Positions 1 through 44,245 of a stretch of 44,245 bases of DNA are shown piece after piece. The notes under the pieces were generated by a model. The model searched no databases. It had not been told where the DNA came from and saw only the letters and a program-made list of their open reading frames with translations. A program made the position numbers and the translations under genes. The first letter of the stretch is position 1. Every line of letters starts with the position of its first letter. This DNA is from Desulfobulbus propionicus (lineage in GTDB: Bacteria > Desulfobacterota > Dissulfuribacteria > Dissulfuribacterales > DYOW01). The DNA lies in the NCBI GenBank assembly GCA_020720325.1, contig DYOW01000006.1:1-44245 (forward strand), in the 5' to 3' direction.

Positions 1-614
1 TCAGACAAAATCCCCTCTATTTCAAAAAATTTTTCAACATAATATTTTGCTTCTAACTCTCTGTTTTTATAGGCTATAAAGTCAATTTCTGCGTTTTTTG
101 ACGCTTTTTCATCAATTATAGTATCGCCAACATAAATGGTTTCTGAGATATTAACATCCTTTTCCCTGGTTATCTTTAATAAACCTTCCGGGTCTGGTTT
201 TGGTTTTGATACATCAAGGGCAGTGACAAAGGTGTCAAACCATCTTTTTAATTCATACATCTCAATTAAAATTGGCATTGTGTCAGTTCTGTTTGTGCAT
301 ATTGCCTTTTGGATTTTTCCGTTAAGATTATCAAGGGTTTTAATTACATAATCCTCAAAATAAAGAAATTTTGTGTAGTTTATATATTTTATTTCCTTTG
401 CCTTTTTTCTTGCAAAATTAATCTTTTCAACATCTCCCTTAAAAAGATAGTTTAAGGCATTGTCAACGGTCTGGCTGTGAGCGTAATCCAGCTCATCACT
501 GGTTAATTCCCGGTTTTCAAAGAAATTAAGCACATCATTATAATATTTTCTGTTTGCTTCCTTTGAATTAAGGATAACACCGTCAAGGTCAAAAATAATA
601 AGTTTATATCTCAT
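1..614 (-). CDS. HAD-superfamily phosphatase, 3' end cut by window edge
   Basis: This is a HAD-like hydrolase, probably a phosphoglycolate phosphatase-type or nucleotide phosphatase. Reading from the ATG at 614-612, 204 codons are open before the window edge. The family usually has 200-230 residues, so only a few C-terminal residues are missing. Motif I is FDLDGVI near the N-terminus, with the nucleophile and acid/base aspartates. Motif II is ICTN, motif III is the lysine in SKPKPDP, and motif IV is GDTIID. An inserted helical cap lies between motifs I and II, as in subfamily I. It stands alone and diverges from dnaN. Substrate specificity cannot be read from the sequence. Confidence 0.85.
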   Translation of the reverse strand, partial: MRYKLIIFDLDGVILNSKEANRKYYNDVLNFFENRELTSDELDYAHSQTVDNALNYLFKGDVEKINFARKKAKEIKYINYTKFLYFEDYVIKTLDNLNGKIQKAICTNRTDTMPILIEMYELKRWFDTFVTALDVSKPKPDPEGLLKITREKDVNISETIYVGDTIIDEKASKNAEIDFIAYKNRELEAKYYVEKFFEIEGILS

Positions 615-641
615 TTAATAAGCCTGTTTTTAAAAATTTTA

Positions 642-650
642 TGGTATAAT
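642..650 (+). promoter_or_regulatory. Extended -10 promoter facing the solo CRISPR-like repeat
   Basis: TGG followed directly by TATAAT gives a perfect extended -10 element. No good -35 is visible at 16-18 bases upstream, which extended -10 promoters do not require. A start about 7 bases downstream would fall on the first base of the CRISPR-like repeat at 657. That placement is inferred, not measured. Confidence 0.45.
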
Positions 651-656
651 GCTTTT

Positions 657-685
657 ATTGCAAAATCCCTGAAAGGGATTGAAAC
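657..685 (+). CRISPR. Solo CRISPR-like repeat, no array
   Basis: A 29-base unit has the form of a type I/III CRISPR repeat. AATCCCT (664-670) and AGGGATT (674-680) form a perfect 7-bp stem around a GAA loop, and the unit ends in ATTGAAAC, the usual 3' handle of this repeat class. No second copy exists in the flanks and there are no cas genes in the window. It is either a relic or stray insertion of a repeat, or a functional crRNA-like transcript. The promoter at 642-650 favours the second reading. The stem followed by a T-rich stretch also allows an ordinary hairpin, but the handle makes that less likely. Confidence 0.5.
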
Positions 686-880
686 TGGTTTTTAATTTTA
701 ATAATTTCTGAATAATCAATCAGACTTTACTTTGTTTATTAATAAATCTATTAAGTTCATGTTAACATATTGTTAATAACTTTTAATTTAAAAAAAAATT
801 ATAATTTATTAAATTATTTTAACAAGAACTATTAATAAAAAAAATAAATATTTCAATAATATATAAAATTATTAACAAAC
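686..880. other. AT-rich intergenic stretch between solo repeat and dnaN promoter
   Basis: This stretch is almost pure A/T with runs such as ATTAATAA. I looked for DnaA boxes of the TTATNCACA type, because dnaN and gyrB often lie near an origin, and found none convincing. No ORF with coding character is present. Confidence 0.4.
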
Positions 881-910
881 TTGACAGGTATTATATTTAT
901 TATTTATATA
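881..910 (+). promoter_or_regulatory. dnaN promoter
   Basis: A perfect TTGACA at 881-886 is followed, after 18 bases, by TATATA at 905-910. It lies just upstream of the TAAGGAG ribosome binding site (935-941) of dnaN and probably drives dnaN-gyrB. Confidence 0.65.
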
Positions 911-948
911 TTTAAATAAATTTAAAATTAATTATAAGGAGTTAATCA

Positions 949-2094
949 ATGATTGATATCAATGTGGTGAAAAGCGATATTTTGCCATGTTTGGCTAATC
1001 TACAGGGCATAATAGAAAAAAAGTCTGCTATGGATTTATTGCAGAATATATTTATTTATACCCAGGATGAAAAATTTTGTTTTGAGGCGACTGACCTTGA
1101 AATTACCTATAAAGCCTCAATGCCTTGTAAAATAAATAAAGAGGGAGCTTTGACAGTTAACGGAAAACTTTTTTATAATCTTTTAAGGTCGCTTAATTTT
1201 GATGATATAAATATTTTAGAAGAGGAAAATTATAAAATAAAGATATTATCAGGGGATAAAAAGAATAATTATAAAATATCAGGGCTTGATCATGAAAATT
1301 TTCCAAAATTAAAACATATTGACACAACTGAAACATTTGATATTGATTCTTCTGTCTTTATTCAGATGATAGAAAAAGTTTTTGCAACTATCTCCACAGA
1401 CGCAACAAAAATTGCTCTCTCAGGCGTTTTATTTGCAAAAGAGACTATTGAAGATGAAACAGGAGAAAAAAAAGAGATGATAAGGCTTGTAAGCTCTGAC
1501 GGGCACAGGTTAAATCAGATTGAACAATATATTGATATGACAGACATGCCTGATTTTGAAATAATAATTCCCAAAAAAGGAATTAATGAAATAAGAAAGA
1601 TAATAGAAAAAAAAGAAAAATTTAAGTTTGGTTTTAAAGAAAAGGAATGTTTTGTCACAACAGATGGTTCTTTTTTATTAATAAGGCTTATAACTGAAAA
1701 ATATCCAAAATATAAACAGATAATCCCAAAGGAATTTAAGGATAAAATAATTATTGACAGACAGGGTCTTATCAATGTGCTTAACAGGATATCAATTGTT
1801 TCTTCCGCAGGAGGAAGTGAGGGATTTAAGTTAAAGATTATAGATAACGGAATAGAGATAAGTTCCATAGAAAATCAGATTGGTGAGATTTCAGAGGAGC
1901 TGGAAGCACAGTTTTCAGAGCAAAATTTTATAATAGGATTAAATGAAGGTTATTTGTTAAACCTGTTAAATCTTATGAAATCAGAAAAAATATTTATGAT
2001 GATAAATCATAAAGATTCCCCTTGTATGGTTATGGGTGATAATGACAAGGGATTTTTTGGTTTAGTTATGCCATTTTCCATAGAAGAGGAATAA
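949..2094 (+). CDS. dnaN: DNA polymerase III sliding clamp (beta subunit)
   Basis: This is the processivity clamp: a dimeric ring that holds the replicative polymerase and repair factors on DNA. At 381 residues it has the full family length, with three clamp folds of about 125 residues each. The C-terminus (VMPFSIEEE) is the usual end of the family. The start is fixed by TAAGGAG at 935-941, seven bases before ATG. It lies 15 bases upstream of gyrB with the same orientation, so the two are likely cotranscribed. The usual dnaA partner is absent; an unrelated HAD gene lies upstream on the other strand. Confidence 0.96.
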   Translation: MIDINVVKSDILPCLANLQGIIEKKSAMDLLQNIFIYTQDEKFCFEATDLEITYKASMPCKINKEGALTVNGKLFYNLLRSLNFDDINILEEENYKIKILSGDKKNNYKISGLDHENFPKLKHIDTTETFDIDSSVFIQMIEKVFATISTDATKIALSGVLFAKETIEDETGEKKEMIRLVSSDGHRLNQIEQYIDMTDMPDFEIIIPKKGINEIRKIIEKKEKFKFGFKEKECFVTTDGSFLLIRLITEKYPKYKQIIPKEFKDKIIIDRQGLINVLNRISIVSSAGGSEGFKLKIIDNGIEISSIENQIGEISEELEAQFSEQNFIIGLNEGYLLNLLNLMKSEKIFMMINHKDSPCMVMGDNDKGFFGLVMPFSIEEE

Positions 2095-2109
2095 TAAAAG
2101 AGGAATAAA

Positions 2110-4494
2110 ATGTCAGAAGATTATAAAGCAGAAAGTATAAAGGTTCTTTCAGGTCTTGACGCGGTTAGAATGAGACCTGCCATGTATATTGGAAATACAG
2201 GCATAGAAGGTTTCCATCACCTTGCATATGAAATTATAGACAACAGCATTGACGAGGCGCTGGCTGGTTTTTGCAATAAAATAATTGTCATATTAAATGA
2301 TGACAACAGCATAACCATTGAAGATAACGGAAGGGGTATTCCTGTTGAAATGCATCCAACCGAAAATATCCCGACCCTCGAGGTGGTTTTGACCAAACTT
2401 CATGCAGGTGGAAAATTTGATAATTACACCTATAAGGTTTCAGGCGGTCTTCATGGCGTTGGCATATCTGTTGTAAATGCCCTGTCTGATATACTTGATG
2501 TTGAGGTTTACAGAAATAATAGAATATATTTTCAAAAATATTCAAAGGGATATCCCATAACAGAGCTTAAGGAAATGGGTAAAACCAATAAAAACGGAAC
2601 AAAAGTCACCTTTAAGCCTGATAATGAGATTTTTAAGGAAACAAGCGAATTTAATTATGATATTCTCCATGCAAGATTAAGGGAACTCGCATTTTTAAAT
2701 CCATTTCTTACAATAGAGCTGATAGATTCTTTTAATGATAAAAAAGAGGAATTTAAGTATGAAGGAGGTCTTATATCTTTTGTTGAGTCATTAAATTCCA
2801 ATAAAGAGCTTGTCACTGAAAATGTTATCAGCATTTCAGGCGAAAATAATGACACTGTGATTGATGTGGCGTTTCAGTATAATAGCGGTTATTCGGAAAA
2901 AATTTTGAGTTTTGTTAATAATATCAGGACAAGGGAAGGCGGAACCCATGAGGTTGGTTTCAGACAGGCGCTTACCAAATGTATAAATAAGTATATTTCC
3001 GATGATATTGTCCCCAAAAATATGAAGGAAAAAATTGAGGGCGATGATGTAAGAGAAGGGCTGACCGTTGTTTTATCAGTAAAAATACCAAATCCCCAGT
3101 TTGAAGGTCAGACAAAGACAAAACTTGGCAATAATGAGGTAAGATATTCTGTTTTTTCCTTTGTAAGCGAAAAATTATCCAGATTTCTTGAGGAAAATCC
3201 CTCTGTTTCAAAGAAAATATTATTAAAAATCGTTGAAACCGCAAGGGCAAGGGAGGCTGCGAGAAAGGCAAGGGATTTAACAAGAAAATCCGGAGCCATG
3301 GATTTTTCAATGGCAGGAAAACTTGCGGATTGTCAGGAAAAAAACCCTAAAAAAAGAGAAATTTTCATTGTTGAGGGTGATTCTGCTGGGGGCAGCGCCA
3401 AACAGGGAAGGGACAGGAAATTTCAGGCGATACTGCCACTTCGCGGAAAAATTATGAATGTTGAAAAGGCAAGGCTTGATAAAATTCTTTCAAGCGATGA
3501 AATAAAACATATAATATCAGCCCTTGGAGCTGGAATCGGACTTGATGGTTTTGATATTGCCCAGTTAAAGTATCATAAAATAGTGATTATGAGCGATGCT
3601 GACGTTGACGGCTCGCATATAAGGACATTAATCCTGACATTTTTTTACAGGCAGATGTTTCCGCTTCTCGATGAGGGCATGTTATATATAGCCCAGCCCC
3701 CTTTATACAGGATAGCCTTTGGGAAAAATGAGGTTTATATGAAAAATGACCATGAATTAAACCTCTTTCTCCTTGACAGGATTATAAAGGACTTAAAAAT
3801 TAAATTTGAAGATTCTGAAGAAAGTTTTTTTGGAGATAAATTAAAAGAAGTTCTCTCTTCTTTATTCAATTTGAATGATAATCTTGATTTATTTGAAAAG
3901 AGAAATATAAATAAAGAATTATTGTTATTTTTAATGCAAAAAGAGATATTTTCGTCAAAAATATTTGAAGACACTTTTTTTATTGAATCTTTTATTTTAG
4001 AAATTCAAGACATAGGATTTAAGGTTTCAAATATTAAAAAGGAAAATGACTTAATTTTTGAAATCACAATAAAGCCCAAAGATATTGTTTCATCCAAAAT
4101 AATCTTAAATCCTGATTTTATCAAACAAAATGACTATAAACAGCTTGTTAAGTTTTATAAAACAATAAAACCATATTTAAATAAGAAATTATCTGTTATC
4201 AGGGAAAATCAGATTGCAAAAGAATATAGCAATCTGTTTGAAGTTGCGAAAATCCTTAAACAGGAGGCGCAGAAAGGCATATCAATACAGAGATACAAAG
4301 GTCTTGGCGAGATGAACCCAGAGCAGTTGTGGAAAACCACAATGGATCCTGAAAGCAGGACTCTTTTGAAGGTCACATTAAATGACGCTGAAGAGGCTGA
4401 AAAAATGTTCACTGTATTAATGGGTGAAAAGATTGAGCCAAGAAAGGATTTTATCTATAGTCATGCCTTAGAGGTCAAAGAGCTTGATATATAA
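2110..4494 (+). CDS. gyrB: DNA gyrase subunit B
   Basis: GyrB is the ATPase and TOPRIM subunit of gyrase, which introduces negative supercoils with GyrA. It is 794 residues, the long Gram-negative form rather than the ~640-residue form. The GHKL ATPase carries DNGRGIP and GGLHGVGISVVNAL. The transducer carries QTKTKLGN. The TOPRIM motif EGDSAGGSAKQGRDR lies near residue 423, with the metal-binding DAD in MSDADVDGSH near 497. The tail contains QRYKGLGEMNP near 728. Residues of about 560-715 form the domain inserted in TOPRIM and are more AT-rich and less conserved. Start ATG follows GAGG at correct spacing. Confidence 0.97.
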   Translation: MSEDYKAESIKVLSGLDAVRMRPAMYIGNTGIEGFHHLAYEIIDNSIDEALAGFCNKIIVILNDDNSITIEDNGRGIPVEMHPTENIPTLEVVLTKLHAGGKFDNYTYKVSGGLHGVGISVVNALSDILDVEVYRNNRIYFQKYSKGYPITELKEMGKTNKNGTKVTFKPDNEIFKETSEFNYDILHARLRELAFLNPFLTIELIDSFNDKKEEFKYEGGLISFVESLNSNKELVTENVISISGENNDTVIDVAFQYNSGYSEKILSFVNNIRTREGGTHEVGFRQALTKCINKYISDDIVPKNMKEKIEGDDVREGLTVVLSVKIPNPQFEGQTKTKLGNNEVRYSVFSFVSEKLSRFLEENPSVSKKILLKIVETARAREAARKARDLTRKSGAMDFSMAGKLADCQEKNPKKREIFIVEGDSAGGSAKQGRDRKFQAILPLRGKIMNVEKARLDKILSSDEIKHIISALGAGIGLDGFDIAQLKYHKIVIMSDADVDGSHIRTLILTFFYRQMFPLLDEGMLYIAQPPLYRIAFGKNEVYMKNDHELNLFLLDRIIKDLKIKFEDSEESFFGDKLKEVLSSLFNLNDNLDLFEKRNINKELLLFLMQKEIFSSKIFEDTFFIESFILEIQDIGFKVSNIKKENDLIFEITIKPKDIVSSKIILNPDFIKQNDYKQLVKFYKTIKPYLNKKLSVIRENQIAKEYSNLFEVAKILKQEAQKGISIQRYKGLGEMNPEQLWKTTMDPESRTLLKVTLNDAEEAEKMFTVLMGEKIEPRKDFIYSHALEVKELDI

Positions 4495-4523
4495 TAATTA
4501 TAAATATTTTTAGTGGTTTTTTT

Positions 4524-4727
4524 ATGGAATGTAAAAAAGAACAAAATCTTAAGAATTGCAAATGCACATATGAATCATGCAATAGAAAAGGCATTTGCTG
4601 TGAATGTATTTCCTATCACTTAAAATCCAGACAGCTTCCCGGATGCTGCTTTCCTAAAGATGCTGAAGCCACATATGACAGGAGTTTTGAATATTTTGCA
4701 AGGCTTGTGACAGAAAAAAAGGTCTGA
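4524..4727 (+). CDS. Small cysteine-rich protein, DUF6485-like
   Basis: This 67-residue soluble protein has eight cysteines in the first 42 residues (CKC, ESC, KGICCEC, GCC), a spacing suited to zinc or an Fe-S cluster. The pattern C-x-C-T-Y-x-x-C-x-R-K-G-x-C-C-x-C followed by a YDRSFEYF helix is one I associate with the DUF6485 family of anaerobes. Function is unknown. It starts 29 bases after gyrB, with no strong ribosome binding site, and may be read through from that operon. Confidence 0.7.
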   Translation: MECKKEQNLKNCKCTYESCNRKGICCECISYHLKSRQLPGCCFPKDAEATYDRSFEYFARLVTEKKV

Positions 4728-4750
4728 TTTTTTTTTATAAAGAGGAAAAA

Positions 4751-4878
4751 ATGATACCATCAAACATTAAAACAAAACTTTATTTAATCTCAAAAAAAAC
4801 CGGAAAAAAGCCAGGATATCATATAGTAAAGGCATTAAAATATTAAAAATAGGTCATAGAAAAAATATTTATAAATAA
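4751..4878 (+). pseudogene. Relic of a relBE toxin-antitoxin pair, deleted in the middle
   Basis: An ATG at 4751 after AGAGG opens a 31-codon frame ending at 4846. Its text (LISKKTGKKPGYHIVKALKY) matches the ribbon-helix-helix start of RelB-type antitoxins, but it stops where the antitoxin should run on. Another frame from 4843 to 4878 reads LKIGHRKNIYK and then stop, which matches the C-terminal end of RelE toxins. The simplest reading is an internal deletion that fused the start of relB to the end of relE. This is inference from short matches; neither product would work. Confidence 0.5.
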
Positions 4879-4887
4879 TTAAGATTA

Positions 4888-7800
4888 ATGAAAAAAAAAT
4901 TTTCTTTTAATACCCTTCGTGATAAGATAAGCATAATAATATCCTTAAACTTCCTTATTATATTTATAATATTTGCCTTTACAAATTATTTTTTATTTGA
5001 AAAATCAATAAAAAATACCATCTCTGAAAAACAATTTGAAACAATTTCTCTTTTATCCAATGATATAGAAGCAAGGCTTTTGTTGATTCATAACTCAGTC
5101 ATCGCAAGTTCCAAAACAGTCACTAAAGAAATAATATCTGATTCTGAAAAAGCCCAGAAATTTCTTGATAGTATGATAGGCTTGCATTCCATATTTGATA
5201 ATCATATTTTTTTAATTAATTCGCAGGGAAAAATAATAGCTGAATCTCCTTTTATAGGCAATGAAAGAAGGGGATTAGATATTTCGTTCAGAGAATATGT
5301 GAAAAAAACCCTTGAAACCAAAAAGCCATATATATCAGACCCTTATATAACCACCCAGGCTCACAAATCGCCTGTTATAATGCTTACAGCGCCTGTTTTT
5401 GATGAAAATGGAAAAATTATTGCAATATTATCCGGTTCTATGAATCTGTTGGGTAAAAATGCCCTTGCCAATATTAAAAATGAAAAAATTGGCATGAACG
5501 GTTATATGTATCTTATAAATACAGACAGAATTCTTGTTATTCATCCTGAAAAGGAAAGAATTTTTACATATATAAAAAAAGGTGGCAATAAACTTCTTGA
5601 CAGGGCAATTGATGAGGGTTTTCAAGGCACTGATAAAACAATAAACACTTTAGGACTTCCATTTTTAACATCTTATAAGAGATTTAATATAAAACCCAAC
5701 TGGATACTTGCGGCAGATTATCCAATAAAAGAAGCATATCAACCTATTGAAAACTTAAAAATTTTGTTGGTTTCCATCACTTTTCTACTAATTTTTTTTA
5801 TGTTTTTAATAACCCCTAAATTAATAAACTGGTTGTTGTCAAAGCTTTTAATCTTTACAAATCATGTTGCGACTGTAAATGAAAAAAAAGGAAATGACAG
5901 ACTATTTAATGTGACAGGAGCTGATGAGGTTGACACCCTTGCGACCGCCTTTAATTCAATGATTATAGAACTGGATAATCGCTTTACAGAAATAAAAGAA
6001 CGAGAGGAACAGTTTGAGTTTATTTCCACATTTGCCTCTGACATGATCTACTGGATAAAACCTGATAACACTATTTTTTATATATCCCCCAGTTGTTTTA
6101 ATATCACAGGTTACACCACCAAAGAATTTTATGATAATCCCCAGCTTATTAATGATATCATACATCATGATGATAAAGAATATTGGTTATCCTATGAACA
6201 CGGCAAAGAAGATGCCTTTGAAATAAGGATTTTGACAAAAGATAATAAAATAAAATGGGTGTCTCATATTTGCAGGGAAATTTATGATGGAAACGAGAAT
6301 TTTCTTGGCATAAGGGGAAGCAACAGGGATGTTACAAAAAACAAAACACTTGAGCTTTCCATAAAAGAGCAGGCAAAAATATTGCAAGAACTCATTGATT
6401 TAATGCCCTCCATTGTCTGCCTTAAAGATGAAGAAGGAAAATGGTTGTTGGCAAATAAGGCAATTCAGGAACTTTTTCACTTAATAAATGTTGACTATAA
6501 GGGTAAAAAGGACTCGGAACTCGCGCCATTTACCCTTTCTATATATAAAGATGCGTTTATTGCCTGTGAAAAAACTGATGAAATGACATGGAAAGCCGGC
6601 GCTGTTCAGAGAAATATTGAAATAATACCAGTTCCCGGCGCAGAGCCAAGGCAAATCGATGTGATAAAACTTCCATTGTTTAATGAAGACGGCTCAAGAA
6701 AAGGGCTTCTTATTGTTGGAATTGATATGACAGACACTTTGTTAATGCAGGAGCGTTTGAATCAGGCGCAAAAAATGGAGGCAATTGGTCAGCTTGCTGG
6801 TGGTGTCGCCCATGATTTCAATAATATATTGATGATTTTACAGGGTTATTCAGAGATTTTAGATATGAAATTAAGACATCCTGATCCTTTGAGAAAATAT
6901 GTTGAAAATATGCAGACAGCGATAAACCGTGGTTCAAGAGTTGTAAAACAGCTTATGACATTTAGCAGGAAACAATCCCTTAGGATTGAAACTTTTGACC
7001 TTAATATAATGCTTAAAGAAGTTTTGCCTCTTTTAAATAAGGCGATAAGAGAAGATATAAATCTTGAGATAAAACCAAACATTGAACCCATAAAAATAAA
7101 TGCGGACAGGGGACAGTTGGAACAGGTTCTTATAAATCTTGTTGCAAATTCAAGAGATGCCATGCCGCAGGGTGGAAAGATAAAGATTATATTAAATAAG
7201 ATTAATGTGACCCAGTCATATATAAAAAGACATGGTGAGATTAAACCAGGAAAATACGCCCAGATTTTTGTTTCAGATACAGGAAGCGGCATGGATAAAA
7301 AGGTGATTGAGCATGTTTTTGAGCCTTTTTTTACAACAAAGGAGTTTGGAAAAGGCACGGGTCTGGGATTATCCATAGTTCACGGAATAATTTGTCAGCA
7401 TAATGGTTTTATAAATATTTACAGTGAAATTGGCGTTGGGACTATCTTTAAGATTTACTTGCCGTTATTTGGGGAAGAGGGAGATTTAACCAAAGAAGAT
7501 AAAAAAGATATTCTTTATTTAAAAGGCGCGGAAACAATACTTTATGCAGAAGACGATGAACTTGTGAGGGATGCCTTAACTGCTATCCTTGAAGAATCAG
7601 GCTATAAAATTATTGAGGCAAAAGATGGGGTTGAGGCGATTGAGCTTTTTAAGCAATTTAAGGACGAGATTGATTTGTTGCTTTTTGATGTGTTAATGCC
7701 CAGAAAAAGTGGAAAAACAGCATATGATGAAATAAAAAAAATATCACCTAAAGTTAAGATTATTTTTATGAGCGGATATAATGAGGAAATTCTCGCTGAT

Positions 7801-7893
7801 GCAGGGAAGCTGGAAGAGGGTTTTGAGCTGATTGAAAAGCCGGTCACAGCAGAAGTTTTATTAAGAAAGATTTACAATATAATAGCCGGATAA
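4888..7893 (+). CDS. Hybrid sensor histidine kinase (dCache-HAMP-PAS-PAS-HisKA-HATPase-REC)
   Basis: This is a 1001-residue membrane sensor. Membrane helices lie near residues 14-36 and 287-308, with a periplasmic double-Cache ligand domain between them. They are followed by HAMP (about 310-362) and two PAS domains (about 375-490 and 500-620). The kinase core has the H box VAHDFNN with phospho-acceptor H642, the N box, DTGSGM and GKGTGLGLSIV. A C-terminal receiver has phospho-acceptor D934 in FDVLMPRKSG. There is no output domain, so signal must pass to another regulator. The ATG has only a weak ribosome binding site. The ligand is not predictable. It converges with panD across a 48-base gap. 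Confidence 0.93.
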   Translation: MKKKFSFNTLRDKISIIISLNFLIIFIIFAFTNYFLFEKSIKNTISEKQFETISLLSNDIEARLLLIHNSVIASSKTVTKEIISDSEKAQKFLDSMIGLHSIFDNHIFLINSQGKIIAESPFIGNERRGLDISFREYVKKTLETKKPYISDPYITTQAHKSPVIMLTAPVFDENGKIIAILSGSMNLLGKNALANIKNEKIGMNGYMYLINTDRILVIHPEKERIFTYIKKGGNKLLDRAIDEGFQGTDKTINTLGLPFLTSYKRFNIKPNWILAADYPIKEAYQPIENLKILLVSITFLLIFFMFLITPKLINWLLSKLLIFTNHVATVNEKKGNDRLFNVTGADEVDTLATAFNSMIIELDNRFTEIKEREEQFEFISTFASDMIYWIKPDNTIFYISPSCFNITGYTTKEFYDNPQLINDIIHHDDKEYWLSYEHGKEDAFEIRILTKDNKIKWVSHICREIYDGNENFLGIRGSNRDVTKNKTLELSIKEQAKILQELIDLMPSIVCLKDEEGKWLLANKAIQELFHLINVDYKGKKDSELAPFTLSIYKDAFIACEKTDEMTWKAGAVQRNIEIIPVPGAEPRQIDVIKLPLFNEDGSRKGLLIVGIDMTDTLLMQERLNQAQKMEAIGQLAGGVAHDFNNILMILQGYSEILDMKLRHPDPLRKYVENMQTAINRGSRVVKQLMTFSRKQSLRIETFDLNIMLKEVLPLLNKAIREDINLEIKPNIEPIKINADRGQLEQVLINLVANSRDAMPQGGKIKIILNKINVTQSYIKRHGEIKPGKYAQIFVSDTGSGMDKKVIEHVFEPFFTTKEFGKGTGLGLSIVHGIICQHNGFINIYSEIGVGTIFKIYLPLFGEEGDLTKEDKKDILYLKGAETILYAEDDELVRDALTAILEESGYKIIEAKDGVEAIELFKQFKDEIDLLLFDVLMPRKSGKTAYDEIKKISPKVKIIFMSGYNEEILADAGKLEEGFELIEKPVTAEVLLRKIYNIIAG

Positions 7894-7912
7894 TTTTTTT
7901 TTTAATACTGAC

Positions 7913-7932
7913 GGTAGGGACGGGTCGCTACC
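7913..7932. terminator. Possible hairpin between convergent kinase and panD
   Basis: GGTAG (7913-7917) and CTACC (7928-7932) can pair around a 10-base loop in a locally GC-rich patch. The patch stands out from the AT-rich flanks. A T-run lies before it on the plus strand, not after, so terminator function is weakly supported; it may be a fragment of a dispersed repeat. Confidence 0.2.
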
Positions 7933-7941
7933 AGGCGCTAC

Positions 7942-8316
7942 TTAAGACAAACTCCGTTGTTTTTTCACTTCATTTATTGAATTATCATTATTTACATAAA
8001 CCAGAACGGCAGAAAAATTTTTTATTTCTTCTTCGGAAAAAAAACCGTATGATGCAATGATAATGATATCTCCTTTTTCCGCAAGCCTTCCCGCGGCGCC
8101 ATTTATGCTTATGGTTCCGGAATTTTCAGGCGCTTCAATAATGTAGGTTTCAAATCTCTGTCCGTTATTCACATTATAGATGGAAACCCGCTCAAATGGC
8201 ATTAAATCAGCCTCTTTTATGAGTTTTTTATCAATTGCAATGCTTCCCTCGTAACTGATGTTTTTATCAGTGACAGTCGCCCGGTGTATTTTTGATTTTA
8301 GCATTATTCGCTGCAT
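7942..8316 (-). CDS. panD: Aspartate 1-decarboxylase proenzyme
   Basis: PanD makes beta-alanine from L-aspartate for pantothenate. The 124 residues match family length. The self-processing site is YEGS, with the canonical Gly24-Ser25 bond. Cleavage leaves a pyruvoyl group on the alpha chain. INGAAGRL and GDIIIIASYG are standard family segments. The gene overlaps the end of panC by 13 bases in the same direction, indicating translational coupling. Confidence 0.96.
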   Translation of the reverse strand: MQRIMLKSKIHRATVTDKNISYEGSIAIDKKLIKEADLMPFERVSIYNVNNGQRFETYIIEAPENSGTISINGAAGRLAEKGDIIIIASYGFFSEEEIKNFSAVLVYVNNDNSINEVKKQRSLS

Positions 8317-9149
8317 AGTTGTGCGTTATCTATTAATCTCGTGTTTCCAAGCCATACCGCAATGGCTATAATTGTGTTATTGTCAATAATATCTGTTTTT
8401 TTAAGGGTAAATTTATTTCCTATAAAAATATAGTCTATCTTAAATTCTTTAAAAACAGAAAGACCTTTTATAATAAAATTTTCAACATTGACAGCCTGTT
8501 TTTCCCCGTTTTTTATAATATTTAAAGCCTGCAGAAGGGTTTTATAAATATTTGGAGCAATGTCAAATCGTTGTTTTTCTGTAAGGTAAGCATTTCTTGA
8601 GCTGAAGGCAAGTCCGTTTTCTTCCCTTATTGTGGGATGACCTATAATTTTTATATCCATATTAAGGTCTGCCACCATCTGCCTTATTATTGCAAGCTGC
8701 TGAAAGTCCTTTTCACCGAATATTGCAAAATCAGGTCTTACTATATTAAAAAGTTTGCAGACAATTGTGGCTACTCCCTTAAAGTGTCCTGGTCTTGAAT
8801 CACCGCATAATCCTTTTTGCAGTTCCATCACCTCAATCCATGTCTGATAATTTTCAGGATATATTTCATTGGAGTCAGGGATAAAAACACAATCTGTTCC
8901 GGCATTTTTTGCTTTTTTTAGGTCGCCTTCCATATCTCTTGGATATTTGTCAAGGTCTTCGCCGGGTCTGAACTGGGAGGGATTAACATAGATGCTTAAA
9001 ACACTTTTGTCAGCGATTTTTTTTGCATGTTCCAAAAGCGTTACATGTCCTATATGTAAAAATCCCATTGTGGGAACAAAGGCGATTGAATTATTTTGAC
9101 GCTCTTTTGACCATTGTTTCATTTCATAAATAGTATTAATGAGTTCCAT
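8304..9149 (-). CDS. panC: Pantothenate synthetase
   Basis: PanC joins pantoate and beta-alanine with ATP, through a pantoyl-adenylate. It is 281 residues, normal length. It has PTMGFLHIGH with the nucleotide-binding HIGH at residues 32-35, FGEKDFQQL, and SSRNAYL (the KMSKS-equivalent loop). It is followed at once by panD, so the substrate supplier and user are cotranslated. panB is not in the window. The MITE-like palindrome at 9188-9325 lies immediately upstream of the start and could affect its promoter. Confidence 0.96.
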   Translation of the reverse strand: MELINTIYEMKQWSKERQNNSIAFVPTMGFLHIGHVTLLEHAKKIADKSVLSIYVNPSQFRPGEDLDKYPRDMEGDLKKAKNAGTDCVFIPDSNEIYPENYQTWIEVMELQKGLCGDSRPGHFKGVATIVCKLFNIVRPDFAIFGEKDFQQLAIIRQMVADLNMDIKIIGHPTIREENGLAFSSRNAYLTEKQRFDIAPNIYKTLLQALNIIKNGEKQAVNVENFIIKGLSVFKEFKIDYIFIGNKFTLKKTDIIDNNTIIAIAVWLGNTRLIDNAQLCSE

Positions 9150-9187
9150 ATATTATTAATATATTATTTTTAAAAATTTTAAATAAG

Positions 9188-9325
9188 TAATCTCTGATTA
9201 AATAAATTTATTTTATAGAAAACACCCCGTCCCTGCGGGACACTCATCTAAAAGAGGGGAATTCTCTTTCTTAGAAGGGGTGGCAGGCGAAGACTGACGG
9301 GGTAGTCATATTTAATCAGAGATTA
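9188..9325. mobile_element. MITE-like palindromic element
   Basis: A 138-base element is bounded by perfect 16-bp inverted repeats: TAATCTCTGATTAAAT (9188-9203) and its complement (9310-9325). Inside is a second inverted pair, ACCCCGTC (9224-9231) and GACGGGGT (9296-9303), and a small perfect hairpin GTCCC-TGC-GGGAC (9229-9241). The core is GC-rich against AT-rich flanks. It codes for nothing. The form fits a non-autonomous transposable element or a dispersed palindromic repeat. No target-site duplication is obvious. Confidence 0.6.
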
Positions 9326-9491
9326 GATAAAAAATTTTTTTTTCTTTATATTATTGTTTTTTTTGCACAATTAAAATAAGTTATATTATTATAAGTTATA
9401 AATAAAAATATCCTGAGCATGGATGATAAAAACCTTTTAATACAAAGAGAAAAATATCTTATTGCATTAAATAAAACAAGAGAGGCTGTCC

Positions 9492-9749
9492 TGCAAATAT
9501 GAAATCATCATTGTCAGACCTGAAGCTGAAGAAGACTTAAAGGAAGCCTTTTCTTGGTATGAGGATAAGAGGTTAGGTTTGGGACATGATTTCCTCCTGC
9601 AAGTTAATTCAGGACTTAACTTCATCATGAGAAATCCAGAAATTCATTCGATTGAGCACAAAGGATCAAGAAAACACATTATCAAAAGGTTTCCATACAA
9701 AATCATTTATTTTGTCGAAGAAGAAAAGATAATAGTCCTTTTTTATTAA
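9492..9749 (+). pseudogene. Decayed ParE/RelE-type toxin gene
   Basis: From the KYEIIIVRPEAEEDLKEA start region through the Y-[KR]-I-[IV]-Y core (FPYKIIYFVEEEKIIV), the frame reads as a ParE-type toxin of the RelE superfamily. The start codon is missing: the expected ATG before AAATAT is TGC. The frame stops after VLFY, where intact members continue with the conserved H-x-R-R-x-P-x-x-W ending. No antitoxin lies upstream; the 27-residue frame at 9419-9502 ends at the parE start region but is not a recognisable antitoxin. I treat it as non-functional. Confidence 0.65.
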
Positions 9750-9755
9750 ATTTTC

Positions 9756-9785
9756 TTGACAAATACAGTATTATTTTATTATAAT
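9756..9785 (+). promoter_or_regulatory. Consensus promoter upstream of mazEF
   Basis: TTGACA (9756-9761), an 18-base spacer and TATAAT (9780-9785) give perfect consensus hexamers. It points at mazE from about 130 bases away, directly after the parE relic, and may have been the relic's own or the next gene's promoter. Confidence 0.55.
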
Positions 9786-9856
9786 TTTTTTTAATGTGGA
9801 ATCGGTATAAAAATAAATGTTAGCAGTCAAGATCAACACCCCTGCCTATTATGGTA

Positions 9857-9896
9857 TTGACATAAGTATAAACTAATTGCATAATACATGTATTAT
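9857..9896 (+). promoter_or_regulatory. mazEF promoter with overlapping palindromic operator
   Basis: TTGACA (9857-9862), a 17-base spacer and CATAAT (9880-9885) form the proximal promoter. A perfect 16-bp palindrome ATAATACA-TGTATTAT (9881-9896) covers the -10. This is the usual arrangement for autorepression by a ribbon-helix-helix antitoxin, here MazE, alone or with MazF. Confidence 0.6.
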
Positions 9897-9917
9897 ATAA
9901 ATTGCATGAGGTGAATT

Positions 9918-10178
9918 ATGTCTGGAGTCAAAACCGCAATATCGCTGGATGAAGAATTATTTGAAAAGGTCAACAAACTTGCGAATGAATTGCATGTTTC
10001 TCGCAGCAGGCTCTTTACCATCGCGGTGAAAGATTATTTGAAAAAACAAGAAAACCAAACACTACTTGCCCAACTAAATGATGCTTATAGTGACCAACCG
10101 GATGAAGAAGAAATAAAAATTTCAGCATCTATGAAATCCAAGCGCCGCAAAAATATAGGAAAAGAGAGATGGGAATAG
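9918..10178 (+). CDS. mazE: MazE-like ribbon-helix-helix antitoxin
   Basis: This 86-residue antitoxin neutralises the downstream MazF-type endoribonuclease and probably represses its own promoter. The N-terminal half (AISLDEELFEKVNKLA, then SRSRLFTIAVKDYL) is a ribbon-helix-helix DNA-binding fold of the MazE9/ChpI type rather than the AbrB fold of E. coli MazE. The acidic and basic C-terminal tail would wrap the toxin. A GAGGTG ribosome binding site fixes the ATG. It overlaps the toxin by 10 bases. Confidence 0.85.
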   Translation: MSGVKTAISLDEELFEKVNKLANELHVSRSRLFTIAVKDYLKKQENQTLLAQLNDAYSDQPDEEEIKISASMKSKRRKNIGKERWE

Positions 10179-10522
10179 AGCAAGGTGATATTTACTGGAT
10201 TGATTTTGGCGAGCCTTCCGGCTCTGAGCCAGGTTATCGTCACCCTCACATCGTCATCCAAAATAATTTATTTAACGCGAGCAAAATCAATACAGTGGTA
10301 GTTTGTGCCCTCACCTCAAATCTCAAAAGAGCTCAGGCGCCTGGCAATGTTTTACTGAATAAAGGAGAAGCCAACCTGCCCAGGAAAAGTGTCGTTAATA
10401 TTTCTCAAATTTACACGGTCAACAAGGTTGATTTGGCTGAAAAGATTGGTAAGGTATCAGAAAAGAGATTTAACGAAATTCTTGAAGGCATTAAGTTACT
10501 CACGGAGCCAAGAGAAGTTTAA
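10169..10522 (+). CDS. mazF: MazF/PemK-family endoribonuclease toxin
   Basis: This 117-residue sequence-specific mRNA interferase has the SH3-like barrel of the CcdB/PemK family. GDIYWIDFG opens the fold. The catalytic arginine is R24 in GYRHPHIVIQ, and the Thr/Ser pair is 49-50 in ALTSN. It ends at full length and looks intact. Start ATG lies inside the antitoxin end, a coupled translation typical of the family. An attC-like site begins 26 bases after the stop, which makes the pair look like an integron cassette. Confidence 0.92.
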   Translation: MGIEQGDIYWIDFGEPSGSEPGYRHPHIVIQNNLFNASKINTVVVCALTSNLKRAQAPGNVLLNKGEANLPRKSVVNISQIYTVNKVDLAEKIGKVSEKRFNEILEGIKLLTEPREV

Positions 10523-10548
10523 CAATCTGAAATAAAGCAAAAAAAACT

Positions 10549-10637
10549 GCTAACAAAGGTATTAAGCTGACCACTAGAATGGTTTGTGTGCTATCGGGCA
10601 AGTTCTTCGGCGTGGCAGCTTATACTTGGCATTAGGT
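10549..10637 (+). repeat. attC-like integron recombination site
   Basis: This 89-base imperfect palindrome has attC architecture. The outer box CTAAC (10550-10554) faces ATTAGG (10631-10636). The inner box TAAGCTG (10563-10569) pairs with CAGCTTA (10616-10622), and the stem continues with CCAC (10571-10574) against GTGG (10612-10615). Base A10570 is left unpaired, which matches the extrahelical base that orients integrase on attC. The core ATTAGGT departs from GTTRRRY at the first position, so activity may be reduced. It lies directly after a toxin-antitoxin pair. No integrase gene is in the window. Confidence 0.6.
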
Positions 10638-10664
10638 TTTTAAGAGAACCAAAGGATTAAAAAT

Positions 10665-10766
10665 ATGAATATAATATTTGATATTGCTTCAAATATTGCA
10701 ACACCTTTAGTATTAGGTGGATTTTTTGCCGGGAGTGTTCATAATCTTGTATTATTTAATCTGTAA
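10665..10766 (+). CDS. 33-residue hydrophobic small ORF
   Basis: A short frame opens with ATG seven bases after AAAGGA and encodes one likely membrane helix (ATPLVLGGFFAGSVHN). It begins about 28 bases after the attC-like site, where the next cassette's ORF would be expected. Its stop lies within the receiver-domain fragment, so it may be the truncated start of a longer cassette gene. I do not recognise it, and expression is unproven. Confidence 0.3.
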   Translation: MNIIFDIASNIATPLVLGGFFAGSVHNLVLFNL

Positions 10767-10912
10767 ATCCGGAAGCAAAGGTTATTGTCACAAGCGGTTA
10801 TTCAACAGATCCTGTTATGGTGCATTTCAAAAATTATGGATTTGCCGGAAGGATTATAAAGCCTTTTAATATAGAAGATATAGAAAATGCCTTAAGGGAG
10901 ATTTGGGGTTAA
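10760..10912 (+). pseudogene. C-terminal fragment of a response-regulator receiver domain
   Basis: The frame reads VNPEAKVIVTSGYS, then GFAGRIIKPFNIEDIENAL, ending WG-stop. This is the last third of a CheY-like receiver: the conserved S/T at the end of beta-4 (TSGYS) and the invariant lysine of beta-5 in the KPF motif. The phospho-acceptor aspartate and everything upstream are missing. It probably remains from a hybrid kinase or regulator truncated by the insertion to its left. It overlaps the 3' end of the convergent VKOR gene. Confidence 0.7.
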
Positions 10913-11872
10913 GGGGTTATTTTTTTTTTCGTCCTCGCATTTTTTTTCGAAGGTGCAGATTCCGCCGTTATCTTCAGGAATAAAAGGATTTGCTTCGCCT
11001 TGCTGATTTACGGAATAATCGGGAATCACAAAATGGGAGCATGCCTTTGATAAATAATCTATAATTGGTTTATCACCTTTTATAAAGGTTAAACCTTCCT
11101 GTTCTTCAGCGATTAATACTGGTATCACCTTTATGTTTAAGAGACCAAGGATGGTTCTGTTGATCTCAGGGTTGTATTCATTGGTTTTTAAAATATTTTT
11201 AAAAATATCATTTGTAATCTCTTCAACCGGGTTAAAATGTATTTCACAGCTTGTGCACCCTTCAAGAACCTCGAGAACCTGTTTGCAATGGGAACAATTT
11301 TTTGAAAAGAAGAGATATGCTTTTTTTACGGGTTTTTCACAGCTTTTAATTGCATATGTTCCGTTGTTAATTGTGTTTTTGGTTATATAAGCCCTGTCAA
11401 AACCAATAAAATAAAAGGCGCTTATTTCACATAAAAGAAATAACAGGCTTTTAAAGAATTGGCTCCAACCCCATAGCATATTAAGTATAAAAACAGACGA
11501 AAAAATTATAAGACAGTATGCGCAAAATGTTTTTGCAATAAATATCTGAAATGAAAGCAGGAGTCCTTCTGTCACAATACCAACCAGGATATAAGTTTTC
11601 AACAGGGATTCGTGAATATAAAATTTTTTAAAAAAAAGAATAAGAAAGAGATAAACAGAGAAAAATAAAAGTCCCATTAAATTAATGTAAAGGGGGTTTG
11701 TTTTTATGGATTCTTCAACTATTTTACATCCTGTATTAATACAAAAAGTTTCACCTTCAATATAAGTAAAAACCGTTTGTGAGACGATAAGTAAAATAGT
11801 AAAAACCGTAATGAATAATTGAATTTTTTCACAGGGTATGGTATTTTTTTTCATAGTAAAAATATAAAACAA
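10892..11872 (-). CDS. VKOR-family disulfide-forming membrane protein with thioredoxin-like domain
   Basis: This 326-residue protein fuses a vitamin K epoxide reductase domain to a thioredoxin-like one. The VKOR part (about 1-150) has four or five membrane helices, the loop cysteine pair in FCINTGC and the active-site CAYC. The second part has the redox motif CSHC in FFSKNCSHCK, followed by two further cysteines (SCEIHF). Bacterial VKOR fusions take the place of DsbB, reoxidising a DsbA-like partner with quinone. It may start at the second ATG (codon 7), since neither has a clear ribosome binding site. It diverges from the GspE-like gene 24 bases away, so it may serve disulfide formation in exported pilins; that link is inference. 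Confidence 0.88.
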   Translation of the reverse strand: MFYIFTMKKNTIPCEKIQLFITVFTILLIVSQTVFTYIEGETFCINTGCKIVEESIKTNPLYINLMGLLFFSVYLFLILFFKKFYIHESLLKTYILVGIVTEGLLLSFQIFIAKTFCAYCLIIFSSVFILNMLWGWSQFFKSLLFLLCEISAFYFIGFDRAYITKNTINNGTYAIKSCEKPVKKAYLFFSKNCSHCKQVLEVLEGCTSCEIHFNPVEEITNDIFKNILKTNEYNPEINRTILGLLNIKVIPVLIAEEQEGLTFIKGDKPIIDYLSKACSHFVIPDYSVNQQGEANPFIPEDNGGICTFEKKCEDEKKNNPLTPNLP

Positions 11873-11896
11873 ATTTTTTTTTTTTAAATATAAAAT

Positions 11897-13543
11897 ATGG
11901 CAGCTCCACCAATTCCTCTTGGAAAATTACTTAAAGAACAAGGCTTAATAACAGAAGACCAGATTAAATTTTCTCTTGTAGAACAAAAAATTACTGGTGA
12001 AAAAATAGGTGAATGTCTAAGAAGACTTGGACTGATCAGCGATTCTGATCTTGCGAAGGCAATCGCCGTTCAAAGCAAATTTTCATTTATTAATTTATCT
12101 GGTTTTTTACCTGAAATGCCAATTCTTAGACGATTTCCATCCCCTATTGCCAGACAGTTTAATATTCTTCCAATAAGCATTGAACAAAATCATTTGGTGG
12201 CGGCAATCTCAGACCCTTTTAATCCGGCTCTTAAAGAAGCCGTGTTTAGGGCTACCGGTCTTATAGCTGATTTTTGTGTCAGCTCCGAGATAGAAATAAA
12301 AAAAATTATTGAAAGATTTTACTATCTTTTGGAACATCCAATTGAGCAGGAAATTGACAGGGTAATTATGACCCTTAAAAGGGATCCTGCCGCAGATATA
12401 GATATATCAACACTTATAGACAATATTCTTTCCATAGCTGTAAGTTACCGCGCCACAGATGTTCATGTCACACCATCTGATATCACAACAAGGATAATGT
12501 TCAGAATTGACGGAATGATGTCTTTATCATATGTTTTACCTGTTGCCATGCATCAAAAGTTTATAACAAACCTTAAAATAAAATCTGAAATGGATATATC
12601 CGAACAGAGAAAACCCCAGGATGGAAGAACAAGTTTTGAATTTTTGGGAGATACTTTTGATATAAGGGTTTCAACAGTCAGGACAAATAACGGAGAAAAT
12701 ATGGTGTTAAGGCTTCTTCCTTCAAGGGGAAGCTCTATACTTGGTGTTAATGACCTTGGTTTTGAAGAAAATCAGCTTAAAAAAATATCCAATCTTTTTG
12801 CCAAACCCTACGGCATTGTTCTGGTGACAGGTCCAACCGGTAGCGGTAAAACCACCACATTATATGCAGCCCTTAAAGAACAGGATTCTATAGGAAAAAA
12901 TATTCTTACTGTTGAGGATCCAATAGAATATGAATTTTCAATGATAAGACAGACACAGGTAAATGAAAAAGCAGGATATAATTTTGCAAGCGCAATCAGA
13001 ACTTTTTTAAGACAGGATCCTGATGTTATCCTTGTTGGTGAAATAAGGGATGAAGAAACAGCTGTGCTTGCGGTTAGAGCTGCATTAACCGGACATCTTG
13101 TTCTTTCCACCTTACATACAAATACATCAATAGGCGCTGTTGCAAGGCTTAAAGACCTTGGGATTTCCCCATTTCTCCTGTCAAGTTCTATTATGGGAGT
13201 TATTGCTCAGAGACTTATAAGACTTCTTTGTGATAAGTGCAAATTACCTTATGAACCAACAGAAGAAGAAATAAACAAATATTCATTCCAGAGCTCCGAT
13301 ACTTTATTTTCTCCCAAGGGCTGTTCCTCCTGCAGGGAAACAGGATACAGAGGCAGAATAGTTATATCAGAGGTTATGATGTTTACGCCCCATATACTTT
13401 CCCTTCTTGCTGAAGATGCTCCTTTGACAAAAATAGAACAGGAGGCAAAGCTTGAAGGTTTTATAAAAATGGATGAAGATGCTATCGTTAAGCTTAAAAA
13501 GGGGAAAACAAGCATTGCAGAAATTGAGAGGGTTCTTGGCTGA
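11897..13543 (+). CDS. Type II secretion/type IV pilus assembly ATPase (GspE/PilB/MshE-like)
   Basis: This 548-residue hexameric ATPase powers pseudopilus or pilus assembly at the inner membrane. An N-terminal MshEN-type domain (about 1-150) precedes the catalytic core. Walker A is GPTGSGKTTTLYA near residue 311, the Asp box is EDPIE, Walker B is VILVGEIRDEETA and the His box is LSTLHTN. The zinc-binding cysteine pairs are CDKCKLPY and CSSCRETGYRGR, as in extension ATPases. The last base of its TGA is the first base of the next ATG, so it is coupled to the GspF-like gene. No pilin, secretin or prepilin peptidase lies nearby. Confidence 0.92.
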   Translation: MAAPPIPLGKLLKEQGLITEDQIKFSLVEQKITGEKIGECLRRLGLISDSDLAKAIAVQSKFSFINLSGFLPEMPILRRFPSPIARQFNILPISIEQNHLVAAISDPFNPALKEAVFRATGLIADFCVSSEIEIKKIIERFYYLLEHPIEQEIDRVIMTLKRDPAADIDISTLIDNILSIAVSYRATDVHVTPSDITTRIMFRIDGMMSLSYVLPVAMHQKFITNLKIKSEMDISEQRKPQDGRTSFEFLGDTFDIRVSTVRTNNGENMVLRLLPSRGSSILGVNDLGFEENQLKKISNLFAKPYGIVLVTGPTGSGKTTTLYAALKEQDSIGKNILTVEDPIEYEFSMIRQTQVNEKAGYNFASAIRTFLRQDPDVILVGEIRDEETAVLAVRAALTGHLVLSTLHTNTSIGAVARLKDLGISPFLLSSSIMGVIAQRLIRLLCDKCKLPYEPTEEEINKYSFQSSDTLFSPKGCSSCRETGYRGRIVISEVMMFTPHILSLLAEDAPLTKIEQEAKLEGFIKMDEDAIVKLKKGKTSIAEIERVLG

Positions 13544-14745
13544 TGCCAGTATATTTATATGAAGCCCTTGATACTTCAGGAAATATTGTAAAAGATAACG
13601 GCGATTTTATTGATTTAAACGATTTATATCAATTTTTAAGACAAAATAACTTAACCCTTGTAAAATATAAAAAAACTCTTTTCTCTTCACCTGCAAGAAG
13701 ATTATCTGGAATTAAGAGAATTGTCCTTGCAGAGGTATTAAAAAATATTTCACTTTTGTTAAAAGGCGGTGTTCCTTTAAGGCAGGCCCTTGAAGATATT
13801 CAAAAAAGTCATACTACCCCTACTGTTAAATGGCTTCTTGGTGAGCTTTGCAAATCTCTTGATAAAGGCAACCTTTTATCAGATGCAATTAAAGTACATG
13901 AAAAATATTTTTCCAATATTATTATCACTCTTATTATTATTGGAGAGGAAACTGGCAACCTTGATAAAACACTTGAAGATGCATCAAAACATCTTGAAAG
14001 AATAGAGGAGATTGTATCTAGCACAAAAAGCGCCATGCTCTATCCTTCGTTTGTTTTTTTCGCAATGATAGGCGCCCTTGCATTCTGGATGCTTTACGTG
14101 CTTCCCAAAATTCTTGATCTAATAACTGCTATGGGATTAAAGGAGATACCCCTTGCAACCAAAATTCTTATTAAATCTGTTGATATTTTTCAAAAAGGCT
14201 GGCCCTATTTTTTAGCCTTTATTGTTGGATTGGTAGTTTTTTATATTGTTACTTCAAAAAAAGAAGATTACAAATATTACTGGGATGTTTTGTTCACAAA
14301 ACTTCCTTTTATAGGCACAATTTTAAGATCCTCCCAGCTTGCTTTTTTCTTTGAATATTCTTCACTTTTGACCAGGTCCGGAATAAATATAATAAGAACC
14401 TTTGATCTTATGGGAGAAAGTATCAAATATCAGATATTAAAAAGAGGTATATTAAAAATTAAAACAAATGTAATGTCCGGCAGTTCTCTTTATGACTCAT
14501 TCAAGAAAATCCCATTTTTTGAACCTTTTATACTCAGAATGATTTCAGTTGGAGAACAAACTGGTAATCTGCCCGGACAGTTTTCTATTTTAGCGGAATA
14601 TTATATGAAACAGGTTGATAAACTTGTAAGCACAATATCCAAGGTTATAGAGCCTCTTTTACTTGCTTTTGCAGGTATAATCTTTATGGTTATAGCTCTT
14701 GGCCTTCTTGGACCTATTTATGAAATTATGACAAAAATACAATAA
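13543..14745 (+). CDS. GspF/PilC-family inner-membrane platform protein
   Basis: This 400-residue polytopic protein is the platform through which the GspE-like ATPase acts on pilins. Two repeats of the T2SF domain are visible: about 65-190, with LLKGGVPLRQALED and IIGEETGNLDKTLED, and about 265-390, with LLTRSGINIIRTFD and ISVGEQTGNLPGQF. Each is followed by membrane helices (near 170-188, 218-236 and 372-395). It overlaps the ATPase stop codon. Confidence 0.92.
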   Translation: MPVYLYEALDTSGNIVKDNGDFIDLNDLYQFLRQNNLTLVKYKKTLFSSPARRLSGIKRIVLAEVLKNISLLLKGGVPLRQALEDIQKSHTTPTVKWLLGELCKSLDKGNLLSDAIKVHEKYFSNIIITLIIIGEETGNLDKTLEDASKHLERIEEIVSSTKSAMLYPSFVFFAMIGALAFWMLYVLPKILDLITAMGLKEIPLATKILIKSVDIFQKGWPYFLAFIVGLVVFYIVTSKKEDYKYYWDVLFTKLPFIGTILRSSQLAFFFEYSSLLTRSGINIIRTFDLMGESIKYQILKRGILKIKTNVMSGSSLYDSFKKIPFFEPFILRMISVGEQTGNLPGQFSILAEYYMKQVDKLVSTISKVIEPLLLAFAGIIFMVIALGLLGPIYEIMTKIQ

Positions 14746-14787
14746 TGTTTTACAAAAAAAATGTTAAGCGCTAACTAAGATAAATTT

Positions 14788-15726
14788 ATGGATAATACAT
14801 CATTTGACTATTTAAGCCATCTTGGAATAAAAGAAAATCCTTTTTCTCTTTCCCCTGATGTTGCCTATTTTTTTCCCTCAAAAGTTCATCTTGCCGCCAA
14901 AGAGTCTATTAAATTTGCAATAAACCGCGGTGAAGGCTTTATTGTTTTGATAGGTCATGCGGGCACAGGCAAAACACTTTTGCTAAATATGATCTTAAAT
15001 GAACTTGGAAGTGAAAAGATATATACCGTAGTTTTTACACCAAAACTTACAATAGAGGGAATGCTGCAGATAATACTTGAAGATTTGCAGAAGACCTTTC
15101 CTGAAATAATTGTGAACATACCACAGGATTTGCCTTCATTACAGCGTATTTTTCAAAATATCCTTCTTTATTTATCAGGGCAGAACAAAGATTTGCTTAT
15201 TATTGTTGATGAAGCGCAAAATGTTCCCCGTGAAACACTTGAGGGTTTAAGGCTTTTATCAAATATTGAAACTGGAAAAAAAAAGTTGCTCCAGATATTT
15301 CTTATAGGTCAGCTTGAGCTTGACAATTTGCTTGCAGATCCTACACTGCACCAACTGTATCAAAGAATAACTCTGAGGGAAAAACTAAAGCCCTTAAGCA
15401 ACGAAGAAGTAAGAAATTATATAACATTCAGGCTTGCTAAAGCAGGAAGGGGTGATATAAGTATAAATAGGTACGGTCTTGACAGGCTTTATAGGGCAAC
15501 ATCAGGCATACCAAGGCTTGTTAACAAGCTTATGGACAGGACTTTGCTTGTTCTTGCGGTAAAGGGGACCAATGAAGTAAACAAAAAGGATATACAGGTT
15601 GCAGAAACAATGGTTCCAAGCAAGAATAAAGAAACTTTTATTAAAGTAAAATACTCTCATATTTTACTCATAATTTTTACTTTTATAGTTTTAATTTCGA
15701 TATTATTTATTATAATAATTAAATAA
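14788..15726 (+). CDS. ExeA/MshM-like AAA ATPase with C-terminal membrane anchor
   Basis: This 312-residue AAA ATPase is of the ExeA/GspA/MshM type, which helps secretin or pilus machinery assemble through peptidoglycan. The opening (GIKENPFSLSPDVAYFFPS) is the family signature. Walker A is GHAGTGKTLLLN near residue 56 and Walker B is LLIIVDEAQNVP near 137. GIPRLVNKLMDR is the sensor-2 region. A single membrane helix near 291-311 ends the protein. It sits 42 bases after the platform gene in the same direction, so the three belong to one apparatus, perhaps an MSHA-like pilus. Confidence 0.88.
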   Translation: MDNTSFDYLSHLGIKENPFSLSPDVAYFFPSKVHLAAKESIKFAINRGEGFIVLIGHAGTGKTLLLNMILNELGSEKIYTVVFTPKLTIEGMLQIILEDLQKTFPEIIVNIPQDLPSLQRIFQNILLYLSGQNKDLLIIVDEAQNVPRETLEGLRLLSNIETGKKKLLQIFLIGQLELDNLLADPTLHQLYQRITLREKLKPLSNEEVRNYITFRLAKAGRGDISINRYGLDRLYRATSGIPRLVNKLMDRTLLVLAVKGTNEVNKKDIQVAETMVPSKNKETFIKVKYSHILLIIFTFIVLISILFIIIIK

Positions 15727-15768
15727 ACTTTTAAATTAACTATTTAAAATATTCTGGTTTATTTTATA

Positions 15769-16593
15769 ATGCATCTCCAAAAAAATTATAAACTAAAATT
15801 TGGTGACGACTTAACATCGCCATCCCCTGTATTAAATGAATTATTGTCTCTTTTTAATCAGGATGATATTTCACTTAGCCTTCTATTGGATATTATTCAA
15901 AAGGATATAACCGTAACAACTAATATCCTAAAATATGCAAATTCTGCTTATTTTGGCGCTTCAGGGACTGTTTCTTCTTTAAAAAAAGCTATAGAGCTTA
16001 TTGGTCTTGTTGAGACGAGAAATATCTCTGTTTGTAATGTATTGATTTCAAATTTTGCTCAAAAAAATTATATCGGACACTTTGATTATAAAATTTTCTG
16101 GCTTCATTCATTTTTAACCGCTAATATATCTAAATGTATTGCTAAATTATCTAATAAATTTGATGAAAACGAAGCTTATATTATTGGACTTCTTCATGAC
16201 ATTGGCTGGCTTGCGATAGCGCTTTATCTTCCTGATCAATATGATTTGATACGTAAAAATGATGATAACAATAAAAACAATTCAGGAAAATCTATGCATT
16301 CTTTAATTGGAATGAAAGTTGTTAAAATGTGGAATTTACCAGATATAATATGCAATTCAATTTTATATCATACCAATCCGGAATGCGCCACCACTTCTGT
16401 TGGTTATGAATCTTTAACGGCATTATCTTCCAGGCTTGCTGTTGATCTTGAGAACAATAAATTAATAGAAAAAATTTTTTTTGATAATTATAAAGATTTA
16501 AATCTTGATGACTATCAAATTAATATGATAATATCAGAACTACCTTTAATATTAACTAAAACTAAAGAAATTATAAATTTATCGGAATTTTAA
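15769..16593 (+). CDS. HDOD-domain signalling protein
   Basis: This 274-residue protein consists of one HDOD domain (degenerate HD phosphohydrolase fold). PSPVLNELLSLF and the KYANSAYFG helix are family features, and LLHDIGWLAI keeps the HD pair. HDOD proteins act in signalling and motility regulation, usually without shown catalysis. One base separates it from the downstream kinase gene, so the two are coupled. No clear ribosome binding site precedes its ATG. Confidence 0.85.
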   Translation: MHLQKNYKLKFGDDLTSPSPVLNELLSLFNQDDISLSLLLDIIQKDITVTTNILKYANSAYFGASGTVSSLKKAIELIGLVETRNISVCNVLISNFAQKNYIGHFDYKIFWLHSFLTANISKCIAKLSNKFDENEAYIIGLLHDIGWLAIALYLPDQYDLIRKNDDNNKNNSGKSMHSLIGMKVVKMWNLPDIICNSILYHTNPECATTSVGYESLTALSSRLAVDLENNKLIEKIFFDNYKDLNLDDYQINMIISELPLILTKTKEIINLSEF

Positions 16594-16594
16594 A

Positions 16595-18712
16595 ATGGAC
16601 CCAAAAGAAAAAATTATAGACGAGTTGGTAAGGGATATATCACATATCAGGAGCGAGCATGTTATATCCTTTGGAATAGTCTTAAAGCTTACGGAAATAG
16701 CAACAAAAAATCTTTCATTAAAACAATTTTGTGATGAGATTATTGATGTGATTATTAAAGAAAAAGATTTTGACAACTCTTCCCTGATGCTTTATGACGA
16801 TGAAACAGATTCCTTAAATTTAACTTCCGCATCAGGCAGTTCTGCAATTATGATGATAGAACTTGATGATATAACACAGTTAAATTTTAATAAAAAATTA
16901 TTTTTCTCCAGAGATGATTCTATTGCCTGGAAGGCCTTTGAATCTCAGGAACCTTTTTTTATTGAAGATGTTATAGATAATCCTTTATTTAAAAAATATG
17001 ATTCTATTGTGCAGATTGGTTCTTTGTTCTGTCTTCCACTAGGACAAAAAGGTGTTTTAAATTTAAGCTATTCAACTTCAAAAAAGCTTTCAACATATCA
17101 AAAACGAGATCTTATAATAATCGCCCAGCTTATTCAAAAATTACTATCACTTAATAGTTTTGTAGAAAGATTAAGTTCATCACACCATCTTATTCAATCT
17201 CTTATTGAAGGAAAAAAGCTCGATTTACGTCAGATATCCCAAAAGGATTTTGAAAATTTCTGGGGACTTGAGGCAGCTCTCTTATATGCCCCCCAGGGAA
17301 TCGCTTTAATAGAAGACGAGATAATAACACTTATAAATCCAAGCCTTATAAATCTTTTAAATGAAAAATCAAACTTCGTAGGAATGAATATACACCATAC
17401 CTGTCTCAATCACATCTATCATTCACTTTTGGATTCAGAAGAATCGGATTTTGTGCATCAAAAAGAATTTCAGTTAAATATTCATCCTGATAAAATTATT
17501 TTTGTTGAAGCCTTTCTTCATTTATTGTTAAACTCAACAACACAAAAAAGCTCTTATCTGCTTTTTCTCCATGATATTACTCATCAGAAAGAAATAACCA
17601 AAAGACTTATTGAACTTGAGAAAAAGGAGATATTTTCCGAGCTTAGCAATGGTTTTGCCCATCACTTTAATAATATTCTTGCCGTTGTTATTGCAAATAT
17701 AGAGATGTCATTACGTGACACAAACATTGAATCTATTAAGAAAAGATTAACAAAGATTATTGATCCAATTGGTTATGCCCAAAATTTAATAAAAAATATT
17801 CAGCTTATTTCCACCCAAAGCTATCTTGATTATAATGATAATACTTATTTAACCAATTCAAATGAATTTCTTGATGAGATTATATCCATTACAAGCGTAA
17901 AATGGCTTGATGAAGCCTTTAAGTCCGGCAAAAATATTGAATTTATAAGACAATATAGCGACCTCAAGCCTGTCAAAATACATCCGGATCACTTAAGGAG
18001 TGTTCTTATTAATCTTATCATTAATGCTGTTGATGCCATCCCCAAAAATGGGATAATTACCATAAAAACATATTCCCAAAATGACCATGCAGTTTTTGAG
18101 ATTATTGACAATGGCGCTGGTATAAATCATGATGAACTGGAAAAGATTTTTAGTCCTTTTTATACAACCAAGGGCATGAAAAGCAGTGGCCTTGGTTTAA
18201 CTGTTTCGAAGGAGATAATTAATGGTTTTGCCGGAGAATTAATCCTTGAAAGCGCCAAAGATGTAGGAACAATAGCCAGGGTTATCCTGCCATATGTTAA
18301 AGAAATAGTTGAAGATAAAATAAAGGTTATACAACAAAATGATATTGAATTAAACAAAATAAAGATTTTATATGTTGATGATGAAGAAGGAATTGTTGAA
18401 ACTATATCTGAAATGTTTGAACTGGACGGATTTAATATTGTCACAACATCATCAAGCTATCAGGCAATAGAAATCATGAATAATACCAATATTGATATTC
18501 TTATAACAGATTTGGGCATGCCTGGAATGAACGGATGGGAGATAGCTTCTCATTGTAAGAAAAAAAATCCTGATTCCTATATAATTCTTGCAACAGGCTG
18601 GGGAAATCAGCTTGAAAATGATTTTAAATCCAAAGGAATTAATTGTGTCCTTCCTAAGCCATATAAGTATGAACAGCTAAAAACTTTGATTTTAGAATCA
18701 GGAAAATTTTAA
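16595..18712 (+). CDS. Cytoplasmic hybrid histidine kinase (GAF-PAS-like-HisKA-HATPase-REC)
   Basis: This 705-residue soluble kinase has no membrane helix. A GAF domain covers about 20-190, followed by a PAS-like region (about 220-335). The H box is FAHHFNN with phospho-acceptor H356; the second His replaces the usual Asp. The ATPase shows the N box (INLIINAVDAIP), DNGAGIN and SSGLGLTVSKEI. A C-terminal receiver (about 588-705) has phospho-acceptor D639 in TDLGMPGMNG and the KPY lysine. With HDOD it forms a two-gene signalling pair behind the pilus/secretion genes, which it may regulate. Confidence 0.9.
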   Translation: MDPKEKIIDELVRDISHIRSEHVISFGIVLKLTEIATKNLSLKQFCDEIIDVIIKEKDFDNSSLMLYDDETDSLNLTSASGSSAIMMIELDDITQLNFNKKLFFSRDDSIAWKAFESQEPFFIEDVIDNPLFKKYDSIVQIGSLFCLPLGQKGVLNLSYSTSKKLSTYQKRDLIIIAQLIQKLLSLNSFVERLSSSHHLIQSLIEGKKLDLRQISQKDFENFWGLEAALLYAPQGIALIEDEIITLINPSLINLLNEKSNFVGMNIHHTCLNHIYHSLLDSEESDFVHQKEFQLNIHPDKIIFVEAFLHLLLNSTTQKSSYLLFLHDITHQKEITKRLIELEKKEIFSELSNGFAHHFNNILAVVIANIEMSLRDTNIESIKKRLTKIIDPIGYAQNLIKNIQLISTQSYLDYNDNTYLTNSNEFLDEIISITSVKWLDEAFKSGKNIEFIRQYSDLKPVKIHPDHLRSVLINLIINAVDAIPKNGIITIKTYSQNDHAVFEIIDNGAGINHDELEKIFSPFYTTKGMKSSGLGLTVSKEIINGFAGELILESAKDVGTIARVILPYVKEIVEDKIKVIQQNDIELNKIKILYVDDEEGIVETISEMFELDGFNIVTTSSSYQAIEIMNNTNIDILITDLGMPGMNGWEIASHCKKKNPDSYIILATGWGNQLENDFKSKGINCVLPKPYKYEQLKTLILESGKF

Positions 18713-18768
18713 TTTTATTCAGTTTTTATTAATTATTTATAATATTTTTAATATTTAAGGAGATTTTG

Positions 18769-20061
18769 ATGACCCTCAGGGAAGTTGCGATTAAAAATGA
18801 AAAAAATAAAATATTTGATGCTATTTGCAGTTATGAAGATATATCATTGGAAGAATTGATAAAAAATCTCTCAAAAGGATATGTTGTTATCCCCCACAAT
18901 AAAAATAGCAATCTTAAAAGACCATATGCAGTGGGAAAAGGGTTAAAGACCAAGATTAATGCAAATATCGGTTCATCCAAGGGTTTGCCAAGCCTTGAAA
19001 ATGAATTGAAAAAATTAAAAATTGCCCTTGAAAACGGAGCTCACGCAATTATGGATCTTTCAACCGGCGGTGATATCAATGAAATAAGAAAAGCTATTCG
19101 TGAAAATTGTGATGTTCCCCTGGGCACTGTTCCTATTTATCAGGTAGCTGTGGAATCTGTTGAAAAAAAAATAGATATAATAAATATGTCTGTTGATCAT
19201 ATGTTCGAAACTATTTTGCAACAGGCAGAAGAAGGCATTGATTTTATGACCATACATGCCGGTCTTACCCTTGAATCAGTAAAAAGACTTAAAAATTCCA
19301 AAAGAATTATGGGAGTTGTCAGCAGAGGCGGCTCTTTATTGCTTAACTGGATGACCTATAACAATAAAGAAAATCCTTTTTATGAACATTTTGACAGATT
19401 GCTTGATATTGCCAGAGAGCATGATGTGACACTAAGCCTTGGTGATGGTTTAAGACCTGGTTGCATTGAAGATGCCAGTGATGCAGCGCAATTCCATGAG
19501 CTTATAATTCTTGGAGAACTAACTTTAAGGGCCTGGGATAAAGATGTTCAGGTTATGATTGAAGGACCCGGACATATGCCAATGGATCAAATACCAGCAA
19601 ATATGATATTACAGAAGAAATTATGTCATGGCGCCCCTTTTTATGTGCTTGGTCCACTTGTGACAGACATTGCGCCTGGTTATGACCATATAACAAGCGC
19701 GATTGGCGGAGCTATTGCGGCTGCAAATGGAGCTGATTTTCTTTGTTATGTAACACCTGCTGAACATCTTAAGCTTCCGTCTGAAGATGATGTAAAAGAA
19801 GGTGTGATTGCCGCAAGAATTGCTGCCCATGCAGCGGATATTGTCAAAGGAATTCCTTCAGCCAGAGAAAAGGACAAAAAGATGTCTGAGGCAAGACATA
19901 ACCTTAACTGGCAGGAACAGGTAACTCTCTCCATTGATCCAATAAAGGCAAGTCTTTATCATCATGAATCAGGTAAGTTTGAGGGTGAGACATGCACTAT
20001 GTGCGGTGAATATTGCGCCATAAAACATTATAAAAATGCGATGCAAAATCAGTTAAACTAA
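18769..20061 (+). CDS. thiC: Phosphomethylpyrimidine synthase, short form
   Basis: ThiC rearranges aminoimidazole ribotide into HMP phosphate, the thiamine pyrimidine, by radical SAM chemistry. It is 430 residues, the compact form found in archaea and anaerobes, against about 610-630 in E. coli. GTVPIYQ, MTIHAGLT, GDGLRPG, EGPGHMP and APFYVLGPLVTDIAPGYDH are conserved. The cluster motif near the C-terminus is CTMCGEYC. I start at the ATG at 18769, six bases after AAGGAG; the TTG three bases earlier is too close. A BzaF-type benzimidazole synthase is the alternative, but the adjacent thiD-thiN argues for ThiC. The 56-base leader holds no TPP riboswitch. Confidence 0.92.
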   Translation: MTLREVAIKNEKNKIFDAICSYEDISLEELIKNLSKGYVVIPHNKNSNLKRPYAVGKGLKTKINANIGSSKGLPSLENELKKLKIALENGAHAIMDLSTGGDINEIRKAIRENCDVPLGTVPIYQVAVESVEKKIDIINMSVDHMFETILQQAEEGIDFMTIHAGLTLESVKRLKNSKRIMGVVSRGGSLLLNWMTYNNKENPFYEHFDRLLDIAREHDVTLSLGDGLRPGCIEDASDAAQFHELIILGELTLRAWDKDVQVMIEGPGHMPMDQIPANMILQKKLCHGAPFYVLGPLVTDIAPGYDHITSAIGGAIAAANGADFLCYVTPAEHLKLPSEDDVKEGVIAARIAAHAADIVKGIPSAREKDKKMSEARHNLNWQEQVTLSIDPIKASLYHHESGKFEGETCTMCGEYCAIKHYKNAMQNQLN

Positions 20062-20087
20062 ACAGTTTTTTTAATTATTAAAAATTT

Positions 20088-21440
20088 ATGAAAAAGATTT
20101 TAACAATAGCAGGTTCTGATTCCGGCGGTGGAGCAGGCATCCAACAAGACCTAAAGGTTTTCTCAATTCTTGGTTCTTTTGGCTGTTCAGTTGTCACTGC
20201 CCTAACCGCCCAGAATACCAAAGGTGTCTTTGGAATATATGAAATATCTCCTGAATTTATTGAAAATCAACTTAAATGTGTTCTTGATGACATTCGTCCT
20301 GACACCATTAAAACAGGGATGCTTTTTAGTTCAGAAATAATTATGACACTTGTTAAAGTCCTTAAAAATTATCCCCATATCCCCCTCATTGTTGACCCTG
20401 TTATGATTGCAAAAGGAGGCGAGGACCTTCTAAAGCCTAATTCTGTTTCCTCTATGAAAGATTATTTATTACCAATAGCAAATGTTATTACTCCAAATAT
20501 CCCTGAAGCAGAGGCATTAACTGGCAACAAAATAACCAATCTTTCTGAAATGAAAGAAGCTGCCTTAATTTTATTAAAAATGATAAAAAAGTCTCACATT
20601 TCAGGTGTTGTAATAAAGGGAGGTCACCTTGAAGATACGGAATCGCCAGATTTAATCACAACATCACAAGATTTCGCTATACTTGAATCCAAAAGAATAA
20701 AAAAAACAAATACACATGGCACTGGCTGCACTTTTTCCGCAGGTTTGGCACATTATATTGGATCAGGTTTAAGTCTTTTTGAATCTGCAAGATATGCAAA
20801 GGAACTGGTTTCAGATGCTATTAAATATTCTGTTACAATAGGAGACGGCATTGGACCAACTAATCCTTACGCACATCTTGAAATTAAATATCAAAGAAAT
20901 CAGATTTTGGAGATGTTGGATAGGGCAATAAATATTCTTAAATCATACAGGTCAGGCATTCTTATCCCTGAAATACAGTCAAATTTAGGTTATGCCCTTA
21001 TTAAGGCTGAAAAAACCACTGATGTGGCTGCATTTCCTGGCAGGATTATAAGACTTAACGATGATATCCGCACTGTATCAAACCCTGCTTTTGGCGCTTC
21101 TTCACACATAGCAAGGATAATTTTAACTGTTATGAAAAAAGACCCTGAGTACAGGTCTGCAATGAATATCAGATTTAATATGGATTTAATAGATAATGCC
21201 ATCAGAAAAAATTATATTGTAGCGCATTTTAACAGGGAGTTTGAACCAGAGGATATTAAAACCAGAGAAGGATCTACATTAAATTGGGGCATAGAAAGCG
21301 CCTTGAACACGACCAATACTATCCCTGATTTTATTTATGATACTGGCGGTTTGGGAAAAGAGCCTGTTATAAGAGTTCTTGGTAAAGAGCCAATTGAAGT
21401 TGTAGGCAAGGCTCTCATTATTTCAGGTTTATGGAAGTAA
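20088..21440 (+). CDS. thiDN: ThiD-ThiN fusion: HMP(-P) kinase and thiamine-phosphate synthase
   Basis: This 450-residue bifunctional enzyme follows ThiC in the pathway. Residues of about 1-260 are ThiD, which phosphorylates HMP phosphate: TIAGSDSGGGAGIQQD, TALTAQNT, VDPVMIAKGG and the anion-hole segment NTHGTGCTFSAG. Residues of about 270-450 are ThiN, which joins HMP diphosphate to thiazole phosphate in place of ThiE (IPEIQSNLGYAL, GRIIRL, FGASSHIARIIL, and the GIESAL and GLGKEP ends). ThiDN is the archaeal arrangement and is less common in bacteria. Its end overlaps the fumarase start by 10 bases. Confidence 0.92.
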   Translation: MKKILTIAGSDSGGGAGIQQDLKVFSILGSFGCSVVTALTAQNTKGVFGIYEISPEFIENQLKCVLDDIRPDTIKTGMLFSSEIIMTLVKVLKNYPHIPLIVDPVMIAKGGEDLLKPNSVSSMKDYLLPIANVITPNIPEAEALTGNKITNLSEMKEAALILLKMIKKSHISGVVIKGGHLEDTESPDLITTSQDFAILESKRIKKTNTHGTGCTFSAGLAHYIGSGLSLFESARYAKELVSDAIKYSVTIGDGIGPTNPYAHLEIKYQRNQILEMLDRAINILKSYRSGILIPEIQSNLGYALIKAEKTTDVAAFPGRIIRLNDDIRTVSNPAFGASSHIARIILTVMKKDPEYRSAMNIRFNMDLIDNAIRKNYIVAHFNREFEPEDIKTREGSTLNWGIESALNTTNTIPDFIYDTGGLGKEPVIRVLGKEPIEVVGKALIISGLWK

Positions 21441-22855
21441 ATAAATTGGAATTTTTAACCAATCAATTAACAGATATTGTATTTAATCTATATAAAAGAG
21501 TTGTAATAAACCTTCCATCATCATATTTAGAAAAATTTGCTGATATTTCCAATAAAGAAACAAACGAAACTGCAATTTTTATCTTTGATGTTTTAAAAAA
21601 AAATATAGAAATCGCTCGTGACAAGAATATTCCAATTTGTCAGGATACTGGTATTCCGGTTTTTTTTATTGAAATTGGTCAGGATTTAAAAATAATTGGA
21701 GATATAGAAGCCGCAATTAATGATGGAGTAAAAAAAGCCTGTGTGGATGGTTTTATAAGGGCTTCTGTTTGTGACCCATTAACAAGAAAAAATACCCTTT
21801 CAAATACCCCTTCAGTTATTCATACAAAACTTGTAAAAGGTAATATTTTTCGTATATCACTTGTGCCTAAAGGATGCGGCAGTGAAAACATGAGCGCAAT
21901 ATCCATGCTTTCGCCATCACAGGGAGAAGAAGGTATAATATCTTTTATTCTTAATCAGGTAAAAAAGGCAGGCCCAAATCCTTGCCCCCCTATGTTTTTA
22001 GGTGTTGGAATTGGCGGCACATTGGAAGAGGCTGCTATGCTTTCTAAAAAAGCCTTGATTTTTGATAATAAAAAATCTATATCTCCTCATTTTGAATTAG
22101 AAAAAAGAATATTTCAAGAGATTAATAAACTTCATATTGGGCCAATGGGGTTAGGTGGTGATTATACCTGTTCGGGTGTAAAGGTGTTAACATCGCCATG
22201 TCATATAGCAAGTCTTCCGGTGTCTGTAAATATTCAATGTCATGCAGCCCGTTCAATTACTGCAGAATGGAAAGATGACAAATGGGTTATTCTTGATGAT
22301 GATAAAAGTCTATCTGTTATTCCCAGCAAAAAAATGCCCGTTTCATTAAAAATGAAATCAATTGAGTTACCTCTTGATCTAAAAAAATTAAGCGATTTTA
22401 ATCCGGGTGAATGGGTTTTGCTAAGCGGTGAATTAATAACAGCGAGGGATCAGACTCTAATGAAACTTTTTAATGACATGGATAACAACATAACCATTCC
22501 TTATGATTTTAGAAATTCCACAATTTATCTAACAGGTCCAAGTCCTGCGCAATCAGGAAATATTATTGGTTCATGCGGCCCAACATCAAGTTACAGAATG
22601 AAACCATTTATAGAAAGACTTATTAATGTTGGTGTCTTATCCTTAATTGGCAAAGGTTTTTCTCCTGTTATTTCAAAGGGTATGGTATATTTCGCAACAA
22701 TTGGCGGAGCTGGCGCATATTTATCTGAAAAAATTGTTTCATGTGAAACAATTGCTTATAGCGAATTAGGACCCGAAGCCATATTAAAATTGCAAATTAA
22801 GGATTTTCCTGTGGTTGTCATACATAGTCTTGATGGCAGAGATTTATACGTTTGA
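21431..22855 (+). CDS. Class I fumarate hydratase, fused alpha and beta parts
   Basis: This 474-residue [4Fe-4S] hydro-lyase interconverts fumarate and malate. The alpha part (about 1-280) carries CQDTGIPVFFIEIG, VPKGCGSENMS and GPNPCPP, which supply the three cluster cysteines, and GVGIGGTLEEA. The beta part (about 295-474) carries LTGPSPAQSG, GSCGPTSSYRM and GKGF. Many anaerobes encode the two parts as separate genes; here they are one chain. L-tartrate dehydratase is a close relative and cannot be excluded. The ATG lies within the end of thiDN and has no strong ribosome binding site, suggesting coupling. Confidence 0.9.
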   Translation: MEVNKLEFLTNQLTDIVFNLYKRVVINLPSSYLEKFADISNKETNETAIFIFDVLKKNIEIARDKNIPICQDTGIPVFFIEIGQDLKIIGDIEAAINDGVKKACVDGFIRASVCDPLTRKNTLSNTPSVIHTKLVKGNIFRISLVPKGCGSENMSAISMLSPSQGEEGIISFILNQVKKAGPNPCPPMFLGVGIGGTLEEAAMLSKKALIFDNKKSISPHFELEKRIFQEINKLHIGPMGLGGDYTCSGVKVLTSPCHIASLPVSVNIQCHAARSITAEWKDDKWVILDDDKSLSVIPSKKMPVSLKMKSIELPLDLKKLSDFNPGEWVLLSGELITARDQTLMKLFNDMDNNITIPYDFRNSTIYLTGPSPAQSGNIIGSCGPTSSYRMKPFIERLINVGVLSLIGKGFSPVISKGMVYFATIGGAGAYLSEKIVSCETIAYSELGPEAILKLQIKDFPVVVIHSLDGRDLYV

Positions 22856-23002
22856 TAACAATCTATCGCTTTGCCTGAATGTTCATAGTTTAAGTTTTAG
22901 TTGAAATATCTTATTTTATTAATTTTATTTGTAAATTTTTAATTATATTTATTTAATTTGTGCAAAATTGTAATTAAAGATAGTATTTTTGTAAAAATGG
23001 TT

Positions 23003-23008
23003 TATAAT
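23003..23008 (+). promoter_or_regulatory. Likely -10 of carD
   Basis: A perfect TATAAT lies 31 bases before the carD start in the 183-base gap after the fumarase gene. No clear -35 stands 16-18 bases upstream, so the call rests on one hexamer plus position. Confidence 0.35.
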
Positions 23009-23038
23009 TAATTTTGATACAGAATTAAGGGGGGTTTT

Positions 23039-23527
23039 ATGTTTGCTATTGGCGATCTGGCAGTATATCCTGCACATGGCGTTGGACGAATTGAAGCTAT
23101 TGAACAAAAACAATTTGATGGCAAGATTCATGCCTTTTATGTAATGCGTATCCTTAATAATGACATGAAGATTATGATACCCCAAAAAAATACTCAAAAT
23201 GTTGGTCTTAGGCACATTATAGAGGAAAGAGAAATTTTTAAGATTTATGACCTTTTAAAAGACCAACAAATAGATTTTACTCCCAAAACCTGGAACAGAA
23301 GATACAGGGAATATATGGATAAAATTAAGACCGGTTCTGTTTATGAACTTGCGGTTGTAATAAGAGACATGTATCTTCGCCAGAGAGAAAAAAGCCTTTC
23401 ATTTGGAGAGAAAAAAATGTTGGAGACTGCTTTATCCCTGCTTGTAAAGGAGATTTCTCTTGCAAGAGGCGATACAGAAAAAATTGTTTTTTCAGAGATA
23501 GAAAGTTTTTTTAAATTTACCCATTAA
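23039..23527 (+). CDS. carD: CarD/CdnL-family RNA polymerase-binding regulator
   Basis: This 162-residue protein binds the RNA polymerase beta subunit and stabilises open complexes at rRNA and other promoters. The N-terminal Tudor-like RID (about 1-60) opens with FAIGDLAVYPAHGVGRI, diagnostic of CarD_CdnL_TRCF. The helical C-terminal DNA-binding domain (about 65-160) contains WNRRYREYMDKI and EKKMLETALSLLVKEI. A very strong AAGGGGGG ribosome binding site sits five bases before the ATG. rluD begins 12 bases after its stop. Confidence 0.93.
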   Translation: MFAIGDLAVYPAHGVGRIEAIEQKQFDGKIHAFYVMRILNNDMKIMIPQKNTQNVGLRHIIEEREIFKIYDLLKDQQIDFTPKTWNRRYREYMDKIKTGSVYELAVVIRDMYLRQREKSLSFGEKKMLETALSLLVKEISLARGDTEKIVFSEIESFFKFTH

Positions 23528-23539
23528 GAAACTGATTTT

Positions 23540-24496
23540 TTGGCTGAAAGATTTTTAGAATTTATTGTAAGCGACGTTGATACAAATAAAAGGTTAGACA
23601 TCTATCTTTCTCAAAATATTCCTGATTTATCAAGAAACAGAGTTCAAAGCCTGATTGAAGATGGGTATGTCCGTGTAAATGAAAAAACAAATAATATTCC
23701 TTCTTCAAAGGTAAAAGAACAAACAAAAATAGATATTAAAATTCCAGCGCCTGTGACATCTGAGTTGGCGCCCGCTGAAATTCCTCTTGATATCCGTTAC
23801 GAAGACCCTCATCTATTAGTTATAAATAAACCTGCCGGAATGGTTGTTCACCCTGGAGCTGGTAAGGAAGAAAATACCCTTGTTAATGCATTGCTTTTTT
23901 ATTGTAAAGATTTGTCAGGAATTGGCGGGATTGAAAGACCTGGAATAGTCCACAGATTAGACAAAGATACAACAGGACTTTTAATTGTTGCAAAGGATGA
24001 TATTACCCATAGGGAGCTATCCAAAAATTTTAAGGAACGAACAATCCAAAAGACCTATTATACGATTACACATGGGATTCCCGCAAGCAAGGAAGGAGTG
24101 ATAAAGAGCTCCATTGGCCGTCACCTTGTTCATAGAAAAAAAATGTGTGTTTCAGAAAAAAATTCAAGGGATGCAATAACTATTTGGCGGGCATTAGAGT
24201 TATTTAAAAAATCGTCATTTTTGGAAATTGATCTGAAAACCGGCAGAACACACCAGATAAGGGTCCATTTAAGTTCAACAGGTCATGCTATTCTGGGAGA
24301 TGTCTTATATGGCGGTCAGAAAAAAATAATCATTAATGGAAATGAAATTGATATAAAAAGATGTATGCTCCATGCGGGAAGATTAATTTTTACACATCCT
24401 CTTAATAATAAAATTATTGAAATAAAGGCGGAACTACCTGATGATATGCAAAATATTTTGTATTTATTAAGACATGAAAGTCAAAGTAAAGCCTGA
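23540..24496 (+). CDS. rluD: Ribosomal large subunit pseudouridine synthase D-like
   Basis: This RluA-family enzyme modifies uridines of 23S rRNA. It is 318 residues, usual length. An S4 RNA-binding domain lies at about 17-70 (RLDIYLSQNIPDLSRNRVQ). The catalytic aspartate is D141 in HRLDKDTTGLLIVAKD. TGRTHQIRVHL and GDVLYGG complete the core. The start is a TTG; no ATG is available in the right place and the ribosome binding site is weak, so translation may depend on carD upstream. The RluD assignment over RluA/C rests on overall pattern. Confidence 0.9.
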   Translation: MAERFLEFIVSDVDTNKRLDIYLSQNIPDLSRNRVQSLIEDGYVRVNEKTNNIPSSKVKEQTKIDIKIPAPVTSELAPAEIPLDIRYEDPHLLVINKPAGMVVHPGAGKEENTLVNALLFYCKDLSGIGGIERPGIVHRLDKDTTGLLIVAKDDITHRELSKNFKERTIQKTYYTITHGIPASKEGVIKSSIGRHLVHRKKMCVSEKNSRDAITIWRALELFKKSSFLEIDLKTGRTHQIRVHLSSTGHAILGDVLYGGQKKIIINGNEIDIKRCMLHAGRLIFTHPLNNKIIEIKAELPDDMQNILYLLRHESQSKA

Positions 24497-24523
24497 TTGA
24501 GACAAGTGTAAGGCTCAAAGATC

Positions 24524-25894
24524 CTAATGGGGCATAAGATACAGATAAATACTAAGAACTATAAAAATAAAGGCATATGAGGCATAGGCTCCAGCTTTAG
24601 ATATGAGACCTGAAAAATCATCGGCAATAAAGCGGTAAAGAACATAAAAAGATGCCGCAGCGCTGGTTACCAAAATAAATACATCAAGAAAATTTATAAA
24701 GAAATCGGGCAAATCAATGGCAATCTGACCAACAGGAATAGCAAACTGTCTTTGAAGGGTTGGAAAAAAATCCGGAAGTTTCTCAAAAAAATAGTTTATT
24801 CTGATTAATAACTCACCGCCAAAAGATAATGGAACCAAAATGGGAACAAAGGGAGAAAAGCTTCCAAATGTCTCATCCTCAGTCATACCAAAAACATCAC
24901 CGCCAATCCTTATAATCATCAGGATAAATAAGTAAGCAGCAAAGAATAGCACAGAAAAATATATAACCTGACACAAAAGTAAACCGTCGCAGGTAACATA
25001 ATCTTTTAAGAATTTATCCTGCAAAAGCCTTGCTATTTGCGAACCCATAAAAAATGGGATAATGTGGGAACAGGTTATAAAGCGTCCCTTGTTTCTTACA
25101 AGTTCTTCAAATGGGCTTCTGAAGTTTAACATGGGGGAATCCCTGTCGCAAAGTTTTACACAATGACCGCATACAAGACATTCAAGATTGTTTCTTACAT
25201 TAAATGCTCCCAGATAAACCGGACAGCCGGCAGCTTGGGAATTTCCTTTTTTACAGGCAAATGAAGCGCACCCTTTACATTTTTCATGATCAGGGCGGAA
25301 TTCAAGAAAGGACATTGTGGCGCCTGTTCCGATTATCCTTCCCATAGGACATAAATACCGACACCAAGCCTGTTTCTGAAAAATCATTGCCATAAGGGTA
25401 GCCCCAGCAAGGATAAATAACATCAAAATGGCAGTAAGGCGTGGTGATTCCTTGAATTCAAGGGATTCTTCAAAAAAAATTATCAGTATAAAAAGCAAAA
25501 CCGAAATATAAATGCCATTATTTATAAGATATTTGGGCACAGGAAGATTAAGGGAGATATTAAAATGTTGCAATAACCTTCCAAGTCCGGGAAAAGGACA
25601 AAAACCGCACCACATCCTGCTAAAAAAAAACCATCCAATAACAATACTTGGCCACCATATCCCCCATGATAAAAAGATAATAATATTTTCGTTGGGATTT
25701 TGTGGACCAAAAAGTCCAAATATAATTATAAAAAGGAAAATAAAATCACCAAATGTTCTTAATAATCTGTGAAGTTTTCTTTGTTTGAAAAATTTTTTTA
25801 TAGAAGGAAAAACTTCAAAAAGGTTAATTTTTTCATCAGGAAGTTTATCAAAGGCTATTAATATAAATTTTTTTAAAAAAGTATAAAATTTCAT
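24524..25894 (-). CDS. NapH-like polyferredoxin membrane protein
   Basis: This 456-residue membrane protein with Fe-S clusters resembles the NapH/CcoG group. About six to eight membrane helices surround the paired cysteine motifs RMWCGFCPFPG and WCRYLCPMGR, typical of NapH-type electron-transfer proteins. A cytoplasmic ferredoxin-like segment follows (CKGCASFAC, AGCPVYLG, LECLVCGHCVKLCDR). It probably passes electrons between a quinone pool and an unidentified partner. Its ATG overlaps the PriA stop in a TAATG junction, so it is translationally coupled, although no functional link to PriA is known. Confidence 0.82.
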   Translation of the reverse strand: MKFYTFLKKFILIAFDKLPDEKINLFEVFPSIKKFFKQRKLHRLLRTFGDFIFLFIIIFGLFGPQNPNENIIIFLSWGIWWPSIVIGWFFFSRMWCGFCPFPGLGRLLQHFNISLNLPVPKYLINNGIYISVLLFILIIFFEESLEFKESPRLTAILMLFILAGATLMAMIFQKQAWCRYLCPMGRIIGTGATMSFLEFRPDHEKCKGCASFACKKGNSQAAGCPVYLGAFNVRNNLECLVCGHCVKLCDRDSPMLNFRSPFEELVRNKGRFITCSHIIPFFMGSQIARLLQDKFLKDYVTCDGLLLCQVIYFSVLFFAAYLFILMIIRIGGDVFGMTEDETFGSFSPFVPILVPLSFGGELLIRINYFFEKLPDFFPTLQRQFAIPVGQIAIDLPDFFINFLDVFILVTSAAASFYVLYRFIADDFSGLISKAGAYASYAFIFIVLSIYLYLMPH

Positions 25895-28011
25895 TAAAGC
25901 ATGGATACTGGGTCAATATCAAATTCTACCCTGACAGAACCTTTTTTAAATTTTGAAATTTTTGGATAAATCATATCTAATGACCTTAAAAAAAGATTAT
26001 TTGACATGACCTTAATCATAATTTGCCATCTGAAACGATTATCTATCCTGTTAATAGGTGAAGGTGAAGGTCCAAAGAGAGTCATGCTATCATTAAAAAT
26101 ATCCATTTTTTTTATTTTTTCTATTTCAATAAGGGAATCTAAAGCAATTTTTTTTACGGCTGGCTCAGATTTGCCTGAAAACAAAATGAGCAAAATTTTT
26201 TCAAAGGGAGGATAACCATATTTTTTTCTTTTTGTGATTTCAAAATTATAAAAATCATTATAGTTTTGGTTTATGGCAAAATTAATAACCTGATTATTGG
26301 GATTATATGTTTGAATAATTACCTTGCCTGGTTTTTCACCCCTGCCAGATCTGCCTGATACTTGTGAAATTAATTGGAACGCCTTTTCAGAGGCATTAAA
26401 CTCTGGCAAATTAAAGGAAAAATCAGCCATTAAAATGCAAACAAGGGTTAAATTTGGAAAATCATGACCCTTGGTAACCATCTGGGTTCCAATAAGTATA
26501 TCAGTTTCCTTGTTTCTGAATTTATCCAAAACATTTTCAAGCCTGTTTTTTGAAGTAATGACATCCCTGTCCAGTCTGTCAATTATAGCTTTGGGAAAAA
26601 TGCCGGTTAATTCCATCATTATTCTTTCGGTTCCATATCCTGTTGATTTTATAGTAAGGGATTTGCATCTGGGGCAAAGTGGCAGGGATGGTTTTTCATC
26701 GCCGCAATAGTGACACCTGAGAACACCTTCAGTTTCAATATTTTTAATTTTTTTATTTATTGATTTATGCCATGTATAAGTTACAGAACAATTGGAGCAG
26801 GTAAAAACAAATCCGCAGTCTTCACAAAAAATATAAGTGGCAAAACCTCTTTTATTGAGAAAGATTAAAACTTGTTCCTTATTTTCAAGGGTTTCATTTA
26901 TGGAATCATATGTAGTTTGATTAAGCCAGTAAGGTAGGGTATCATTTTTTTCTGAGATGTTTTTTTTATCAACAATAGTTACAGAAGGAAAACCGCCTTT
27001 TCCAATCCGTTTGGTCAGGGAGATTAAAGAATATTTGCCAACTAATACATTATAATTTGAGGAGATTGAAGGAGTGGCAGAGCCAAGTATAACTGTAGCA
27101 TTTTCCTTTTGCGCCCTGACAATTGCAAGATCTCTTGCATTATATCTGAATCCATGATCCTGTTTGTAAGAAGGGTCATGCTCCTCATCAACAATTATTA
27201 GGCCAATATTTTGCATAGGTGTAAAGATAGATGAACGAGTTCCTATTACAATGGAAGTATTTCCTTTTCTTGCGTTGTTCCATGAAGATAATTTCTGGGG
27301 ATTTGTTAAGCCGCTGTGAAATACTGCAACATTATTAAATCTGTTCATAAACCTGCTGACAATCTGAGATGTCATGGCAATTTCAGGAACCATAACAAGA
27401 GCATTTTTTTTTGTTTCAATACATCTTTTTACTGCATTAATATACACTTCTGTTTTGCCGCTTCCAGTTACACCAAAGAGAAGAAAAGGTGAAAATTTTT
27501 TTTTTGAAAGTGTCTGGTCAACCTTCTCAAGGCAAATTTTTTGTTCGTCTGTTAAAAGAGGTGGATTTTCGATCCATTTTATAAAATCAGGTGTGATGTC
27601 CTTTTTTTCTTTATTTTTCTCAAATGATTTTATTATTTTATCGATTGCCTTTTTGGTGGAAGAAAAAACATCAGAGGGGAGAGCTTCCTCAAAGACCATA
27701 CCTAACGGATGGCAATAATATTTTGAAGCCCATTCAATGAAATCCACAAAAGATATCGGAATAATGGGTTTATCATCAATAATATTATAAAGGGTTTTTA
27801 TTTCAATTCCCTGTGAGATGTTATTAATAATTTTAGGGTCAGAAAGTCCAAAAGAAATTCCAACAGCAGGGATCTTTCTGCCTTTTAAAGGGACAAGCAC
27901 ACGGCATCCCTTTTGCGGTATATCTGAGTTTTCGGGAAGTTTATAAATTAAAGGCGCATCAACAGGTATTGGTAAAATTACATTAATATACTTTGAATAG
28001 TTATCCTTCAA
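25894..28011 (-). CDS. priA: Primosomal protein N', replication restart helicase
   Basis: PriA recognises stalled forks and D-loops, unwinds the lagging arm and reloads the replisome. It is 705 residues, family length. The N-terminal 3'-binding domain is followed by Walker A GVTGSGKTEVYIN near residue 180, Walker B VDEEHDPSYKQ, and motif III GSATPS. The zinc-binding insert has four cysteine pairs (CEDC, CSNC, CHYC, CPRC). Motifs V and VI are GTQMVTKGHDFP and QVSGRSGRG. The start overlaps the end of galU by 11 bases. Confidence 0.96.
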   Translation of the reverse strand: MKDNYSKYINVILPIPVDAPLIYKLPENSDIPQKGCRVLVPLKGRKIPAVGISFGLSDPKIINNISQGIEIKTLYNIIDDKPIIPISFVDFIEWASKYYCHPLGMVFEEALPSDVFSSTKKAIDKIIKSFEKNKEKKDITPDFIKWIENPPLLTDEQKICLEKVDQTLSKKKFSPFLLFGVTGSGKTEVYINAVKRCIETKKNALVMVPEIAMTSQIVSRFMNRFNNVAVFHSGLTNPQKLSSWNNARKGNTSIVIGTRSSIFTPMQNIGLIIVDEEHDPSYKQDHGFRYNARDLAIVRAQKENATVILGSATPSISSNYNVLVGKYSLISLTKRIGKGGFPSVTIVDKKNISEKNDTLPYWLNQTTYDSINETLENKEQVLIFLNKRGFATYIFCEDCGFVFTCSNCSVTYTWHKSINKKIKNIETEGVLRCHYCGDEKPSLPLCPRCKSLTIKSTGYGTERIMMELTGIFPKAIIDRLDRDVITSKNRLENVLDKFRNKETDILIGTQMVTKGHDFPNLTLVCILMADFSFNLPEFNASEKAFQLISQVSGRSGRGEKPGKVIIQTYNPNNQVINFAINQNYNDFYNFEITKRKKYGYPPFEKILLILFSGKSEPAVKKIALDSLIEIEKIKKMDIFNDSMTLFGPSPSPINRIDNRFRWQIMIKVMSNNLFLRSLDMIYPKISKFKKGSVRVEFDIDPVSML

Positions 28012-28876
28012 TTTGTTTAATCAGATTTTGGAGATATTTTTTGAAACTTGAACCAACTTCAGGATGCGCAAGGGCATATTCAACAGTTGCCTTTAAGTAA
28101 CCAAGCTTATCTCCTGCGTCAAATCTTTTTCCCTGAAATTCATATGCATAAATGGTTCTTTCCTTGCACAGAATATTAAGAGCGTCTGTAAGCTGTATCT
28201 CACCGCCTATTCCAGGTAATGTCCTTGAAAGACAACTGTAAATCTCAGGTCTAAGCACATATCTTCCTATAATTGCAAGATTTGATTTAGTGACGCCTCT
28301 TTTGGGTTTTTCAATAAGTTTTTCAACCTTGTGAAGACCGGGAGCAACCTCAACAGCTTCAACAATACCATACTGATGAGTTTCTTCCTGTGGGACTCTC
28401 TGAACCGCCACTATGGATTCTTCATATTCATCAAATATTTTTAACATCTGATATGCGCATGGAACATCTGAATCCACAAGGTCATCACCAAGAAGAACCG
28501 CAAAGGGTTGATTTCCCACAACAGGTTCAGATGCCTTTACTGCATGACCAAGACCAAGGGGTTCTTTTTGTCTTACTGAAACAAGGTCAATAAGTCTTGA
28601 TATACCTCTTACTTCTCTTAAAAGGTCAAGCTTGCCTTTTTGAGCAAGAAATGTCTCAAGTTCAAAGGAATAGTCAAAATGGTTTTCAATGGCAGATTTA
28701 CCTGCTGCTGTAATAAAGACAATTTCTCTTATTCCTGAGGCAACCACCTCTTCAACGATATATTGAATTGTTGGTCTGTCAACTATAGTTAGCATCTCTT
28801 TGGGAATCGCCTTTGTTGCAGGGAGAAATCTGGTGCCAAGACCAGCAACCGGAAGCACAGCTTTTTTAATTTTCAT
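28001..28876 (-). CDS. galU: UTP-glucose-1-phosphate uridylyltransferase
   Basis: GalU makes UDP-glucose for envelope polysaccharides. It is 291 residues. The nucleotide-binding opening is VLPVAGLGTRFLPATKAIPKEML, in two runs around the GLGTR loop; EMLTIVDRPTIQYIVEE, LGLGHAV, LLGDDLVD, VEKPK-like EKLIEKPK and GKRFDAGDKLGYL follow. A CAGGAG ribosome binding site lies five bases before the ATG. It leads the galU-priA-polyferredoxin run and diverges from dapA over a 164-base AT-rich gap. Confidence 0.95.
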   Translation of the reverse strand: MKIKKAVLPVAGLGTRFLPATKAIPKEMLTIVDRPTIQYIVEEVVASGIREIVFITAAGKSAIENHFDYSFELETFLAQKGKLDLLREVRGISRLIDLVSVRQKEPLGLGHAVKASEPVVGNQPFAVLLGDDLVDSDVPCAYQMLKIFDEYEESIVAVQRVPQEETHQYGIVEAVEVAPGLHKVEKLIEKPKRGVTKSNLAIIGRYVLRPEIYSCLSRTLPGIGGEIQLTDALNILCKERTIYAYEFQGKRFDAGDKLGYLKATVEYALAHPEVGSSFKKYLQNLIKQIEG

Positions 28877-29040
28877 AAAAACTCCTGATATATTTTTATA
28901 AAATTAACATAAAAATTTTAAATTAATATACCCTTGAAAAAAATTAAAAAAAATTTTTTATAATAAAAAAAGGTTTTTTTCTTGCCTTTTTTAAGAAAAA
29001 ATATAAAAATATAGTGATATAATTATAAAGGGAGTTTCTT

Positions 29041-29964
29041 ATGGCATGTAAAAGTAAAAAATGTAATTCATCATCTGGGATAATGGATAAGATCAAGGGT
29101 TCTATTGTAGCTATTGTCACTCCTTTTAAGGACGGAAAACTTGATGAAGAAGGTTTGAAATCCCTTATAGAATGGCATATTGAGAGCGGAACACACTGTA
29201 TTGTTCCATGTGGAACAACCGGTGAATCAGCGACCTTAAGCTATGAAGAGCATGAAAAGGTGGTTGAAATAACAATAAAGACTGTAAATGGCAGGGCGCC
29301 TGTTATTGCAGGAACAGGTTCAAATTCCACAGAAGAAACAATCATGCTTACAAATCATGCAAAAAAAGCAGGCGCAGACGCAGCCCTTTTAATTACACCA
29401 TATTATAATAAGCCAACCCAGGAAGGTCTTTATCTGCATTTTATAAAAATTGCAGAATCCTGTGAATTTCCAATGATTCTTTATAATGTTCCAAGCAGAA
29501 CAGCTGTGAATATGCTTCCTTCCACTGTTGCAAGATGCGCTCAGAATCAGCATATAATCGGAATCAAAGAGGCGACAGGTGATTTAAAACAGGTTACAGA
29601 GGTGATAAGACAGTGTCCCGAAGACTTTATTGTGCTTTCAGGAGATGATTTTACCGCGCTTCCTTTGATGGCAGTTGGCGGAAAGGGAGTAATCTCTGTT
29701 GCGGCAAATGTTATGCCTTCTGATATGTCAAAGCTTATGGATTTGGCGCTTGCCGGAAAATATAAAGAAGCAAGGGAGATTAACGAAAGGCTTTTCCCTC
29801 TTTATGAATCTTTATTTTTTGAGACAAACCCAACTCCTGCAAAGACAGCATTAAGTCTTATTGGTAAAATATCATCCCCTGAGGTAAGATTACCTTTGGC
29901 TCAGATGTCCGATGCAAATATAGAAAAGTTAAAGAAGGTTATTTCATCTTATAGTTTAATATAA
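29041..29964 (+). CDS. dapA: 4-hydroxy-tetrahydrodipicolinate synthase with short Cys-containing N-terminal extension
   Basis: DapA condenses pyruvate and aspartate semialdehyde, the first committed step to lysine and DAP. It is 307 residues, against about 292 usual. The core starts with GSIVAIVTPF. PCGTTGESATLSYEEH, LYNVPSRT and the Schiff-base lysine in GIKEATGD are present. The extra 14-18 residues (MACKSKKCNSSSGIMDK) hold two cysteines. AAGGGAG at 29028-29034, six bases before the first ATG, supports the long start; the internal ATG at codon 15 has no such site. It begins the dapA-dapB-FAH-dapL run. Confidence 0.94.
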   Translation: MACKSKKCNSSSGIMDKIKGSIVAIVTPFKDGKLDEEGLKSLIEWHIESGTHCIVPCGTTGESATLSYEEHEKVVEITIKTVNGRAPVIAGTGSNSTEETIMLTNHAKKAGADAALLITPYYNKPTQEGLYLHFIKIAESCEFPMILYNVPSRTAVNMLPSTVARCAQNQHIIGIKEATGDLKQVTEVIRQCPEDFIVLSGDDFTALPLMAVGGKGVISVAANVMPSDMSKLMDLALAGKYKEAREINERLFPLYESLFFETNPTPAKTALSLIGKISSPEVRLPLAQMSDANIEKLKKVISSYSLI

Positions 29965-29989
29965 TTTATTGAGAAAATTCGGAGGTTTT

Positions 29990-30799
29990 ATGATAAATGC
30001 CATTGTTGCCGGCGCAGGCGGAAGAATGGGAGGGCGGATAATTGCAAATATTCTGGAGACAGAAAGAATCCGGGTTAAAGGCGCGTTTGAACATGCAGCT
30101 CATCCGTTAGTGGGACAGGACGCAGGAATTGTCGCTGTGGGCAAGGAAATAAAAGTAAAGATTTCACCTGATTTAAAATCTGTGATTCACGAAGGTGATG
30201 TAATAATAGATTTTACCCATCCTGATGCATCTTTGGAGCATATAAAAATTGCCCACGAGTTTAAAAAACCCATAGTGGTTGGAACAACAGGCATAACTCC
30301 TGTTCAAATCCAGGATATATCTAAGGTTTTTAAGGATATACCTTGCGTTATAGCCCCTAATATGAGTGTGGGAGTTAATCTTTTATATAAATTAATTGAC
30401 CTTACCACAAGGGTTCTTGGTGATGACTATGACATAGAGATTGTTGAAGCTCATCATAGAATGAAAAAAGATGCTCCAAGCGGCACTGCCCTGCAACTTG
30501 CAAGGGTTGCTGCCAATGCAAGGGGCAAAAGTCTTGAAGAAGTGGGTGTTTATGAAAGAAAAGGCATGATAGGCGAGAGAAAAAAAGGTGAAATAGGTCT
30601 TCAGACTATAAGGTGTGGTGATATTGTGGGAGAACATAATGTTATGTACGCCACAATTGGAGAACGCATAGAGCTGGTTCACAAGGCCTCAAGCAGGGAT
30701 ACCTTTGCAAAGGGAGCCATAAGGGCGGCGTTATGGGTTTATGACAAAGATCCTGGTCTATATAATATGCAGGATGTCTTAGGATTAAAAGATATTTAG
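29990..30799 (+). CDS. dapB: 4-hydroxy-tetrahydrodipicolinate reductase
   Basis: DapB reduces the DapA product to tetrahydrodipicolinate with NAD(P)H. It is 269 residues from the ATG at 29990, which follows GGAGG by five bases; an earlier TTG at 29969 would add a non-conserved leader. AGAGGRMGGRI is the nucleotide-binding loop. DFTHPDASLEH, VGTTG and APNMSVGVN follow. EAHHRMKKDAPSGTA has the catalytic histidine and lysine. It lies 25 bases after dapA. Confidence 0.95.
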   Translation: MINAIVAGAGGRMGGRIIANILETERIRVKGAFEHAAHPLVGQDAGIVAVGKEIKVKISPDLKSVIHEGDVIIDFTHPDASLEHIKIAHEFKKPIVVGTTGITPVQIQDISKVFKDIPCVIAPNMSVGVNLLYKLIDLTTRVLGDDYDIEIVEAHHRMKKDAPSGTALQLARVAANARGKSLEEVGVYERKGMIGERKKGEIGLQTIRCGDIVGEHNVMYATIGERIELVHKASSRDTFAKGAIRAALWVYDKDPGLYNMQDVLGLKDI

Positions 30800-30817
30800 A
30801 GTTTTTATGGAGTATTT

Positions 30818-31579
30818 ATGCTTTTAGTAAGATTTCAAACTAAGGAAAAGAAAACACCCCTTTATGGAATTTGGGCAGAAAACCACGTGACAGTGATAGT
30901 TTCAAGCCCATTTGAGGGAATGATTGTGGGGACAAGTGAAAAATATGATGTAAATGACATTGTAATTTTACCTCCGTGCGAACCAACAAAGATTGTCGCT
31001 GTTGGTTTAAATTGTAAAAATCATGCGGCGGAAATAAACATGAAACTTCCAGATGAGCCGTTAATTTTCATAAAACCTCCTTCATCTGTCATCGGCCCGG
31101 AGGATACAGTAAAACTTCCAAAACAAAGCAGTCATGTTGAATATGAGGCTGAACTTGGCATTATAATATCTGAAAGATGCAGAAATGTGTCAGAGGACAA
31201 GGTAAAAAGATATATACTTGGCTATACATGCGCAAATGACATAACCGCAAGGGATCTCCAGAAAAAGGATGGCCAGTGGACCAGGGCAAAGTCATTTGAT
31301 ACTTTTTGTCCTTTAGGTCCATTTATTGCCGATAATATCAATCCCTGTGATGCCAAGATAACCTGCCATGTTAACGGGGAAAAGAGGCAGGATTTTACCA
31401 CCGCAACCCAGAACTTCAATGCCTTTTTTCTTGTAAGCTTTATTTCCCAGATTATGACCCTTGAGCCTGGCGATGTAATTTTAACAGGAACTTCAGTGGG
31501 GGTTGGCAAATTAGATGCGGGAGATGAAGTTATAGTAAACATCAAGGGCATCGGAGAATTAAAAAATAAAATAGCATAG
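30818..31579 (+). CDS. Fumarylacetoacetate hydrolase-family protein
   Basis: This 253-residue member of the FAH superfamily includes acylpyruvases, oxaloacetate decarboxylases/tautomerases and HHDD isomerases. VGLNCKNHAAE, EPLIFIKPPSSVIGP, EYEAELGIII (metal-binding acids) and CANDITARDLQ, then KSFDTFCPLGP and GDVILTGTSVGVG, are family signatures. It sits between dapB and dapL, 18 bases after dapB and 17 before dapL. A role in clearing oxaloacetate enol or a reactive keto acid beside lysine synthesis is inference; the true substrate is unknown. Confidence 0.88.
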   Translation: MLLVRFQTKEKKTPLYGIWAENHVTVIVSSPFEGMIVGTSEKYDVNDIVILPPCEPTKIVAVGLNCKNHAAEINMKLPDEPLIFIKPPSSVIGPEDTVKLPKQSSHVEYEAELGIIISERCRNVSEDKVKRYILGYTCANDITARDLQKKDGQWTRAKSFDTFCPLGPFIADNINPCDAKITCHVNGEKRQDFTTATQNFNAFFLVSFISQIMTLEPGDVILTGTSVGVGKLDAGDEVIVNIKGIGELKNKIA

Positions 31580-31596
31580 AAAAAGGGATTTTAAAT

Positions 31597-32760
31597 ATGA
31601 ATTTTGCTAAATCAGACAGGCTGAGCCAATTACCACCGTATTTATTTGTAGAGCTTGACAGGAAAAAGGCAGAGGCAATTTCAAAAGGCGTTGATGTTAT
31701 TGATTTGGGAATTGGCGATCCTGATCTTCCCACACCTGATTTTGTTATTGAAAAAATGATTGAATCCATTAAAAATTCTGAAAATCACAGATATCCTTCG
31801 TCAATGGGTTCAAAAAAATTCAGAAATGCAGCGGCATCATGGTGCAAAAAAAGATTTGGATTGGAATTTGACCTCGAAACACAGGTTGCATGCCTTATTG
31901 GTTCAAAAGAGGGAATAGCGCATTTTCCAATTGCCTTTTTAAATCCAGGCGATGTTGTTCTTGTTCCAACCCCTGGTTATCCTGTTTATCATATCGGGAC
32001 ATTGTTTTGTAATGCGCAGACATATTTTCTCCCGCTTCTCGCAAAGAATAATTTTTTACCTGACCTTGATTCAATACCAGAGGATATTCTAAAAAAGGCA
32101 AAGATTTTATGGCTTAATTATCCCAATAATCCCACCGCAGCCATAGCCCCTGATGAATTTTACAAAAAAGCAATAGAATTTGCACATAAAAACAATATTA
32201 TTATATGCCATGACGCTGCCTACAGTGAAATGACATATGACGGATATGTCGCCAAATCATTTTTTGAATTTGATGGAGCAATGGATGTTGGCATAGAGTT
32301 TCACTCACATTCAAAGACATATAATATGACTGGCTGGAGGATTGGTTTTGCAGTGGGCAACAATGAGCTTATCGCAGGACTAAAACATGCAAAATCCAAT
32401 GTGGATTCAGGGCAGTTTAATGCCGTTCAGGAGGCAGGCATCGCAGCCATGGAAAGCGACGGAACATTTGTAAATGAAATGAAGGCGGTTTACACCAGAA
32501 GAAGGGATGTTTTTGTTAATAGTCTTCGTGATATAGGCCTTAATGCCCCATTTCCAAAGGCAACTTTTTATGTGTGGTGTCCTGTGCCTGAAAATTTTAC
32601 CTCTGCAAGTTTTTCATCTTTTGCGCTTGAAAAGGCTGGCATTGTTTGCACCCCAGGAAATGGTTTTGGCGACCCAGGAGAGGGATATGTAAGATTTGCG
32701 CTTACAGTATCTGAAGCACGTTTAAAAGAGGCTGTGGAAAGGCTTAAAAAAGAGTTTTAA
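31597..32760 (+). CDS. dapL: LL-diaminopimelate aminotransferase
   Basis: DapL converts tetrahydrodipicolinate directly to LL-diaminopimelate using glutamate, bypassing the succinylated or acetylated intermediates. It is a 387-residue fold-type I PLP enzyme. GIGDPDLPTPD, GSKEGIAHFP and LNYPNNPTAA are present. The PLP lysine is in SHSKTYNMTGWR, and the substrate arginine is in GEGYVRFALT. Close relatives include other aspartate aminotransferase-like enzymes, but the dapA-dapB context and GSKEGIAH favour DapL. Confidence 0.92.
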   Translation: MNFAKSDRLSQLPPYLFVELDRKKAEAISKGVDVIDLGIGDPDLPTPDFVIEKMIESIKNSENHRYPSSMGSKKFRNAAASWCKKRFGLEFDLETQVACLIGSKEGIAHFPIAFLNPGDVVLVPTPGYPVYHIGTLFCNAQTYFLPLLAKNNFLPDLDSIPEDILKKAKILWLNYPNNPTAAIAPDEFYKKAIEFAHKNNIIICHDAAYSEMTYDGYVAKSFFEFDGAMDVGIEFHSHSKTYNMTGWRIGFAVGNNELIAGLKHAKSNVDSGQFNAVQEAGIAAMESDGTFVNEMKAVYTRRRDVFVNSLRDIGLNAPFPKATFYVWCPVPENFTSASFSSFALEKAGIVCTPGNGFGDPGEGYVRFALTVSEARLKEAVERLKKEF

Positions 32761-32790
32761 GTCTAAGATTTACAATACGAAATTTTAGGC
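32761..32790 (+). terminator. Possible hairpin after dapL
   Basis: GTCTAAGATTT (32761-32771) can pair with AAATTTTAGGC (32780-32790) using two or three G-T pairs around an 8-base loop. It starts at the base after the dapL stop. The following T-rich stretch is interrupted, so termination would be partial. The stem is AT-rich and could be chance. Confidence 0.3.
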
Positions 32791-32816
32791 TTATGATATT
32801 ACTTTTCTTAATTTAA

Positions 32817-33332
32817 TTGTTAAAACAGGTTTTTATAGGCATTGGTTCAAATCTGGGAGACAGATTTGAGAATATCCAAACAGCAATAAAAAAGATAGGT
32901 GAACTTGAGCGAACAAAGGTCTTAAGAGTCTCACCATTTTATGAAACAATTCCTGTGGGATTTGAAAGCGTTAATCTTTTTCTAAATGGCGTTATTGAGA
33001 TAGAAACAGATTTGATTCCATCCCTGCTCCTTGAAAAACTTTTGCTTATTGAAATAAAACTTGGCAGAACCCGAGAGGCTAACCAGGGATATTTTGACCG
33101 TCCCATAGACCTTGACATACTCATTTATGATGACTTAATATTAAAGTCAGAGGAATTAATTATTCCTCATCCTGAAATATCAAAAAGGCTTTTTGTCCTG
33201 ACGCCCCTCAGGGATTTATGTCCTAACCTGATAATTCCGGAATTAAATAAAAATATTAATGAATTATATCTGAAAGCAGTCAATGACAAATCAAATCAGG
33301 ATAAACATCTAAGGATTATTGAAATTGTTTAG
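32817..33332 (+). CDS. folK: 2-amino-4-hydroxy-6-hydroxymethyldihydropteridine pyrophosphokinase
   Basis: FolK transfers pyrophosphate from ATP to the pterin in folate synthesis. It is 171 residues, a little longer than the 160 typical. IGIGSNLGDRFENI opens the fold. SPFYETIPVG and GRTREANQGYFDRPIDLDIL supply the pterin and metal site, including the DxD pair. An in-frame stop lies immediately before the TTG at 32817, so TTG must be the start, without a good ribosome binding site. Its end overlaps the next small gene. Confidence 0.93.
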   Translation: MLKQVFIGIGSNLGDRFENIQTAIKKIGELERTKVLRVSPFYETIPVGFESVNLFLNGVIEIETDLIPSLLLEKLLLIEIKLGRTREANQGYFDRPIDLDILIYDDLILKSEELIIPHPEISKRLFVLTPLRDLCPNLIIPELNKNINELYLKAVNDKSNQDKHLRIIEIV

Positions 33333-33579
33333 AATAATTGTATTTTTTCTGATATTATATCTGTTATATTTAACAGCAAAAAAGCTTATACGGTATTTTT
33401 TTCATATTGAATCACTGGAAAAAGACAAAAAAAATGACAGAAGTGACGGGATAACCGAACTTGTTAAGTGTTCTGTCTGCGAAACATTTATATCAAAAGA
33501 CCTGACAATCAAAGAATATAAAAATAATGAGCTTTATTATTTGTGCAGCAAGGCTTGTCAGGAGAAATTTAAGGGATAA
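33319..33579 (+). CDS. Small membrane-anchored four-cysteine (zinc ribbon-like) protein
   Basis: This 86-residue protein has one N-terminal membrane helix (IIVFFLILYLLYLTA) and a soluble tail with two cysteine pairs, CSVC and, about 30 residues later, CSKAC. The tail resembles short PP0621/YHS-like metal-binding modules. It overlaps folK by 14 bases. The start is a TTG at 33319, or another TTG at 33325 that is better spaced from AAGGA at 33311. Function unknown. Confidence 0.7.
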   Translation: MKLFRIIVFFLILYLLYLTAKKLIRYFFHIESLEKDKKNDRSDGITELVKCSVCETFISKDLTIKEYKNNELYYLCSKACQEKFKG

Positions 33580-34148
33580 TGCAAAATTTTTTTCATACTA
33601 AATATATGGAAGTTGCAATTGAAATGGCTGGAAATGCCCTTAATGCAGGTAATTTTCCTGTTGGAGCAATAATTGTTGCAAATGATGAAATTGTTGGAAA
33701 GGGTTTTAGAGAAAATGCCTCTGGTGAATCAGACAATGAGCTTGACCACGCTGAAGCGCTTGCTTTAAAGGATTGGTTGAAAAATAAAAGAAAAGGTTAT
33801 GGAACAGAATTAATTGCTTATTCAACGCTTGAGCCATGCCTTATGTGTTTGGGAGCGTTAATAATTAATGGAATTGACACCATAGTTTATGCAGTTGAAG
33901 ACCCTATGGGCGGGGCCTGCGGAAGTGATTTTAATTGTATTAAATCAAACTATCAGGGGCAAGCAAGAGAAGATAATCTTTACATAAACAATAGGCCTGT
34001 TATAATTTCGGGTGTGAGCAGGCTTAGCTCCTTAAAATTATTTCATGAATTTTATAAATCAGGAAAAATTTACCTTAGAGACACTGTTTTGGGAATTTTT
34101 TTGATGAAAGAAGGATCTAAGCTTTGGGGAGAATGGCCTCAATTATAA
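33579..34148 (+). CDS. Nucleoside/tRNA-adenosine deaminase-like protein
   Basis: This 189-residue cytidine deaminase-like fold protein is close to the TadA/guanine deaminase group. Zinc ligands are H57 in DHAEA, with proton-shuttling E59, and C87 and C90 in EPCLMC. It is longer than TadA (about 150-170), with an added C-terminal segment ending LWGEWPQL. DPMGGACG after the zinc site is unlike canonical TadA and nearer general nucleoside deaminases. The substrate is therefore unsure. Its ATG overlaps the last base of the preceding stop. Confidence 0.82.
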   Translation: MQNFFHTKYMEVAIEMAGNALNAGNFPVGAIIVANDEIVGKGFRENASGESDNELDHAEALALKDWLKNKRKGYGTELIAYSTLEPCLMCLGALIINGIDTIVYAVEDPMGGACGSDFNCIKSNYQGQAREDNLYINNRPVIISGVSRLSSLKLFHEFYKSGKIYLRDTVLGIFLMKEGSKLWGEWPQL

Positions 34149-34201
34149 TATCAAAGACAGCAATATATCTGAAAAAATAAAATTTAAGCGAGTAAAAATT
34201 T

Positions 34202-34777
34202 ATGAAGGTTTTAGCCCTTAACGGCAGCGCAAGAAAAGATGGAAATACTGCCCTGCTTATTCATTACGCATTAACTGAGCTTGAAAAAGAAGGCATTCAA
34301 ACAGAATTAATGCAGCTTGCAGGGGAAGAAATCCGGGGCTGCATGGCTTGTTATAAATGTTTTGAGAAAAAAGACTCCAAATGCTCAATAGTGAAGGATG
34401 TGGTAAATGACATCATAGCAAAAATCATTGAGGCAGACGGGGTAATATTTGGCTCACCAACATATTTTGCAAATGTATCTGCTGAATTAAAGGCAGTAAT
34501 TGACAGGGCAGGCATGGTTGGAAGGGCAAATGAAAAGTTGTATGCGAGAAAGGTGGGCGCTGCGGTGGTTGCTTTGAGACGCGGCGGTGGAATTAATGTT
34601 TTTAATGCCATTAATCAGTTTTTTTTGATAAGCGAGATGATAGTTCCAGGCTCTATTTACTGGAATATGGGATTTGGCAGAAATATCGGCGAGGTGGAAA
34701 AGGATGAAGAGGGAATTAAAACCATGCAGGCGCTTGGAATAAACATGGCATGGCTTTTAAAAAAATTAAATTCGTAA
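34202..34777 (+). CDS. NADPH-dependent FMN reductase/flavodoxin-fold oxidoreductase
   Basis: This 191-residue flavin protein has LALNGSARKDGNTALL, the FMN phosphate loop, and IFGSPTYFANVSAELKAVIDR, typical of iron-sulfur flavoprotein-like NAD(P)H:FMN reductases. CMACYKCFEKKDSKC has four cysteines in a spacing close to Isf-type cluster motifs, so an Fe-S cluster is possible. It lies between the deaminase and recN in the same direction. Electron partner unknown. Confidence 0.85.
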   Translation: MKVLALNGSARKDGNTALLIHYALTELEKEGIQTELMQLAGEEIRGCMACYKCFEKKDSKCSIVKDVVNDIIAKIIEADGVIFGSPTYFANVSAELKAVIDRAGMVGRANEKLYARKVGAAVVALRRGGGINVFNAINQFFLISEMIVPGSIYWNMGFGRNIGEVEKDEEGIKTMQALGINMAWLLKKLNS

Positions 34778-34795
34778 ATTAATTAGGGTTGTCAC

Positions 34796-36463
34796 TTGAT
34801 TCATGAACTGCTTTTAGAAAATTTTGTATTAATAGAAAGGGCTGAGCTTAGTTTTAATAAGGGTCTTATCGCAATAACAGGTGAGACAGGGGCAGGCAAA
34901 TCTCTTTTTATACAGGGAATAAAATTAATTCTTGGTGGAAAATTTGGACAGCAGCACATAAGAAATAACGAAGAATCATCGCAGATTCAAGCTGTTATCC
35001 AAATTGATTTAAATAAAAAAGAGCTTCTTGATGAGCTGGGTATTATTTCCGATAATAATGAGTTAATTATAAGAAGGGCAGTCACAAAAAATGGCAGGAA
35101 TAAAAATGTTCTTTCAGGTTCTCAGATAAGCATTGCTGAGCTTAAAAAAATTACTGAAGATACTGTTTCAATAGCCGGCCAGCATGAACAACAAAACCTG
35201 TTAAAGGAAGAAATGCATCTTCTCTGGCTTGATGCCTATGCAAAGCTAAATGAGAAAAAAGAGGAATATCTAAAAAAATTTAGGCAATGGCAGGAGCTTT
35301 CCCGGGAATTGGACTCAAAACTTAAGAAAAAAAAAGAAACTAAGACATTAATTGAGAAGCTTGAGACAAATGGACAGAAAATTGATGCTGTTTCCCCCAA
35401 AAAAAATGAAGACATAACTTTGGAAGAAAATATCCGGCTCTTAAAATCATCTGCTCAGCTTGTTAATCTGGGTTCTGAATGTTACAAAAACCTTTATGCC
35501 GGCAAGGGTTCTGTTATAGAAAATCTTTATAAGATAAAGCTTGACCTTGAAAAGATGTTATCTATTGACCCAAATCTTAGCAAAACATTTAAAGAACTGG
35601 AAAATGCCCATTTTCTCATTGAGGAAATATCCGATGTCATAAGAGACTATCTTGAAAAACTCCCAAAAGACATTTCTCGTCTTGAGCAATTTGAAGACAG
35701 GTTTTATGCATTAAAGGAGCTAAAAAGGCATTATGGACCAGAATTGGATGATGTCATATCATATCGAATGAGAATTGATTCTGAAATTGAAGCATTAAGA
35801 AAAAATGATGAATTTATAGATGAATTATCAAAAAAAATAGATGTAAAGGAAAAAGCCCTGCTTGATGTTGCGATTTCCATATCAAATATCAGAAAGCAGG
35901 CCGCTCAAAAATTTTCAAAAGAAATTGAAAAATCTATTTCAGAATTAAAGATGAAGGGAACAAGATTTGAAATTCAGGTGATAACCCCTGAAAATCCTGG
36001 TAAAAGTGATCTTACCCCGGATGGTGTTGACAGGGTTCTTTTTCTTTTCAGCGCAAATCCAGGCGCGCCTTTGGGACAATTAAAGGAAATAGCTTCAGGT
36101 GGCGAGCTTTCAAGGGTAATGCTTGCAATACGGGAAATTCTTTCTGAAACAGAGGAAGCAGGAACTATTATATTTGATGAGATAGACGCAGGTTTAAGCG
36201 CAGAGGTTGCGGAACTTGTAGGCTATAAATTAAAAAAGCTTTCAAAAGCCATGCAGGTATTTGTAATCACCCATTTTCCACAGATTGCAGCCCTTGCGGA
36301 CAGTCACTTTATAGTCAAAAAAAACATAGAATCCGGGGAAACCTCTACAGAAATTTATGAGATAACTAATGAAGACAGAAAAAGAGAGGTTGCAAGGATG
36401 CTTGGCGGAATTAGCGAAGAGTCAATGATATTATCAGAAAAACTTTTGCAGAATATTTTATAA
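34796..36463 (+). CDS. recN: DNA repair ATPase RecN
   Basis: RecN is an SMC-like protein acting in double-strand break repair. It is 555 residues. Walker A GETGAGKSLFIQGI near residue 29 is followed by AGQHEQQNLL, a central coiled coil (about 150-370), the ABC signature SGGELSRVMLAIREIL and Walker B IIFDEIDAGLS, with the His-switch ITHFPQIAALAD. The start is TTG at 34796, preceded in frame by a TAG 12 bases upstream. It converges with nnrE/D and overlaps its 3' end by 6 bases. Confidence 0.95.
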   Translation: MIHELLLENFVLIERAELSFNKGLIAITGETGAGKSLFIQGIKLILGGKFGQQHIRNNEESSQIQAVIQIDLNKKELLDELGIISDNNELIIRRAVTKNGRNKNVLSGSQISIAELKKITEDTVSIAGQHEQQNLLKEEMHLLWLDAYAKLNEKKEEYLKKFRQWQELSRELDSKLKKKKETKTLIEKLETNGQKIDAVSPKKNEDITLEENIRLLKSSAQLVNLGSECYKNLYAGKGSVIENLYKIKLDLEKMLSIDPNLSKTFKELENAHFLIEEISDVIRDYLEKLPKDISRLEQFEDRFYALKELKRHYGPELDDVISYRMRIDSEIEALRKNDEFIDELSKKIDVKEKALLDVAISISNIRKQAAQKFSKEIEKSISELKMKGTRFEIQVITPENPGKSDLTPDGVDRVLFLFSANPGAPLGQLKEIASGGELSRVMLAIREILSETEEAGTIIFDEIDAGLSAEVAELVGYKLKKLSKAMQVFVITHFPQIAALADSHFIVKKNIESGETSTEIYEITNEDRKREVARMLGGISEESMILSEKLLQNIL

Positions 36464-37996
36464 TTCCATCAAGTTTTTTATCACATATGGGATTTTTTTT
36501 GCAATTTCACTGGCAGTGATTCCAACACATCCCTTTTTTTGAGCCAGAAAATCAGCGGACAGACCATGTATGTAAACCCCGATTTCAGCAGCATCTTTTG
36601 CCAAATATCCCTGAGCAAGCAATGCCCCCAATATTCCCGAAAGAACATCCCCTGTTCCCCCTGTTGCCATTCCCGGATTACCTGTTGAATTAACAGAAAC
36701 TTCCCCTGACGGACTTGCAATAACAGTGCCTGCGCCTTTAAGTATTATTATGGAATTTGTGTCCTGCGATAATTTGTTTGCGCATCCAATCCTGTCTGCC
36801 TGCGCCTGTGCCTTGCTTAATCCTATTAGTCTTGCCATCTCACCGGGATGGGGGGTTAGAATTTTTGGAAATTTTGTGTTTTTAAGCAAATTCAAATCAG
36901 AAGAAATATTTGTAAGCATATCAGCATCAAGAACCACTGGCTTTTGGATATTTTTTATAAATTTTAAACAAAATTCCCTTGTTTTTTCATCAAGCCCTAT
37001 TCCAGGGCCCATGACAATTGAGTCAAATTTTTCCGCAACCTTCATAATTTCATCCAAATTTCTTAGATTCCAGCCATCTATCTCAAAGGTCATAATTTCA
37101 GGGGGAATCGCAGGATGTTTTAATGTGGAAGGAGTTGATATTAATGTTGTAAGACCAGCGCCTGACCTCAAACATCCCAGTGATGCGAGAATAGCCGCGC
37201 CTGTCTTGCCCTCTGACCCTGCAAAAATTCCAACATGACCGTGGCTGCCCTTATGTGAGTCCAGCTTCCTTGGTTTCAGAATGCTTTTTATATATTCTCT
37301 GTCCAGCAAAGTTATCTTTGGTTGTAAAATTTCAATTTCTTTTTTGGGGATGCATATATCAACGCAACGAATCTTGCCTGTGTATGACAAAGCCTCGCCT
37401 GTTCTTAAGCCTGTTTTTTCAGCGCCAATTGTGACAGTTAAATCAGCGCAAACCGCCTTATTCAAAACCCTTCCGGTTGTTCCGCAAATGCCAGATGGCA
37501 TATCCACGGCAACAACTGTTTTTTTTGCGTTATTTATACGATCTATTATAGCAAGAAAATGTCCTTCAATATCTCTTTTTAAGCCAGTTCCAAAGACGCT
37601 GTCAATTAAAATATTAGAATTTTTTATATTTTCATTTAGTTCTGAGATTTTATCTGGATTGTCAACGGAAAATATATTAATTCCAAGATTTTTTATTATA
37701 TTAAGATTGGTTAAGGCATCACCAGTGTATTTATTTTCATCCACAGTCAGACAAACATGAGCATTGTAAGACTTTTGATGGAGATGTCTTGCGATGACAA
37801 ATCCGTCCCCTCCGTTATTGCCGGGGCCAGCGATAATCAAGACTCCACCATTCAATTCGCTTGAATAAGATTGAATAATTATTTTCGCTATGCTTCTTCC
37901 GGCATTTTCCATCAAGACTATTGAGGGAACGCCGTATTTATTTATTGTCAAGCTGTCAAGCTCTTGCATTTGTTCTGAGGTTACAAGGCTGGTCAT
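36458..37996 (-). CDS. nnr: Bifunctional NAD(P)HX epimerase and ADP-dependent dehydratase
   Basis: This repairs hydrated NAD(P)H. It is 512 residues. The N-terminal YjeF_N epimerase (about 1-215) has GPGNNGGDGFVIARHL and VFGTGLKRDIEG. The C-terminal carbohydrate kinase-like dehydratase (about 230-510) has GSEGKTGAAILASLG, VLDADMLTN, TPHPGEMARL and ATGGTGDVLSGILGALLAQG. It starts 9 bases after the stop of the DUF2791 ATPase and is probably in the same transcript, though the functional link is unclear. Confidence 0.95.
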   Translation of the reverse strand: MTSLVTSEQMQELDSLTINKYGVPSIVLMENAGRSIAKIIIQSYSSELNGGVLIIAGPGNNGGDGFVIARHLHQKSYNAHVCLTVDENKYTGDALTNLNIIKNLGINIFSVDNPDKISELNENIKNSNILIDSVFGTGLKRDIEGHFLAIIDRINNAKKTVVAVDMPSGICGTTGRVLNKAVCADLTVTIGAEKTGLRTGEALSYTGKIRCVDICIPKKEIEILQPKITLLDREYIKSILKPRKLDSHKGSHGHVGIFAGSEGKTGAAILASLGCLRSGAGLTTLISTPSTLKHPAIPPEIMTFEIDGWNLRNLDEIMKVAEKFDSIVMGPGIGLDEKTREFCLKFIKNIQKPVVLDADMLTNISSDLNLLKNTKFPKILTPHPGEMARLIGLSKAQAQADRIGCANKLSQDTNSIIILKGAGTVIASPSGEVSVNSTGNPGMATGGTGDVLSGILGALLAQGYLAKDAAEIGVYIHGLSADFLAQKKGCVGITASEIAKKIPYVIKNLMEL

Positions 37997-38005
37997 ATTA
38001 TTTCC

Positions 38006-39244
38006 TCATTCCCATTGTTCCTGTTTTTCCTCCCCTTCTTCCTCCTCATAGACCTGCTCCCCAACCTCTTGCGCATTTATTTTTTGTATTTTCCCTGTGA
38101 CCTGAAGTCCGTCCAATAATTCAATAAAGCCCTTTATATAGGTTCTTATAGGCATATTTCTTGGAATTGCATCGTCTATTTCATAAAAAATTCCCATTTT
38201 ATCTTTAATATCTAAATTATATGCCAATAAATAAATATCAATTAATTTATTAAAATAATCCCTCATTTCATTTATATTGACAGGCATTAGATTTAATCCA
38301 TTTTCAAGGGCATTTTGGAAAAAAACATTAATTTTATCCCTTGCTTCAATGCCATATTCCATTTCTGCCAACTCAGGCATTAATATGCTATCATCTTTTC
38401 TCTTTCTGTTCCCCCCAAACCAGTAATAATCCTGCAAAGAAGTGGCTGACGCGCATATTGTGTAAATTGGATATTCCATATCATCAGACCAGTTAAGAAG
38501 CCAGTTTAGGTTCATATATGCCTTTAATCTTGCTTTTTTGGACAATCTTCCAAGAAGCTCCACCTCATCAATAAGCAAAACCCAGCCTTTAAAACCGCAA
38601 AATCTTACGCATTGGGCAAAAACACCAAAAAATGAACTAATATTTTCTTTCTTAAATTTGGGAATGTCCCGAAATAAAAAGTCTTTATTAATTGATTTAG
38701 CAATATCTTTAAGTTTTTTTAATGTGAATTGACCACAAGTCAATATGTCATAAAGCTCATTTCTAAATTCTGTATTATTAATTGACAAAAATAATTCAAG
38801 GATTATTAAAGGAAGCGGATGTTCATATCTTTCAAGGTTAAAAAAATGATTGCTTTTAAATTCATGAATGTTTTTTTGGGTTAATTGCCATTCAATTCCA
38901 GATATATTAGTTTTGGGAATTTTTATGTTAGAAGCTAATTCGCCAAAAAATTCATAAAAATCCTTTGAAGAAAGGCTTCTGTTTAATGTTATCCTGCTTA
39001 CAGCAAATCCTAAATCCAGCGCCTTATGTTCAACTATATTAAGAAAGTGTGATTTTCCCTGCCCATAAGTCCCCCATATCATCCTGCCAGAAGGCGCTGT
39101 GTCATGGACTTCAAATTGTTTCAGGTCATTCTCAATCTGTTTTAATAAATCAGGTCGCAAATCAGGCAAATTTCTTGTGGAGTTAATAGTTGGTATCCCA
39201 GACCTTAGAGATTCAATAATTGCAAGGGCTTTTATCTGTTCCAT
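38006..39244 (-). CDS. DUF2791/BrxD-like P-loop ATPase with intact Walker B
   Basis: This 412-residue ATP-binding protein resembles the DUF2791 (BREX BrxD-type) family. The Walker A loop is WGTYGQGKSHFL near residues 57-68 and Walker B is GWVLLIDEVELLGRL near 220-234, with both acids present. The N-terminal region (GIPTINSTRNLPDLRP) and the GxYGxGKS pattern are family-like. The C-terminus is a run of Glu and Gln (YEEEEGEEKQEQWE). I choose the ATG at 39244 over a TTG three bases earlier. It overlaps the upstream paralogue by 32 bases. No BREX gene (pglZ, brxC, brxL, brxHII) is in the window. Role likely DNA-related, possibly defence; that is inference. Confidence 0.75.
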   Translation of the reverse strand: MEQIKALAIIESLRSGIPTINSTRNLPDLRPDLLKQIENDLKQFEVHDTAPSGRMIWGTYGQGKSHFLNIVEHKALDLGFAVSRITLNRSLSSKDFYEFFGELASNIKIPKTNISGIEWQLTQKNIHEFKSNHFFNLERYEHPLPLIILELFLSINNTEFRNELYDILTCGQFTLKKLKDIAKSINKDFLFRDIPKFKKENISSFFGVFAQCVRFCGFKGWVLLIDEVELLGRLSKKARLKAYMNLNWLLNWSDDMEYPIYTICASATSLQDYYWFGGNRKRKDDSILMPELAEMEYGIEARDKINVFFQNALENGLNLMPVNINEMRDYFNKLIDIYLLAYNLDIKDKMGIFYEIDDAIPRNMPIRTYIKGFIELLDGLQVTGKIQKINAQEVGEQVYEEEEGEEKQEQWE

Positions 39245-40433
39245 CAAATTGTTCCATTGAAATCATAATTGTTTTTTCCATGATTTTTCTTTTAAGGGGA
39301 TGAATTTCATCATCAAGAAAAATTTCTTTGTTATCAGAAGATGTTTTGTTTTGTTTTAATATAGCCTCTAATTTTTCAGTTATTTCATCAAGAAAATTTT
39401 TTTCCTCCAAAGTCTCAAAGTGTGCGTCCATGTCAATGAGGTCATTAAAAGGATTAAAAAACTCATTGGAAATAATCCCTGATTGTATGCGCATCCATAA
39501 AGCCTCATAGCTCTTAAATCCCCTTTTGTCATCATACAGCATCCTTCTTTCAGATGAAAATATCATAAAAAAATTTTTTAATATTTCAGTTCTGTCAATT
39601 ATTTCCCTTATAAGTTCAAAAAAATCATTAACAGCCTTTGGCGTGTAATAAAAATGACCAAATTCATCTTTTTTACGCAAAATGTGAAGATTATCAAAAA
39701 TAATCAAAAAACCGGGCAAACCAGAAAGATTTATTAATTTTATTAGGGAATATAACCAGTTAATCGCATTGACTTTTTTTAAGGTTTCATAAATATTAAT
39801 CTCTTTTTTTTCAGATGCATATAATTTATCTCCCTTCAACCATTTAATAAATAACTCATTGATATAGTTTCCGGTCAATTTTGAATATACAGTTGAAAAA
39901 ATAAATTGCTTAAAAGACATGGCAATATCAATGTCTCTAAAGGCATTTGATATGGCGGTTCTTATTATGCTCTCTGCGCTGCCAATGGGTAATCCCTCTT
40001 TTTCTTTGATATATTCCAAAAAACAAGGGTATGAAACAAAATCTTCATCTTTATATCCCAGCAAAGCCACAACTTTCTTTGACAAAAGATTTATAATTGT
40101 TGGCACATGAATGTTTTCAGCGAGCATTTTATAGAAAGACATAACATTTGATAGTTTTACCGGATTATCTGAAAGGTCAAAATAAAGTGTTTCATAACCA
40201 AGCTTTTTAGCGTCAATTGATATTGCTCTAAGAGAATGGGTTTTGCCAGCGCCTAAATCTCCATAAATAAACTTTACCTTAGAGCCGCCTGAAAAGATAT
40301 ATTTTTCCAGATATTGCTTTTTTATTATATCAATCCATAATTCCCTGCCGCAGGTCATTTTTTCAATTATTTCATCGCTTACAGGCGGCTCTCCCATTTG
40401 AAGTCTTTGTATGTCAATACGTTGAATATTCAT
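39213..40433 (-). CDS. Second DUF2791/BrxD-like P-loop protein, Walker B glutamate lost
   Basis: This 406-residue paralogue of the downstream gene has Walker A YGDLGAGKTHSLRA at about 57-70 with K64 and T65 intact. The Walker B segment is FLIIFDNLHIL (about 242-252): D247 is kept but the expected catalytic glutamate is N248. Such a protein should bind ATP but hydrolyse it poorly. It overlaps the next gene by 32 bases, so the two are probably made in fixed ratio. It starts 24 bases after the coiled-coil gene. Family placement rests on fold pattern and pairing, and is less sure than for its partner. Confidence 0.65.
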   Translation of the reverse strand: MNIQRIDIQRLQMGEPPVSDEIIEKMTCGRELWIDIIKKQYLEKYIFSGGSKVKFIYGDLGAGKTHSLRAISIDAKKLGYETLYFDLSDNPVKLSNVMSFYKMLAENIHVPTIINLLSKKVVALLGYKDEDFVSYPCFLEYIKEKEGLPIGSAESIIRTAISNAFRDIDIAMSFKQFIFSTVYSKLTGNYINELFIKWLKGDKLYASEKKEINIYETLKKVNAINWLYSLIKLINLSGLPGFLIIFDNLHILRKKDEFGHFYYTPKAVNDFFELIREIIDRTEILKNFFMIFSSERRMLYDDKRGFKSYEALWMRIQSGIISNEFFNPFNDLIDMDAHFETLEEKNFLDEITEKLEAILKQNKTSSDNKEIFLDDEIHPLKRKIMEKTIMISMEQFDGTDKSPCNY

Positions 40434-40457
40434 TTTTAGTCTTTTTTATCCCTGACT

Positions 40458-41201
40458 TTATTTCTGATGAATTGTTAAACTTGTAAAATAAAAGCTTTCA
40501 CCTTTTTCATTGGCAATAACAAGGGCATTTTTGGGTGTTCCCTGTGTCAATTCAAATATTTTATCGTCAAAAATCATATCTGTTTCCTTTAATTTTGATA
40601 TGTCAAAACTAAAGTTATTTATGGAATATTCTTTTTTTACAGATAATTTTAAGGTAAGCATATCATATATCTTTAACAGCGACACAGGGCTTCCCCACTT
40701 AATGTCAGGGTTTTTATACTGATTTATGTTTAATATTTCATAAGAATTTAATAGCTCCCTGCAAAATTCATTTTTATTAAATGGCTTATCCATTAATTTT
40801 TTATATTCCTTGTGAATTTCAGAAACAGCGGTTTTAGGATCTAAGGTAAAAAATCTTTTCTTTTTTTTGGCATATATCATCTCGATTAGATTTTCTTTAA
40901 TATTAAAATTTATCCTAAAAGGTCCAAGCTGATATTTTGGAAATTCTCCTGACACAATAAGATTATTGTCATTAAATTCAGTTTCAATCATTTTTATATA
41001 ATCATCAGAATTAATGGATAAATTTATTTCAGCAATGGAATTTTTCAGGGTTTTTATAAAATTTTCAGAATTTGACCATAAATCTTGAATGAGAGATGTT
41101 GTATTATCAATTTTTTTATCTATATCTCTTAAGTTCCAGTTTTTTAGGTTGTGTTCCATAATACTTAATTGTTTGCTTATTTGTGATATTTCTTTTTTCA
41201 T
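40458..41201 (-). CDS. Unrecognised protein with N-terminal coiled coil, leads ATPase operon
   Basis: This 247-residue soluble protein belongs to no family I recognise. The first 75 residues are strongly helical with heptad-like spacing (ISKQLSIMEHNLKNW, then DKKIDNTTSLIQDLW), suggesting a coiled coil. A mixed alpha/beta region follows, including LIVSGEFPKYQLGPF and a basic turn AKKKKRFFTL. No catalytic motif, signal peptide or membrane helix is visible. The ATG has AAGGA nine bases upstream. Position at the head of the two-ATPase operon suggests an adaptor or DNA/target-recognition subunit; that is inference. Confidence 0.7.
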   Translation of the reverse strand: MKKEISQISKQLSIMEHNLKNWNLRDIDKKIDNTTSLIQDLWSNSENFIKTLKNSIAEINLSINSDDYIKMIETEFNDNNLIVSGEFPKYQLGPFRINFNIKENLIEMIYAKKKKRFFTLDPKTAVSEIHKEYKKLMDKPFNKNEFCRELLNSYEILNINQYKNPDIKWGSPVSLLKIYDMLTLKLSVKKEYSINNFSFDISKLKETDMIFDDKIFELTQGTPKNALVIANEKGESFYFTSLTIHQK

Positions 41202-41276
41202 GATGATAAATTCCTTTGATAAGCGAAATATTTTAGATTATAATACTATTATATTATCAAAAAAACTGCAACATAT

Positions 41277-41315
41277 TTGATTTTATTATGAAAAAATTAT
41301 AGATTACTATAGTAA
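41277..41315 (+). promoter_or_regulatory. Promoter with 12-bp palindromic operator upstream of radical SAM gene
   Basis: TTGATT (41277-41282), 17 bases and TAGATT (41300-41305) are a plausible promoter. A perfect palindrome TTACTA-TAGTAA (41304-41315) overlaps the -10 end and the likely start site. Such placement suits a repressor, possibly a damage-responsive one given the downstream gene, but no regulator is identified. Confidence 0.4.
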
Positions 41316-41353
41316 AACACGCTTTCATTTAATATAAAAGTTTTTTTAATTTT

Positions 41354-42595
41354 ATGAATACCCTTGAAAAACTGAAAATCCTTTCAGGAGCTGCAAAATA
41401 TGACGCTTCATGCGCATCAAGCGGGAGCAACAGAAGAAATAACCCCAAAGGCATTGGCAACACTGCGGTTAACGGAATCTGCCATAGCTGGTCAGAGGAC
41501 GGAAGGTGCATATCTCTTTTAAAGCTCCTTTTTACAAATTTTTGCATCTATGACTGCGCCTACTGCGCCAACAGAAGAAGCAATGACATACCAAGAGCAG
41601 CATTCACTGTGGATGAAGTGGTGGATTTAACAATAGATTTTTTTAAGAGAAACTATATTGAAGGTCTTTTTTTAAGCTCCGCTGTGTTTGGCTCTCCTGA
41701 CATAACCCTTGAAAAACTTGTGCAAATAACAAAAAAACTCCGCACTGAAAGGGGTTTTAATGGTTATATCCATCTTAAAGTTATGCCAGGCGCATCTGAT
41801 ATGCTTTTTAATGAGGCAGGAAGATATGCGGACAGGTTAAGCGTAAATATTGAGCTTCCCTCAGAAAAATCCCTCATCTACATTGCCCCTGACAAGAAAA
41901 AAGAAAATATACTGCTTCCAATGGAAAAAATAAGCAAAAAAATATATGAAACAAATGAAGAGCGAAAAAAAACAAAGAAAATCCCTGTATATTCCCCTGG
42001 AGGACAGAGCACGCAGCTCATAGTTGGCGCAAGCCCTGAAGATGATAAACAGATTATGAGGCTTACAAATTCATTATATAATAAATTTCACTTAAAAAGG
42101 GTCTATTATTCAGCCCATGTAAGCGTTAATGACGACTCAAGACTTATTTTTTCCGAAAAACCAGACATGATGAGGGAACACAGGCTATATCAGGCTGACT
42201 GGCTTTTGAGGGTTTACGGTTTTAAGCTTGATGATCTGGTTTTTTCACCCGATGGAACGCTTTCAAGGGATTATGACCCCAAGATGGAATGGGCTTTCCT
42301 GAATATTCACCTTTTTCCAATGGAGATTAATAAAGTTGAATTTGAACAGCTTATCAGGATTCCGGGAATAGGATTTAGAACGGCAACCAAGATAATAAAC
42401 ACAAGAAGATTTAAAAGCCTTGATTTTGAAGACCTTAAAAAAACAGGGGCTGTGCTTAAAAGGGCAAGATATTTCATAACATGCAATGGAAAAAGATTTG
42501 ACCAGATTAAAATAGACCCGCAAAGCATTAAAACCAATCTTTTGATGTATGATAAAAAACCAAAAAGCCAGCAGCTTTCCCTTTTTGCGATGTAA
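41354..42595 (+). CDS. Putative DNA modification/repair radical SAM protein (TIGR03916-like)
   Basis: This 413-residue radical SAM protein opens with LEKLKILSGAAKYDASCASSG in two conserved halves. The cluster motif CIYDCAYC is the CX3CX2C form. HLKVMPGASD and SVNIELPSEKS follow. A helix-hairpin-helix near residue 338 (IRIPGIGFRTATKI) suggests DNA binding. The C-terminus (QQLSLFAM) resembles a clamp-binding QxxLF peptide. The family always pairs with a TIGR03915/DUF4130 protein, as here (11 bases downstream). Biochemical function is not established to my knowledge. It diverges from the ATPase operon. Confidence 0.88.
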   Translation: MNTLEKLKILSGAAKYDASCASSGSNRRNNPKGIGNTAVNGICHSWSEDGRCISLLKLLFTNFCIYDCAYCANRRSNDIPRAAFTVDEVVDLTIDFFKRNYIEGLFLSSAVFGSPDITLEKLVQITKKLRTERGFNGYIHLKVMPGASDMLFNEAGRYADRLSVNIELPSEKSLIYIAPDKKKENILLPMEKISKKIYETNEERKKTKKIPVYSPGGQSTQLIVGASPEDDKQIMRLTNSLYNKFHLKRVYYSAHVSVNDDSRLIFSEKPDMMREHRLYQADWLLRVYGFKLDDLVFSPDGTLSRDYDPKMEWAFLNIHLFPMEINKVEFEQLIRIPGIGFRTATKIINTRRFKSLDFEDLKKTGAVLKRARYFITCNGKRFDQIKIDPQSIKTNLLMYDKKPKSQQLSLFAM

Positions 42596-42606
42596 CTAGT
42601 TGCTTT

Positions 42607-43359
42607 TTGATGAATACTTTTCTTTATGACGGCAGCTTTTTTGGGCTTTTAACAGCATTAAGCCATATAACAGAACAAAATATCGGGGCTTCTGATATTA
42701 AAACCCAGGCAAATTATAAAGGTGATTTATTTTCTGAGCCAATCATTATTGAGACAGACACCCGGAAAGCCGAGGCATTTATATCAAAACTATCTAAAAT
42801 TTCCCCTGATTTTAACAGGACAATTTTATTTTCATATCATTCGGAAATTAAAGATATTGAGATAAAACTCCTTAATTTTATCAGATTTGCCTTAAATAAA
42901 AGGAAATTTCCAACTGATTATACAAATCCTGATATTAATTTTATCCTGCAAACAACAAGAAAGGTGGGGCTTGAAATCCACAGATTTAAGGGCTTATTAA
43001 GATTCAGGGAAATGGAGGACAATACGCTTTTTGCCCCAATTGCCCCGGACCATAATATAATTTTCTTCCTTGCAAAACATTTTAGTAGTCGCATTGCAAA
43101 TGAGAAATGGATTATTTTTGACACAAAGCGGCATATTGTATTAGAATGGGATACAGAGCAAATTTCCATTTATATTGATAAGGAAAGGCGCTTTATTCCC
43201 AAAAACTATGCTGAAAATGAACAGGAGATTCAAACTCTCTGGCAGGCATATTTTAAGGAAATAGCCATTCAGAACAGGAAAAATCCAAGGCTTCAAAAGC
43301 AGTTTATGCCCCAAAGATACTGGAAATATCTGACTGAGTTGCATTTTGCTATGTTTTGA
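42607..43359 (+). CDS. DUF4130/TIGR03915-family DNA metabolism protein
   Basis: This 250-residue partner of the radical SAM protein opens FLYDGSFFGLLTAL. GLLRFREMEDNTLFAPIAPDHNI, in two runs, and ERRFIPKNYAENEQEIQTLW are diagnostic of the family, which I place near uracil-DNA glycosylase-like DNA repair proteins. The end RYWKYLTELHFAMF differs from the usual ending because its last 110 coding bases (43220-43329) are duplicated downstream at 43944 and the gene now runs into inserted DNA. The core looks complete, so it may remain active. Confidence 0.87.
   Translation: MMNTFLYDGSFFGLLTALSHITEQNIGASDIKTQANYKGDLFSEPIIIETDTRKAEAFISKLSKISPDFNRTILFSYHSEIKDIEIKLLNFIRFALNKRKFPTDYTNPDINFILQTTRKVGLEIHRFKGLLRFREMEDNTLFAPIAPDHNIIFFLAKHFSSRIANEKWIIFDTKRHIVLEWDTEQISIYIDKERRFIPKNYAENEQEIQTLWQAYFKEIAIQNRKNPRLQKQFMPQRYWKYLTELHFAMF
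43220..43329 (+). repeat. 110-bp direct repeat, left copy
   Basis: Identical base for base to 43944-44053. It covers the 3' coding end of the DUF4130 gene, from AACAGGAGATT to TGGAAATAT. The two copies flank a toxin-antitoxin module; unit length from copy start to copy start is 724 bases. Confidence 0.95.
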
Positions 43360-43367
43360 TATATAAT
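43339..43367 (+). promoter_or_regulatory. Promoter for the ParD/RelE-type module
   Basis: TTGCAT (43339-43344), 17 bases and a perfect TATAAT (43362-43367) sit just inside the inserted segment. The -35 is weak. It would let the toxin-antitoxin pair be expressed wherever it lands. Confidence 0.4.
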
Positions 43368-43400
43368 AAAACAAATTATCCATTTTATGGAGGTTGCAGG

Positions 43401-43619
43401 ATGCCTACAGCAGTTCGTATTTCTGAAGATTTGGTTAATGAGGCAAGAAAAATCAGCAAAATTGACCACCGTTCCCTAACAGGTCAAATTGAACATTGGG
43501 CAAGAATCGGCAAATGCGCAGAAGAAAATCCTGATTTGACATACGATTTAATAAAAGAAATACTCATTGGAATCGAAGAGTTAAACCAGGGTGAAAAATC
43601 AGAATACCAATTGGGCTGA
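43401..43619 (+). CDS. ParD-like antitoxin
   Basis: This 72-residue ribbon-helix-helix protein resembles the ParD_like family: TAVRISEDLVNEARK is the ribbon and first helix, and SLTGQIEHWARIGK the second. The ATG at 43401 follows GGAGG by seven bases; an upstream in-frame ATG at 43356 would add 15 residues encoded at the insertion edge and is less likely. It is followed directly by the toxin and probably represses the operon. Confidence 0.8.
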   Translation: MPTAVRISEDLVNEARKISKIDHRSLTGQIEHWARIGKCAEENPDLTYDLIKEILIGIEELNQGEKSEYQLG

Positions 43620-43625
43620 TTGTGT

Positions 43626-43907
43626 ATGAAAATATATCAATCGCGTTCATTTGAACTAAAAGTCAAGAAATTCAATAAAATAGAAAAAGATAATCTGGAC
43701 AGCGAGATTAAAAAGATTGTAGAAAACCCCTCCATTGGCATTGAAAAAAAAGGAGACCTGAGGGGTATTTTTGTCTATAAATTCAAAATCAAAACCATGC
43801 TATATCTTCTTTCATATCGCCTTGTGACCGATGGGTTGGAATTAATAATGGTTGGAGCGCATGAAAATTATTATCGTGACCTCAAGTCCTATCTTAAAAA
43901 TAAATAA
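43626..43907 (+). CDS. RelE/ParE-superfamily toxin
   Basis: This 93-residue toxin is intact by length. SRSFELKVKKFNKIEKDNLDS gives the N-terminal helices in two runs. GDLRGIFVYKFKIKTMLYLLSY is the RelE-like beta core (short for members with YRIIY), and VGAHENYYRDLKSYL is the C-terminal helix. I start at ATG 43626; a TTG six bases upstream is possible. Target (ribosome-bound mRNA or gyrase) cannot be told from sequence. It lies six bases after the antitoxin stop. Confidence 0.78.
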   Translation: MKIYQSRSFELKVKKFNKIEKDNLDSEIKKIVENPSIGIEKKGDLRGIFVYKFKIKTMLYLLSYRLVTDGLELIMVGAHENYYRDLKSYLKNK

Positions 43908-43943
43908 AAAAATGCCTTATAATCCCTTTAGCGCAAATCCAAA

Positions 43944-44053
43944 AACAGGAGATTCAAACTCTCTGGCAGGCATATTTTAAGGAAATAGCCATTCAGAACA
44001 GGAAAAATCCAAGGCTTCAAAAGCAGTTTATGCCCCAAAGATACTGGAAATAT
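43944..44053 (+). repeat. 110-bp direct repeat, right copy
   Basis: Perfect copy of 43220-43329. Divergence begins at once on both sides: C43330 against T44054 on the right, while the left flanks are unrelated beyond the A-rich edge. Confidence 0.95.
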
Positions 44054-44113
44054 TTGACGGAGCTGGGGGAGGGGTTATTGTTTTATTTTTGCTTAACAAT
44101 AGAATTATTTTGA
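43944..44113 (+). pseudogene. Detached 3' end of the DUF4130 gene
   Basis: In the same frame as the intact gene, this piece continues past the repeat as KYLTELGEGLLFYF to a TGA at 44111-44113. It has no start of its own. It is likely the original end of the gene, now cut off by the toxin-antitoxin insertion, or the product of a tandem duplication. Confidence 0.75.
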
Positions 44114-44245
44114 GCATTTTTTTTGATTTGAAAAAAATTGTCTTGAATTTGTTAATAAATTACAATAAACTTATATAATTAAATTAATTGCGCAAGTTAG
44201 ATAAAGTTTTTTTTATAAAATAAAGGGAAAATATACACAATTGTT
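44114..44245. other. AT-rich tail of the window
   Basis: The last 132 bases are A/T-rich. TTGTTA (44149) and TATAAT (44174-44179) are spaced 19 bases apart, so they make at most a weak promoter. I see no gene. Confidence 0.3.

Follow-up and report, generated by a model that had tools for sequence, protein, structure and literature searches.

Three adjacent minus-strand genes of Desulfobulbus propionicus encode what appears, from sequence, to be a helicase-less branch of a modular family of BrxD-like double ATPases with a swappable partner. They lie in the window, by which we mean the whole 44,245-nucleotide stretch analysed (contig DYOW01000006.1, positions 1 to 44,245), and specify a putative adaptor protein, here called coil, followed by two ATPases, A1 and A2. 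Their features are as follows.

40458–41201, minus strand: coil, putative adaptor protein (247 aa; ORF list).
39213–40433, minus strand: A1, BrxD-like AAA+ protein of predicted ORC/Cdc6 type (406 aa; PF10923, E = 7e-23).
40236–40262, minus strand: A1 Walker A, GDLGAGKTH (residues 58–66; G..G.GKTH invariant in the subtype alignment).
39690–39710, minus strand: A1 degenerate Walker B, FLIIFDN (residues 242–248; Walker motif table).
39483–39509, minus strand: A1 conserved motif YEALWMRIQ (residues 309–317; R315 invariant in the subtype alignment).
38006–39247, minus strand: A2, BrxD-like AAA+ ATPase with an acidic C-terminal tail (PF10923, E = 1.8e-16).
39047–39073, minus strand: A2 Walker A, GTYGQGKSH (residues 59–67; alignment and Walker motif table).
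38564–38581, minus strand: A2 Walker B, VLLIDE (residues 223–228; Walker motif table).

The layout agrees to the base with the first-pass annotation, which had described three minus-strand reading frames with a 24-base gap between coil and A1 and a 32-base overlap between A1 and A2. The overlap is obtained when A2 is counted from the ATG at 39244 (412 aa); counted from the TTG start, A2 has 413 aa. Downstream of A2, with its start 9 bases on, lies nnrD, the gene for NAD(P)H-hydrate repair, which could be co-transcribed with the triad and which, judged from other genomes, appears to stand outside the triad system. The surroundings of nnrD in 12 relatives of the same order showed no synteny with the window, so that an empty insertion site is not definable. 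GC content and codon use do not mark the triad as foreign to the rest of the AT-rich window, and the coil gene itself is very AT-rich (25.8% GC). A promoter scan gave results no better than chance, except for one site (11/12) on the opposite strand. Positions 41354–43359 hold a gene for a radical SAM protein and then one for a DUF4130 protein, a pair that is usually found together and forms a putative unit of DNA repair or modification. Beyond it, on the plus strand (43356–43907), two small successive reading frames of 87 and 95 aa look, on inspection, like an antitoxin and a toxin of RelE/ParE type; the pair had no NCBIfam matches.

Both ATPases match the Pfam family PF10923 (BrxC_BrxD), A1 with 81.6 bits and A2 with 60.5 bits, above the gathering threshold of 22.2 bits, in keeping with the earlier description of paired, paralogous BrxD-like proteins that have their own adaptor. 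Their scores against the NCBIfam BrxD equivalog NF033438 (63.2 and 41.7 bits, respectively) fall far below the 350-bit cut-off, placing neither in that equivalog. In PADLOC, A1 and A2 match BrxD and SngB of Shango weakly; for SngB the E-values are 6e-10 (A1) and 2e-10 (A2), versus 2e-179 for a true SngB. The predicted structure of A1 (pLDDT 81) gave weak fold matches to RdrA, Cdc6, DnaA and ORC, and the A1 profile also matches DnaA by sequence (1.7e-5).

The two subunits differ in their catalytic motifs. In A1 the catalytic Walker B glutamate is replaced (D247-N248). Across the family, all 94 A2 proteins keep the Walker B DE pair, and all but two keep the lysine of Walker A (92/94). The DE pair of A1 is present in 61/61 members of the Ski2/other group described below, versus 1/17 of the window type and 0/7 of the Clostridia type, and A1 of the SNF2-type operons has lost Walker A as well. 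As the A2 motifs are intact and the A1 glutamate is lost, the window-clade pair probably consists of one active subunit (A2) and one hydrolysis-dead subunit (A1). The YEALWMRIQ motif of A1 is a possible arginine finger or sensor. One published reading makes BrxD an ATPase of the ORC/Cdc6 type and a possible loader of BrxHI (PMC12839542), and Orc/Cdc6 pairs in which one Walker B is disrupted have been described in other conflict systems (PMC10853773); both readings fit a pattern of one active and one inactive subunit.

The coil protein had been called unrecognised, and it has indeed no significant match in Pfam, NCBIfam or PADLOC. Its predicted secondary structure comprises a helical N-terminal half (residues 1–78), a small beta domain (84–117), further helices (122–205) and C-terminal beta strands (214–246). 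The AlphaFold model (pLDDT 88, pTM 0.63) found no match at E ≤ 0.001 among PDB folds or among viral structure predictions. Coil is conserved throughout the window-type subtype and is homologous to the first gene of the helicase-bearing operons (hhalign probability 96.9, E = 1.4e-10). A search of the open literature (subscription journals lay outside it) found no published description of the A1/A2 pair or of coil.

An A2 homologue of some kind occurs in 24 of 395 genomes of the window's phylum, and 20 of these regions, when read, revealed a recurring operon in which a gene for a protein of 270–285 aa is joined by two ATPase genes and one for a large helicase of Ski2 type. Classification of 80 scanned loci distinguished four kinds besides the window type. 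One of them, a coil-A1-A2-helicase quartet, was seen at about 40 loci with the Ski2-type helicase in view, and this helicase matches BrxHI (1.8e-88) and SngC (2e-71) in PADLOC. A Clostridia/Spirochaete subtype carries a divergent helicase that matches PbeA (4.9e-64), and the SNF2-type operons (L051, L055, L056, L265 and L266) consist of coil, A1 without Walker A, A2 and a SNF2 helicase. BrxL directly follows A2 at L070 (9181–11274) and L264 (1158–3287), other BREX genes not being in view. At L126 of Verrucomicrobiales (3–11205) the order is PglX, coil, A1, A2, a Ski2/BrxHI-like helicase, PglZ and BrxL, with PADLOC E-values of 3e-97 for PglX, 2e-224 for PglZ and 3e-256 for BrxL; we read this as a quartet embedded in a BREX operon, and possibly as an undescribed BREX layout. 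Partners are thus exchanged within the family, which is apparently undescribed as such.

Several loci depart from these layouts. Four (L040–L043, in genomes G177, G117, G149 and G082) hold A1 and A2 with neither coil nor a helicase, set among ordinary genes, and their A2 has an N-terminal extension that is Tudor/CarD-like in appearance. At L048 the coil gene is followed by three BrxD-like ATPases in a row. A conserved 185–188 aa MPIPYRDADEL protein precedes the SNF2 helicase at L051, L055 and L056. The Ski2-type helicase at L035 (6503–12385; 1960 aa) has a C-terminal region that matches DpdJ and Mokosh MkoA/MkoC.

For 188 ATPases, a tree from a short search, with SH-aLRT as its only measure of support, separates A1 from A2 (96 each) and shows mirrored subclades within the two. 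This arrangement points to an ancient duplication followed by joint diversification, making A1 and A2, as judged from the tree, ancient co-diversified paralogues. The window-type clade is supported at 99 for A1 and at 100 for A2, and it clusters together with the PbeA-like and SNF2 types (support 100 and 99), its fine placement being unsure because of long branches, both window sequences among them.

Window-type triads were found at 22 loci, the window included, in at least five phyla (Thermodesulfobacteriota, Cyanobacteriota, Bacillota, Coprothermobacterota and Atribacterota). Ten of the loci, at 36–40% identity, came from scanning genomes with the A2 profile and belong to MAGs and genomes of Bacillota, Cyanobacteriota, Coprothermobacterota and Atribacterota. 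Among 386 cyanobacterial genomes, profile searches returned eight matches, seven of them new loci and the eighth from Chlorogloea (already L062); among 399 Bacillota genomes they returned four further loci, or about 5/399 in total. The genes are contiguous, in the same order and without a helicase at every locus except L067, which begins at a contig end and is cut off there. The window itself shows the features of the type: contiguous coil-A1-A2, a supported clade, A1 without the catalytic glutamate, and no helicase. Recurrence of the same genes in the same order indicates that the triad is more than chance, and the conservation across distant genomes that had been looked for is thereby borne out. 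The distribution is sporadic and crosses phyla: the subtype is present in 1/395 genomes of the window's phylum, and 45 genomes of its taxonomic order gave no match. For each of the three genes, dN/dS lies at 0.06–0.33 in the four pairs tested, a sign of purifying selection, which argues that A1 and coil are maintained rather than decaying. Upstream of three Bacillota triads (L252, L253 and L254) lies a shared gene whose product, of ~350 aa, has a SinR-like HTH domain and is possibly a regulator, and an Hsp70 gene lies beside the L255 triad; neither gene occurs at the other triad loci.

The suggestion that the triad is a compact system of its own holds in part. It forms its own supported clade and has no resident partner; it is not an isolated invention, being one branch of a wider family in which coil-A1-A2 is joined by a partner and which at one locus lies within a BREX operon. 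The usual BREX partners, reported missing by the first-pass annotation, are indeed absent among the window genes scanned, and the triad operon encodes no nuclease, methylase, helicase or toxin. Enrichment in defence islands, by contrast, was not supported: the neighbours of 12 window-type loci gave one PADLOC match among 83 proteins, versus matches on about 2/78 control neighbours (a few of helicase type, plus MzaA), and the window-type subtype does not generally lie in defence islands. In one Bacillota genome (G990, L254/L267), the triad and its upstream HTH gene adjoin a brxF-brxC-pglXI-brxHII-pglZ-brxA operon, which can be read as Type-3-like BREX from the order and size of its genes and from weak profile matches. 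Beside loci of the other subtypes lie two BrxL, PglZ, PglX, AbiLi and PDC-S01. No relatives were found in phages (A1 query), in plasmids (A2 query) or in viral contigs by the queries used. Kinship and some of the neighbourhoods suggest a defence role as a hypothesis to which we would give about an even chance.

These observations lead us to propose that the triad is a heteromeric ORC/Cdc6-like AAA+ module, composed of a motor, a regulatory subunit and an adaptor, that controls invading DNA; we hold this reading to be evenly poised between right and wrong, a judgement that extends jointly to its horizontal spread as a self-contained AAA+ module. The active A2 and the ATP-binding, apparently non-hydrolysing A1 would form a heteromeric ring or clamp, and coil would be the dedicated adaptor that selects a target or partner. 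A molecular clamp or loader is the likely interpretation of the motifs, the co-diversification and the partner exchange. Since the sister operons carry their own partner (a helicase, BrxL or BREX effectors), the core would most likely load or license a DNA-acting effector on particular DNA. As no partner is encoded in the window-subtype operon, the complex may there work on DNA unaided, as a roadblock or sensor switched by ATP, or may recruit a host factor. Control of invading DNA would be its most likely biological role.

The same complex might instead be a chromosome-maintenance or stress factor, such as a repair or replication-restart loader that uses host helicases, and have no part in defence, which we consider somewhat unlikely. 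Window-type loci mostly sit among ordinary chromosomal genes, cyanobacteria of the Chroococcidiopsidales type keep the triad at a common site, selection on the triad is strongly purifying, and the pair-only loci without coil or helicase also lie among ordinary genes. This housekeeping role is at odds, however, with the sporadic, phylum-crossing distribution and with the ties of sister modules to BrxL and BREX genes. A bolder form of the proposed anti-invader function, which we think unlikely, is a stand-alone three-protein machine in which a half-active ORC/Cdc6-like heteromer and a new-fold adaptor would block or mark foreign DNA; the triad would then be the smallest version of a modular core that in other operons is combined with BREX, BrxL or one of several helicases.

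Nearly all sister operons have a helicase, and the triad could accordingly be half of a split system, in which the loader and the gene for its dedicated helicase lie at separate places in the genome. Three triad-bearing cyanobacteria do have an SngC-like helicase elsewhere, but two of the three helicases belong to Shango loci with their own SngB (L147, and L148 of the same layout). At L147 (3508–9382), an additional AAA+ gene lies upstream of SngA/B/C. In the window genome, which is 97.6% complete in 204 contigs, Ski2-, PbeA-like and SNF2 queries retrieved nothing beyond an ordinary RNA helicase of the DEAD-box type or marginal matches, and for BrxL there were only Lon-type proteases that match its C-terminal part; a partner gene may have been missed in this assembly. 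Genomes with the triad do not carry a PbeA-like helicase more often than genomes lacking it, and BrxL in trans shows no association (about 4/16 triad genomes versus 4/20 controls). We regard a split system as improbable. Decay of a four-gene helicase operon to a remnant would account for the missing helicase, the lost A1 glutamate, the loci that look frameshifted (L065 and L255) and the coil gene split by a transposase gene at L059, but is very improbable given intact reading frames at most loci in five phyla, low dN/dS and a well-supported clade.

Comparison with known systems places the proposed AAA+ module beside several of them. BREX Type-2 and related systems share PF10923/BrxD-like AAA+ proteins with the triad and, in the sister operons, a BrxHI-like helicase; they have one BrxD where the triad has two paralogous ATPases and an extra adaptor gene. 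PglX, PglZ, BrxC and a helicase are absent beside the triad, with no PglZ, PglX, BrxX or BrxC among the scanned genes, and the BrxL of BREX types 1, 4 and others is represented in the window genome by Lon-type matches only. Shango (SngABC) likewise has three genes, and SngB is related to A1 and A2, but it has one ATPase rather than two; the TerB-like SngA is absent from the window, coil having no PADLOC match at E ≤ 1, and so is the helicase SngC, for which related Ski2 queries give a DEAD-box RNA helicase only in the window genome. The coil-A1-A2-Ski2 quartet has homologous genes in the same order as the triad and differs in having a helicase and in keeping the A1 catalytic glutamate in all cases; we found no published description of it. 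PbeA of PbeABCD is matched by the Clostridia/Spirochaete subtype helicase, and no Pbe gene occurs in the window. PbeB, PbeC and PbeD are proteins other than coil, A1 and A2, and on this published account we rejected them as their equivalents (PMC10853773). The Orc/Cdc6 pairs, set beside the triad by description, also couple an active member with a Walker-B-defective one, but are accompanied by a KAP NTPase and lie in different mobile neighbourhoods (PMC10853773).

BrxD and SngB are components of anti-phage systems. The relatives described here would represent an ancient obligate pair with an adaptor, and their interchangeable partners, or the lack of any, imply that the core is separable. With only three proteins, the triad offers the smallest setting in which to ask whether such a core loads helicases, senses DNA or provides self-sufficient defence, and the natural loss of the catalytic glutamate from one subunit offers a direct, testable prediction.
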